Source of the DNA: Diospyros lotus
Taxonomy: Eukaryota; Streptophyta; Magnoliopsida; Ericales; Ebenaceae
Direction: 5' to 3'
DNA length: 64,000 bases
Assembly: GCF_014633365.1 (NCBI RefSeq)
Contig: NC_068352.1
Location: 16,773,310 to 16,837,309, forward strand
Shown here: positions 1 through 64,000 of the stretch, piece after piece
How the letters are laid out: the number at the start of each line of letters is the position of its first letter
Numbering within the stretch: the first letter of the stretch is position 1
The notes under the pieces: model-generated
Told to the model about the DNA's origin: nothing
Database searches by the model: none
The model's input: only the letters and a program-made list of their open reading frames with translations
Made by a program: the position numbers and the translations under genes

Positions 1-1210
1 CTTGCCACTTTTATCTGCAGAAAATAAATAGATATATTAGTTTGTATCTTTGTAAAACTTCATTTAATTAAGGACTTTTCATTAAATGGGTACTCCTACT
101 AAATTTTTTGAATCCTACACTTCCTAGGCAAAAAATGTGATCCTTATATAGAATCCAATAGCAGGTGGTTGAATTCTCTTTCATTATTCACATTTCAGTT
201 ATTTGAAATAATCTTATAATTGAGTAGGCAACACTTGCCACCACATCATATGTGGAGCTCGACCTTTGGCTTCTAACCCATCATAAACATCTGATTTATA
301 ATTTTTTGGCCTGATGGACTAGTTAGATCCCACACACTATCTAGCTAAGTGCAATGAGTTAAACATCAACCTTCCTCACATTTTAGTTACTTGGGTATGT
401 GAGACCCGTTGAACATCGCCCCAATTTAGTTACTTGGTTAATAAGAGAAATCAAACAATCTTTCATGAAATGCACCATCACATTTTAGTTTCTTGGATAC
501 ACCCAATCAGACCGATGAACCCTTACGACAGTGGAAAGTCACGACAAATCAAATTTGTTGTTTAGATCTAATATTAATTTTATGAAAATATTTTTAGACC
601 TTTTATTTTAAGGTCTTATCAAATTTCATTATTCATTCCATCACACAACCATTGCATAATAAAATAAATAATAAATTAACCAGGATGACCATAGGCTTGC
701 ACATAGAATAAACCCTAACCTCTTAGGTTTAAACCGAGTCACACATAAACTCTTTGATGAACTACTGCTTCACCGCTTCTGCTGCGATCAACTCCTTAAC
801 ACCGTCGTCAATTTACAAATTTTTTAAAATAAAGACTAAAAGAAGCTATTAGAGGCTTATGCCTTAGTACATACTCGAATGAATTAATTATTACAAATTT
901 GAATTAAATCAGACAAAGCTATGTAATATTCATTCATTCATACCAAACCTATGCTCATCCTAAACATACATCCGCTTCTGCTGTTTCAAAACAATTTTTT
1001 GAAAATATTTATCCTATATATGTCAAATAATACAATCCAACATCCAAACAAGCATATCTAAATCCCAGTATTAACATCTAATGCGAATTACAGCACAACC
1101 ATAAAAATGAAGCAATTATACCATGTTGTCTGCCTGTCGAAACTGGCACGTTGATTAAATGCAATATTTGACACATACATCTGCATATGTGCATTAAAGA
1201 CCAAGCTGAG
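1..1210. other. AT-rich repeat-derived DNA, no gene seen
   Basis: No open frame or known protein signature is visible on either strand. Read on the minus strand, this stretch follows a tRNA-Met-type primer binding site at 1211-1222, so it is probably non-coding internal DNA of a decayed minus-strand LTR element. The family is unknown. Confidence 0.35.
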
Positions 1211-1222
1211 GCTCTGATACCA
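1211..1222 (-). other. Primer binding site-like motif
   Basis: The minus strand reads TGGTATCAGAGC, the usual plant primer site complementary to the 3' end of initiator tRNA-Met. It implies a minus-strand LTR ending just to the right, in sequence ending CCCTTAAG on the minus strand, but I cannot find clear TG/CA borders for that LTR. Confidence 0.5.
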
Positions 1223-1770
1223 CTTAAGGGAATCACTAGTACAATGATACAGGGAAAAATAATTTTTTTACAGTGCATCAGATACACACAACGAAATATA
1301 ATATATATGCCATACATAGCTTTAGTATTTTAACAACACACATATTCAACAATTAAATACATAAATAAAAGCATACATATGGTCCGATGAAAGGTTGGGG
1401 TATAAAAACAATTTTTGTACTGAGACTGAATCCACCTCAAGATGTGGTGGTTCTAGTTAGTCCACACCTAGTATGTAGCATGGTATCATTTCGCTCACCT
1501 TTTCCTATGTTAGATACAAAGGATTTGTGTATCACTGGTGCCCGTGTCTCAAAATTATATGCGTAACAATTATATGTATAATTTCTATAATTTTTCAAAG
1601 GAAGAAGAAAGAAGAAGAGAAAATAGAAACGTGTGAGGGGGAGAGAGAAAGCGAGAGAGAAGAGGGGGCAGAGACCCTGCCCCTTTATTTATTAACTTTT
1701 CCTCCCCCCTTCCCCTTTTCTTTTTCTCCCAATTTCATTCTTTCTCATGTTTACTGCCCTTGGTTATTGT
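1223..1770. other. Presumed decayed LTR, unassigned
   Basis: This lies where a minus-strand 5' LTR would be expected next to the primer site. It contains a GA-rich stretch (about 1600-1672) followed by a pyrimidine-rich one. No terminal inverted TG/CA pair or target duplication could be fixed. Confidence 0.3.
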
Positions 1771-1834
1771 GAAATCAATAATTGATTTCATTATGCACTA
1801 TACATTGTGCATTGTGCATAGTGTATAGTGCATA
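1771..1834. repeat. Clustered inverted repeats (two hairpins)
   Basis: Two near-perfect hairpins lie side by side. GAAATCAAT and ATTGATTTC (1771-1789) pair around one base. TATGCACTATACA (1792-1804) is the exact reverse complement of TGTATAGTGCATA (1822-1834), with a 17-base loop. The same ATTGATTTCA and TATGCACTATA words recur to about 1890. This could be the core of a small foldback element or simple-repeat palindrome drift. Confidence 0.7.
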
Positions 1835-1908
1835 GTGTGCAATAATAATTGATTTCACACTATGCACTATATATTATTACTATGCACTATTAGCAGAGGG
1901 GCCAAGGG

Positions 1909-2355
1909 TGTAATGTGCCACTTTTTCCCAGCGTTAAATGACATAAGATTCCGAGAATATATTTTTTTCCAACATAATACATTCAATCCAACAGTCAAAA
2001 ATCAATTCCTGACAAACCCGTTGTCATTCTCAACATATCAAACTTAAAATCAGTAAGCTAAGAAAGGTAACATCTTCATAAATGCGGAAGCTAGATTGAA
2101 ATCTCAAACGGTACATAACCAAAACCACATTATTCATAACATGAAGATCGAACCATCGTTTAACATGACATCATCAAAGTAATATACATCATTATCAAAA
2201 AGACATCCCATGAACCACCTACAAATCGTCGTCACTCCTTGGAAATTCCTTTTCCTTTGACACCGCTACTTTTACTTGGAACGTTCAAATATTTCAGAGA
2301 CAAAATTCAAATAAGATGTTGAATTATCTAACTGAGAGTTCAAAACATTTTATCA
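1909..2355 (-). mobile_element. Family 1 LTR, 3' part
   Basis: Read on the minus strand, this ends in ...CATTACA and aligns by eye with the last 400-odd bases of the plus-strand solo LTR at 3846-6586. Shared segments include the CGGAATCTTA block near the end, the GGTTTTGGTTATG block and the stretch around 2310-2345 matching 6150-6210. The rightward continuation stops resembling Family 1 near 2355, so the LTR is truncated or rearranged. Confidence 0.6.
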
Positions 2356-3845
2356 ATGTATGTAAGACATGAAACAAAATTGACATATCCCCTAAGATGT
2401 CCCAGCCCAAGAGAATCCCACACAGCACTTAACCTTAACCGGGGAAAATGCAATCTCTCTAAAGGCAACACAACCCTATCGACACATTGGCATAACACAG
2501 TCCTAGCTTATGAGGGCAACATCAAACGCCTCTCTCTGACACAACGAAAAACCATCACTTCCGACATGGAATGGTCAACATCAATTCAGGAACCTGAGGA
2601 ATCACCCCATAGTCATGTCAAGGATTAAGTTTCCACTCAAAAGCATATCGGATCATGTCAACACAAACCCTGGCCACAAGATGATCAACATTATCCCCAG
2701 AAATTCATATCCACATCGGAAACAATGCTACCGCTCACAAAAACCTATGGTGGTGTCCTTTAACACCCCTCTAAGCTACCCCATCTCGGGGCAACCTAGA
2801 AGAGTGGGTGTCAAGGAACATAGAAGAATCAACACTTAGACACAAGCATGCATACATCTGACATTTATCCACCTCAATCCCAAAATAAATACTTCCAAGG
2901 GTTATAGGCACAACTTTTCTTTAAGTTACAGTACACACAAAATAAGTCTATACATCTATTAACACATTATTCCCAAGACCAGTTAGAACAAGAGGGGACC
3001 CACATGTGCACATGTCTACCCATTCTTCTTGCTTGACTCCCCACCATCCACTTCTTTACCTTTACCTGGAATGGAGGAGAGTACAACGTGAGCTACAAAG
3101 CTCAGCAAGTACGTATAAGAAATAAGAAGGAAGGGCATGACAGATAATAATATGGTATAGGTGTGGTGAATAAACATATAGACATGAATGATAGATTATA
3201 ACTCAGGAATCACACACACCCGTAATGATAATGCTGTGGATAAAACACATAAAAGTCGATCAGCATAAAACTGGTCAATGGTCCCACATAACAATATAAA
3301 ATGCATCATAATACATACCGGCCTGTAACTGATACCAATACCCAGAGAACTGTATAACATGTAGCCCATAAGTCATATCTAATATACTTAGCTATAGCCA
3401 TAAGTACATATATATAAATATATATAATCTCACCCATGGTCATCACCACTGGGCGCATCCCTTAATCGTCACTGTAGGAGCGTAACCCCAGTCAGGCTAA
3501 TGCTTACTGGTTTTGGGGGATATATCCCAGTGGTACATAACTGCAGCGCATATACTCATCTTTGTCCATGCCTCTTTCAATGCACATGCAACACATAGAA
3601 TGGCCACACACAAATTGCACATGTGATAGAAATAAGAGCTGATGCTCGTGCTCACTCATGAGATGCAATGCTAGAGATCAAGCCAAGATATGCTCATGAT
3701 GCACAATTACCACTCATTCAGGACATGCCATGATAGTGTGTGTATATGAGCAATTTAAAATTATTTTTTAGTTTATAAGCATGTTCAACACAGTTAACCA
3801 ATACACTAAAGTATGGATTTCTTGCTTAAGCTTTAAGATCATAGC
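2356..3845. other. Unclassified repeat-like DNA without a gene
   Basis: Only short frames are present and none resembles a known protein. The block around 3040-3120, read on the minus strand, looks like the middle of a Ty3-type LTR (a tract resembling GCTGAGCTTTGTAGCTCACG followed by a short purine-rich stretch), so this is probably a second, unassigned minus-strand LTR fragment. Bases 3841-3845 (ATAGC) are the left target duplication of the next LTR. Confidence 0.35.
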
Positions 3846-4590
3846 TGTAATACCCGGGAATGGTATGAGGATATAAATGGTATTTAATGAAGGGTACAAT
3901 TGGAATTTGCAAAAAAATGAGACTTTAGGGTACATTAACATAGTTTTGGATGACCGAATTAGTCAGAGGGAGTACCCCGGACCCTAGATAGCTAAAGAAA
4001 ATGGTATAGTATTGACAAGTGATTTGAATTATGATTTTTAGTGATAAAAGAAATTGGATCGGGAACAGTTTTCGGTACAACTATCGACCGGGCTGAGAAA
4101 ACTGAATCGATGTAAGAGACGTCCAGAAGGTCAACGGAGCACGTCAAGGACTATTATTTTATGTGTAGAACAACCCTTAAGTGATTTTGGGTTGAATCAA
4201 ATGGATTCAAGGTCAGATCGACCAGCCGGGCCTAAGTGCAATTTTTTAATTTTGCCCGAGCGAGGTCAAAACGATAATTTTTTGAAAATTTCAATGATCA
4301 AATGAAGAGTACAATTCTTGTTGGCTTTAGTGATGGTTTTAGAAAGATTAGGGGCTCAAAGGAAAGGGCAGAAATGCTATTGAAAGAAATTAAGGGGCTA
4401 AAGTGCAATTAAGCAAAATTTCAAAGTGTGAACACAAAAGAATTTCGGTCGCCGCACTGCCACCGCACGTGGAGGCCGTTTTCGGTGATGGGACGACCGA
4501 GGCTTGCTTGGGGAAGGTTGTATACGGCCGTAGGAGTCTTTGGGAGCAAGGATTAGCTGGTGATTGGCCGGATTTTGGCCGATTTTTGGG

Positions 4591-4598
4591 TATAAATA
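4591..4598 (+). promoter_or_regulatory. TATA box of Family 1 LTR
   Basis: TATAAATA lies within the solo LTR and is matched by TATAAATA at 20080-20087 in the Family 1 copy at 19204, at a comparable place in the LTR. That conservation supports it as the retroelement core promoter. Confidence 0.6.
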
Positions 4599-5560
4599 GA
4601 GGTTGAGGGTTCGAGTTTTTGAAGCACAAATCGACTGTGTTTTTGAATGTTTTTGAGAGAGTGATTAAGGAGCTTTTGATCCTTGCATGAATGAGAAGAT
4701 TTTGGGAGTGTTTTGAAGCATTTTGGTGTGAGTTTGAGGGTTATTCGAAGTTGGCCGGAAGAAGCAAGGCGGACCGCCTATCGCCGCCTGTAATAGGCCA
4801 TTTGATGGGTTTCCCGGTGGCCTTTCGGCCTAATTTTTGTGGGGTTGTGATCGATTCTTCAAGGGCTTTAAGGGGGTACCAGTTTCGGGGCCATCAGAGC
4901 AATCGTCGGTGACTTGATCTTTGGAGAAGACGGTGGCCCGTGTAGCCACGTGCCAGCCTTCACCCTCACACATGTGCCAAGCGCGTGAGGGCGCGTGAGC
5001 AAGGGCATTTTGGTAATTTAACTTCCAAAATTTTTATTTAATTATTTTAGAATTTTCTGTATTGAAATATTTAGGAAAGTGTTTGAGAAAATAATTATTT
5101 TGGAATTATCAAGGTGAAAATTGGGAGAAAATAGAGGAAATTATGGAAAAATTGAGAAAAATAGATTTTAATGCTTCCTTAATTAAATATGGTGTTTAGG
5201 AAGTGTTGTGGTTCGAGGTTGACTATAAGTTCGAGTACTTGTGTTTTGGCATGCAAAACGAGGTCATGCACAAGGATCGAGGCGATCCGAATACGTCAAG
5301 GTGAGTGTTCTACCTGAAAACTTGGTTTAAGTTGTGAGTAGTTTACCCTAAAACTTGGTATTTGTGTTACCTAAATGTGTTGTGAATTTCATGCAAAATG
5401 GTTTTGTGCATTGAAATGGTAACAGGTAACGGTTGGTTTTATGAGAGAGGTTTGTCGCTAAACGTTTTGAACGTGTGCATTGCATTCTATAAAATGTTGT
5501 TTATATGATGAATTGAATTGTGAAATATGGCATTGTCTTGCGTTTTTGTGTGTATGGAAT

Positions 5561-5926
5561 GTCAGCCTAAGATGTTGTCTGGATAGTGTAGTCATAATTC
5601 TCCAAGAGCGTGACGGAATAATAGGGGTATCTGATGCTGGTGTGCATGTCAGGATAGTCGCCTTGGTTTTCGTGCTAAATCATTTGGTCAGGGAAGTTGC
5701 ACTAGGACAATTAGGTGGTCCATACTGTGTTGTTCATGTGGGATGTTAGCCTAGGATGTTGTTTAGATAGTGTAGTCGTAATTCTCAAAAGGCGTGATGG
5801 AATAATAGGGGTATATGATGCTGGTGTGCATGTCAGGATGGCCGCCTTGGTTTTCGTGCCAGGCCGTTTGGCCAGGGAAGCTGCATTAGGATGACTAGGT
5901 GGTCCATGTGAAATTTTGGAGTTGGG
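5561..5926 (+). repeat. 183-bp tandem duplication inside LTR
   Basis: Two adjacent copies begin GTCAGCCTAAGATGTTG (5561) and GTTAGCCTAGGATGTTG (5744) and run in parallel through the shared GATGCTGGTGTGCATGTCAG block. The Family 1 copy at 24728 has one unit only (around 26325-26490), so the duplication arose in this copy or its sublineage. Confidence 0.75.
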
Positions 5927-6586
5927 ATTGTATGGTGGTTCCTGGATGCTTAAGGTGGGAACGTAATCTGGTGAGATGCGTTGGCAACCCCATTTAAGCT
6001 AGAATTGCGTCGTGTCGTCGAGTCGGTATGGTAGCATAGCTTTTAGAGAGATTGCTCTTTTCCCGTGGTAGGGTTAAGCGCTGGGAATTCTCTTGGGCTA
6101 GGGCTTACCGGGTGTATTGGTTTATTTCATGTCTCTCATTCATTCATGAAAAATGTGATTTTGAACTCTCACTTAGATGATTCATCATCTAATTTGGACT
6201 ATGTCCTTGGAATATTCAAATGTTCCAGGTGAAGGCAGCGGTGCGAAAGAAAAAGGAATTGCCGAGGGATGACGGCGATAGAGGATGTTTTATATTATAT
6301 CCTTTTAGATATGTTGTTTATTTTGAAAATGTCATGTAAACGTTGGTGCAACTTTATATATAAATAAAGTGGTTTTGGTTATGACCTGTCAAGGTTTCAA
6401 TCTAGCTTCCGAATTTGAGTTAGTGAACCTGTCTTAGTTTATTAATGGTTCATAGTTGATATACTAAGAAGGTGTAACGGGATCTTCGGGGAACAGTTTT
6501 ATGTTGGGTTTCTGTTGTTTGTTTGGAAAAAAATATCCCCGGAATCTTACGTTACGTAACGTCTTCCCAAAGAGTGGGGTGTTACA

Positions 6587-7865
6587 ATAGAGAGATATGT
6601 TAATCAGGGCATGGAAAAGAAACAATCCTCCCATGCAAGATTTCACTTAAAACTCCATTCCTTAGGAATAGTGGGGAGGAACAAACCCCACCTGGCTGGT
6701 ACAAACATCCTAAGAGATATAACCAACAAACCTCAACCAAACCCTCACCCTGTATATATTAAAATCCAAGAATAAAGAAATATCTAGGAAGAGAAAAGAG
6801 TATAAGAGAACTTGCCTTCTATTTCACCTATCAACTACTAGGAACTCCTTGATTGACAGAATCTAGCTTGCTGAGAGGAAAAGAATGAGGGTTTGAAGAA
6901 GAACAGAGAGCTTACGAGAGAGAGAGAGAGCTCGAGTTTATCTCCTCTGTCTTTTTGGATATTTTCCTTACAATTTCTTTCGTTTATATTTTCTCTATAC
7001 ATCATGTTTATCCATTTATTTATTTCCCCAAATTCCTTTATTATTTTTTGATCTGGAATCTTCTATATGTTTCTTGAATTAATGACGTTTCGGGTAATAT
7101 ATATATATTGAATCATTGAGAAAGACATTTGAATATAGCTTTAAGGTATTTGGATGATATATACATATATGGGTTGATGTGTGAAAGTCATTCGGATGAT
7201 TAAGGCATATTTGAATGGGTTTTGAGGCATTTGGCAGAAAAATTAAGAAAATGCAAAAGGCATTTGAATGCTACAGTTGGGCATTCGAATGAATTTGGAA
7301 TAATTGGATGAAAAGCTAAGGGAAAAAGGAGGCCATTCGAATGCTACAATGGCCTCATTCGGATGAATTTTGCAATTTTTGCATGGCTCATTCGAATGTA
7401 AAGGCACCTCATTCGAATGTGAAGGTTTAATCTGCTAAAAATGGATTTTGGACAGCTTTGACACCCTTTCAAATTTTGAACATAAATATGTCGTCCAAAC
7501 TCCGATTGAGGTGATTCAATATGATATGGAACGACAAGAGAAAGATCTATAAATTTCATGTTTTATGTTTTGAAAGATTCGAGATGAAACACAATCAAAA
7601 TTGGCTTATAATGAAGAAGTCGCACTTAGGAAAATAGGCCATTCAAATGGATCACCCCCCATTCGAATGGTACTACCTCCATTCGAATATCTATCCTCCC
7701 AAAGCCTCACACATTCAAATGCCTCTTCCAAAAACCTCATAACTCTTAACTACTCATCCTAAATCTTCCAAAACACTTACATACCCACTCACACTGCACC
7801 AAAACCCAATTTAACAAATAATTCTTCCCACAAGACATAAAAATAGTATGGAGTTATTCATTAAT
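6587..7865 (-). mobile_element. Putative copia-type LTR with CATTCGAATG array
   Basis: No coding potential is visible. Read on the minus strand it has promoter-like order: a palindrome array (7721 to 7189), a TATA-like run (7095-7110), then a CT-rich leader-like stretch including (CT)n near 6918-6932. That layout resembles the U3/TATA order of the copia LTRs elsewhere in this window. I could not fix LTR ends or a target duplication, so the element class is inference. Confidence 0.4.
7189..7721. repeat. Palindrome array CATTCGAATG
   Basis: Perfect CATTCGAATG occurs at 7282, 7334, 7389, 7410 and 7660. One-mismatch forms occur at 7189, 7261, 7356, 7640, 7680 and 7712, mostly CG changed to TG or CA. 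Copies come in pairs or triplets with start-to-start spacing of 20-22 bp (7261/7282, 7334/7356, 7389/7410, 7640/7660/7680). Spacer sequences differ, so this is not a plain tandem repeat. Confidence 0.85.
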
Positions 7866-9296
7866 ATCGGCCCCTATCTTCGGGTCTTTACATGTCCACT
7901 CGCAACCTCACTACTTAATCCGATCCGAGGTGGTGTCCACTTTCAGCCCTGCTAATTGTCGATTGCCAAGGTGGTGTCCTCTCTCAGCCCCCGTCACAAG
8001 TGGGTATTAATCCTTGGCATGCTTCCCTAGTGTTATCACTTAAGTGCCACATCATAAGTTGACATCTCACATCCCACATGAGCAACACAAAAACATGCCA
8101 ATGTCACATACCATGAATCGATGCATCATATATAACAACATTTCATGTACATAATTTATCACACAAAATTCAATGCATATGCATAACATTTTAGGATGAA
8201 CCTCCCATATGAAAACAACCATCATAGGTTAAACCGTTCACATGCAACAAAACCCTTTGCATGTAACCAAATCAAGTTTAGGTAGAATCAAAACCAAGTA
8301 TTTAGGGTAGAACCACTCACAATAAACCAAGTTTTTAAGTAAGAACACTTACTTTGAACGAAACTCAAAACACCTTGATTCTCGTGCCCAACCTCAATTT
8401 TCGTGCAAATCCTTAAGTCCTTTGACTAAACCACTCCCTCACACGTCTTCACATGTTGCCCAAGTGCTCTATGCATGTGATGTCTCACGTGTGCTTTATA
8501 TGCTTCTTTTTCTGTAGAAACAAAAGCTTTCTATCCACTAAGCTTGAATCACTCCCAGCACGAATTTATCACAACTTTGAATGATAAACCCTTGGCCTTG
8601 AACACGCTATTTATAATGCTAGAATCTTATAGTAATCATATCAAATCTTACCAAATCTTATCCAAATTTTATCCTTAAAGTCATCATGAGGCTTCATCCT
8701 TATCTTTAAAGTCATCATGTAACTTTATCCTTATCTTTAAAGTCATCATGACGCTTCATCATTATCTCTAAAGTCATCATGTACCTTTATCCTTATCTCT
8801 AAAGTCATCATAAAGTTTCATCCTTATCTCTAAAGTCATTATGTAGCTTTATCCTTATCTCTAAAGTCTTATCCATATCTCCAAGGTCATTATGAGGCTT
8901 TTCTTGAATCTCCCAAATGCTCATTGAAAAAAGGTTTCAAGAATTACACATTAGCCCAATTTTGTTGAGTAATTGCACTTAGACCCCTTGCGACTTTGTC
9001 CCCGGCTTTTTTTTTAAATTGCACTTATGCCCCTGGAGAAAGGATATATTACGCTAATGCGCTAAGGTTTTAAGTAAATTACACTTTTACCCAAACTTCA
9101 ATATTTACGATTTTGCCCCTGACTCAGAAACTGAACTTCTCCCTCAAGACCTTCATAATCCTTTGAAATGTCCTACTCCCTCAAATATTTACTTCCCAAG
9201 GTACTCCCTTCCATTGATTCAACAATTAATTAGCTAAATCTTTTAAACTGATTCCTAGTTACTTGAACTTAACACTATGAAATACGAGGTATTACA
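7866..9296 (-). mobile_element. Family 1-like LTR, truncated at its 3' end
   Basis: The minus strand begins TGTAATACC at 9296. The middle parallels the 5300-5400 region of the solo LTR (AAACTTGGT and GAGTGTTCTACC-like blocks, here around 8270-8345). A TATAAATAG box reads on the minus strand at 8607-8615. The final 400 or so bases expected of the family are missing on the left, where unrelated sequence starts near 7866. The outer flank GAGGG (9297-9301) finds no partner, in keeping with truncation. Confidence 0.55.
8677..8893 (+). repeat. 31-bp tandem repeat, about seven units
   Basis: AAAGTCATCATG-type units start at 8677, 8708, 8739, 8770, 8801, 8832 and 8863, exactly 31 bp apart. Odd units carry a TTCATC variant and even units a TTTATCC variant, so the true repeat is a 62-bp dimer amplified about three times. 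It lies just upstream of the LTR TATA box in the sense of the minus-strand element. Confidence 0.9.
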
Positions 9297-9346
9297 GAGG
9301 GTTAACTTTTGACCAATCATTTCTAGAGATATTTTGGGCACATGAT

Positions 9347-9356
9347 GTTGATACCA
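9347..9356 (-). other. Degenerate primer binding site of Family B
   Basis: The minus strand reads TGGTATCAAC, matching the first eight bases of the tRNA-Met primer site, two bases beyond the LTR end at 9359. About 60 bp of internal DNA follow leftwards before the Family 1 LTR. Confidence 0.5.
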
Positions 9357-10297
9357 AATGTAACACTATTGATGAGGAATGCAAATATTAGGTGTACCAA
9401 TGCAAGGGTTTAACTGATTTTCAAAAATATTTTTTGAAAACACATAAGAAGGCAGCGAAAACATACACCAAAATTACGTTGCAAGACTCGTTTCCAATGT
9501 CCATATGCAAACTGAAATTAAGCCATACCATAAAGGGTTTAGATGTTATACCTTTCAACACTTGAAGGCCGATGTAGAGGCTAAACTCCACCCAATGGAA
9601 GCAACTCGTGCTCCAAAAATAACTCTCAAAACTTCTTCGGTTAGACCGAATCGTCCCCCAAAACTACAAGGGGCCTATCTAGTCCATGCTCTTGTGAGAT
9701 GGTGAATCCTTCTATTCTCTCTTTGTGCTAGATAGAGAGAATAAGGGATATTAAAGACAGAAACAAACTTGGGTTAGAAATCAAAATGGGCTTCTCAAGC
9801 TTGATAGTCTCACTATCAAGAACAATGAATTACAATAACTATGAGAGAAGCAAATGAGCAATGGGAGTTAGGGTGTTTCGATTGGGTGAAGAAAGCAAGG
9901 ATGGCAGAGAGAAAATTGCACACCCACACGGCTTACCTCGTTCTTCATCTTTATATATCACATATATACATTCCCAAAATGAAAACCTTAGTCGATTTGC
10001 ATAAACGGACAAATTGACCATAGGAGAGAGAGAGAGAGAGGAGACCAAGGGGTGTTAAGGACACATGCCGTCGATCCTCTCATCCTCCCATCGTCCTATC
10101 ATGCCATGTCCCCCCCCCCCCAAATCCGTTGCAAATACAAAAAACAATCGAGGGATTCACGACCCTCTACAACAGGAATGGTCGATAGTTCGCAAGGAGC
10201 TATTGACTGCTTCACTTAAAACGATCGATAGTTTCCCAAGGCTGTCAATCGTTTTGGCCCTTCATCCAAAATTTCTAGAAATTACATCTAGGCCTGC

Positions 10298-10462
10298 TAT
10301 TAACTATTAACAGTACTTTCATTATCTCATAATGACACTAAGGCTCCCGTTAACTATTAACGGCATGCATGTCAACTCTTGACAATTGCTTCTTATTAAT
10401 TAATCATTTATACTCGATCCGTTAACTCTTAATGGTAAACGTTATTAACTTTTAATGATGAT
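10298..10462. repeat. Cluster of AA-CTC-TT palindromes in Family B LTR
   Basis: Several imperfect and perfect palindromes share a three-base centre CTA or CTC between AA and TT. CCGTTAACTATTAACGG (10347-10363) has perfect 7-bp arms, TGTCAACTCTTGACA (10370-10384) has perfect 6-bp arms, and CCGTTAACTCTTAATGG (10419-10435) is near perfect. The other B copy has equivalents at 23730-23895. Confidence 0.75.
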
Positions 10463-10897
10463 TTTATCCTTAATCGCTTAGTTAACCATCACACCTAGAT
10501 ATGCGTGTGACCATCTAGGTTCACTATTAAATACCAATCAGAAAATGCCAACCACCTTGATGTTGACCAAACACCTTTGGTCTTCAACGAGGATCTTTCC
10601 ATCTCCTTAAAGTTTCTCGTAAGACTCTGAGTGACAACTAATATTATGTCAGGGCGATCCTACCAATAATGAAGTCTTTGTTGGTCCTTTGACACACACA
10701 ATGGCCACTCAAGAGGGGGGTGAATTGAGTGATTAAAAACTTATTGAATCGATTCTTTCCTTTTTAAAACTCTTGAGATTTTCTTATACACAAAATACAC
10801 TTGTTATAAATATATATGTTGTTTGGAAATGATAGCAATATAAATACACAAACAAGCACAATATAAACACAAGATATATAGTGGTTCGGTGTATCCA

Positions 10898-11123
10898 TGT
10901 AACATCCCGCTCGAGCGATAGGAAGAACCGGAACAACTTACCCTAATGGGCCTACGCGAACTTCCCAGGGGGGTCACCCATCCCTGGATTACCCCAGGTC
11001 AAGCACGCTTAACTTGGGAGTTCTTTGCCAACATTCAGCCCAAAAGGTATCCAGCTGGTGTTGTTTCCTTTCTTACACTATCCTCGATATATTCTAACTT
11101 CTCTGGGCCCTTGGGGTATTACA
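10898..11123 (-). mobile_element. Cassandra TRIM solo LTR (5S rRNA-derived)
   Basis: The 226-bp unit has TGTAAYA...TTACA ends and a perfect 5-bp target duplication ATCCA (10893-10897 and 11124-11128). Its minus strand contains a degenerate 5S rRNA sequence (about 11055 to 10958), with the A-box-like AAGTTAAGCGTGCTTG (plus-strand 11000-11015) and the C-box-like GGATGGGTGACC (about 10972-10985) still readable. Cassandra elements are non-autonomous terminal-repeat retrotransposons in miniature whose LTRs carry 5S sequence with pol III promoter boxes. No primer site or second LTR is present, so this is a solo LTR. The frames that cross it are spurious. Confidence 0.9.
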
Positions 11124-11594
11124 ATCCAACACCTACGCCACTCTCTCAAGGTCAAACCGACACTTGAGGTTCCACTAAAACCACCACTGGGTTTCCACAC
11201 AAGAGCACTTAGCAAACTTGTACACCCCGAGGTTTCCCCTTAGCTCACCCCGGAAACTAATACAACACAATAATACAAATAAATCAATCCTATGTTTAAC
11301 ATACTTGGACTACAATGGATATCAATACAAGAACAATATACAAGGCAAAATGAAATGATACAAGTTACCAATAAGAAGAAAACTTCTTCTTTGCCTTGAG
11401 GCTCCAATGGATAGATCTTTGAAGCTCCTTAGGCCTTGGATTGCTTTGATTGAGTGCTTGAGAGCTTGGGTGTGCTTTAGGAAGATAGGAAATAGTAGAG
11501 CATTAGCCTCCTCAAGATTTCTCCTCTTAATATTTATATTGGGGCTCCCAAAACGACCTGCAACGGCTCAAAAAATCCGATTGTTGGAGTCTGG

Positions 11595-11811
11595 CAGTCG
11601 ATTGTTCTAACTGACAGTCGACTCCGTGACACCCATAGTCGACTCTCGCTCAGCCCACAATCGACTTTCTCACAGACAGTCTACTCTCATTGGCCTACAG
11701 TCGACTCGACAGTCGACTGGCCAAAACTCACTCTCGGCTACCTCGACTCTGCATAAACAATGCTCGGTTATATCGACTGATACACATCCACAGTCGACTA
11801 CCAGTCAACTA
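11595..11811. repeat. Palindrome array CAGTCGACTG
   Basis: Copies or one- to two-mismatch copies of CAGTCGACTG start at 11595, 11615, 11636, 11658, 11677, 11698, 11710, 11791 and 11802. The first six are 19-22 bp apart. Only 11710-11719 is the perfect decamer, but the core octamer AGTCGACT is intact at five sites. In the minus-strand LTR the array lies about 60 bp upstream of the TATA box, in U3. Confidence 0.8.
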
Positions 11812-13338
11812 TCCCTCACCGGGAGTTGACTCTCAATCCAGATTTCAGAAAAATAAGATTTGCTTTGATAATACAATACATAGCATAAATTCATTACAAG
11901 ATATTTACATTTATTTAGTTTAAGTAAATGTCTAAATTTTCTTTTATTTATATTTTACCTTCCATTTACTTTAATACATAAATGTAAATAACAAAGTACC
12001 TCCCATTTGGATTCAATAAAAATATCTAAAAAATCAAAATCCAAATAGATAAGAAAGTAGATTTTGGGTTTTAGAACAAATTCTGGATTTGACGATTTTA
12101 GCACTTCCAAAATACATACTTTCCATTACTTGAAAAATTCACTAAAAATCATTTTCACAATAATGAATAATAGCTATGAAAATACCGGGAGATAGTTTTC
12201 CAAAAGGAAAACGTTTTCTTATATGTTCCCTTATAGTGTGTTAATATTCTACTTAGAATCAAATTGCATTTCTTGGTTCGTTTTGATACACAAAATACTA
12301 TAATACTTAACACATATAAAAAATCCATTAGGGGTTTTAAATATACCAAAAATAGTTTTATTAAAATTATGTTTTGTTAAACATCAAAATACACAATAGG
12401 TTGATTGGAGCAACTTGGTTCAATAGTCTTACTTCAAAAAAGAACCTATTTGGGCTTTCAATTCTAGTATATTATAATCTTTTCATCTGTTATCATCCTG
12501 ATTGAGTAAGAATCGTGGACTGATCAAACTCACTAACTCGATGACTATGCCAAAATCAGTGTGGTGAGATGAGATGACACATCAGAATTGCTTCTGACAT
12601 TGGAACACTTTCCAATCAAGTGTACCCTAGTCAAGGGTTTCTATAATGAAGACCACCACTGATCTCATAGGATGTTCACATTACGCCGGAGGTCGACGGA
12701 TCCCATCAGGAATCACTTGCCTCCATATACTACTACACAGGGACCACACAATGCATCTCCCACCTAGTAACTGGATGGTTCTTAACAATGGAAAATCCCT
12801 GGCGCTAACACACAAGACAACTGTGTTGCCTCCGGTCTAAGGACCAGTAACACAATTGAAACCTATGATAGACCATAGATCCTCTTAGTCATGTGATCTA
12901 TGACATGTGTCACATTTAGTAAGTGTTCCACTAACACCTATCCACGTGATACTATATCATTTCCATGAATTATGGCATGTGGCTCACCATCCTTTATCAT
13001 TAACATCTCATACTAATCAAATGTAGTATCTCACGTGTCAGTCTGTAATTGACTAATCATAGTCCCCTTCTGAGAAGTCTAAGGACTGTGAATTAACCTT
13101 AAGATATCTTTATTATAAAGGTCAATTGTCACATATTCTTAACGCTTAAGAATAAGACATTCGATAGGAAATCTAAGGACTCATTCATATTAATGATTGG
13201 AGAACTATGAATGAAGATATGACTTCAAAATATGAAAACATATTTTGTTATATTTATTTTCAAGAATTGCATCATTAGTCCCATAATTATAAATGATAGA
13301 TGCCATCTAAATCTAGTATTAGGGCACCAACACTAACA

Positions 13339-14390
13339 ACTATATAGTGTGTGACTTTTTAGATTCATTACCTGTTAGCAATCAGATAACACTAAAACCC
13401 TTTTTACTATTGGTCAACCCCTTAACCCATCATCGAAACTTCTCCAAATCCTGACGATGTTCTAAGAGTTTCTGAATAGCGTCTAGCAGCAGTTTAGGAC
13501 AATATAGGTGATAGTGAAGTCTCACTTCAAGTGAACCTATTATAGTTGACGATTACCATGTGTTATAATCCTTCCATCACCTAATGTCCCGACTGAGCAA
13601 GAACTATGGAGTGACAAACTCACAAACTCAGTAGCTATGTGTCAGACCTCATTAATGTGATTAGATGACACATTATGAAACACCTTTTTTGACTTTTAAT
13701 CTGCGTTGGCCAAGAACTGTCCCGCCATATTAATATTAGATCACATAGGACGTTCACCCCATCAAATACCGACAAGGGAGACGAATACTATTCCCAATAC
13801 ATGTCTTTATATACTAGCAATACAAAACACATATGAGCATTCTCATCTCTTGATTGGATGGTTCGGCTCATTAACAAATCTTGCACTCCAATACACAAAA
13901 CAACCACGCTGGTTCAAGTCTAAGGATTAACATATCATCACAACCTAATGACTTAACCATTATCCACCATGCCATATGGTCAATCCTTGGCATCATATTC
14001 GATTGATCGTTCCCCAACAACCACCCATAGGTTTATTAGCGACATCTCATGTCATATGGCGCGTGACACACCATCCTCTCATATGTATCCCCATATTAAA
14101 TGAGATACTAACCCCTGTGCTAGTCCATACTCAATTAATCGGAGCTAGGAATAATTTAAGAGGTGCTATTACCAGATAATCCTATCATAGCGTCTCAACA
14201 CCTTGAGAATAAGATTCTCACACAAAAGATCTAGGGATTCATTCATATAATTGATTGAAGAAAATATAAATGAAAGAAACCTTATCTTTTATAGATTTAT
14301 ACAAAAATATAATTAATGCATTAAAACAATTTTGCTAGATGTCATTCAAATCTAGCATCAAGGCACACAACATTAAGAAATCTACTAGTC
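13339..14390. repeat. Divergent Family B-like LTR segment
   Basis: The segment parallels 10617-10677 plus 12426-13338: the TCTGAATAGCGTC...GAAGTCT block, a GTTCAC-containing block near 13750, the closing block of GATGTCATTCAAATCTAGCA and a CAACATTAAG end. It looks like a diverged B LTR piece next to the better-kept one, from an old tandem or nested arrangement. No gene is seen. Confidence 0.5.
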
Positions 14391-14666
14391 CTTAAGAGCG
14401 AAAGACATATAATTTTTTTTTTTTTTTTTGCCACACTAAGAATCATTCTTCAAAAACATATAGAAAAGAAAAAAAAAAAAAGGGGTAGAAAATTTGATAG
14501 TGTTTTAGTCATATTAAAAATTTTAAGATTTGGCTATGAACAATTTTTCTCCTCACATATGAAAACTAGAACATTCTATCTTTTCTAAAATGGTATTTTA
14601 GTAATTAATGTCCAATTAGACCTTATTTAAGATTTCAACACCAAACATTAGATGGTATTACTATAA
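14391..14666. other. AT-rich spacer with poly-T tract
   Basis: An 18-19 base poly-T run lies near 14411-14429 and a poly-A-rich run near 14470-14480. No gene is visible. TAA at 14664-14666 is the left target duplication of the following MITE. Confidence 0.5.
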
Positions 14667-15415
14667 GGGGGCATTTGGTACAGGAGAAATTTTAAGATTT
14701 TAGGGAATATTAAGTTGAGAATCTATATTCCCATATTTGGTACAACTTTTTTATAAAAAGAATCTTGAAAAATAGGATTCCTGGGAATAATTTTTAAGTA
14801 ACTTTCTCATAAAAAGATTTCTATGGGGGGTTGGGAATCCAAGTTTCCCATGGACTTGGGAATGTTTTTAACAAAGAAAAAGACTAAAACGCCTCTTACC
14901 CTTTTATAACCGAATACAAACATATTATATGTATGTAATATATTTATATATTATATATTAAATATAAACATATATATTATAATATATTTATATTATTTAT
15001 TATAAATATTATATATATTAAAGTAGATATTCATACAAATATATATTATGTATATATAGTATATATATGTACACACGCATATATATACATAATGTATAAA
15101 AAAAATACATTTTTTGTCTTCCTAAAGATGTTATGGGTCCTAATATTTTATATAGTTGAAGGAATTTATCATTTTTAAACAAAAAATCAAATAAGGGTAA
15201 TTTTGGAAAAAGGACATGAATTTCCAAGAATGTTGCATTTAAACTAAACATAAAAATGTAAAATTTCCAAGAAATAATACTCAACATTTCTGAGAATGTT
15301 TGAATCTAACAAAACATAAAATTATATAAATCCTAGGAAAGAAAGATTTCCAAGAGTATTCCCAGCAATTATGAATTATAAGAATTTAAAAACTTCTCCC
15401 GTACCAAACTCCCCA
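14667..15415. mobile_element. PIF/Harbinger-like (Tourist-type) MITE
   Basis: Terminal inverted repeats of about 30 bp pair GGGGCATTTGGTACAGGAGA (from 14668) with the reverse complement of the right end, GGGGAGTTTGGTACGGGAGA (ending 15414). The flanks are TAA on both sides (14664-14666, 15416-15418), the 3-bp duplication typical of PIF/Harbinger. At 749 bp and without a coding frame it is non-autonomous. The centre (about 14925-15085) is an AT microsatellite that could extrude as a cruciform. Confidence 0.8.
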
Positions 15416-16287
15416 TAAATAAGTTTATACCTCATTTACTCTTGAGATACCAAACATGAGGTGAAATTATTTAATCTTATCATTATTTTATCCCATTTTA
15501 AGTTAGTCCCATCACTATTTAGTTTAGATACCAAAAGGCTTTTTAGTAGCAAAGGTAATGACTAAGGGGTTATTTGATATATGAATTAAAGTAATGATAG
15601 AACTAAACAATACTATTTTATGTTTGGTAAACAAAGTACCAATTGAGGTTATAACTATGTCATGTTTGGTATCCAAAAATATGAATAAGGTATTATTTGG
15701 TACTAAATAGAAAATGACCAAACTGCCATTTACTTTATTATTTATATAATTATATTATATATAATTATATTGTTAGATTGCATTTTTTTTCTTTTTGTCA
15801 AATTTTATTATATGAGGCATAATTACATTTTAGGAAAAATATTTTCTAGGACATCTTGGCATGTTTTTTGTCAGGACGAGGTGTGATATTATTTAAATAT
15901 CATCCATTATGGGTTTGTTTATGTGAATGTGTATATGTATATATATTGTGGAGGGCATTTAATTAATTTTGCACTCTATGTTACCAAAAAACATATCGAG
16001 ACATCCAAAAAACAACATCCCTTTATATTTTCTATGATTATATATAATATAATTACATTAAAATAAAAATAAGGAAAAAGGCTCCAATAATGCAATAGAG
16101 GTGTCAGAACCCTTTCATTAGGTTTTGATCAATTGACTGTTTGAGAAAGAGAGGAAATTGAACAAGGAGATTGAAGAAGAATCAACTACAGTTGTAGAAA
16201 GAGGGAAAAAATAGAGAAGAAGTAGTTGTAGAAGAAGGAAATAGAAGATGGAGTATGCAAATCTTGATCTAGATGATGTTGAGCAAT
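15416..16287. other. AT-rich DNA with decayed MITE-like pieces
   Basis: Recurring TTTGGTATC / GATACCAAA words (about 15440-15680) suggest older inverted-repeat elements, one of which was hit by the MITE at 14667. I could not fix their ends. The last 150 bp (16140-16287) is purine-rich. No gene is seen. Confidence 0.4.
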
Positions 16288-16669
16288 TGTTGAATAATAG
16301 TTTTTTGCTTGTTAGCTTTTGTGTTAATCCAATCTAAGTTGTCCTAGTTTTTAGGAATATTTTAACAGAACATAGTTATGTTACCTAGACTTTTAGGGGA
16401 GTAATTTTTTTGCACGTTTTGCACCTATTTTTATGCTATTTTCTATTATGTACAAGTCTATATAAAGACTTCAGATTTCTGAATAAAAGTAAACAAAGAT
16501 AACTACTTTCCCTATTAATCTAGCCTCTTAAATACTCGAGTAGCATTCCCTTATTAATCGAGTAACCTTTTTCATTACTTAAGTAACCTTCTTCATTTCT
16601 CAAGTAATCTTCTTCATTACTCGAGTAACCTTTTTCATCACTCGAGCAATCTAGCTTTTTCTTTTAACA
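16288..16669 (+). mobile_element. Copia 5' LTR (candidate borders)
   Basis: The candidate LTR starts TGTTGAATAATAG and ends TTTTAACA one base before a primer site, 382 bp. TATATAAAG near 16458-16466 is a good TATA box. The right border is well supported by the primer site and gag start; the left one rests only on TG and the TGTT/AACA inverted ends, and could lie further upstream. Confidence 0.6.
16533..16648. repeat. Palindrome array TACTCGAGTA, 21-bp period
   Basis: Six units start at 16533, 16555, 16576, 16597, 16618 and 16639: spacings 22, 21, 21, 21, 21. Units 1 and 5 are perfect TACTCGAGTA. Unit 3 is TACTTAAGTA, still a perfect palindrome. The spacers are alike (ACCTTTTTCAT type), so this array is also a true 21-bp tandem repeat. 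It sits between the TATA box and the LTR end. Confidence 0.9.
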
Positions 16670-16670
16670 G

Positions 16671-16682
16671 TGGTATTAGAGC
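16671..16682 (+). other. Copia primer binding site
   Basis: TGGTATTAGAGC differs at one base from the tRNA-Met primer consensus TGGTATCAGAGC. It lies one base after the LTR and 19 bases before the gag start. Confidence 0.75.
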
Positions 16683-16701
16683 TCAGTTATAGAAGAAAGT
16701 A

Positions 16702-16904
16702 ATGAACTCTAATACATTTGTGCAACTTGTAATCCCTCGTTTTAATGGTCACTATGATTATTGGAGCATGCTGATGGAGAATTTCCTAAGGTTCAAGAAG
16801 TATTAGCATGTGGTTGAATCTAGAGTAACAAAACCACAGGAGGGAGCGGTGCTCTCAGAAATGCTGAAAACATATTGGGAGGCATTAAAGTTGAAGGATG
16901 TTAA
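16702..16904 (+). pseudogene. Copia gag N-terminal fragment
   Basis: From the ATG at 16702 the frame gives MNSNTFVQLVIPRFNGHYDY and WSMLMENFLR, the N-terminal pattern of plant copia gag polyproteins (IPRF-G-YD-W motif). A stop codon interrupts at about 16804 (LRFKKY then stop). The frame then resumes as HVVESRVTKPQEG, which is also gag-like. At about 16905 the sequence changes abruptly to Family A LTR, so the rest of gag-pol is absent. It is non-functional. Confidence 0.75.
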
Positions 16905-19145
16905 ATGGGACACTTGGCAAAATCTTGTGAAGCAAGATGTGAAATTTAGAAGAAATTTAAAAAGCAAAAAGAAAAGTGTCTTTCAAACATTAAATGAGAG
17001 ACATCATTATGTTGATTAAAGAAATTCTTTATTAAATTAAAAATTAGTCTTGCATTAATGGTGGAAAATGGGGTATTAAAGAAAATGCAAACTAAAAGGA
17101 TTTATGTCTTTCAAGGAGATGTTGTGAAAATTGTCACCTTAAATTAATTCTTGAAAAAATGGCTATTTTGGCTAAAAGACAAAAGGGATCTAAGGGATAA
17201 GATTCAATCTTGGATAAAAATAAGATTCAATGGCCATGAATTAATTCTTGGAAATGGCATGGATTTCCAAATAATAAGGAATTTGTTTAATTAAAAAGAA
17301 TTGATGGTAGGGATTGTCCTTGGCATTAAAAATCAAGGGCTAAGATTTATTTCTTCCTTAAGGCATGGAATGTGTTTCTATTCTATGGTGGAGATTAGTT
17401 CTAGTCTTGATCTATGGATAGGATTAAAACCTTTTAAAGCACAAGGATTGTGTTTCCATTGGAGGGTGGGGATTTATTCGTCACTCAAGCCAAACCAATG
17501 GCTTAGATTTAATCTTGAAATGGGCATGGATTCATGAGAAGAAAAGAAGTATAAATTGGAAGAAGAAAGAAGAACAAGCTTTTCATTAGCCAAGAAGAAG
17601 ATTAGGAGAAGGAAGAAGAAAGGCAAGTAAGAGGTAAGCTTTAGCCTTCTTTCCCTCTCATGTAGTAGTCTTTATTTTTCTTATGATCTAAGGTTATATT
17701 TCTTTTCTTCTAAGGTAGCTTGAATCAAAGAGAGTTTTGAAAGGTGAGGGCTTGAAGTTTTAAGGAGAAAAGAGGTAAGGGATGACCCCATGTGGTGGTG
17801 GTTTTGCTTGCATTCGTAAGTGTTTATTTATGAGTTGCATGTAGTGGTCACATTTGCATGATATGTGTTCTAGTGTACCTATGGCCATATGGAGGACTAG
17901 TGTGGGGGAAGGGTTGGTTGATGCCTTAACCTATGGAGGTTATGAGGGCATGGAAGATTACCCATTATTGCATTGCATTTTGCATTACATGCTTTCTCAT
18001 GTTACATTTGCTTATGCATTGCATCCTTGCTGAGCAATGGCTCATAAGGTCCTTTTTGACCTCTTTGTAAGTGGGGAATCTTTAAAAGGAAAGAGTATTT
18101 TGGAGGGTTAAAGGATATTGAGCAAGGAAAGCTTATGTGAAGGAGTATGTATTTTGCTTGTGTGGTGTAAGTTAATGTATTTTGGTTGATGTGTATGAAT
18201 GCTTGATGTGGGAGAATGAGGAAAAACTTTGATGTTTTTGGAGGTATTTGGGGTATATTTAAATTCTGGAAAAAATGGCTGGAAAAATAAATAAATAAAT
18301 AAAAAGGTTAGGATGCTGCTGCTGCTGGCAGGCGCGAGGTCCGTGCGCACACAGGCGACCCGCACGCATGGCTGGCCAAATGCACGTGGTAAGCGCCATG
18401 TGGGCGCGCGATTGGTGTGTTGTCGCCTCTTTACTGCTGTTTTATTTTTTTTATTTTATTTTTGAAATTTCTGGAATAAAGGCATATTTTATAAATAAAT
18501 AAATGCAGATTTGGTCCCCAAAAATATTTATTAAATTAATGTAAATTTTGAGGCATTTTTGAAAAAATTCCTATCTTTTTGGAAAAGAATTTAGGAAAAT
18601 TGGTGGAAAAAGGGTTATGATTTTAAATTTCAAAAATTTATTTATTAAATGATGGAAATTGGGTGTATTTTGAAAAAAAAAAAAAGAAAAAAAGAGAAAA
18701 TAAATGGAGATTTGGCTAAGGAAAAATTGATTAAATTTTTCAAGAAGAGATTAACCCAAATATTTTTCTAAGGAAATTTGGAAATAAGAAAATGGGTTAA
18801 TAATTGGGCCAATTATATTTTTCTAATAATTAAGACCTTGAGCCATAGTGAGGTAAAGCGTGTTGGGGTTCGCTTTTTTGTCGAGTTCTGGGTAAGTCAT
18901 CCTTGACTTATCAGTATGGGCAAGAAAATAGTGATGCTTATCAAGGGTTTGGTTTTAATTCTACGAGATCTTTTGATATTCCTTTTCCTGAATCCTTGAG
19001 TGAAGCGAAGGGAGGGGCGAAACCTAGTTCCCACCTAGGGCGTTTCTCATTGAAACATAGCCAGTCTTTTTATTATTGCCTTAGCGAGTGAACAGTTGGG
19101 TTGATTATTCAGTAGTAACACTCGTGGTGGGAGCGGGGCGTTACA
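16905..19145 (+). mobile_element. Family A LTR, 5'-truncated
   Basis: The sequence from GGGACACTTGGCAAAATC onward parallels the Family A LTR at about 53810-55834, including the CACCTAGGGCGTTT block (about 19035-19053), and ends GGAGCGGGGCGTTACA at 19145. Roughly the first 850 bp of the family LTR are missing and replaced by the copia gag fragment. No primer site follows, so it is a truncated solo LTR or remnant. The frames inside are not conserved. Confidence 0.65.
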
Positions 19146-19203
19146 AAATGTAGCCAAAAAACTAAAACGCTTCTCTTCTTTTCCCCTTTATACCAATACC
19201 CAA
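19146..19203 (-). repeat. Small remnant of a Family B LTR
   Basis: These 58 bases resemble 9930-9985 in the better-kept B LTR (TTCTTC...CTTTATA...CCCAAA). Together with 23391 onward they form the target of the Family 1 LTR. The left part of this B copy has been lost at the junction with the Family A LTR. Confidence 0.45.
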
Positions 19204-20562
19204 TGTAATATCCCAAATTTTCTAAAGAGGTCAAGAGTAATTTTAACTTGGTCTATAGGTGAAATTATCAAAAGATTAGGGGTTTAAGTATAATTTCTTA
19301 CAGTTATAAGTACTGAATCGACTGCAAGGAATGTCTTGAAGTGTAAATGTCTAAAGAAAATGAAATAGTTTCAAAGAGCGTCCCGAGATAAGATTTATGG
19401 TATTAAAAGAAATCGGAATCGAGACATGTTTCGGTACAGCTAAAATGTAGCTTCGAATTAGACCGAAAAATTAAATTGTTGTAAGAGGCTTCTGAAAAGG
19501 AAACGAAACCTTCACAAAAGTTAAATATTATGCAAAGAACAATCATTCAGTGGTTTCAGGATGAAATAAAATGGTTTTTCGACAAAAATGAAGATTTAGG
19601 CATAAGTGTAATTTTTAAAATTTCCCAAGGGAGGTCGAAATGACATTTTTTCTGTAACTTCAGGGGTCAAATGAGAAGTTTAGAACGTAAGGGTCTCAAC
19701 AGAAATGTTGGAAAACCCAGGGACCTTATGGAAAGACCAAAATACAATTCAAAAAATGAGAAGGGTGATAGTGTAATTTTCAAAAGAGCTTGGAAGCCAT
19801 GGTTGACCAAGCTCCATCCCATCACCAAATTCCGCCATGGGAGGCTCGAGAAAGTGGCAAGGGACCTTGGGGCAAGTCCCTATGACCGATCTTGGCCGAC
19901 AATTAGCCTTAGCATGGTCGAAAATAGCCAAACTTTTTGGCCGAAAGTGACCAAAAAGTTGGCCGCTTAAATCGAGGGTTTGAAAGCTCTTCGATGGATT
20001 TTGGACTCATTTGGGTCAAGGGAGTAAGTTAGTGACCTTGGATGAAGCGAGAGTTGTCGTTTAAGGGTTCGAATTTGACTATAAATAGAAGAAGTTGGCC
20101 GAGGGTTTTGAAAAACTTCGAGCTTCAAATCGACCTCGTATTTGAATGAATTGAGGGATTAAAATATGGGGCTTTTTCTCTAGAGGGTGAGAGGATCATT
20201 TCTAGAAAAAAAAAAAAATGGAGGGTTTTCATGTTCGTTTGGTGGGGTTTTGAGGGATAGCCGAAAAATTAGGCGAGTGGACGGGCCGAGGCTTTGAGCC
20301 TCCGGTTGAGGCATCTCCAGTGCTTCTTTTGGGTATCCAACCACACCATCCTAATCAACTAAGGGAGAGGAATCGGCCGGTGTAGGAGTTGTGCATCACT
20401 GGTGTACCGGTGCCGGAGAAAACGATCGACGCGTGAAGCTCACGCACAGCCATTCACCTTAGCGCGTGCAGGCGCGTTGTTGTATCATCTTTTTTGATAT
20501 ATGAGAAAATGTGCTTAATGAAAAATCAACCTTAGAATGAAAATTCTTTATGAAAATCTCAT

Positions 20563-21270
20563 ATTTCGAAACATGCATGATTAGTGTTTTGGTGCGAAAG
20601 CTCAAATGTTTGAAAAATCGAAAATTCATGTGTCATGTTTCGAAACCATCTTTCTATGTTTCAAAACATAGTTTTGTTATATTTGAAATAAATTCAATAT
20701 TTATGCATCATGTTTCAAAACTAAGTTTTCATGTTTCGAAACATCAGTTTTGTCATGTTTCTATACATGTTTTGAAATGTATATTGATAAGGTTTCAAGT
20801 TTTGCTAAGTTTATATGTTGTATTTCGAAACCTATTTCAAATCTATGCATATGTTTAAAAACTTATATAATATGTTTCGAAACCTCTGTCATCTCTGACA
20901 GTAGTGTATTTAAATCTTTGTTTAACATGTTTCTGAAGTATGTTTTGAAACCTTCATATCATGTTTCGAAACATCTGACTATGTCAGAAGAATATTTGAA
21001 AATATGTCATGCTTTTGCACTTTATTTCAAAAGCTATTTGAAAAGATAATTTTTGAAATAATCTCCATACCCTGATGTTTCAATTTTAGATATGTTATAA
21101 GTGGAGAATAAAACCAAATCATTTTGTTTTTAAAAGATGTCATCCACTCATTCTGTCTCTTGGTGCATATCCAGTTGTAAAGGCTGTATGTTTCGAAACA
21201 TAGGATATATGTTTCGAAATATCTGTGTAAAAATGTGTTATTTCGAAACCTAAAATATGTGTTTCGAAAC
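20563..21270. repeat. Palindrome array GTTTCGAAAC, upstream cluster
   Basis: Perfect copies lie at 20637, 20733, 20874, 20963, 21190 and 21261, with many one-mismatch forms. They are organised as pairs exactly 21 bp apart: 20637/20658, 20712/20733, 20853/20874, 20942/20963, 21190/21211, 21240/21261. In four pairs one partner is decayed (TTTCAAAAC, TTTTGAAAC or TTTAAAAAC). Linkers between pairs vary in length and sequence. Confidence 0.9.
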
Positions 21271-21914
21271 CTACTTTATTATCTTGTCTCTAACGGTTAT
21301 AATTAGCCAAAAAGCTATCTCTTTGATATATATATTAGTTTTTGAAGACAAGAAGCCACCTCTTACAAGCATACACAAGTTTACACATCTACAAGAGATT
21401 TTTGCCACAAGCATAAGCAAACGAAGCTCTTTTAACAAGCTCTCAAAGAAGATCCTTTCAATCATTCATTGGTGTGCATTGTGGTTTGAAAATGAGAAGT
21501 AAACTGAAACCAAAGCTCTCATCCTTTCAAGCTCTCTTCACTTCATTCCAATAGGTTTGTAATAACTATTTGGTAAGGTGTTTAATTACATTCAAATTGT
21601 TGGTTGTAAAAGATAAGTGTTATTTATCTTGTTGTAAGATTTGAGGTAACCCCGTAAAAACTCATTGTGTAAGGTTTTAGGGTGAACCGTGATAAAACCC
21701 TTTGTGTCGTTGATTGCTAGTGAAAGTAATTGTGGTTTGCAAATCCTTCAAGTGGGTAAGCTTGAAGGTAGTGGAGTAGGCGAGTGCCGAACCATTATAA
21801 ATCTCGTGTGTACTTGATTTCTCATTCTTACTTGTTGTTATCCTTTTTTATGCTTTGAAAAAAATCATTTTTGAAAACCTAAAGGAGTTTCAATATTTGC
21901 AATCAGAGAGTAAG

Positions 21915-22048
21915 GTTTCGAAACATACTATAGTAGGTTTCGAAACATACCTGACAGTAAGCTTGATTTCGAAACATATTCATCTATATTTCGAAACATA
22001 CTTAATAGAAAGATTAGTTTCGAAACATACTCCCACAGGTTTCGAAAC
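21915..22048. repeat. Palindrome array GTTTCGAAAC, downstream cluster
   Basis: Three pairs with 22-bp spacing: 21915/21937, 21966/21988, 22017/22039. The pairs themselves repeat every 51 bp. The first and third pairs are perfect GTTTCGAAAC, the second ATTTCGAAAC. The cluster ends about 100 bp before the LTR end. Confidence 0.9.
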
Positions 22049-22151
22049 ATAGTGTCCTGCAAGTAAAAGTTTTTAAGTTATTGAAAATTTACCCAAATCC
22101 CAATTCACCCCCCCTCGTAGGATATATTTGCCATTATATAGAACTAACAAT

Positions 22152-22163
22152 TGGTATCAGAAC
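22152..22163 (+). other. Copia primer binding site
   Basis: TGGTATCAGAAC, one mismatch from the initiator tRNA-Met primer site, two bases after the LTR end. Confidence 0.8.
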
Positions 22164-22215
22164 GCAAGGTCTCTGAGTGTTTTGTAGGTTTAACCACCGA
22201 AGAGCAAAGATCCAA

Positions 22216-23067
22216 ATGGCATTCAACACCGACTTCAAGTTGGAAGGACAAAACACGTCAAGGCCACTGTATTTCGAAGGTTCAAACTACACCTACTGGA
22301 AAACAAGAATGAGGTATTTCTTGTTGCAAAATACTGAACTATATACATGTATATCTAGTACGGTTACACTTCCGAAACCTCCTACGAAAACTTGGAATGA
22401 ACAACAAAAACAAACTAATGAGATAAATGCTAGAGTTGTCAATATATTACAATGTGCATTAAGTCCAACTGAGTTTAATAGAATAATTTCATGTACTATG
22501 GCAAAAGAAATTTGGGATCACTTAGAAGTAACACATGAAGGAACTAAGAAAGTGAAAAGCACTAAGATTGCAATCCTTACTAGTGAGTATCAAAATTTCA
22601 TAATGAATGCTAGTGAATCCATTAAGGAGATGTTCACAAGGTTTAATGACATTGTAACGAACTTGCAAGCTTTAGGAAAAACAATAACAATTGAAGAAAA
22701 GGTTCATAAGACCTTAGGAAGTTTACCATCTAGTTGGGAACCTAAAGTCATGGCCATAGAAGAAGCTAGAGACACATATACACTTATAATGGATGATTTA
22801 TTATGCTCACTATTGACTCATGAGATTAAGTTAAATATAAAAGAATCAAATGAGCTCAAAATGAAATCCTTAGCATTTAAGGCCAAAGAAGAAGATGAAA
22901 GTGAAACAAGTGATGAAGATAAAGAACTTACTCTACTCACAAAACGTTTTAACAAGTTTATGAGAAAAGGAAAATTTCCCAAGAAAAAACCATATGAAAA
23001 CAAGAAATTTTCTAAGAATACTTCTTATGAATTAGATGGAGATTGTAGCAGAAACAATGATGAATGA
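22216..23067 (+). pseudogene. Copia gag, open but truncated before the zinc knuckle
   Basis: The ATG at 22216 starts MAFNTDFKLEGQNTSRPLYF; the YFEGSNYTYWKTRMRYFL stretch is the classic copia gag start (DUF4219/UBN2-type), followed by the central gag domain (AKEIWDHLEVTHEGTKKVK; FTRFNDIVTNLQALGK; LGSLPSSWEPKV) and an acidic-basic tail (EEDESETSDEDKELTLL, then KKKPYENKKFSK). The frame is uninterrupted for about 284 codons. The CCHC zinc knuckle that should follow is missing, and the last dozen or so codons and the stop at 23065-23067 probably come from the Family 1 LTR. Protease, integrase, RT and the 3' LTR are absent. An in-frame GTG upstream at 22177 is not needed as start. Confidence 0.85.
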
Positions 23068-23390
23068 GGTATAAAATGACACTTAGCAAAGTGCATGATG
23101 AATTGAATGTATGTTACGTAGCGCATGTATTTAAGTTCTGCTACTTTGAATTCTGAATGTTTTGAGGAATGATGATGTATAACCTTATTTATGGTTAATG
23201 TTAAAGTTAAGGTTCGATTCTAGTTTCTGCATTTGATATTTATGATAATTCTCTTTCGAAATAAATATATGAAAATTTGGGGATGGATATGAGGAATGAT
23301 ATGGTTTAGTAGTAGTTTTAAATAGAAAAAAAAATTATTATCCCAGAATTGTCCCAAGTTATGACACGCATCGGAAAGCGGGGTGTTACA

Positions 23391-24727
23391 CCTAAAACCC
23401 TAATCATCCCATATATGAGAAAAATGACAAGAGAGAGAGAGGACAATGGGGGAGACAACCAAGACACAAGTTATCCTCCCATTCATCCTCTCATTGTCCT
23501 CCTTCGCCACGTAGCCCTAATTTCATTATAGAAACAATAAAAGATCATGTTGAATGATGACCCTTTACGAAAAAAATGGTTGATCGTTTTAAAGGAATTT
23601 TTGACCGTTTGACATGAGCTAGTCGACCAGTTCTCAACCTATCAACTAGTTTTTTCCTTGATCAATAGGCTCTAAGGCCAATTAACCAGTTCTATCCCTT
23701 TAATATAACTTTTTGTAAATTCCATTTAGGGTCGCCATTAACTCTTAATGACCCTTTCATCATATCATGATGAAACCGAGGCCTCTATTAACTCTTAATG
23801 GCATGCCTATCAACTCTTGACAATTACTCCTTATTAATTTGAAACTTTGAACCCAATTTGTTAACTAACAATGACATCATTAACTCTTAATGATGATTAC
23901 AGTTTTCATCGTCTAATTAGCTATTACACCCAGATGTGCGTGTGATCTTCTAGATTCACTACTAAGAAGTCGTCGATACACGTTAAACTCTTTGACGCCA
24001 ACAAAACACTTTGGTCTATAATGAGCATCTTTCTATCTCTTCGATGTATCCCAAAAGACCCTGAGTGACAACTAGCATTATGTCAGGGTGATCCTACCAA
24101 TAATGAAGTCTTACTTCAAAAATAACCTATTTAGGCATCCGATTCCCATTTACTATAGTCATTCCATCGACTAACATCTTAATCAAGTAAGAGTCATGGT
24201 CTGATCTCACTAACTCAATATCTATGCCAAGATCTAGCATGGTGTAATTGAGATGACATATTGGAACTCCTTTCGACACTGAAAACACCTTTCCAGTTTT
24301 CCAGTCATGAGCCCTAAACCCTGGCCAAGGGTTTGAGTAATCTCAACCACCACTGATCGCATAGGATATTCACCTCACATCAGAGGTCAATGGCTCTTAT
24401 TATGATCACCTACCTCCATATGCCACTTCACAAAGACCACATAATGCATCTCCTATCCAGTAATTGGGTGGTTCTTAGCACTGACAAATCTCTGGCACCA
24501 ACATATAAGACAACTGTGTTGCCTTTGGTCTAAGGACCAGTAAGACAATTGAAACTAGTGACAGATCATAGATCCTCTCAACCATGTGATTTATCACTTG
24601 CGTCACATTCAAAATATGTTAAACTAACATCCATCCACATGTTTACTATATCCATACCATGGATTATGACATGCAACTCATCATCCTTTATCATTAATAT
24701 CTCATACTAATCCAAGGTAGTAGACCA
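23391..24727 (-). repeat. Family B LTR, second copy, left part
   Basis: Aligns with about 9985-10677 joined directly to 12426-13020 of the first B copy, so it shows the site without the copia LTR insertion. It ends at the Family 1 insertion at 24728 and continues at 38288. AA-CTC-TT palindromes recur, including CATCATTAA, CTC, TTAATGATG at 23875-23895 with perfect 9-bp arms. Confidence 0.7.
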
Positions 24728-26731
24728 TGTAATACCTGAGATTTTCTAAAGGACTCAAGTGTAATTTGACTTCAATCATAAGTGAAATTTTCAAAAGATT
24801 TGGGGTTATAGTGTAATTTCCCAAGGGCATGGGTGACTGAATTAGCTGCAGGGAATGCCCTGGAACTTAGATGTATAAGAAAAATGATATGAGATTGACA
24901 AACATCTCAAAACGAAATTTATGACGCTGAAAGAAATCAAAACGGAGACAATTTTCAATATAGCTAAAATTTAGCCTAGAAAATCGAATGATCGTAAGGG
25001 TCTTTTGGAAAGTTAACGGAACCCTGAGGGGGCTCCAGTTTTATGTAAGGATCAACCTTGAAATGGTCTTGGGAAGAAACAATAGCCCTGTGAGGACATT
25101 GAGGCAAAATCGTACTTATCGAGTAACTCTGAGTTGTTAATTGTGGATTTTAAGTATCGTAATACAAATTAATTTAATGTTTGAGGGTGTAATTGCAATT
25201 AGAGAATTACTCAAATGAAATAAGGATGAAAATTGGGGTTTAAAGTGTATTTTCCCTTATATCATAGTGTATTATAATATATATATATGTGTGTGCGTGT
25301 GCGCGCGCGCGCACGTGCATGGTGGCCAAGCTTCTGCGAAGCTTCATGGCCAAGTTACAAGAGTAGTGGCCAAGTTTTGCTGCAAGAGTGGTGGCCAAGG
25401 TAGTAAGGTTGGTGGAGAGCCTAAAAATAGAGGGATAAGTTGAGAGATTTTGGGAGAAAAAAGGAAGCCATCGGAAGTAAAGATGGTAGAGGAAGCAAAC
25501 GACAGTAATGGAGGCTAGGCAAAGTAGCGGTGGCCGGCCAATGGAGTTGGGTGGCTCTGGAGTTGCGGTTGCGGTAGGATGCAATGAGCGACGGCAGGAA
25601 ACCATCTTGGCCAGTAGTGGTGGCTGGGTAAAGCTAAGGGAGCAGAGGCGGCGAGGGTGTGGTCGCGGCGAGTAAAGGAAGTGATGGTGGCCAGAGGCAG
25701 CTAGAAGCAGCAGTAGTTGTTATGGCGACGGGTTGTGCGCAGGCGGTTGCGTGAGGCGTGGGCTGCGGTGCCACGCGATGGAAACGATCGGTGGTGGCGA
25801 TCGAGCAACAGTAGAGGCAGTCTATGGAGGCAACGCTGGCAGTAGCAGCAGCAAGTGGCTGGTGATTGTGTGCGCAAGTTAGGCGTGAGGAAGGATGAGT
25901 GAGAAAGAAGAAGAAAAGAAAAAAGGAAAAAAAAAGAAAGAAAAAAAAAGGAAAGAAAATAGGGAAAATGAGGAAAAAATGAAAAAAATTGGGAAAAACT
26001 TTCCAAAAATTCCAGAAAATTCTATGAATTAATTTGGGGCTAGAGGAACATGTCGAAGCCAGGAAATTATCCAGTCATGCATTTTGAGATCAGGGCACAC
26101 ATACTAAGAAAGCTTTAGAGGCTACGTCAAGGTCAATGGTTTTCCCTGAAAACTTATACGTGTTATGTTTTGCTTATGTTGAGCATGATATTTATGAAGG
26201 TTGCTAAGTTATATGTAATTTATGTGCATCTTGACATATTTGTACATGTATTGTTGCATCGATAATCGTGATTTTTCATTTTGCATGATATTATTGGCAT
26301 ATCGATACTTGTGAATGGGATGGGATGTTACCCTGATAGTGTAGTCGTTATTCCCCAAGGGTATTTGCTAGAATAACATACATGGGTCTCTTGTGTCGTG
26401 TGTGCATGCTGGGATGACTACCTAGGGTTCCGTGTCGGGTTAGTTTCCTAGGGAAGTTACACTAGGGCATCTGTTTGTTCATGTCTTTGCATCATTCATT
26501 CATCCAACTGTTTTTGAACCCTCACTTAGATGATTTAAGATCTAACTTGGGCTATGCCCTTGGAACATTCAAACGTTCCAGTTAGGTCTTGCAGCAAAGG
26601 CAAGGAAATGGTTGAGATGTAACAGCATAAGATGACGTGTCCGATGGGTTTAGCAAGTTGTTCTGGTATTTTTCTTCTTTATGAAGATTCGGATATGTTT
26701 TGGGTATGTTGAGAAACTTATGTTCTGTTTG
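24728..26731 (+). mobile_element. Family 1 LTR, left part, split by Family T element
   Basis: Begins TGTAATACCTGAG. The LTR continues at 37855 and ends AATGGGGTGTTACA at 38287, giving about 2.4 kb once the inserted element is removed. The left flank GACCA and right flank ACCGA around the empty site (GACCG inferred) suggest a 5-bp duplication altered by one substitution and one lost base. No primer site is present, so it is a solo LTR. The ATTCAAACGTTCCAG block (26567-26581) is shared with the solo copy at 3846. Confidence 0.7.
25268..25322. repeat. Alternating purine-pyrimidine tract, TA/TG/CG
   Basis: A compound run goes from (TA)n through (TG)n to (CG)n and ends CACGTGCATGG. The alternation is almost unbroken for about 50 bp, the sequence class that adopts Z-DNA under supercoiling. 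Confidence 0.8.
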
Positions 26732-29321
26732 TGTAATGACCCACTCCCACTTACGGGCGCCACCGGTAAATAATCGACCGGATTATTCACCCGACAAACC
26801 ACAACTGAAGGGTTGGACTATGTTTCAACAGGAAACGCCCTAGGTGGGAACTAGGCTTCGTCCCTCCCTTCGCTCCACTCAGGAATCGGTCCCAACTCAA
26901 ACAAGAAAAATCCAGCGGACCAAGACCCGAAACCTGAGTGAGCTTCACCTCTCTTCAGCCCGCCCCATAGCAAGCCAGAGGTGACCCAGGCACAAAGCTA
27001 GCATACAAATACTTCGCTGAGTATTGGGGATTTATGAGAACATACCTCGCTGATCTTTACTTGGTCCGAACTCGGCTTCTCCAACTAAGCCATATACCAT
27101 GAACAATCTCACAATCATTTATCATACTACGATGATTTTTATAATTAAATACATCTAGTGCTCAATATCGTTTACATTCAATTACATGAATACTTATAAA
27201 AATTTACAGGAGATTACACAACAACTCAACTCAAGCAACAAGCTAATTTCCATAACAGCCTCCCGGCACCATCCCGGCTTGCATCTAGGCTTGCATCATC
27301 TACACATGAGGTAAAACCTCATGAGTCATAAAGACTCAGTAAGGGTGCAATGCATGTAAATATGAATATAATCATGTTTATGTATACAAATGCATGCAAA
27401 TGAGGCTAGGCTCACACATCCTCACAACCCACTAAGGTTTGAGGCATCAACCTATCAACCCCCACCACTAGTCCTCCATATGGCCACAGGTCCACTAGTT
27501 CTTGCATCACACAAGATATAACCACTACATGCCAATGCAACATAAAAATATTATCAAACGTATTTACCGACTTGCAAGCCACCTCCACATGGGGCTATCC
27601 CTTACCTGGCTCGAAGCCTCATCTCTGCCTCGGCCCAAATTCCAGCCCGAACCTCTAGTTCCTCTAGGATCACCGCCTCCCCGGTCAAACCTAGATGCAA
27701 AACACACAAAACCCCAACTCCATTAACATCCGGCATTTAACCAATGCCCTCAACTACGCCGCACATTGCCAAAATCATCAATCAACAAGATTTCAAATAA
27801 CCCCAACACAGGGTTTAATCCAATAATTAATTATTCTACATTAACTCGCTTAATGTAAATAATTTGGGAAGAAATATAAATTTACCTCGGCTCATTTGGA
27901 GAAAGACTCGAAAAATGCCTACATCGACCTTGCCTCTCGAGAAGCCATTTGCGCACAAAAATCCAAGTTCCGAGCCTCCGGCATACTCGTCAAGCTCCAA
28001 AATAGTTCTCAAGATTAATCCAGAATTTTCTGGAATTTTTGGAGATTTTTTTTTTCCTCTATTTTTCAGAATTTCCATTTTTCTTTTTCTTTTATTTTTT
28101 TTTCTTTTTTTCTTTATTTTCTTTCTCTTCTCCTGTTTCTTCTTCGCGCAGCCACTGCTCCTTCATCTTCTTCAAACGGCCGACCTGCGCGCGCACTAAC
28201 CGCCGGCAGCCACCGCTTGCCCGCTGCCATCGCCGACTGCACCCCACGGTTTCGCCACCACCGGCCTAAGCCGCGCCACCACTGGCCTGCCCTGCCTCCA
28301 CCGCGGCTGGCCTTCTCCTCCGCGCTAGCCGCCATGGCAACAACCTCCATGGTTGCTGCAACCGGCTGCTCCAGCGCCTCCGGCCGTCGATGCAGCCGCC
28401 TCAGCCCAATGCGACCTCGCCAGCCGCCTCCGCGGGCTCCGTCGCATGCCACCGCTGCTGCTACCCCATTGCTGTTGGTCGTGGCTGCTTCAACCGCTTC
28501 AGCCATGGCCGCCCACGATCGGCCACCATCGTCTCTCTCTCGATCTTGCATGCTCTCTCTAAATCTCACTCTAGCGATATCTCTCTCAATCGCTCGATCT
28601 TTCTCTCAGCCGATCTCGCGATGCCTCTGATCTGCTCTCATTTCTTCTCTGCTCCAATCGGCCATTTCAAAAATCAGAGGCTAGGAAGCTTCCTTGAAGC
28701 TTCCTCACAGACGCGCCTACATACATATATATATATAATTTACAATTTTACACATTTAACCCCTTAATCACACTTAACTCCACTTAAGCAACATACTAAT
28801 TGCATTTTAGGAATTTACCAATTACACTTGGGCCCTCCCAATGCTTAAATTAATTATAATTAAGCCACTTAAAATCTTGGTTTATTCGAAATTAATAACC
28901 GATCGCTACTCGGGAATACCGACCTTGTCCCTACGCCTGCACGGGACGTTTATTCGATCCCAAAGCACTAAAGAGTTGCCTTACTCAGAAAACCGAACCA
29001 TCTCTAGGGTCCCCTCAGCTTCCAGGAGGTCCCCTGCAACCATTCGGTATTGGCACTCATTCAGGTTTATACAGAACTTATTCCGAAAATTATTCCCGAT
29101 CGAACTGCTTCCAGCGTCATTATTCTCATCTCAAGACGCTCACCAATCCCTTGCCCTCTTCCTTGGACATCCAAGTCCCGAGTCACTCCAAGCCGCCAAT
29201 TCTGCGATTTTATTAATTAATTTATCGGGATTGACCCTTGGGCTTTCCGGACCACCCGAGGTCCTGACAAAATAATCCAAATTTATTTATTTTTCAATAC
29301 CATGTAATAGCGGGTATTACA
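26732..29321 (-). repeat. Family T 3' LTR
   Basis: Plus-strand reading TGTAATGACCC...GGTATTACA. It contains a poly-pyrimidine block (28022-28145) and a very GC-rich block (28150-28540) in which open frames exist on both strands purely from composition. It differs from the other LTR by a 12-bp duplication (the CTTGCATCTAGG stretch near 27280) and scattered substitutions. Confidence 0.9.
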
Positions 29322-29357
29322 TTCCACCCTCCTTAAAGAATTTCGTCCTCGAAATTC
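29322..29357 (-). other. Polypurine tract and adjacent inverted repeat
   Basis: On the minus strand AAGGAGGGTGGAA abuts the 3' LTR. Just before it lies GAATTTCGAGGACGAAATTC (29338-29357), an inverted repeat with 8-bp arms and a 4-base centre. The same pair occurs at 56979-57015 and 63811-63847. Confidence 0.85.
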
Positions 29358-32300
29358 ACTTTGCCTTAATCTCTTATCCAAGATAATCACGTTCTCGGGC
29401 TACATGGCAAACTCCCATGCTCGAGAATTTCATAGCCTAATCATTTCTTACTTTTTCCTTGGGCTATACCCACCTCAAGGTTTAGCTTAGGCCTTTGGTC
29501 ATCCACCTCTCGAGGACATTCACCAACCGAATACCGCCTTGGCCTTCAGCCAAATCGTACCACTGGTCGCTGGTCGTGCTTACTGCAACGATATCCATCT
29601 CCGGATGGATTTTCTCTCCCTCGAAGCATCGCTTTGCAGGTTTACTTCCCATTTCCCCTTTTCGCATCAACCGAAACATTTCTCACTAACATTGCATCAC
29701 TGATCAGTCTACCACGATTTTACGCCGATCACACACGACAACGTTTCCCATTGCCAATCACACATGGCCACGATTTTACGCTGGTCCAACCAGCAACGTC
29801 TTAGCACTGATCATCAGCCGCAATGTTTCTTTTAGTGCCCACAAGACACTCAGACACCCATTTATCATGGCACACTGCCATTTATTACAAGCATGCAGAG
29901 TTTGAGTCGATTCTCATGGCAACCTCTCATTACCGATCAACTAACCATGCTAGCACTATATGGGAAGCAACCGTTTGGCCCACCCAGCCAACTTCGACCA
30001 TTTCATACATGGTCTTCTACCTTGACCAACCGACCCTCATTTATCGATACGGTTACGCATAATCGACATACCCAACACCATGCCAGGTACTTACACATTT
30101 CGATCGTACGTGCACTACCCGAGTCCACCTCGAGCCTGGCGATGCACGCCCCATCACACTCTCGCCTCGAGCTTAATCATGCTCGGGCCACCACCTTCTC
30201 CCAACCAGGAGTTCTTCGCGTAAGCACACAGAGGTACTTAGGCCTTCTTACTAGCCGATATCACCCGCTAGTAGGGGTTTCATACCCCAAACAAGAAACT
30301 CTTCACTGAGCAACTCCTCTTTAATACTTCACCCAATTCAGCTTTCACAATCATGCCCCATGCTAGGCCTTATCTTGGCTATTAAACCCTACCGCGAGTC
30401 AAGGATCCTACCATTGCGCTTAAGGTCGCGGAACCATTAATCAGCCCTCGTCATCACCCACAGTGCGTGGCACAAGTGATTGGCTTATTACCATTTGCAC
30501 AATCACTTATTGCATCGCACTTGTAGGATGACTCGTACCTTTGGTCCGCACCTCAACAAGCTAACACGGTAACACCCCCACTCTTGTAGCGGTCTTCTAG
30601 CCAAATTTACTCGCCCAGTTTCAATTTCGTTAGGACTTTTTAAATCTCACATTTCTCAACAAAGCCTCTTACTCTTTAGGCACGAAACTTTTCGGCCAAC
30701 TTAAATCAGGTTCATTCTCAATTTGCGATAAACACTTGATACAAACCATACATAATGGTTCCCTTTGACCTTCCTAACAACATCTTTTCCCTGATAGTGA
30801 CGATGACACCACCATGCCATTTCAAAGGTTTGCTGCTCCTTGACTCTCATTGGTCAATGCAACCAGCACGACCCCACCCTTAGGTCGCCTTCCTCATATC
30901 ACTTTGTTATGCTTATAACAGCTAGCTAATTTCCTAAGAGACTCTGGCTTCTCCCGGATTTCTTATAACTTTTGCTACAACTAGCTCACATCACTCAGTG
31001 AGTGACCACATTAGCCTTAACGCCATCATCATCAGCTAAGACGACCTCTTGCCATCGCCTAGCGCCACATCCAGCCGCAACTGCGACTCGGGAGCCACCT
31101 ACGCCACTGACCAACTACTCTCACAACGCAACACAATCATGGCTAGCCACCGCTCGCCGCTGCTGCTATCACCAATTGGTGCCTTTGGTCACCATCAGCT
31201 ACCCTCAGCTAGTCACCAATCGGCTCCACTAGCAGATTTCCTTTCACAATCGTTAACCTTTAGCCACGAGGTTAAATCTCATTAATTGCCCAAACTCCAA
31301 GGCATCCCTCTAGCTGTATTACTCATAGCTTCTAGGTGATTTCATCACTCCTACACGATTCCTGAGAACCAATCTCGTCCCACAAGCTCTTCCTTTGAGC
31401 TCTAGCCACCCATTGGTGACATCTTAAATTCGCCTTCACCTTCCATCTAATCAACTCGATTAGCTTTAACCGGATCGCCCGGCTCATAACCAACACAACT
31501 TTTCTCCAGGCACTACTCTTGCACTCATTGACTATGATTTTTGATTTAACTCCACCCATTGGAAATCACCCTTGCTACTCCTGTGGAACTCACACTTCCA
31601 CTAGATGCCGTAGGACTCACATTCCTACTCAGGCACTTGCCATCACGCTAGCTTTCCCTGGGTGATGCATCCTGTTAGAGTGGTAGTGCCTTAGGAGGTC
31701 CATTTAATGTTGTGACCCCATGTCCAACTTTTCTTGGGAGAACATCTCAAGTTCTACCTATGCCACATTTCAACACTACCATCTTACAACTCTCGCTACA
31801 GAGTAGCACTCCTTCAAGCGGCACAACTCTGCCTTGACCAACCATCTATTTAAGTCTTGGATCTCTTTCTCAAAAATTTAACCTGGTCTAGCCACCAAGA
31901 CCCGCTAAACCTTTATACTAGAGGTATACACGGCACCCAACAAGGCTTTACTTCACAGTCCTCGAGCCTCACGCTCTCACCATTGCCATCAGGTGCTACC
32001 ACCTGGCAACTAATCCCGTGTCAACAACTGGAAACCCATCCAATGCCACATGAAGACACTTCCTCACTTTCGCATCGACACATCAGGACTAATATTAGAC
32101 CGTGCAATTGCAAGCCTTCACGAATTTCAAACAGTGCCTCAGCCACACGTTCAACATGCCACAACTCCCATCACAGGATTGGAGATCCCCATACTTGAAA
32201 CTTTTGCACGCTTCAATAATCCCATCTCATGGTTGGTTTCCAACTCGTAAGTCTCGCCCTCCACGACACTTACGTAACATTCTGGAGCCATTAGCCGACT

Positions 32301-35251
32301 CCACCAATCAACCCATCTTCATGCATTACTGCAAGATCACACTGGGTCCATCATCTCAATCTACCCGATCAATTGCGATCAATTTAACCACAACTGCGTT
32401 AGCATCCTTTAACAAGGAGCATTGCCACGCATCTCGTTTTCATACCACAGGATATCACCCAATCAATTCACAAATCTTCCTGCTGCCAAGACAACAAAAG
32501 GCACTACGATGATTGTTTTCAACCCTCACGGAAATTTAGGTCTGGCCCATACATAACCTACAGCATACCCCAGGTCTTCACGTCTAATCGTCTCCACCGC
32601 AGACAGGTTACTCCACATAGAGGGCTGCAGTCCCTCCCGTGAACTAACCGTCTATATCCAGTGGTCCTTGGCATTAGACCCGTCAACCGTAGGCATCAAC
32701 TGTAACGTTATTCCCACGCTAGACCCGTTTCTTTTCCCCAGGTTTCTTTCTCAAACATCTCGAAGCGCTACAACACCCAAACATTAGCCAAACCACTTCG
32801 CTAAATCGCCTTGACACTACTTTAACGAGATAAAGGGCTTAAACCCCACTTGGGTGCAACACCCTGACAACTCTTATTACTAGCAGTTAAATTGTGGAAT
32901 TGGCCACAACTTTCGTCACCCTACCGCATTTCACAAATCTTTAGCCCCTGACCATCTGCATAATCACTGTGTTGCCCTGTGCTTTAGGCGAGCTAACACC
33001 TGGTCATCATTACCGTGTCACTCCCATACACTGGCCCAACACTGGTTCCCCATCGTGTTGCCCTGTGCTTCGGAGAGCCAACACCTGATCATCATTACCG
33101 TGTTGCTCCCATACACTGGCCCAACAACAGCTTCCAACAGCATGGCTCAGGCCTATCACTGATTTGCTTCGCACCCGTAGCTTCGCCCTACTAAGCTTCC
33201 TACTCGGTTACTAATCCATCAGAACGTTTTTGCGTTCCACGATTTCTCCCTAGGACTACTCTAAATGTCATATCCCTTACAGGAGATTCTCGGTCTCACA
33301 TGACCAAATTTCCTAAGGTGCTGCTCTAGATCTTCTGCATCTGACCGTCATCTGCAGTTCACTAAATTACTCAGGCCCATCGGTCACTTGCCCTCAACAC
33401 GAGCCAACTCATTAGTCCTCTGCCACACGATCCACAGCATCAGATCCGTTACACCGAGCCTTACACCCTTAGCATCAAGGCTACTTGAAGCCTTCCAGAG
33501 CTATAATGGTTCCACCACCATCTTACCAAAGCCATCTTGCTTGGTTATCCTTGCCTTGATAACCTTAAGCTCATACCATGAGCCCGCTCCTCAAGACTCT
33601 ACATCTCTTGCCGCTTAGGAGACTCTCAAGCCACCTTTCCTCTTAAGGCCTCATGATCTTACCTCACGAGATCATACCTCAAGCTCCGGCACCCATAACC
33701 ATAAAGCACCTACCATTACCCTCCAGGTAAATCGAGACCTCTCATCTCTCCTTGCACATCCTCAATGCATTTAGTCACGACACCCAACTTGGGTTTCCAG
33801 CAGGCCTCTCTCAGGCTCCCATGACTTGGAATATAAAATTCGGGGCCTTCACATTTCACGCCATGCCCCTGCCCACCGAGGCATCTGAAGTTGGCATTTC
33901 CATCGCGCGCATAGCCTATGGATGTCCTATTGTCACAACTCATCGCCCTAGGCCCACATACCCGTTCATACCCTTCATTGGGTGACCTCCTCGTCTCCCA
34001 TCAAGGGTCTCGAGACCTTAGGCATCATCACGACCCCGGGCATCATAATGAGGGTCTATTCACCTCTCATCTCCCAACCTTAGGCGTCTCGCCAGACCCC
34101 AAGCGTTATAATGAGAGTTTTGATTAGCCCCTCATCCATCAATCATATGAACGGTCTTTTGGCCCTTCACAACTAGGACTTCTAACCCAAAGGCTCTCAC
34201 ACGCATATCAACGCATGCCCAACTCCTTAATCCCAAATCTGGATTCCCCTGGATTCCAGCTAGACTCACTTGGGATTTTCATCTCATACAAACACCCGTT
34301 AGGGTCCACTTGCCACATGCCTATCATTCCCAAGGATAGACCTCGTCTCATCACGAAACCAACTAAGGTCCACTCATACCCTAGGCATATCCCCACCGGG
34401 ATCATTATAACAATACGATCACATTGCTTCACATACATCAAGCATCCCGACTCCCCTCAGAGTCCTTCCGGAATCTACTTACGTTATGCCTTCACTGGCT
34501 GTGACATACAAATGCATTACATGCACACTCCCCATAGAGCCTCACTACGATTAACTTTACCTCCAGGAGCTCGTCACATAGCCAGTTGATGACTCATTTC
34601 CTTGAGTCTTGAGCTAACTCCCACTATGGCTCACTCTATCTCAAGCGCACCAGCCTTTCTTCACCACTTCCAAGGGACAGCTCTTTTCCTTCAAACATGC
34701 TCGACAAATCCCTAACATAGGGACGCTTCACTAATCCTTTCTTGGACTAGTCACGTTTCAACTTTGTGTCCCCACACGAGCCTCAACACTTCAATCCCAA
34801 GGAGTTCTCATCCCCAGAACACTTAATATTACCCAAAATTCCCAAATTCGTGTTTCTTGACATCGACACCCATACTTGGGTTTTCGGTTCTTCTTTGCTC
34901 AACCCTTATACCTCTCACAGGTATGTCAACTCAATCTAGGGTATTTTCTCACCCCAAGATCAGGAATATCCAAACATACCATTGCAGACCTCAATAACTT
35001 GACCCAATCCCTTAGGATCCTCGGTCCACATGTCCAACTTTCAAGGTTATCGGACCAACCTTACATTGAAATATCAAGATTTCAAATCGATTGTTCTCGA
35101 CCCCAACTCAGCAGTTAAGACATTCGACTTACATCCAATCATGCCAGACATCCTCTATTCCAAAACTCCGGTAATTACTCACATTAATCACTTAACCGAC
35201 CACACTTAACACTTAAGCACGCTAGCCTTCCTCACTTATATAGCTAGCCAT
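29358..35251 (-). other. Family T internal domain, non-coding
   Basis: No frame resembles gag, protease, RT, RNase H or integrase; the open frames are short, lie mostly on the antisense strand and have odd composition. Long parts are nonetheless alignable with the internal domain at 57016-62981 of the Family A composite, for example the ends, the ACTGCAACGATATCCATCTC block (29581, 57241) and the tandem repeat at 32969. Conservation without coding suggests RNA-level function (packaging, dimerisation) or simply common descent. Confidence 0.8.
32969..33140. repeat. 86-bp tandem duplication in internal domain
   Basis: Units start GTGTTGCCCTGTGCTT at 32969 and 33055. The homologous place in the Family A composite (60479-60720) has three units. 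Confidence 0.85.
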
Positions 35252-35263
35252 GCTCTGATACCA
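35252..35263 (-). other. Primer binding site of Family T element
   Basis: The minus strand reads TGGTATCAGAGC exactly, two bases after the LTR end, a perfect initiator tRNA-Met primer site. Confidence 0.95.
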
Positions 35264-35265
35264 AC

Positions 35266-37849
35266 TGTAACGACCCGCTCCCACTTACGGGCGCCACCGG
35301 TAAATAATCGACCGGATTACTCACCCGACAAACCACAACTGAAGGGTTGGACTATGTTTCAACAGGAAACGCCCTAGGTGGGAACTAGGCTTCGTCCCTC
35401 CCTTCGCTCCACTCAGGAATCGGTCCCAACTCAAACAAGAAAAATCCAGCGGACCAAGACCCGAAACCTGAGTGAGCTTCACCTCTCTTCAGCCCGCCCC
35501 ATAGCAAGCCAGAGGTGACCCAGGCACAAAGCTAGCATACAAATACTTCGCTGAGTATTGGGGATTTATGAGAACATACCTCGCTGATCTTTACTCGGTC
35601 CGAACTCGGCTTCTCCAACTAAGCCATATACCATGAACAATCTCACAATCATTTATCATACTACGATGATTTTTATAATTAAATACATCTAGTGCTCAAT
35701 ATCGTTTACATTCAATTACATGAATACTTATAAAAATTTACAGGAGATTACACAACAACTCAACTCAAGCAACAAGCTAATTTCCATAACAGCCTCCCGG
35801 CACCATCCCAGCTTGCATCATCTACACATGAGGTAAAACCTCATGAGTCATAAAGACTCAGTAAGGGTGCAATGCATGTAAATATGAATATAATCATGTT
35901 TATGTATACAAATGCATGCAAATGAGGTTAGGCTCACACATCCTCACAACCCACTAAGGTTTGAGGCATCAACCTATCAACCCCCACCACTAGTCCTCCA
36001 TATGGCCACAGGTCCACTAGTTCTTGCATCACACAAGATATAACCACTACATGCCAATGCAACATAAAAATATTATCAAACGTATTTACCGACTTGCAAG
36101 CCACCTCCACATGGGGCTATCCCTTACCTGGCTCGAAGCCTCATCTCTGCCTCGGCCCAAATTCCAGCCCGAACCTCTAGTTCCTCTAGGATCACCGCCT
36201 CCCCGGTTAAACCTAGATGCAAAACACACAAAACCCCAACTCCATTAACATCCGGCATTTAACCAATGCCCTCAATTACGCCGCACATTGCCAAAATCAT
36301 CCATCAACAAGATTTCAAATAACCCCAACACAGGGTTTAATCCAATAATTAATTATTCTACATTAACTCGCTTAATGTAAATAATTTGGGAAGAAATATT
36401 AATTTACCTCGGCTCATTTGGAGAAAGACTTGAAAAATGCCTACATCGACCTTGCCTCTCGAGAAGCCATTTGCGCACAAAAATCCAAGTTCCGAGCCTC
36501 CGGCATACTCGTCAAGCTCCAAAATAGTTCTCAAGATTAATCCAGAATTTTCTGGAATTTTTGGAGATTTTTTTTTTCCTCTATTTTTCAGAATTTCCAT
36601 TTTTCTTTTTCTTTTATTTTTTTTTCTTTTTTTCTTTATTTTATTTCTCTTCTCCTGTTTCTTCTTCGCGCAGCCACTGCTCCTTCATCTTCTTCAAACG
36701 GCCGACCTGCGCGCGCACTAACCGCCGGCAGCCACCGCTTGCCCGCTGCCATCGCCGACTGCACCCCACGGTTTCGCCACCACCGGCCTAAGCCGCGCCA
36801 CCACTGGCCTGCCCTGCCTCCACCGCGGCTGGCCTTCTTCTCCGCGCTCGCCGCCATGGCAACAACCTCCATGGTTGCTGCAACCGGCTGCTCCAGCGCC
36901 TCCGGCCGTCGATGCAGCCGCCTCAGCCCAATGCGACCTCGCCAGCCGCCTCCGCGGGCTCCGTCGCATGCCACCGCTGCTGCTACCCCATTGCTGTTGG
37001 TCGCGGCTGCTTCAACCGCTTCAGCCATGGCCGCCCACGATCGGCCACCATCGTCTCTCTCTCGATCTTGCATGCTCTCTCTCAATCTCACTCTAGCGAT
37101 CTCTCTCTCAATCGCTCGATCTTTCTCTCAGCCGATCTCGCGATGCCTCTAATCTGCTCTCATTTCTTCTCTGCTCCAATCGGCCATTTCAAAAATCAGA
37201 GGCTAGGAAGCTTCCTTGAAGCTTCCTCATAGACGCGCCTACATACATATATATATATATATATAATTTACAATTTTACACATTTAACCCCTTAATCACA
37301 CTTAACTCCACTTAAGCAACATACTAATTGCATTTTAGGAATTTACCAATTACACTTGGGCCCTCCCAATGCTTAAATTAATTATAATTAAGCCACTTAA
37401 AATCTTGGTTTATTCGAAATTAATAACCGACCGCTACTCGGGAATACCGACCTTGTCCCTACGCCTGCACGGGACGTTTATTCGATCCCGAAGCACTAAA
37501 GAGTTGCCTTACTCAGAAAACCGAACCACCTCTAGGGTCCCCTCAGCTTCCAGGAGGTCCCCTGCAACCATTCGGTATTGGCACTCATTCAGGTTTATAC
37601 AGAACTTATTCCGAAAATTATTCCCGATCGAACTGCTTCCAGCGTCATTATTCTCATCTCAAGACGCTCACCAATCCCTTGCCCTCTTCCTTGGACATCC
37701 AAGTCCCGAGTCACTCCCAGCCGCCAATTCTGCGATTTTATTAATTAATTTATCGGGATTGACCCTTGGGCTTTCCGGACCACCCGAGGTCCTGACAAAA
37801 TAATCCAAATTTATTTATTTTTCAATACCATGTAATAGCGGGTATTACA
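35266..37849 (-). repeat. Family T 5' LTR
   Basis: Minus strand starts TGTAATACCCGC at 37849 and ends GGGTCGTTACA at 35266. A TATATATATATA run at about 37244-37264 lies where the LTR core promoter is expected; it is longer here than in the other LTR by a few dinucleotide units. Confidence 0.9.
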
Positions 37850-37854
37850 GTTTG

Positions 37855-38287
37855 TGAACAGTCTTGTAAAATAAAGGAACATTATGTATTACGAATGATG
37901 TTTGAGAAACGATCATGTAATATTGTTATAGTTCAATATCATTTGGAGGTATCAATTGGTATGTTTGAGGTATTCAGTTGTTATCATTGAGAAACAAGAC
38001 TGTATGTATATTTCTAGGAAAATGTTATGTTGAACAAATGGTATGGTTTCCTATGTTATGATTAAATTGAATTCGGTTATGTACCATATTAGGTTTTGAT
38101 CTTACTTCCGCATTTATGATGATGTTACCTATCTTGGCTTATTGATTATTAAGTTCAGTGGGCTGAGAAGGTGAAACAAGACTGTTAGGGATTGATTTAT
38201 GTGTACTGCGTTGAGTGTATAAGTGGAAAAAAAAATATTCTCGAAATCCCGGGTTAATGTCGTGCCTTGGAAAAATGGGGTGTTACA
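37855..38287 (+). mobile_element. Family 1 LTR, right part
   Basis: Continuation of the LTR that begins at 24728, ending AAAAATGGGGTGTTACA. Its closing 300 bp match the other Family 1 3' ends. Confidence 0.7.
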
Positions 38288-38466
38288 ACCGATATGTCAA
38301 TCCGTAATTGACTAATCATAGTCCTTTCTGAGAAGTCTAAGAATTGAGAATAACCTTAAGAAATCCTTAATTCAAAGGTCCTTGTCACATATTCTTTACA
38401 TTTAAAAATTAGACATTTATTAAGAAATCTAGGGACTCATTCATGTAAAGATTGGAGAGACATGAA
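38288..38466 (-). repeat. Family B LTR, second copy, middle part
   Basis: Aligns with about 13035-13210 of the first B copy (GTAATTGACTAATCATAGTC and following). Ends in the 8-bp target duplication GACATGAA of the hAT-like element. Confidence 0.75.
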
Positions 38467-39229
38467 TAGGGGTATGTAATCGGTTATAACCAAACTGAAC
38501 CATCCAAAAATTATAACTGAATCGAACCAAATTGTCCCTAATAACTGAACCGAATCGACCGATAATCCAAGTATAACAGAATTAACCGAAACTGAAATAA
38601 CCGAACAATAAAATTCAATAACGGAACATAAACCGACAATAGCCAGAGAGTTTACAATCCCCAATCAGAACTGATAATCCTAGTATAACCGAACATGAAA
38701 CCAAAATGATTTTCCGATCCCCAATCAGAATTTCCAAAACAAATGAACAAGAATCGAAAATAGCCAGAGAGTTCCCCAATCAAAATTTTCCAGAACAAGT
38801 GAACAAGAATCACTGAATCAGAAATATGTGTACCTTTGAGTCTTTGACGCAAGAGTTGAGGTTGCCGGGGATCTTGTAACGCTTGGGAAGAAAAAGGGTT
38901 TGGTCGATAAGCTTCAAAGCGCACGTCTTCATCGTCGATTGCCCCTCTGCCACTTCAGCAGTCGCCACTGCTAGCGTCGCCTTCATGGCCTAGATCTTGG
39001 AATAGCCCTCGTTGATCGTCCAAGCACAAAGAAAAGAAAAAATAAAGGCGAGGGATGGTGGGGTGAGGGTGAGGGTTCGATTCGGTCGGCTGTGGGTTCC
39101 GTGTTTTGGGGCCGCCAGAATCGATCTCGCAGTCTCACATGCGAGTGGGAGAGTGGGGGGGGAGAGAGAGAAAGAGAATGGGGGTGCGGTTATGCCTTCA
39201 GCACACGAACTTGCTGGCGAGGGTGGGGG

Positions 39230-39272
<43 letters not shown>

Positions 39273-39535
39273 GGGAGTGTGAGCGTCGGTCGGCAGGTCG
39301 GGTGTGGGTTCCGTGTTTTGGAGAGGGGGCGGTTATGCTAAACTCACACGGTTAGTTTGGTTAATCGAATAACCGAAAATTTGAAGTATTGCAAACCGAA
39401 TCAAACCGTCTCATAAAAAAAATCGAACCGAATTAATCGAACTAAATTACTTCATTAAAAAAATTGAACCGAACATCCCAATTTGGTCGGTTCGGTTCGG
39501 TTAGTTCAGTTTATCTGAACTTCTGCTCACCCCTA
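38467..39535. mobile_element. hAT-like non-autonomous element
   Basis: Short terminal inverted repeats (TAGGGGT at the left, ACCCCTA at the right) and an 8-bp target duplication, GACATGAA (38459-38466) and GATATGAA (39536-39543), 7 of 8 matching. Subterminal GGTTCGGTTCGGTT-type and complementary AACCGAA words are common in plant hAT elements of this type. The first Family B copy near 13200 shows the empty site. About 1.07 kb, no transposase frame. An internal tandem duplication (about 39060-39200 and 39210-39345, both with GTGGGTTCCGTGTTTTGG) flanks a (GA)n run at 39235-39267. Confidence 0.8.
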
Positions 39536-39543
39536 GATATGAA

Positions 39544-39664
39544 TGAAGATATGACCATAAATATGAAAATATATTTTATTACATTTACAAGAATTGTATC
39601 ATTAATCCCATAATTACAATTGGTAGATGCCATCTGAATCTAGTATTAGGGCACTAACACTAAC
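39544..39664 (-). repeat. Family B LTR, second copy, right end
   Basis: Matches 13211-13338, including GCCATCTGAATCTAGTATTA, and ends ...CACTAAC against Ty3 pol sequence. So this LTR was inserted into, or recombined with, the Ty3 element to the right. Confidence 0.7.
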
Positions 39665-41393
39665 TGTACATTAATCGACCCTTGGTTTTCTTTAAGGGGA
39701 ATACGATGGTCATGCAAACACAGAGGTGGTAACCCAATAGGTGGTGTGAATACTGACTCAAATTTAGCAAGAAGTTAACGCAGGGCTGCTGGATATGTGT
39801 CATTAGGAGCGATAGCTTGGGAATTTCCGGTTGGTTCAACCTGTAGAAAATATCCAAGACCAATAAGTTGCAACAACTCTTTGGACTCTAATGGTTCCAA
39901 ACCTGACCTCTGCAACCCCTGAAATGTTTGTTTCTGTCTACCTTGGTAAAAAGTCATAGTCAATTACTTGTAATCTATCTCTACTAGACCTAAGGTTTTT
40001 ATCCATTGCACCCCAAAGACAACTTAACATGTTGCGATTGGAAGTATATAAAAATCAGCTTTGATGGGGCAGTATTGAATGATTAAAGTAAGACCAAGGC
40101 TCCTTCCAGTACACTCTATTTGTTCCCCATTACCTACCATAACTTGGAAACACTTGTCTCAAACTATTGGAAGGCTAAGTTTGGAAGTAGTGGTCTAGTC
40201 TATGAAATTGTGAGTGCTTCCCCCATCTATTAGTTTTGTCAGCTCTCTGTTCTTTAACTTCCATGTAACCTGAATGGTCTGAGGATTGGTGGTCCCTGAC
40301 ATGGCATGAAACAATATTTCTAGTAGAGGCTCCATCACCCTGGGTTCCAAATCGCCTTTTGTTCAATTTGGTTCGGGTCCAAGAGAACAATCCTCGATCA
40401 TAAAGAGTTGGGGATGTTGGAATTTGTGTCCGGGTAGGTACTTCTCATCACAGTAATAGCATAATCCATTCTCTCGTTGTTCTCTAGCTTCTTGCCCCGT
40501 AATCCTTCAAATGGGAGGGGTATTGGCATTTGTGACAGATTTTTGATTAGTGGTGGTCCAAGGAGACCAGCAGTAGATGTTAGAGTATTTCTTGAAGCCA
40601 TGACAGATGCTGAGGGTCAACAATTGTTGGTGGTTTTCCTTTGAAGATAATTCCTTTCTTCAATTAAACATACCACCCCAATAGTATCAATGAGAGTTTT
40701 GTGTTGCTTGACCTTCACGTCTAATCGAATTTTGTTCCTAAGCCCGACAATAAAGCATCATATCCAATAATTTTATGGAAGATCATCCACACGATGAGAT
40801 AATCTCTTAAAGGCCTCTTGGTATGTTTGCACCGTACTGGTTTGCTTGAGCCTAGAGAGAGCTTCTGAATGGTCCTTATAATTAATTGGACCAAATCGAT
40901 GGAGCAATGCTTTGGTGAATTCTTCCCAAGTCAAGGGTCCTTTAAACTTGATAAATCATCTATGCCATTGCAAGGCTATTCCTTCTAGGTGAAAAGAAAC
41001 TAATTGGACCTGTTGATGAGCGACAACCTCCTTGAATTCAAAGTACTATTCTTCCTTGTATATCCACCCCATGAGATCTTCTCCTCCAAATGTAGGGAAA
41101 TTCAACTTGAGGTGTGTTTGGTTTCGGTCATGTGAAGAACTAGAGGAATTATCGTTATGAGACATGGTGTGGTTGTTGGATATTTCTCCTCGAGCAAATG
41201 GGTTTACTTTCGGATGGGGTAGATGTGTGGATGGGTTAATACAAAGGGCTTGCAATTCAGTGAGGATGTTTTGAAGAGTAGTGTTCATCTGGTTGTAGTT
41301 ATGGGTTAAAGTATCAAAACTCAACTCATGACAAGCGAGCATTTCTGACACTTTATTGTGGAATTTGGTGTTGCTTTTGTTGTGGGTCTCCAT
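39665..41393 (-). pseudogene. Ty3 gag-protease-RT fragment, broken
   Basis: Minus strand from the ATG at 41393 encodes a Ty3-type gag: METHNKSN..., then HLKLNFPTFGGEDLMGWIY, followed in shifted frames by the gag core (GIALQWHR; FKGPLTWEEFTKALL; TYQEAFKRLSHRVDDLP). A degraded zinc knuckle, CYYCDEKYLPGHKF, lies near 40450 (last Cys is Phe). A protease motif LIDGGSTHNFID near 40230 retains the catalytic Asp, but with Gly in place of the usual Ser/Thr. The start of RT (LHDHRIPLKENQGSINV) is cut at 39665 by the Family B LTR. Stops and frameshifts make it non-functional. Confidence 0.85.
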
Positions 41394-41405
41394 ATTGGAA
41401 ACCTA

Positions 41406-41417
41406 ACTCTGACACCA
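41406..41417 (-). other. Primer binding site of Ty3 fragment
   Basis: The minus strand reads TGGTGTCAGAGT, two mismatches from the tRNA-Met primer site, one base after the LTR and just upstream of the gag ATG. Confidence 0.65.
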
Positions 41418-41418
41418 A

Positions 41419-41831
41419 TGATATGTAAAAGAAAGGGTGAGAGAAAAAGAGAAGAGATTGGAGAGTTTCAACTTATAATTTCCATAAGTTTTATTCCTCT
41501 TGCTATAATGTCTCATATAGTCACTACCAATGAGCAGTTACAACAATCAAGGGAACTTCTCCCACAAAACAGGAAACAACTAAGTGGGGCTATTACACCA
41601 GCTAACTAAGTGTAAGAAGATAGGAAATGAAAACTACTAAGTGGGGCTGTTACACTAGCTAACTAAGTGCAAGAAAACATGAAATGGAAATCACTAAGAA
41701 TAAGCAACTACATTGACTAGGTCCAATCACTTGACTAAGCTAACATCAACCAACCAACTCTCTTGTGCGCATGCCCTGCATGTGCACATGCCATGCATAG
41801 CGTGAAGGGTGGTAAATTTGCACATCTATCA
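41419..41831 (-). mobile_element. Ty3 5' LTR, 413 bp
   Basis: The minus strand starts TGATAGATG at 41831 and ends TTTACATATCA at 41419, with TGATA/TATCA inverted ends, directly before a primer site and gag. It contains a short internal duplication (AGTGGGGCT...TTACAC...GCTAACTAAGTG at about 41582 and 41640). The right flank is copia pol sequence; the matching left flank is not in the window. Confidence 0.7.
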
Positions 41832-42581
41832 TACTCTTATTGATCCAAGTCCTAAAATGGGCTAAGAAAGCAAGGATGGAACAACTATTGATAAAGGACG
41901 CTATCAAAGGTTAGTAGTGAGACTAATTTATCTCACACCCCAGACTTGACATTGCTTATGCTGTAGGTGTAGTTAGTCAGTTCATACATGATCTTAAGGA
42001 AGAATATGCCTCTACAAGCAGTTTAAAGAAATTTCTAGTACTTGAAAGCAACTCCAAGAAAAGAAATTTTATTCAAAAAGAAAAGTGACCTAACAATAGA
42101 AGCATACAATGATGTTGACTATATAGGATTTATTATAGACATGAGGTCAACTATAGGTTATTGCACTTTCATAAGAGCAAATTTAGTCATTTGGAGGAGC
42201 AAGAAACATAATGTTATAACCAGATCAAGTGTAAAAGCAAAATTTCATACTATGACTCTTGGTGTTTGTGAATTTCTTTGGATCGAAATAATTCTATAAG
42301 ATTTAATGATCGAAGAAAGTGGATCAATGAAGTTATAATGTGATAACAAATCAATTATTAGAATATCATAGAACTCAATTCAACATGATCGAATGAAGCA
42401 CGTAAAAATAGATAGACACTTCATCAAAGAAAAGATTGACAATGGACTTATCATTATTCCTCATGTGACATCAAGAAACTAATAGGTAATGTTCTAATCA
42501 AAGGATTACCTATTTCAAGATTTCAAGAAATTCTTGGTAAGTTGGGAATGAAAGACATCCGTTCACCAACTTAAGAAAGAG
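41832..42581 (+). pseudogene. Copia RT/RNase H fragment, broken
   Basis: Frames around 41890-42540 encode the end of copia RT and its RNase H: GRYQRLV...LIYLSH..LDIAYAVGVVSQF, then SDLTIEAYNDVDYIGFIID, RSTIGYCTF, WRSKKHNVITRSSVKAKFH, then CDNKS and KHVKIDRHFIKEKID, and PISRFQEILGKLGM. Expected signatures such as DADWAG and ARSSAEAE are decayed (DVDYIG, TRSSVKAK), and stops and frameshifts interrupt. It is the 3' end of a copia pol, cut at its left by the Ty3 LTR. Confidence 0.85.
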
Positions 42582-42811
42582 CGTTGAATAACGAAGATTA
42601 TGGAGTTATATTGATTAAATTAAGGGATATTAGTTTTGTAATATACAAATATTCAATGTACGGCCTTATTAGTTAGTTTTTCAATACATAGATTAATTCC
42701 CTTAAAAGACATGTTTCCTTTGTAGATGATTTACTAGTTTTCTATTGGGATTATACCATTGTAAATTGGTTACATGAATATATGAGATTATTAGAAAACC
42801 TTCAATAAGCA
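42582..42811 (+). mobile_element. Copia 3' LTR (candidate)
   Basis: Right after pol and a weak purine tract (TTAAGAAAGAG) comes CGTTGAATAACG, probably a TGTTGAAT LTR start with T changed to C. The right border near ...CAATAAGCA is a guess. Confidence 0.4.
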
Positions 42812-44570
42812 TAATTCTTTTGGTTGATACCTTGTCTAATAGTTATACTTACTTACATTCTTATAATATTATTTTAAATCTTAATATATTGACTTCACTA
42901 AATTCAAATTCTGACTTTACCTCACAAAAGATATAAACTATTTAAATCAACCTCAAAGTCGTAATATTCTTTAACTGGCAATCGCTAAGATGGATCATTT
43001 TTAAGATCTCACATTTTTTAAATATTAAAATTCTATGATAGTTGGTGTTTCGTACGATATAAATAATTGTAAATGTTTATATAATACATTTTTTTTATTA
43101 TTATTATATATCACAGCATTCATGTTTTACGAAATTAAAAAGTCACCTCAATTTCAAAGTACCTACTAACTTGATCAATTAAGTGAAATGACCAATTTGT
43201 CCATATTTTATGTTAACAATCATCAGAATTGTTTTTGTCCATTTAAATAGCTCAATCTAATAAATGCTAGATTGCGAAGAAGAAAGATAACTCCGTTAAT
43301 GGTTTACGACTTTCAAGCAACGAAAAGCCGTGTAACATTATAAAAGTCAGGAGTCACCATCCAAATTCAATTACCTGATCGAACAATTCGCCAAATTAAA
43401 AATGGAGAGACCCAAGATTTTGACTTAATAATATTATTTAATTTTATTTTTATAATCTTAATAGGTGCGTAGTATTATTATCATATAAAAGAGGCTATAA
43501 ATAGCATTACTCTAACGGTGCATGACATAAACTCGTTTCTAGAAGTGAGTAAGAAAACCTAAGATCCTGTGCTCGTTTCATATTATTTTTTAATTTTTTA
43601 AAATAATAAAAATGTGTTTATTTTCATATTTTTTAAAATAAATTTTTTTTTATAAAAAAACTCAAAATAATAAAAAATTATTTTAATTGATTTAATCACA
43701 AATATGCTCAAAATTTTTCAAATTCAAAAAACATTATAGATAAAAAGAACGTATTTTCAAAATAAATACTCAAAACATAAAATGTAAAACTGAAAACTAA
43801 AATACTAATAGAACGATATCTTAAATCACTCAACTAAACTAAACTAAACCATCTAAAATCAATGTCCCAAATTGCTAGATAAATAATTAATTATGTTTGA
43901 CCATTTTAAAAATTATCTAATGATTTGGTTTGAATTTTGAGATTTGTTGGATTGTCAAATTGTCTATAAAATTAAATTTTTTATTGTTTGAGTTTTTTTT
44001 TTTTATTTAGTACTAAAACTCTAGATTTTAATTGATTTCATGATTTGGAGTATAATTGTTGAAGCAATCAAAATATCATTAATTTTTTACTTCACCCTCA
44101 ATTATAAAAAATAATAATTTTGGTGGGTTCCTTTAATAGATAACTCTCAAGTTTTTTTTTATAAAAATAGAAAATATTATTGTTATTAGTAATTTTTTCT
44201 CTTTTTATTAATTATTATAGTTAAAATCGTTTAATCTAGTTAAACTGCCAAAATGATTAAGTTGTGACTTGAAAATTTTCAGGCATATAATAGTTTGATT
44301 ATGATTTAATATAAACAAATCACTGATAATAATTTAATTTAAAGAATGCATTTCAAGAAAATCCAAGAATAATGATTGAAAATTCGGTAAATTCCTCAAA
44401 TTCAGGTGATGTGTCAATATCTTATTAATTCATTAAATGTTAATTATTACATATTAATAAGTAAATATTAAAAATTAACTACTAAATATTAAAATTTACT
44501 AAAATCATTTTAAAATTTACTAAACTTTCAATAAATTTAAAAATCAATTAAATTTCCAAACTTTGTCCAC
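42812..44570. other. AT-rich intergenic DNA, no gene seen
   Basis: Very AT-rich with long A/T runs (about 43085-43100, 43560-43680, 43990-44005). CTATAAATAGC at 43494-43504 is a good isolated TATA box on the plus strand, but no open frame follows, so I cannot attach it to a gene. No transposon ends were recognised. Confidence 0.5.
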
Positions 44571-45079
44571 AATCCAAACCTCCCTAGTTATGAGTCGTTT
44601 TATAGGGTTAGAGAGGGTGACCGATGCAATTATCGAAAGAAGGCAAAATGACGGAGATGAGGTGAGACAACGGTGGCATGGCAGCGAGAGAAGGCAGAGG
44701 CGAGTCGGCAGTTATGGGAGAGGAGGCAAGTGAGTAGGACAGTGACCCACTTTATAAATTTATAAAATGAACCAAAATAAGTCTATCATTTTACCCTCTT
44801 TTGATCAACTTATCGGTCCCTCACTTGCTCTCAAGACTTTTCCGGTCCCTCGCTCTCCAGACTTTTCCGTTATTTTAGTGTCTGGATAAAGGAAGCTCCC
44901 AGTTACGACGCATTAAATACCTCCCAACGCTTCGCTTCGGTCAATTTCCGAATCTGCTGCGATGTGGTCAAGACTGGCTGGTTGTCCCGTTCCGTGGCAT
45001 TAGCTATTTCCACGCTGAATTTGTGGCATGTTACTGCAGCAACTTTGCTGCCGCTTACGCCAACGCGGCCCTCTAGCCC

Positions 45080-45110
<31 letters not shown>

Positions 45111-45845
45111 AGAGAGAGAGATCGGCCTTGTGTCGGTGATAAAATTGGAAGAGGTAGGGCATATTTGAATATTACGCGACAACGCAGGGGCAAAAGCGAG
45201 AGAGAGAGGGGCAGAGAGAGAGAGAGCAAGCGCTATGTTTTCGCAGGGAAAAAGCTAAATTGACGTCAAGCTCCTCAATAGTGGAACTTGATGCGCTTAA
45301 CCTAATCAGAAGAAGTGGTACTCGAGAGAGACGCAATCTATTTCCCGCGGCTTTGAACGCGGCATCAGATTTGGCTTTTCCTCTCTCTCTCTCTCTCTCT
45401 ATCTGTAAAGTGAATCGGCACTATACCCTGAAATACATGTATTTGTGCACTCATAATAAAAAATCAAGGTTTAGGTTCCGAAGCTATGGTGGTCGTGAAT
45501 CTCTTTCTCTGTGAGGTAATTGCGAATTAAATGCTTTTGATCTGCGCAAATTAACATATTACTTTTTCTTAATTCGTTTGATTAGATCGCTGATTCGAAT
45601 TTAATGCGGATTGGCAGACCTGCGTGGAGAGAGATTGATTTTCTTCGGGGTGTAATTCATTGGATACTGATTCAATCCGAAGCCACAAGCTCCATCGGTA
45701 TATGTATGCTTATGTGTGTGCGGGAGAGGGAAGTGTAGAGGTGAGTAGATCTCGGAGCTGAGATGATTCTCTTGTTCAGGAAGAAGAAGCGGAAATCGGA
45801 GCTCCGAGTTGGTACTACGATCCGATTTGTATGAGAGGTGGTGAT
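44571..45845 (+). promoter_or_regulatory. Probable promoter and 5' leader of GAUT15-like gene
   Basis: The region just upstream of the conserved start codon has higher GC than its surroundings and GA/CT microsatellites: (GA)n at 45080-45120, more GA runs to about 45230, and (CT)n at 45380-45400. Such tracts are frequent in plant 5' leaders. I see no unambiguous TATA box within 1 kb. GAGGTAATT near 45512 could be the donor of a leader intron, which I cannot confirm. No protein family is recognisable. Confidence 0.45.
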
Positions 45846-48462
45846 ATGAAGTTCTACATATCGGCGAGTGGAACTAAGAGAGTGACGATATCGAGCGCCG
45901 TCGTCGCCGGCGGTTGCGGTGGTGGCCGTTTTTGGAAGCTTATGAAGGCGAAGGCAACGCCGGCCGGCAGACGGTTGTCTCACCGGGCGGTGTTTCCAGC
46001 GTTGTTGATGCTTGGGATTATTTTACCCTTCGTCTTCCTTCGTGTAGCTTTTGTTGCTCTTGAATCCGCCACCGTTTGCTCTTCTTCCATCGGTATACAT
46101 ACATTTCTTTATTTTTGGTCAATTGCAGCTTTCTTGTTCTGATTTGAAATATTCTAATATCTGTTTGCTACTTTCGTTCCGATGAAATTCTGTTAATGTT
46201 GATGTCCCAGAGTGTATGCGACGGAGGTTTTTCGGCGGGAGTGATTCTTCTCTGGTGAGTGTTCACTGTTACTTTACATGTTCACCCATCCCTTACTCCA
46301 CTTGTTTACACCAATTTTTCTATCGGTAAAATAAATTCAAAGAATATCCAAATTCCAAAGTGTCGCGTGAAATTTTTACGTTAAAGAACATAGTCATCAA
46401 CTGTTGCCACGTGCAGGGGGTGGGGTTGAGTTGTACTCCATATTTGTATATAAGGTAATTCTACCTATTATTTAATTTAATGGTTAAATTATATTAAATA
46501 GTTTTATTTTTATATATATAATAGTTATTATATTTATTTTTATCTTTAAATAAATAATTAATTAAATATGATATATTAATCATTAACTACTAAGATTGTT
46601 TACATGTATCTTAACTATTATTATTAGAACAATAATTAATATTACTCTTAATATAAACACATGAGTTGATTTGGCTCTTTAAGATAATGTATTATGAGAA
46701 AAATATTTACTAAAATGTTTATTATGTTAGTACTAGTTATAAAAAAATCATTGTCAATATTATTCTAATAATATTTTTATAGTTCGCTAAAAAAACAATA
46801 TCTTTATACAAAAATATGAAAGAGTATTATTTTTCTTGTTTGTTGGTTTATTCTTTTCATGGGAAATTTGCAGTGTTATAATACTTCTGCATATCTTCAA
46901 TTCTCTTGTAGCCTTGAAAAAAACTCGAATTTTTCAGCAAATCTTTTTAGCTTAACATATGCACGCTTAATTTATTTTAGCATTTTGACGTTAATCACTG
47001 CTTTTAATATTTGATCTTCTTTTAATTTTGTTTTCTTACATCGTAGTCATTTCGGCATAAATGGTGAATCAGGGTTCATGTAAGCAACTTATATAATTGA
47101 TTGCAAATTGTTAACTGATTCGAAGTAAATAATTTTTTGAATCTGTTCAGGCAAGTAGTATTCTAGATAATGTCCTTTGTTTTTGCAAGTTGAACATTTT
47201 TCAACCTTAATTATTTTTTAATGCGTACTTATATTTTTCATTTACATCTTCCTATGAATGTTTTACTCTAATGATCTAGTCCTTCTTTAATGTCAAATAT
47301 CAAACAGAAATAATTTAGAATTTCATTTTCATACGTTCACAATTTCATTATAATAAAATTGGGATTCGAGAATGCATCATTTATAACCAAAAAAATTAGT
47401 GTAGCATAAAAATTAAAGGTTATCCTTCATCTCGCGTAAGACATTTTGTTAGTAAAATTTAACATTACCAAAAGTTCAGAATCAAATTTATTGGTTTAAG
47501 TGGTTATCTTAGGATCTTATTTGATTATTACCACACTTTTTGATATTCATGGTAAATCCTATGTGCATCCGAAAATGCTTAAATTGCACTTTCACATGCT
47601 GTAATTTTCTGGATAAGATTATCTTCTACGGTTTGAAAAATAAAGGAGGAAAATCAAAATTCATGATGGCATTTTATGTCCAGCAATAGGAAAAAGGGTA
47701 TTTATGACTTCTAAAAAGACAGCTGGAATTTCAGTTGTACTTATGGGCGACCGCACTTTGGACAATTATTGATAATTCACCTCCACTAGTTGCCTTCGTC
47801 GGCACGTTGTTGGCTTTTCCTGCTACCATAATATCCCATTCCACTTGTTCTTAGTTTATCAGCAAAAAATAAAAAAAGGGAAATAAAATAAGCGCATAAA
47901 ACAGAAGTTCTGATGTCATTAGTGCATTGGTTTTTGACTAATTCCACGTCATGGGCGTGGATGCAGCCCGCATCGTCGTGGATTTAGCAACCGATCTTCA
48001 ATTTATTAATACGTTAGGATATTATGCTTTCCAGTAATGGGTTGGTAAAGCCAGAATCTCATGAGTTTGTATTTGGGTTTTACATCTTCCACCATCAACA
48101 CGGCTTTAAGCAATTGATTGCTGTAAATAAAAAATGTGCTTAAGATTGATATTTGGCTTGACAGAACTATTCACGAAATTTTGTAGATTCTTTACTGAGC
48201 CAAAAAAAAAGGAGCTTTTTGTTTTAGAAAAATTCTCTTTACATGTCATCTTCTTTCATGTTTGGTCCCTCATCGTGGGGATGGTGTGTACCATATGAAG
48301 CTCAGAGAAGAGCTGACAAGGGCATTGGTGGAGGCGAACAATGGTGACGAGGAGGGACGAACAGGGTTAGAGAGTTCATCAGCGTCATTCAAAGACCTTG
48401 TCAAGGATGTGACGTCAAACAAACAGAGCATTAAGGCTTTCGCTTTCAAGACCAAGGCCATG
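45846..48462 (+). CDS. GAUT15: GAUT15-like galacturonosyltransferase, exons 1-3 (5' part only)
   Basis: Three exons: 45846-46092, 46211-46254 and 48301-48462, joined in frame to give 151 residues. The protein starts MKFYISASGTKRVTIS, has a basic stretch, one membrane anchor at about residues 48-72 (FPALLMLGIILPFVFLRVAF), then ESATVCSSSIECM and a stem with GGSDSSL, EELTRALVEANN, FKDLVKDV and IKAFAFKTKAM. Order and wording match plant GAUT15, a GT8-family, single-pass type II Golgi protein of about 540 residues linked by family to pectin synthesis. The whole catalytic domain (DXD and HxxGxxKPW regions) is absent from the window. Splice sites are GT/AG; intron 1 is phase 1, introns 2 and 3 phase 0. 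An in-frame ATG 15 bp upstream (45831) would add MRGGD, but family members start at MKFY. Whether the gene is whole beyond the window or truncated is unknown. Confidence 0.8.
46093..46210 (+). other. GAUT15-like intron 1
   Basis: GTATAC...CCCAG, 118 bp, splits a Glu codon (G/AG). The acceptor choice is fixed by the conserved ECM-x-x-x-F continuation. Confidence 0.75.
46255..48300 (+). other. GAUT15-like intron 2
   Basis: Donor GTGAGT after codon CTG. The acceptor is taken at ATGAAG/CTC (48300). The intron is 2046 bp, AT-rich, with no recognised transposon or conserved frame. Confidence 0.6.
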
Positions 48463-50604
48463 GTACAGCACCTCCCTTTCTGTCTCTTACTATTACTATT
48501 ATTTCTTTTTTGCTATTTTACTACTGCTCTTGTTACAAATCCTTCCCTCTTTTTAGTCTCTGTTCCAATGCCATTTACTCGACTGTGGTTTGTTCTTTTC
48601 CAAACAGTTCTGTGGTCTACTGAGGTTGGGCCTGCGGGCAAATTGACAAAATGCAAATATATTTATTTATTTTTTGTTTGGTAAAAGAATTAATTTTTAG
48701 CAAGATCCAAATCAATAATTCCTGTCCATCATAGCTTTGTATAGTCCCTCTTAGTGTAGCTATCGATATTCTAATCTTTGCAAGAGTATGTGGTAATCAT
48801 CATCTGATTAAATTATCACATCACTCACTTGATGAAGGGAATTGCATTAGAACAATAAACAACCGATACAATCAATTCTGGTGGGAACATTTTCAAAATT
48901 AATGAAAGTTTCAACACTTCTTGACAAGTAGCCTCTCTTTTACGAAAAGATGCAATGATGGTTAATTAAATACTAACTACTCAAATATGATTCAAATAGT
49001 CACAACTCTTCATAAATGGGTAGTTAGATTGGTTAATTAGCTAAAAACTATTAAATAACATAGTGATTATTCTCCAAAAGTCGCAACTCTTCATCAATGA
49101 ATACTTAAGTAGTCACAACTTTTTACAACTATTCATACAAGGATTAGTTATATTAGTGACTATTCCAACAATCGCACAATTTCATTAAAAGGTATCAAGG
49201 TTGGTAATTAACTACTCAAGGTAGTTATGATTGACTATTGAAAAAGTCACAACTTCACCAAGCAAAAAAGAAGAAGAAAAATAAGAAAAAGGAGAAGTCA
49301 CCACTTTCAGAAAGGATATGACCAATTGTAAATAGTGTTCATTTGGTTTAAAAGAGAGAAGCATTTCCATACATCTAAATCATCCTTAAAGCTTGTTTAA
49401 TGCAATACAATCTTTAAGACATTGGTGATTAGTCTTGTTGTCATTGGTGATTAATCAGAGGTTTGAATTCGTTCTCTGCATAATGCATTCAAACATTACA
49501 TCACCGATTAGATTTGCTATTGTAGTGTATATTAGAAGAACACACTTGTTTTTTGCAACAACAAATTCTTACACCCTTGTTGAGCCTATCAGGAGGTAAT
49601 CAAGCAAAAAATAAAAAAAGATCAATGTGAAGTACCTAGAGTAAAACTCAAACAGGTTGTCATTTAGAAATAGATTTTTCAGCATAGGATTTTGGGAATC
49701 CATACTGAATGACTAGAGTTGTTATTTGAGGGAGGGTGTAACTGAGTTATTAGCATGGTATGAAACAAGAAGGCATACAGTTCTGCTTGTTCAAAAACTG
49801 TAATTTCAACTTTGTTGATTAGTGGATTATCCTTTGTAGGGATCACAGATGTAGGTCTATTGACAGACTGAACCACATTAAATGTTTCTTTTATTATTTT
49901 TTATGTGGATGTGATTTCTTTTTAATTGTGTATGCAACCCTAAATCCCATTAGGTGGTGCAAACAACTTGAATTTTTCCTCAGCAATTGTTATGAGAGTT
50001 GTTGGTTCATCTTCCTGTATTGAGTAGTTGTTGTCCTAAGGAGGAAGAGAAACTATACCAAGAGGAAAAGAAAAAAATTGAGAGACCAGTTGATTGTCAT
50101 AATGGTGGTTGGATAACAGCTATCGTATGAGCTAAACTTCCTTGTTTGCTTGGTGGCTTGTGAGAAAGACAATGGGCACTAAAATGATGTTACTATGATA
50201 GTTAGGACTTCTCTCTGATGTTACTGGCAATAATGGGTCTTGATTTCCAGTACTGGCTAACAACTAAGAGTATGTTGGCTATTCCATTAACAAACAATGG
50301 AGAAGACCATCAGGATGCTGCTTTCCAGATGGAATCAGTAAAAAAGTTGATTTTTGCAAATGGCATTGAAGGAAGAGGTTTCTTTTCTTCAGAGTGTTTT
50401 GTGAAATTTGGTGTATTGATTTTGAGTTGAGAGAGAAATTGTTGGACAACTCCTTAAATTTGAAGTTAGTTGGGATTTGGTTTTGAAGGAAACCAAATCT
50501 AGACAAGAATGGAAAACCAATTTCAGGTAGGATTAGGAATAGACTTTTCAACATGGGTTTTTGAAAACCACACTTTAGTAGCTAGTGTTATTTGAGAAAG
50601 GACA
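48463..50604 (+). other. Start of GAUT15-like intron 3; decayed repeats
   Basis: Donor ATG/GTACAG. The expected next exon (a segment beginning with two or three hydrophobic residues then MERK) was not found here or further right. About 48990-49260 holds four to five loose repeats of AGTCACAACTCTTCAT. Segments 49668-49730 and 50543-50600 are diverged direct copies (GATTTTTCAGCATAGG and GACTTTTCAACATGGG starts), perhaps remnants of old LTRs. No gene is seen. Confidence 0.55.
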
Positions 50605-50845
50605 TGTCAGGAAACCTAATGTTCTATAAAGGGATTTCTTATTCCTTTTCTTATTTTTTTATATGGGAGTTAGTGGATGATTGTACCTTCAGGTAGCTGT
50701 TTGGGTTGTACCCTGTAATTTGGCTTGGCGCCAACAAAACATTGCCTCAGGACTAGTATATAAGCAACCAACCCAGCCTAACGAGAAGCATCGAGAATTT
50801 CTATCCAATTTCAGATCTCCCTCTCTTAGTTTCTCTCCCTCCCGA

Positions 50846-50882
<37 letters not shown>

Positions 50883-50992
50883 CCCTCCCATCCTCCTTAT
50901 CTCCCTCCATTCATCTCTTATTTCTCACCCAAATTTTGTTCCGATTCTTATCAATTGAAGAGAATTGGTCTATCAGGTTCAAGATCCTGACA
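50605..50992 (+). mobile_element. Ty3 5' LTR (candidate borders)
   Basis: The 388-bp unit starts TGTCAGG and ends CCTGACA, a perfect 7-bp inverted pair, three bases before a primer site. TATATAAG at about 50756-50763 serves as TATA box, followed by a leader-like stretch with (CT)n at 50850-50879. The left end could be older-repeat sequence; the right end is firm. Confidence 0.6.
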
Positions 50993-50995
50993 AAG

Positions 50996-51007
50996 TGGTA
51001 TCGGAGC
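50996..51007 (+). other. Ty3 primer binding site
   Basis: TGGTATCGGAGC, one mismatch from the tRNA-Met primer consensus, between LTR and gag. Confidence 0.8.
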
Positions 51008-51162
51008 AATCGTTCCTTGGCTATGAGCCGGGCGATTGTTGCGGGGAACAATCGGCGATTGTTGGGGTGATCGATTGAAGCAAGGCGAGCAGTGGTGAAT
51101 ATCGGGTTTTGTTACAGCGATACAGGGCAGTTCTTAGTTCCCCCTGTTTGAGAGGTTTAGCC

Positions 51163-52366
51163 ATGGACGATGGTATACGGATGAAGAATTTCGAGTCACA
51201 ACTACAACAAATGAACTCGACAGTAACCGACCTTCAGTCGCGCGTGAGTTCACTAGAAGCTGGGTCCAGAAGGAATCATGAAGCAATTCTCATGATAGAC
51301 TAGAAAATTGAAAGAGTGGATCGAAGGGTTGAATCGATTGGGGTGACGGTGAAGGGCCTGTAAATGGCTTCATGATGATGTTTGCGAGGCAGCCTCAAGT
51401 AAGTATCTCTCCCAATTTCCCTCCTAGAGAACGAACTGATCCGATTCTTCCAGGATTCGGACAAGCTCCTCCTAGGACAGCTGGTTCCGTAGAATTGGAG
51501 GTGGAACCAGCTGCGATCGGAGAAAATTTGGAGAGGACTGTTGGAAGGCGATCGGAAGTATCAGCCACACAAAATCCATCGTACTTTCCGATGCCGGAGT
51601 TGGATATTCCGATATTCGAAGGGTAGAATCCAAGATGGTGGGAAAGGCACTGTGAGAAGCTATTTTTGTTGTATTGTATACCAAGGCAGCAGAGGATCAC
51701 CCTAGCCTCTGTGTATTTCAATGGTGTAGCAGACTCATGGTTTCAAAGTTGGGAATAGGTGCAAGGTAATTACAATTGGCCAGACTTTGTCGAAGATTTC
51801 TGTGGCAGATTCGGAGATAGAAAATGACGGATATAGTTGAAGAATTTAACAAACTGAAACAAAAGGGTTTTGTCCAACAATATCAGGTGAAGTTCGAGAA
51901 ATTGAAGTCCTTAATGGTTAACCTCAACCTGTATTTAACTGAGGTGTACTTCATCTCAAGCTTCACCAGGCTTGAGCGAAGAACTACGGCCTATAGTCTA
52001 GATGTTACAATCGAGGAACGTTAAACAGGATGCGGACAGCACTAGGTTGTAGGAGTTATTAGTGGAAGCAATCATAAGAAAATAGAAAAATCCTTGGAGA
52101 GGTGTACGCATGAATTCGAATCAATTAGGAGCTCAAACAGGGATGGTAAACCAGGGAGCTAATAAGGAAATTGTAAGAAATAATCAGGGTTACAGAAACG
52201 CAGCAATTCAACCAACGGCTGTGTTGAATCAACTTGCAGCTGGAAAATCTGCAATAGTGGAATAGAGGAGACAAGGTGGCCTATGTTACAAGTGTGGGGA
52301 AAAATATGTGCCAGGCCATCAATGTAAAAAGCATCTGCTAATGCTGGAAGGAGATGAGGAATAAAG
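51163..52366 (+). pseudogene. Ty3 gag, broken
   Basis: The ATG at 51163 begins MDDGIRMKNFESQLQQMNST and a coiled-coil-like stretch (VTDLQSRVSSLEAGSRRNHE). Later frames carry PMPELDIPIFEG, then WWERHCEKLFLLY, ITLASVYFNGVADSWFQSW (the retrotransposon gag core) and FNKLKQKGFVQQYQVKFEKL. A complete CCHC knuckle CYKCGEKYVPGHQC is at 52284-52325. Stops at about 51301 and 51624 and several frame changes make it non-functional. No protease or RT follows; a minus-strand LTR begins at 52430. Confidence 0.85.
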
Positions 52367-52429
52367 GAGATAGAGGAAACTCCAGTGACAGAGAATGAAT
52401 TGGAAGATATTGGTGATGGTGAGATATCT

Positions 52430-52692
52430 TGTCACGGCCCAAAGCCTTGCAATTCTCTTCCTTCCAATCTGATGAGAATTACAAAGATCAAACACCAGAG
52501 CAGAAAATAGAGAGAATAGAGAGAAATAAGAGAGAGGAGAGGGAGAATGAGGAAGAACAGAGAGAAAAGAGGGAAATGATGCAGAATTTTGAAATTCTCG
52601 TTAGTTCCAATCCATCCCAAGGATGGGAGAATATACACAAGGCGTTTGGGGAGGAGAGATTCTCTTGCTAGGGTGGGCCCTACACCCTAACA
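52430..52692 (-). mobile_element. Short Ty3 LTR
   Basis: The minus strand starts TGTTAGGGTG at 52692 and ends GGGCCGTGACA at 52430, 263 bp, immediately downstream (on that strand) of an integrase tail. The middle is rich in GAGA/CTCT runs. The polypurine tract expected before a 3' LTR is not visible, so some internal DNA has been lost. Confidence 0.6.
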
Positions 52693-52954
52693 AACTCGAT
52701 ATTCTCCTAACCTTCGGGTTCCACTGTCTGGCTAACCTCTTTAGGAAGGGTAGGCAATGCAGAACTTGCTGGTTATGCTCCAACTAATCTCTTTAGGAGC
52801 GATACATGAAATATAGGGTGAATTAGTGACCCTACAGGTAGTTGCAGGCGATATGCCACCTTCTCCACCTTAGCTTCTATGGGAAATGGCCCACAGTACT
52901 TTGGACTGAGCTTGGTTGCCTTTTCTCGGTTGATAGACTTCAGGTGAGGGTACT
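52693..52954 (-). pseudogene. Ty3 integrase C-terminal fragment
   Basis: Minus strand encodes [39 protein letters not shown] and [19 protein letters not shown] then a stop: the conserved end of plant Ty3 integrase ([28 protein letters not shown] pattern). It is cut on the right at 52954 by the Family A LTR, so only about 65 codons remain. Confidence 0.9.
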
Positions 52955-55834
52955 TGTAACACCCAGTAATCCTAGTGTTATGAGAATGAGAAAGGAAGTA
53001 AGAAAACTTCCAAAAATGCCCTTGAGAAGGTGTTAGATCCTTGAGAATATTGGTGCCCTATGAGAGGGGCATTTTGGTAATTTGGATAGTGAAGTTCAAT
53101 AAATGGTATTTTGGTAAATTGAAAATAATTCTTATATGGAATTAGGTGAGTAAGTGAATTAAATCCCAATTTTGTATTTATGTGGAGATATGGGATTAAT
53201 AATTTATGAAAGGGTATTTTGGTAATTTAGAGTGATTCCATAAATGAATTTAATTATGGAAAATAGGGAAAATGGTGGATATTGAATTATTTGAGAAAAT
53301 AATTATGTTTTCCCTAAATTGGTGAATAAATTTGGAAATGCCACATGGATGGATGAGATGAGAACTTGGGAGCCAAGTATGGGTTTAAAATGTGACATTT
53401 GGCAAAGTCTTGTTCAAATATAAATGGGGTGATTTAATTAAATGTAAAAGGAAATGATTTTAGTCTTTCAAGCATTTAATGAGAGGCACGATGGTGTTGA
53501 ATTAAAAGAAAAAATTCAAAAAAAAATAAATTAGTCATGCATTAATAGTGAAAAATGGTCCCATTAAATTAAATGGGAAAGAAATTAATTATGTCTCTAA
53601 AATGTGATGGATATGAAAATAGTCTTGTTTAAGTAAATGAGAAAAATGGCTAATTTTGAGAAATTCCAAGACTTGATCCAATGGTGGATATTTGGTTTTG
53701 AAATTGGAAAGGGATCCGATGGCTAATAATGAGTCTTGAAAGTGGGCAAGGATTGCCAAATGGGATTCAAGAATCCAAGAAGAAATGAGAAATTGGGAGA
53801 TGGTGGTTAGTGACACATGGCATAATCTTGTGAAGCAAGAATAAGCATTTAAATGAAATTCAAATTGGTGAAGTAATGGTCTTTCAAGCATTAAATGCAA
53901 GACATGATGTTGTTGCCTAAAAAGAAAATGGAAAATAAAAGAAATTAGTTATCAATTAATGGTGTGAAATTGGAGAGAAGTTCTTTAATGGAAAAGAAAG
54001 TGATTATGTCTTTCAAGGCTTGTCTTAAAATTAGTCCAATTAAATAAATAGAAAAGAAATCTATTTATGGAACTTGATCCAAGGGTGGTGGATGGTTCTT
54101 GAAAATCCAAAGGCTTGGATTTAAAAAGAAATGAGCACATGGATTGTGCTTTCTTGTGTTTTCTCCAAGAGAAGGGATGGGTTTATTTGAAATGGATGGT
54201 TGAGATTAAGTCTCCCTTAAGCACAAGGATTCTGCCTTTAGTGAATGGCCTAGATGGATTCTTGAAATATGGAAAACTAGTATATAATGGCAAGTAAGAG
54301 AGTCTTGTCTTCCTTTGGCCATTTGGAGAAAGAAATGAAGAAGAAAGGAAATAATGAAGAGAAGAAGGAAAGGAAAGAAGAAAAAAAAGAATGTAAGTAT
54401 TCTTCCTTAGGCTAGTATGTAAGTTTCTTCCATTTCTTTTAATGGTAGCTTAGCTTCTTTAAATTTTGTTCAAGGAACTCTTAAGGAGAAGAGTGGGAAA
54501 TGAAGCTAGGAGATTCTTGAAGTTTCAAAGAAAAGAATGAGGTAAGGGATAGCCCCATAGGATGGTGGCTTTGCAAGTTGTAAGTATGTATTTAAACTTT
54601 GAGTGTGTGCATTGGCATGTTGTTTGTGCTCAAGGACCTATGGCCATGAGGTTATGTGGGGTAGGGTAATTTAAAGCCTCAAACCAAGGTGGTGGTGAGG
54701 ATGTGGAAGCCCTAACCATGTTGCATACATGCATTTGGCATCACATATTATGTTTTTGTTCATACTTATGTTCATTGCACCCTTATTGAGCTTTGTAGCT
54801 CATGAGATTTTATCCTCCCCTTGTAGGTTGTTCTTATGTCAAAAGAGAAAAGGAAGAGTTGCAAGCTTGTGGTTGGAAGCTCATGGTGTTAATTATTTTG
54901 TTGTAAATTTATGGCTTAATGAAGCCTAGGCATGTGGTTATTTAATTTGTGGCTTTATGGCTTAGGGAAGTCTATTTATTGTATGTGTCTCATGTGATGT
55001 AATTTAAGGGTTGGTAATGGCTTGTGAAGGCTTAGAACCATGGATGTAATTTATTTGGAATAAATCATGAGGTTGGAGTAAATGATTTTGTTTATGAAAA
55101 GAGGCTTTGGGATGTGAAAAGTGGATATTTTAAATGCATTTATTGGGGGTGAAATTTCTGGAAAATATGGGTTTAAAAGCCCAAGAAAAAAAAAGAAAAG
55201 AAATTTTTGGAAGCAGCAGGTGGCAGCAGCAAGAGCAGGCCGTGTGGCGCGCTGGGCCGTGCGAGTGTGCGCGCAGGTGGCCGCGCGGCAGGTGCAGGCG
55301 ACCCGAGCAGCAGGCGCACCGTGGGGCCCCGAGCGTGCCAGCAGGCCCCGCCGGCCAATTTTTTTAAAAAAATTGAAATTTTTGGGGGATTTTGGGGCAT
55401 TTCTTAATTGATTTTGGGCCCCGCAAGAATTTTCAAAATAAAGGGATTTTTCGGTCATTTATGGAGATAAATGCCGAATTTTGAAAAAAGAAAAATTTTG
55501 AATTTTTCCTCTAAAATTGGTAATCAATCAATGTATGGATTGAAATGATGAATTTTTGGAGATCGGTGAAATTCTTGGATGGGAAAAGAATTAATTATAA
55601 ATATGAGGATGGCGATTGGGCATCATAATGAGATTTCTTTTCAGCTAAGTGCGGTGTGGTTAAGCCTAATTCTGTTAGTGAATCCTGGGGTTGAGGGAAG
55701 GGAAGGACGAGCCTAGTTCCCACCTAGGGCGTTTAGTCTTGAAACATGGTCCTCCTTTCTCCACAAGCCGGGCAGGTGGACAATTCGGCTAATTGTTCAC
55801 GAGTGGTACTCGTAAGTGGGATCGGGGCGTTACA
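52955..55834 (+). mobile_element. Family A 5' LTR
   Basis: Starts TGTAACACCCAG and ends GGATCGGGGCGTTACA, 2880 bp, with a primer site two bases on. It holds an internal diverged duplication with a period near 418 bp (GTGACA-x-x-TGGCA starts at 53392 and 53810) and a GC-rich block (55205-55355). It is inserted in the integrase fragment; flank GTACT (52950-52954) is the expected left target duplication, with the partner outside the window. The open frames inside are compositional. Confidence 0.85.
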
Positions 55835-55837
55835 GTT

Positions 55838-55849
55838 TGGTATCAAAGC
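55838..55849 (+). other. Family A primer binding site
   Basis: TGGTATCAAAGC, one mismatch from the tRNA-Met primer consensus, placed as expected after the LTR. Confidence 0.85.
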
Positions 55850-56023
55850 GATGGTTAGAGCATCAAGTGGAGGATGCTTGGAGAAATGTGGTTGAAGATT
55901 GATGTAAAGACCTTGGTAGTGGGATCACATGTAACCGAGGACCCTAGGAGTTGGGTCGGAGCATTGAGGCTTGTGGCAATGTGAATGGAATGCTCGAATA
56001 TTCTTGCTACAGGAATAAGAAAA
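55850..56023 (+). other. Family A internal 5' fragment
   Basis: About 175 bp of internal DNA, the inverse of 62800-62980 in the embedded minus-strand copy (shared GAGGACCCTAGGAGTTGGGT). It breaks off at ACATCATG (56023-56030). Confidence 0.8.
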
Positions 56024-56978
56024 CATCATGGCTTGCATTTAATGCTTGAAAGACCATTAATTCACTAATTTGAATTTCATTTAAATGTTTATTCTTGCTT
56101 CACAAGATTATGCCATGTGTCACTAACCACCATCTCTCAATTTCTCATTTCTCTTTGGATTCTTGAATCCTATTTGGCAATCCTTGCCCGCTTTCAAGAC
56201 TCATCATTAGCCATTGGATCCCTTTCCAATTTCAAAACCAAATATCCCCCCTTGGATCAAGTCTTGGAATTTCTCAAAATTAGCCATTTTTCTCATTTAC
56301 TTAAATGAGACTATTTTCATATCCATCACATTTGAGAGACATAATTAATTTCTTTCCCATTTAATTTAGTGGGACCATTTTCCACCATTAATGCATGACT
56401 AATTTATTTTCTTTTGGATTTTTTCTTTTAATCCAACACCATCATGCCTCTCATTAAATGTTTGAAAGACTAAAATCATTTCTTTTTGCATTTAACTAAA
56501 TCACTCCATTTATACTTGAACAAGACTTTGCCAAGTGTCACATTTTAAACCCATACTTGGCTCTTAAGTTCTGATCTCATCCATCCATGTGGCATTTCCA
56601 CATTTATTCACCAATTTAGGGAAAACATAATTATTTTCTCAAATAATTCAATATCCACTATTTTCCCTATTTTTCATAATTAAATTCTTTTATGGAATCA
56701 CTCCAAATTATCAAAATACCCTTTCATGAATTATTAATCCCATATCTCCACATAAATACAAAATTGAGATTTAATTCATTTACTCACCTAATTCCACATA
56801 GGAATTATTTCCAATTTACCAAAATATCATTTATTGAACTTCACTATCCAAATTATCAAAATGCCCCTCTCATAGGGCACCAATATTCTCAAGGATCTAA
56901 CACCTTCTCAAGGGCATTTTTGGAAGTTTTCTTACTTCCTTTCTCATTCTCATAATAATAGGATTACTGGGTGTTACA
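56024..56978 (-). mobile_element. Family A LTR, first 950 bp, inverted
   Basis: The minus strand reads TGTAACACCCAGTAATCC from 56978 and follows 52955 to about 53905 at roughly 96% identity by eye, then ends at the junction near 56024-56030. It is the 3' LTR start of the embedded minus-strand copy. Confidence 0.85.
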
Positions 56979-59900
56979 TTCCACCCCCCTTAAAAGAATT
57001 TCGTTCTCGAAATTCACTTTACCATAAACTCCTGCCCAAGACAATCACATTCTCGGGCTACATGCCAAATTCTCGTGCTCGAGAATCTCATAGCCTATCC
57101 ATTCCTCACATTTACCTCAAGTTACACTTACCTCAAGGTTTTGCTTTAGGCTTTTGATCCTCCGACTCTCGAGGACATTCAATAACCGAACACCGCTTTG
57201 GCCTCCCACCAAACCGCACCACTGGTCATTGGTCATGTTCACTGCAACGATATCCATCTCTGAATGGATTTCCTCTACCTCGAAGCATCGCTTTGCTGTC
57301 TACTTCCCATTTTCCCATCAATTGAACTAACTCTCGCTAACATTGCATCACTGATCAGTCTACCACGATTTTACACCTATCACACACGGCAATGTTTCCC
57401 ATTGCCAATCACACATGGCCACGATTTTACGCTGGTCCCACCAGCAACGTCTGAGAATTGATCATCCGCTGCAATGTCACTTCTAGTGCCCACAAGACAC
57501 TTTGACACCCATTTCACCATGGCATACCGCCATTTATTACAAGTATGCATAGTCTGAGTCGATCCTCATGACAACCTCTCATTACCGATCAACTAACCAT
57601 GCTAGCACTACATGGGAAGCAACCATTTGGCCCACCCAGCCAACTTCGACCATTTCATACATGGTCTTCTACTTTGACCAGCCGACCCTCATTTATCGAT
57701 ACGATTAAGCATACTCTACATACCCAACACCATGCCAGGTATTTCACATTTCAACCCTACGTGCACTACCCGAGTTCACCTCAAGTTTGATGATGCACGC
57801 ACCATCACAATCTCACCTCGAGCTTAACCATGCTCGGGCCACAACCTTCTTCCAACTAGGAGCTCTTCGCATAAGCACACAGAATATTTTGGCCTTCTTT
57901 TCTGGCAGATATTGCACGCTAGTAAGGGTCTCATACCCATACCAGGGAACTCTTCATTGAGTAACCCCTCTTCAATTCTTCACCCAATTCAGTTTTCACA
58001 ATCATGCCCCATGCTAGGCCTTACCTTGGCTATTAAACCCTACTGCGAGTCAAGGATCCTCCCATTGCGCTTAAGGTCGCGGAACCATTAATCGGCCTTC
58101 GTCATCACCCACGGTGCGTGGCACAAGTGATTGGCTTATTACCATTTGCACAATCACTTATTGCATCGCACCTGAAAGATGACTCGTACCTTTGGTCCGC
58201 ACCACAACAAGCTAACATGGTTACACCCCCCACTCTTGTAGCGGTCTTTTAGTCAAATTTACTCGCCCAGCTTCAATTTCATTGGGGCTTTTCAAATCTC
58301 ACCGTTTCTCAACAGAGCCTCTTACTCTAGAGGCACGACACTTTCAGCCATCCTAAATCAGGTTCATTTTCAATCCGCAATAGACACCTGAGCTAAACCA
58401 TGCATAATGGTTCCCCTTGTCCTCCTCGGCAAGGACATCACCATGACAGCAACTAATTTCCCCCCACGGTCGTTGCATCTCAAATTTCACAGGCACCAGC
58501 CCTCGTGGTCATTCACACTCGGCTTCGAGGTCCTACCATGCACCATGGTTACTTTCGACCTTTCTGACAACATCTTTTCCCTGCTAGCGACGACGACACC
58601 ACCAAGTCATCTCAAAAGACTCGCTGCTCCTTGAATCTCATTGGTCATCGCAACCAGCACGACCCCACTCTTAGGCCGCCTTCCTCATATCACTTTGCTA
58701 TACTTATAGCAGCTAGCTAATTCCCTGAGAGACTCTGGCTTCTCCCAGACTCCTTATAACCTTTGCTACAACCAGCTCACACCACTCGGTGAGCGACCAC
58801 ACGGGCTCTATCACCACAACAGCTTCACTAGCCGATTTCCTTTCACAACCATTAACCTTAGACACGAGGTTAATTCTCATCAATTGCCCACACACTAAGG
58901 CATCCCTCTAGCTGTATCACCCACAGCCATTAGGTGATTTCATCGCCTCAACACTATTCCTGAAAACCAATCTCGTCCTATATAAGCTCTTCCTTCGAGC
59001 TCTCTTTACCCATTGGCGACATCATAACTTCGCCCTCATCTTCCATCTAACCGACTCGATTAGCTCTAGCCGGATCGCCCAGCTCACCACCAACACAACC
59101 TTTCTCCAGGCACTACTCTTGCAATCATCGACTATGACTTCGATTTAAACTCTACCCACTGGAAATCACCCCTGTCACTCATGTGGAATTCACACTTCCA
59201 CTTGATGTCGTAGGACTCACCTTCCTACTTAAGCACTCACCATTATGCTGACTTTCCCCTTGGGTAATCCCTCCTGATAGAGTTGTAGCGCCTTAGGAGG
59301 TTCATCCCACACTGTTGCCCCATGTTCAACTTCTCTTGGGAGAACACCTCAAGTTCTACCCTGACCACATTTCACACTATCATTTATAGCTCTCACTCCG
59401 GAGCCACACTCCTTTAAGCGGCACAATTCTACCCCGACCAACCATCTTTTATAATCTTAGATCTCTTTCTCAAAATTCGCCTGGTCTAACCACCAGGACC
59501 CGTTGAACCTTTATATTAAAGGCATACACGAAAACTAACAAGGCTTTACATCACAGTCCTTAAGCCTCACGCTTTTATTATTGCCATCAGGTGCTACCAC
59601 CTGGCAATTGTCCTGTGTCATCAACCGGAAACCCCTCCAGTGCCACATGAGGATACTTCCTCATTTCACATCGACACGAGCAGGACTAACACTAGACTGT
59701 GCAATTGCAAGCCTTCACGGATTTCGAACCATGCCTTAGCCACGGGTTCAGCCTACCCCAACTCTCATCACAGGATTAGAGATCCCCTTACTTGCAACCT
59801 TCACCCGCTTCAGCATTCCCATCTCATGGTTGGCTTCCAACTCGTAAGTCTCGCCCTTCACGACACTTACATAACATTTTGGGAGCCACTTACCGACTCC

Positions 59901-62900
59901 ACAATCGACCCATCTTCTCGCATTATCGCAAGGTCACACTGGGTCCATCATCCCAATTTACCATAACCATTTCGGTCAAATTTAATCACAACTGTGTTAG
60001 CATCCTTAAGCAAGGAGCATCGCTATGCATCTTGATATCACACCACAAGATATCACCCAATCGATTCACCAACCTTTTGTTACCATGACAACAAAGGCAC
60101 TACCACGATACTTCAACCCTCACAGAAGTTTAAGTCTGGCCCAGGAATAACCTACAGCATACCCCAGGTCTTCGGCGTCTAATCGTCTCCACTACAAACG
60201 AGTTACTCCACGTAGAGGGATGCAGTCCCTCCTGTGGACTAACCGTCTGTATCCAGTGGTCCCTAGCATTAACCGTAGTGTTATTCCCATGCTAGACCCG
60301 TTTCTTTTCCCCAGGTTTCTTTCTCAAACATCTCGAGACGCTATAACGCCTCCACATTCGCTAAACCACCTCAACGCCGCTTATTACTCGCAGCTGAGTT
60401 ACGGAACTGACCACCGGTTTCACCACCCCTAACGTGCATCTCACAGATCTTCAGCCCCTGACCATCTGCATAGTCACTGTGTTGCCCTGTGCTTTAGGCG
60501 AGCCAACACCTGGTCATCATCATCGTGTCACTCCCATACGCTGGCTCAACACTGGTTCCCCATCATGTTGCCCTATGCTTCAGAGAGTCGACACCCAATC
60601 ATGTGTCACTCCCATACACTGGCCCAACACTGGTTCCCCATCGTGTTGCCCTGTGCTTTGGAGAGTCAACACCCAATCATTATTACCGTGTTGCTCCCTT
60701 ACACTAGCCCAACAACAGTTTCCAACAGCATGGCTCAGGTCCCACTCTGATCTGCTTCGTACCCCTTAGTGTGACTTTCAGCCTTCCAGTCACACCTCTG
60801 ATATCGAACCCGACATGACTACCTCGCCACGCTCGCAACCATTCTCCTTACTAGGCTTCCTACTCGGCAACAAATTTATCGGATCCTTACCGCGTTCCGC
60901 GATTCCTCCTTAGGACTACTCTAGTTGTCCTATCCCTTACAGGAGATTCTCGGTCTCACCTGACTAAATTTCCTAAGGTGCTGCTCCAGCTCTTCGACAT
61001 CTGACCGTCACCTGCAGTTCACTAAATTGCTCAGGCCTATGGGCCACTTGCTCTCAACGCGAGCCAACTCATTAGTCCTCTGCCACACGGTCCATAGCAT
61101 CAAATCGGTCACATCGAGCCTTGCACCCATAGCATTAAAGCTACTTAAACCCTCCCCAAGCTACGATGGTTCCGCCACCATCTTACCAAAGCCATCTTAC
61201 TTGGTTATCCTTCTCTTGATAACCTCAAGTTCATACCATGAGCCCCGCTCCTAAGGACTCTACATCTCTCACTGCTTAAGAGACTCTCAAACCACTTCAC
61301 ATCTTGAGGCCTCATGATCTTACCCCACAAGATCATACCTCACGGCTCTCACTTAACATTTGAAAGCCCCAACTTTCCATGGCAATGGATCCAACTTCAT
61401 CATGATTCATTTCACCACCTAGCTCATCCCCAAAGTTTGATTATCAATGATCTCTTAATCCACAACCAACATGCTGATCCTACCTCAAGCTCTAGCACCC
61501 ATAACCATAGAGCACCTACCTTTACTCTCTAGGTAAATTGAGATCTCTTGTCTCCCCTTGCACACTCATGAACGCATTCAGTCACTACGCTTAGCCTGGC
61601 CTTCCCGCACGCCTCGCTCGGGCTTCCATGACTTGGAACTAAAATTTCGGGGCCTCCACATTGCTCACCATGCCCCTGCCTACTTAGCATCCAAAGTTGG
61701 CATTTCTTGCGCGCGCATAGCCCACGGATGTCCTGTTGCCACAATTCACTACCCTTGGCCCACACATCGCTCATACCCTTCATTGGGTGACTTCCATGTC
61801 TCTCATCAAGGGTCTCATAACCTTAGGCGTTATTCTCGACCCCAAGCATCACAATGAGGGTCTATTCACCTCTCATTTCCCAACCTTAGGCATCCTACTG
61901 GACCCCAAGCGTCATAATGAGAGTTTTGATTAGCCCCTCATCCATCATTCACCTGAACAGTCACTTGGCCTTTCACAACCAGGACTTTAATCCCATGGCT
62001 CCCACACGCATATCTATGCATGCTCAACTCCTTTATCCCCAATCTGGATTCCCCTGGATTCCAGCTCGACTCACTTGGGATTTCTATCTCATATAAACAC
62101 TCGCTGGGGTCCATTTGCCACACACTTATCCTTCCTTAGGATAATTCCTGTTTCATCATGAAACCAACTAAGATCCACTCATACCCTAGGCACATCCCTT
62201 CCGGGATTGCCATAGCGGTACAATCACATGGCACCATATGCATCCCTCATGCATAACTCACACTCGACTCCCCTCGGTGTCTTTCTGCAAACTACTAACG
62301 TCATGCCTACCCTGGCCATGACAGACATATGCTTCACATGCTCGCTCCACCTAGAGCCTCACTGGAAGCAACATTATCTTACTCTCCTTCTGGAGCTCAT
62401 CACACAACCCGTTGATGACTTCTTTCCTAGGGCTTCGAGTTAATTTCAGCCTTAGCTCACCCTAGTTCAAGCACACAACCCTTAGCACACCCCCTCTACG
62501 GAAACAACTCCATTTCCTCATACATGCTTGACTATCTCCCCAACATAGGGGTGCTCCGCTAATCCATTCCCGGATTAGATATACTTCGGGCTCTCCCTGT
62601 CCCATCATAATTCTTATCATGACTCGGCTTTGTGTCCCCACACAAGCCTCAATACTTTAATCATAAGGAAATCTCATCCTTAAAATGCTTCACTTACTCC
62701 CAAATTTTCACATTCGGGTTCCTGATACCAACACCCACACTTGGGCTTTTGACTCTTCTTTGCTCGACTCGTATATCTCTTACGGTATATCATCTCAACC
62801 CATGATATTTTCCTATTCCTATAGTAGGAATATTTGAGCATTCCATTCACATTGCCACAAGCCTCAATGCCCCGACCCAACTCCTAGGGTCCTCGGTTAC

Positions 62901-62996
62901 ATGTGATCCCACTACCAAGGTCTTTACATCAACCTTCAACCACATTTTTTCAAGCATCCTTCACTTGATGCTCTAACCATCGCTCTGATACCAAAC
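56979..62996 (-). mobile_element. Family A internal domain, inverted, non-coding
   Basis: Minus strand runs from a primer site (TGGTATCAGAGC, 62982-62993) to the inverted repeat and polypurine tract (56979-57015). About 6 kb with no gag or pol motif on either strand. Long stretches align with the Family T internal domain at 29322-35265, in the same order. Open frames are short and not shared in a coding-like way between the copies. Confidence 0.85.
60479..60720. repeat. 86-bp tandem repeat, three units
   Basis: Units starting GTGTTGCCCTGTGCTT or a close variant at 60479, 60565 and 60643; the second has lost 8 bp. The Family T element has two units at 32969. Confidence 0.85.
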
Positions 62997-63623
62997 TGTG
63001 ACGCTCTGATCCCACTTATGGGTGTCACTCGTGAACAATTACCCGAATTGTCCACCTGCCCGACCTGTGGAGAAGGTAGGACCATGTTTCAAGACGAAAC
63101 GCCCTAGGTGGGAACTAGGCTCGTCCTTCCCTTCCCTCAACCCCAGAATTCACTAGTAGAATTGGGCTTAATCACATCGCACTTGGCTGAAAAGAAATCT
63201 CATTATGATGCCCAATCACCATCCTCATATTTATAATTAATTCTTTTCCCATCCAAGAATTTCACTAGGCTCCAAAAATTCATCATTTCAATCCATACAT
63301 TGATTGATTACCAATTTTGGAGGAAAAACTCAAAATTTTTCTTTTTTCAAAATTCGGATTTATCTCCATAAATGCCCGAAAAATCTCTTTATTTTGAAAA
63401 TTCCTCAGGGGCCCAAACTTAATTAAGAAATGCCCCAAAATCCCCCAAAATTCCAAATTTTTAAAAAATATTGGCCGGCATGGCCTACTGGTGCGCCCGG
63501 GGCCCGCGCGGTGCGCTTGCCAAGCGCCCGTGTGGGGCTGCATGCCTGTGCAGCCGCTCGCGCGCATGTGCGTCCGGCCACCAACGCGCGCGCGCCTTCG
63601 TGCGGCCCCCCGCGCACGCCCGA
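62997..63623 (-). mobile_element. Family A LTR, last 630 bp, inverted
   Basis: On the minus strand this is the end of the LTR (...GTCACA at 62997) corresponding to about 55205-55834. The GC-rich part (63480-63620) is more diverged than the rest. It is cut at GCCAAAG (63624-63630). Confidence 0.8.
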
Positions 63624-63847
63624 GCCAAAGCGGTGTTCGGTTATTGAATGTCCTCGAGAGTCGGAGGATCAAAAGCCTAAAGCAAATCCTTGAGGTAGGT
63701 GTAACTTGAGGTAAATGTGAGGAATGGATAGGCTATGAGATTCTCGAGCATGAGAATTTGGCATGTAGCCCGAGAATGTGATTGTCTTGGGCAGGAGTTT
63801 ATGGTAAAGTGAATTTCGAGGACGAAATTCTTTTAAGGGGGGTGGAA
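63624..63847 (+). other. Family A internal 3' end with polypurine tract
   Basis: Plus-strand internal DNA, the inverse of 56979-57203, ending with GAATTTCGAGGACGAAATTC (63811-63830) and AAGGGGGGTGGAA (63835-63847). It gives the outer plus-strand element its own 3' priming site. Confidence 0.85.
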
Positions 63848-64000
63848 CGTAACACCCAGTAATCCTAGTGTTATGAGAATGAGAAAGGAAGTAAGAAAAC
63901 TTCCAAAAATGCCCTTGAGGAGGTGTTAGATCCTTGAGAATATTGGTGCCCTATGAGAGGGGCATTTTGGTAATTTGGATAGTGAAGTTCAATAAAGGGT
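63848..64000 (+). mobile_element. Family A 3' LTR start, runs off the window
   Basis: Begins CGTAACACCCAG (first T changed to C). It matches 52955-53107 with about three differences in 153 bp. It is the probable 3' LTR partner of 52955-55834. Confidence 0.8.

Follow-up and report, generated by a model that had tools for sequence, protein, structure and literature searches.

Arrays of TCGA-centred palindromes in gypsy-type and copia-type LTRs of Diospyros lotus, and their possible role as protein-binding sites

Results

Four palindrome arrays and the elements that carry them

The window analysed here, a stretch of 64,000 nucleotides from Diospyros lotus, holds four arrays of decamer palindromes, each with a motif of its own:

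7189..7721, no strand: array A1, CATTCGAATG, 11 copies at up to one mismatch
11595..11811, no strand: array A2, CAGTCGACTG, 9 copies at up to two mismatches
16533..16648, no strand: array A3, TACTCGAGTA, 6 copies at up to two mismatches, a 21-22-bp tandem repeat
20563..21270, no strand: array A4, upstream part, GTTTCGAAAC, 13 copies at up to one mismatch
21915..22048, no strand: array A4, downstream part, GTTTCGAAAC, 6 copies, paired at 22 bp and repeating every 51 bp

Exact copies are few (five in A1, one in A2, two in A3 and ten in A4). With mismatches allowed, the arrays were compared with 200 dinucleotide shuffles, the reference being the highest count reached there by any of the 1,024 palindromes. 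At up to one mismatch every shuffle fell below the real count in all four arrays: 11 copies against a shuffle maximum of 5 for A1, 5 against 2 for A2, 3 against 2 for A3, and 13 against 5 upstream and 6 against 2 downstream for A4. At up to two mismatches the figures are 12 against 9 (A1), 9 against 4 (A2), 6 against 4 (A3) and 6 against 5 (A4 downstream), while the upstream part of A4 ties with its shuffle maximum at 16. Together with the genome-wide enrichment described below, the counts at up to one mismatch indicate that the four arrays reported in the initial annotation are real. The 20-23-bp step attributed to them is the commonest spacing but not the only one, as many steps correspond to three, five or seven turns. 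Many sites in the upstream part of A4 stand in 21-bp pairs. A plain tandem repeat was considered for all arrays; it fits A3 and A4's downstream part and was rejected for the rest.

Three of the four regions had been placed in copia LTRs and one left unassigned; A1 lies in a gypsy-type LTR, not a copia one:

2759..7892, minus strand: solo gypsy-type LTR around A1, broken by a nested element, TGTAAAGACCC...GTGTTAAA, with target duplication GGACA (5 bp)
3846..6586, no strand: nested element in the A1 LTR, TGTAATACCC...GGGTGTTACA, flanked by ATAGC/ATAGA

The nested element is missing at the matching point of another stretch of the genome, L009. A 48-bp block (92%) is common to the A1 LTR and the LTR of stretch L008, with whose start the LTR start of a further element aligns; this last element has CATTCGAATG arrays on both sides and RVT_1 before integrase, which is the gypsy order. 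On this LTR comparison and the gypsy internal region of the CATTCGAATG element, a copia assignment for the A1 LTR was dropped.

The other three arrays are associated with these features:

10679..12426, minus strand: Sirevirus-type LTR around A2, where 12426 is the end of the alignment to stretch L026 and not a fixed 5' end
10898..11123, minus strand: 226-bp insert in the A2 LTR, TGTAATACCCC...GGGATGTTACA, with target duplication TGGAT
16670..16682, plus strand: primer binding site after the A3 LTR, GTGGTATTAGAGC, with two mismatches to the search pattern
22108..22114, plus strand: polyC tract CCCCCCC in the A4 LTR, a Sirevirus-type integrase signal by comparison with the published description
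22150..22163, plus strand: Sirevirus-type junction after the A4 LTR (ACA at 22147-22149, ATTGG, then TATCAGAAC)
22180..23064, plus strand: copia-type gag of the A4 element (PF14223, E 1.1e-28)

Read on the minus strand, the A2 LTR has a TATA box at 11538, the polyC integrase signal that Sireviruses carry near the LTR 3' end at 10720, and a 3' end ...CCAACA at about 10679. Its flanks show no convincing target duplication; TTGTG was rejected because the copy that would pair with it falls within the terminal signal region. The 226-bp insert, considered as a possible 5S rRNA, has no Rfam match at the gathering threshold. Two regions had been described as copia LTRs followed by a primer site and gag; at A3 the gag match falls below the Pfam cut-off. 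No polyC tract precedes 16670, and at the A3 junction, AACA/GTGG/TATTAGAGC, the spacer is four bases long, unlike the Sirevirus pattern CA/ATTGG (or AGTGG). The A4 junction, ACA/ATTGG/TATCAGAAC at 22147-22163, agrees with Sirevirus CA/ATTGG/TATCAGAGC at one mismatch. No homologues of the A4 gag were found in viral contigs.

Where a TATA box can be read just after the array, in five stretches (A2, A4, L025, L028 and L029), the last array site is 57-185 bp upstream of that box. The upstream part of A4 lies 5' of a TATA-like stretch at 21327, whereas A3, which follows a TATA box at 16459, and part of A4 are downstream, as the gypsy arrays probably are too.

Enrichment across the host genome

Each decamer was counted in the 630 Mb of the host genome, with its reversed word as control. 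All are over-represented: CATTCGAATG has 17,791 copies against 235, CAGTCGACTG 722 against 98, TACTCGAGTA 2,715 against 950 and GTTTCGAAAC 7,211 against 1,314. TCGA triplets number 3,188 at 21-bp spacing and 21 at 16-bp spacing, compared with 245 and 203 for AGCT control triplets. Although outer bases were not selected for, the central decamer is perfectly palindromic in 42 of the 50 21-bp TCGA places listed, as against 1 of the 21 places at 16 bp. The enrichment of TCGA-centred decamers and of 21-bp spacing is thus genome-wide, which supports the proposal that the families have the TCGA centre in common and differ in their outer bases.

An unselected scan for clusters (at least 5 sites within 600 bp, keeping the best palindrome at each step) covering 160 kb and the window recovered CATTCGAATG twice in L009, TACTCGAGTA in stretch L023, and the window arrays A1, A2 and A4; A3 is under its threshold. 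Three other clusters were returned, of which two are AT-rich and the third, on closer inspection, is a tandem AAATCCATTT and was dropped as a palindrome array. One shuffle of the scanned sequence gave no clusters.

Helical phasing of the sites

For 67 spacings in seven arrays the pooled mean cosine at 10.5 bp is 0.75, compared with a null maximum of 0.30 in 2,000, and it is still 0.55 (n=27) when steps of 18-24 bp are left out; spacings are not independent of each other, either within one array or between copies. The 10.5-bp period extends to 73-95 bp. Odd numbers of turns occur among the spacings of the CAT, TAG and TAC families, most clearly in the first two, which are therefore not decayed 21-bp tandem repeats. 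Genome-wide, the odd-turn layout of 52+21 bp is found 3,224 and 3,272 times on the two strands for TCGA, compared with 45 and 44 for the AGCT control. Differences in length between copies also lie near whole turns (20 and 10 bp between A2 and L026, 40 bp between A1 and L009).

The phase is not uniform. It is weaker in L023 (0.48) and L029 (0.57), 21-bp steps included, and in L037 (0.60); the CAG family has too few steps other than the common one for phase to be judged. In the GTT family, that of A4, phase is confined to the 21-22-bp pairs, and the mean cosine is otherwise -0.06 (n=16). The suggestion that proteins bind on one face of the DNA is thus supported by the CAT, TAG and TAC families but not by GTT beyond its pairs. 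Tetramer autocorrelation over 200 kb, where data are thin, gave 18 TCGA pairs at 19-23 bp, 9 at 14-18 bp and 5 at 24-28 bp, with 102 in phase and 75 out; in the same thin data some other tetramers show an in-phase excess too (CCGG 45 versus 17, GATC 107 versus 71).

The initial annotation also held that palindromes are kept while the DNA between them drifts, a view that comparisons between copies support weakly, as the difference is small or absent. Conservation values for sites and spacers are 0.88-0.89 and 0.78-0.79, 0.85 and 0.84, and 0.52 and 0.80 for A1, the last running the other way, and 0.83 and 0.81, and 0.90 and 0.85 for A2.

Discussion

On balance we favour the reading that each array is a cluster of sites, in LTR regulatory DNA, to which symmetric and probably dimeric DNA-binding proteins bind. 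The TCGA core would be what the families here have in common, and family specificity would be set by the three bases on either side of it. Where the layout follows whole turns, as in several families, neighbouring proteins would be aligned along one face of the helix and could cooperate, and the bound row would most likely drive or modulate LTR transcription. In favour of this reading are the genome-wide enrichment, the symmetry of the unselected outer bases, the phase with its odd-turn layout, the indels near whole turns and the distance of the last site from the TATA box; against it weigh the missing phase of GTT outside its pairs, the weaker phase of some other arrays, the slight or absent excess of site over spacer conservation, the arrays that lie downstream of a TATA box and the strong folding as RNA. 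It is more tentative to suppose that copia and gypsy LTRs share a diversifying code, consisting of a TCGA core, symmetric family flanks and helical register, that is read by related dimeric proteins, either host paralogues or proteins of the elements, which diverge along with the families.

The palindromes might instead act in RNA, folding LTR transcripts into hairpins for small-RNA production or packaging, with the phase in DNA incidental. Folding z-scores are indeed low (-5.2 for A2, -4.2 for A1, -8.1 for L025 and -9.7 for A4, the last from only 20 shuffles), but any array of repeated palindromes should fold well, so these scores do not discriminate. In maize, an excess of small RNAs over palindrome-rich Sirevirus LTR regions is described in the portions available of two reports (PMC10760457, PMC5311732). 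As hairpins leave both the fixed TCGA core and a 10.5-bp period reaching 73-95 bp unexplained, we regard this as unlikely. Slightly less likely again is a functionless by-product of mutation, in which local duplication, through slippage or template switching during reverse transcription, multiplies a palindrome unit: the plain 21-bp repeat of A3, the 51-bp repeat in the downstream part of A4 and the indels by which copies differ, unit-sized at 20 and 40 bp, would fit, but spacers are unlike, odd-turn steps are abundant, and a TCGA core with symmetric outer bases recurs in gypsy and copia LTRs alike. That host factors read the family motifs sequence-specifically and bring methylation is improbable, for although CpG stands at the centre of all perfect sites and decayed copies often have TG or CA, as methylated CpG would give, an element would gain nothing from keeping or multiplying such sites, and phase and copy number would seem to point to a benefit for it.

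If the binding-site reading is right and one protein family reads the arrays, unrelated retrotransposons would have converged on one regulatory grammar and yet kept a separate address for each family. The decamers are so abundant, with 17,791 copies of CATTCGAATG, that a single binding screen might find the reader, and the old question of how plant LTRs are activated and their families kept apart would become directly testable.

The statement that no described system resembles these arrays was too strong. Bousios et al. (2010, PMC2829016) had already described repeated motif (RM) boxes, family-specific palindromes of which Sirevirus LTRs hold many copies; by the text available, an RM box is a palindrome with at least 8 copies per element, is said to be Sirevirus-specific, and has a CGG-CCG signature in all elements but Tnd-1. 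The arrays here resemble RM boxes as multicopy family palindromes in the LTR, 5' of the TATA box, with CpG in the core; two RM boxes, Vitis CGGTCGACCG and Tnd-1 ACAATCGATTGT, are TCGA-centred (PMC2829016). Signals of Sirevirus type are also present in the LTRs that hold A2 and A4. Counted per array rather than per complete element, copy numbers are 11 for A1 and 19 for A4 at up to one mismatch, and 9 for A2 and 6 for A3 at up to two. The arrays differ in that none of CATTCGAATG, CAGTCGACTG, TACTCGAGTA and GTTTCGAAAC has the CGG-CCG core, and in that the most-copied decamer, CATTCGAATG, is in gypsy LTRs rather than being confined to Sireviruses (PMC2829016). In the available text of that paper 'helical', 'helix' and 'spacing' appear in reference titles only (PMC2829016).

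The maize Sirevirus palindromes CACCGGACNNNGTCCGGTG are likewise clustered in copia LTRs, in a cis-region for which a regulatory role was proposed, but they are longer, have another core and, in the portions available, are treated as secondary structure and small-RNA hotspots (PMC10760457, PMC5311732). The maize motif occurs at three loci in viral contigs, where the two patterns tried for the window palindromes gave no match.

VANDAL elements are DNA transposons, whereas the elements considered here are LTR retrotransposons. The targets of VANC, YAGTATTAY and AGTTGTCC/AGTTGTAC, are nevertheless similar in being short motifs multiplied in non-coding transposon DNA that diverge between related families (Hosaka et al. 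2017, PMC5735166). They are read by an element-encoded, sequence-specific protein, where for our arrays we infer a reader, of host or element origin; the word palindrome is absent from the available text of that paper, which mentions no helical phase (PMC5735166). A literature search that covered few subscription papers returned no report of palindrome arrays in gypsy LTRs or of helical phasing. Sirevirus RM boxes are thus the known part of what is described here, and the occurrence of the arrays in gypsy LTRs, the TCGA core shared among Diospyros lotus LTR families and the helical phasing of LTR palindromes seem to be the new part.

Palindrome arrays in and beyond the window

The initial annotation had placed four arrays of TCGA-centred decamer palindromes in the window, and we find all four where it put them, each above all 200 dinucleotide shuffles at one mismatch when the null is the maximum over all 1,024 decamer palindromes:

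7189-7721, array A1, decamer CATTCGAATG
11595-11811, array A2
16533-16648, array A3
20563-22048, array A4, in two parts (20563-21270 and 21915-22048)

A3 is the least clear (3 versus 2 at one mismatch), and with two mismatches allowed, upstream A4 only equals the highest shuffle count (16 versus 16). Exact copies are few (5 in A1, 1 in A2, 2 in A3, 10 in A4); the inexact sites are one or two changes from the decamer, the central CG often being replaced by TG or CA.

An unselected sample, comprising the window and sixteen 10-kb stretches taken at the 4.0 Mb position on each of contigs C1-C16, was scanned for clusters in which any one palindrome containing two or more G or C reached a threshold of 5 sites. 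The scan recovered A1, A2 and A4, A3 being under the threshold, and outside the window it found two CATTCGAATG clusters in one stretch (L009) and TACTCGAGTA in another (L023). Of three other clusters, TATAGCTATA and GTATATATAC are AT-rich, and AAATCGATTT is rejected as a palindrome array because it is tandem AAATCCATTT; the same scan of the shuffled sequence gave zero clusters. Among the first four stretches of a random-list sample, one held a cluster, of CATTCGAATG (L037, at 2914-3299), and three held none.

Exact matches were counted in the 630 Mb of host genome searched; of its 16 longest contigs, 15 span 33-55 Mb and the other 7.4 Mb.

Table. Exact matches in the host genome: decamer; same word reversed, uncomplemented
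CATTCGAATG: 17,791; 235
CAGTCGACTG: 722; 98
TACTCGAGTA: 2,715; 950
GTTTCGAAAC: 7,211; 1,314

With no flank requirement, TCGA triplets at 21-bp spacing number 3,188 (AGCT control, 245) and those at 16-bp spacing 21 (control, 203); for TCGA in a 52+21-bp layout the counts are 3,224 on one strand and 3,272 on the other (control, 45 and 44). The central decamer is a perfect palindrome in 42 of the 50 21-bp triplets among the matches listed, all lying within roughly 10 Mb of the start of C1, as against 1 of 21 in the full list of 16-bp triplets. These 50 decamers form 10 likeness clusters, whose first members are perfect in four cases and have one asymmetric pair in four and two in two.

Flank families and conservation

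The three bases outside TCGA define the families CAT, CAG, TAG, TAC, TAA, GAG and GTT, and the matches listed for the 52+21-bp layout add GGTCGACC-type sites, which are close to the Vitis RM box CGGTCGACCG; one GGTCGACC-centred array, whose steps are 52 and 21 bp, lies at G000 C1:3765782-3765910. In all families except GTT and the GG type, A occupies the second flank position. Tnd-1 is a tobacco element, and its box CAATCGATTG within ACAATCGATTGT obeys this rule.

The proposal that palindromes are kept while spacers drift has weak support. Identity is slightly higher in sites than in spacers between A1 and L009 in the first part (0.89 versus 0.79; 0.88 versus 0.78) and between A2 and L026 (0.83 versus 0.81; 0.90 versus 0.85); the second part of A1, where L009 holds two extra sites, gives 0.85 versus 0.84 but also 0.52 versus 0.80. 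These identities hint at best that the sites may be under constraint.

Gypsy and copia carriers

The features bearing on CATTCGAATG are:

7892 to 2759, minus strand, solo LTR carrying A1, target duplication GGACA
3846-6586, nested 2.7-kb element in that LTR, gypsy-type ends
L008, 2.6-kb LTR, TGTAACGACC...GTGTTACA, flanked by GGAAC
L027, C1:1.12-1.13 Mb, region between two arrays, encoding RVT_1 then Integrase_H2C2

The domain order of L027 is that of gypsy elements (its rve match is below cut-off), and at its end a purine-rich tract precedes TGTAATGACCC, which can be aligned to the start of the L008 LTR (75% over 159 bp). The L008 LTR holds 17 CATTCGAATG sites, and we therefore place the CATTCGAATG arrays, by sequence, in gypsy LTRs. 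The A1 LTR is likewise assigned to gypsy, not copia, from its ends, target duplication, decamer and a 48-bp block at 92% common with L008, the longest stretch alignable between the two LTRs. The nested element is absent from the corresponding point of L009. At E 1e-5 the L037 array matches neither the A1 nor the L008 LTR, so more than one LTR family seems to carry CATTCGAATG.

TATA boxes and Sirevirus-type polyC signals are present in A2 and L025, and in A4 a polyC signal and a Sirevirus junction are joined by a copia gag; the A3 element looks like another copia group, though its gag piece scores below cut-off. The L025 LTR (target duplication TACAG) sits inside a tandem satellite (1 to ~1658 and ~2826-4301; periods near 320 and 640 bp). 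Array position relative to the TATA box varies: the last site is 57 bp upstream in both A2 and the first part of A4, ~88 bp in L025, 120 bp in L028 and 185 bp in L029, and sites are downstream in A3, the second part of A4 and, if its TATA box is the one at 560, probably L008.

Other features of the window are:

10898-11123, minus strand, 226-bp insert, TGTAATACCCC...GGGATGTTACA, TGGAT duplication
8669-8868, 31-bp tandem repeat, 6.5 copies (TTATCTCTAAAGTCATCATG...)
26732-29020 and 35266-37548, direct repeats in several pieces, 99% identity
29327-34439 and 56985-62244, likewise, 80-92%

The insert has, by eye, a 5S-rRNA-like stretch, with no Rfam match at the gathering threshold, and we take it to resemble a Cassandra-type TRIM. 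Units of the tandem repeat alternate, a 62-bp unit scoring higher, and the direct repeats are probably further LTR elements.

Spacing and its possible meaning

Among the first 100 CATTCGAATG places listed, 81 neighbour spacings below 120 bp, which are not independent events because copies of one family have common ancestry, give a best period of 10.4-10.5 bp (R 0.80). Pooling 67 spacings of up to 130 bp from seven arrays (A1, L008, A2, L025, A3 and both parts of A4) gives a mean cosine at 10.5 bp of 0.75, against a maximum of 0.30 over 2,000 random placements, and 0.55 (n=27) without 18-24 bp steps.

Table. Mean cosine without 21-bp steps
CAT: 0.73 (n=46, places listed); 0.76 (n=12, A1 window and L008)
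TAG: 0.92 (n=4, L025); 0.49 (n=8, L028)
TAC: 0.74 (n=8, L030); 0.67 (n=8, places listed)
CAG: 0.45 (n=3, not significant)
GTT: -0.06 (n=16); 0.10 (n=8, A4)

Whereas CAT and TAG hold register beyond pairs, GTT has no phase outside 21-bp steps; its sites at 20637-21270 keep 21-bp pairs with no helical register between them. Six stretches outside these per-family figures have all-step cosines of 0.82 and 0.83 (L009), 0.48 (L023), 0.68 (L026), 0.57 (L029), 0.73 (L032) and 0.60 (L037). Copies differ by indels of 40, 20 and 10 bp, which approximate whole helical turns, and by smaller ones.

The sites are symmetric, with a core that stays fixed, flanks that vary symmetrically and a layout in helical register; this fits rows of symmetric DNA-binding proteins, which we infer would occupy the arrays. 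The folded LTR RNA may instead serve a small-RNA or packaging role, as the arrays fold strongly (z -4.2 to -9.7), but such folding is expected of any repeated palindrome. For CAT and TAG, odd-turn steps rule out an origin by decay from a plain 21-bp tandem repeat.

The nearest known system is the palindromic RM boxes of 13 Sireviruses, reported as Sirevirus-specific and as having a CGG-CCG core in all except Tnd-1 (Bousios et al. 2010, PMC2829016). In the literature searched, with the main follow-up paper outside it, we recognised no report of a different core, gypsy LTRs or helical spacing. Compared with the RM boxes as that text presents them, the arrays here have a different core and their most-copied decamer is found in gypsy LTRs, and it is these two features, together with helix-following spacing in several families, that seem new.
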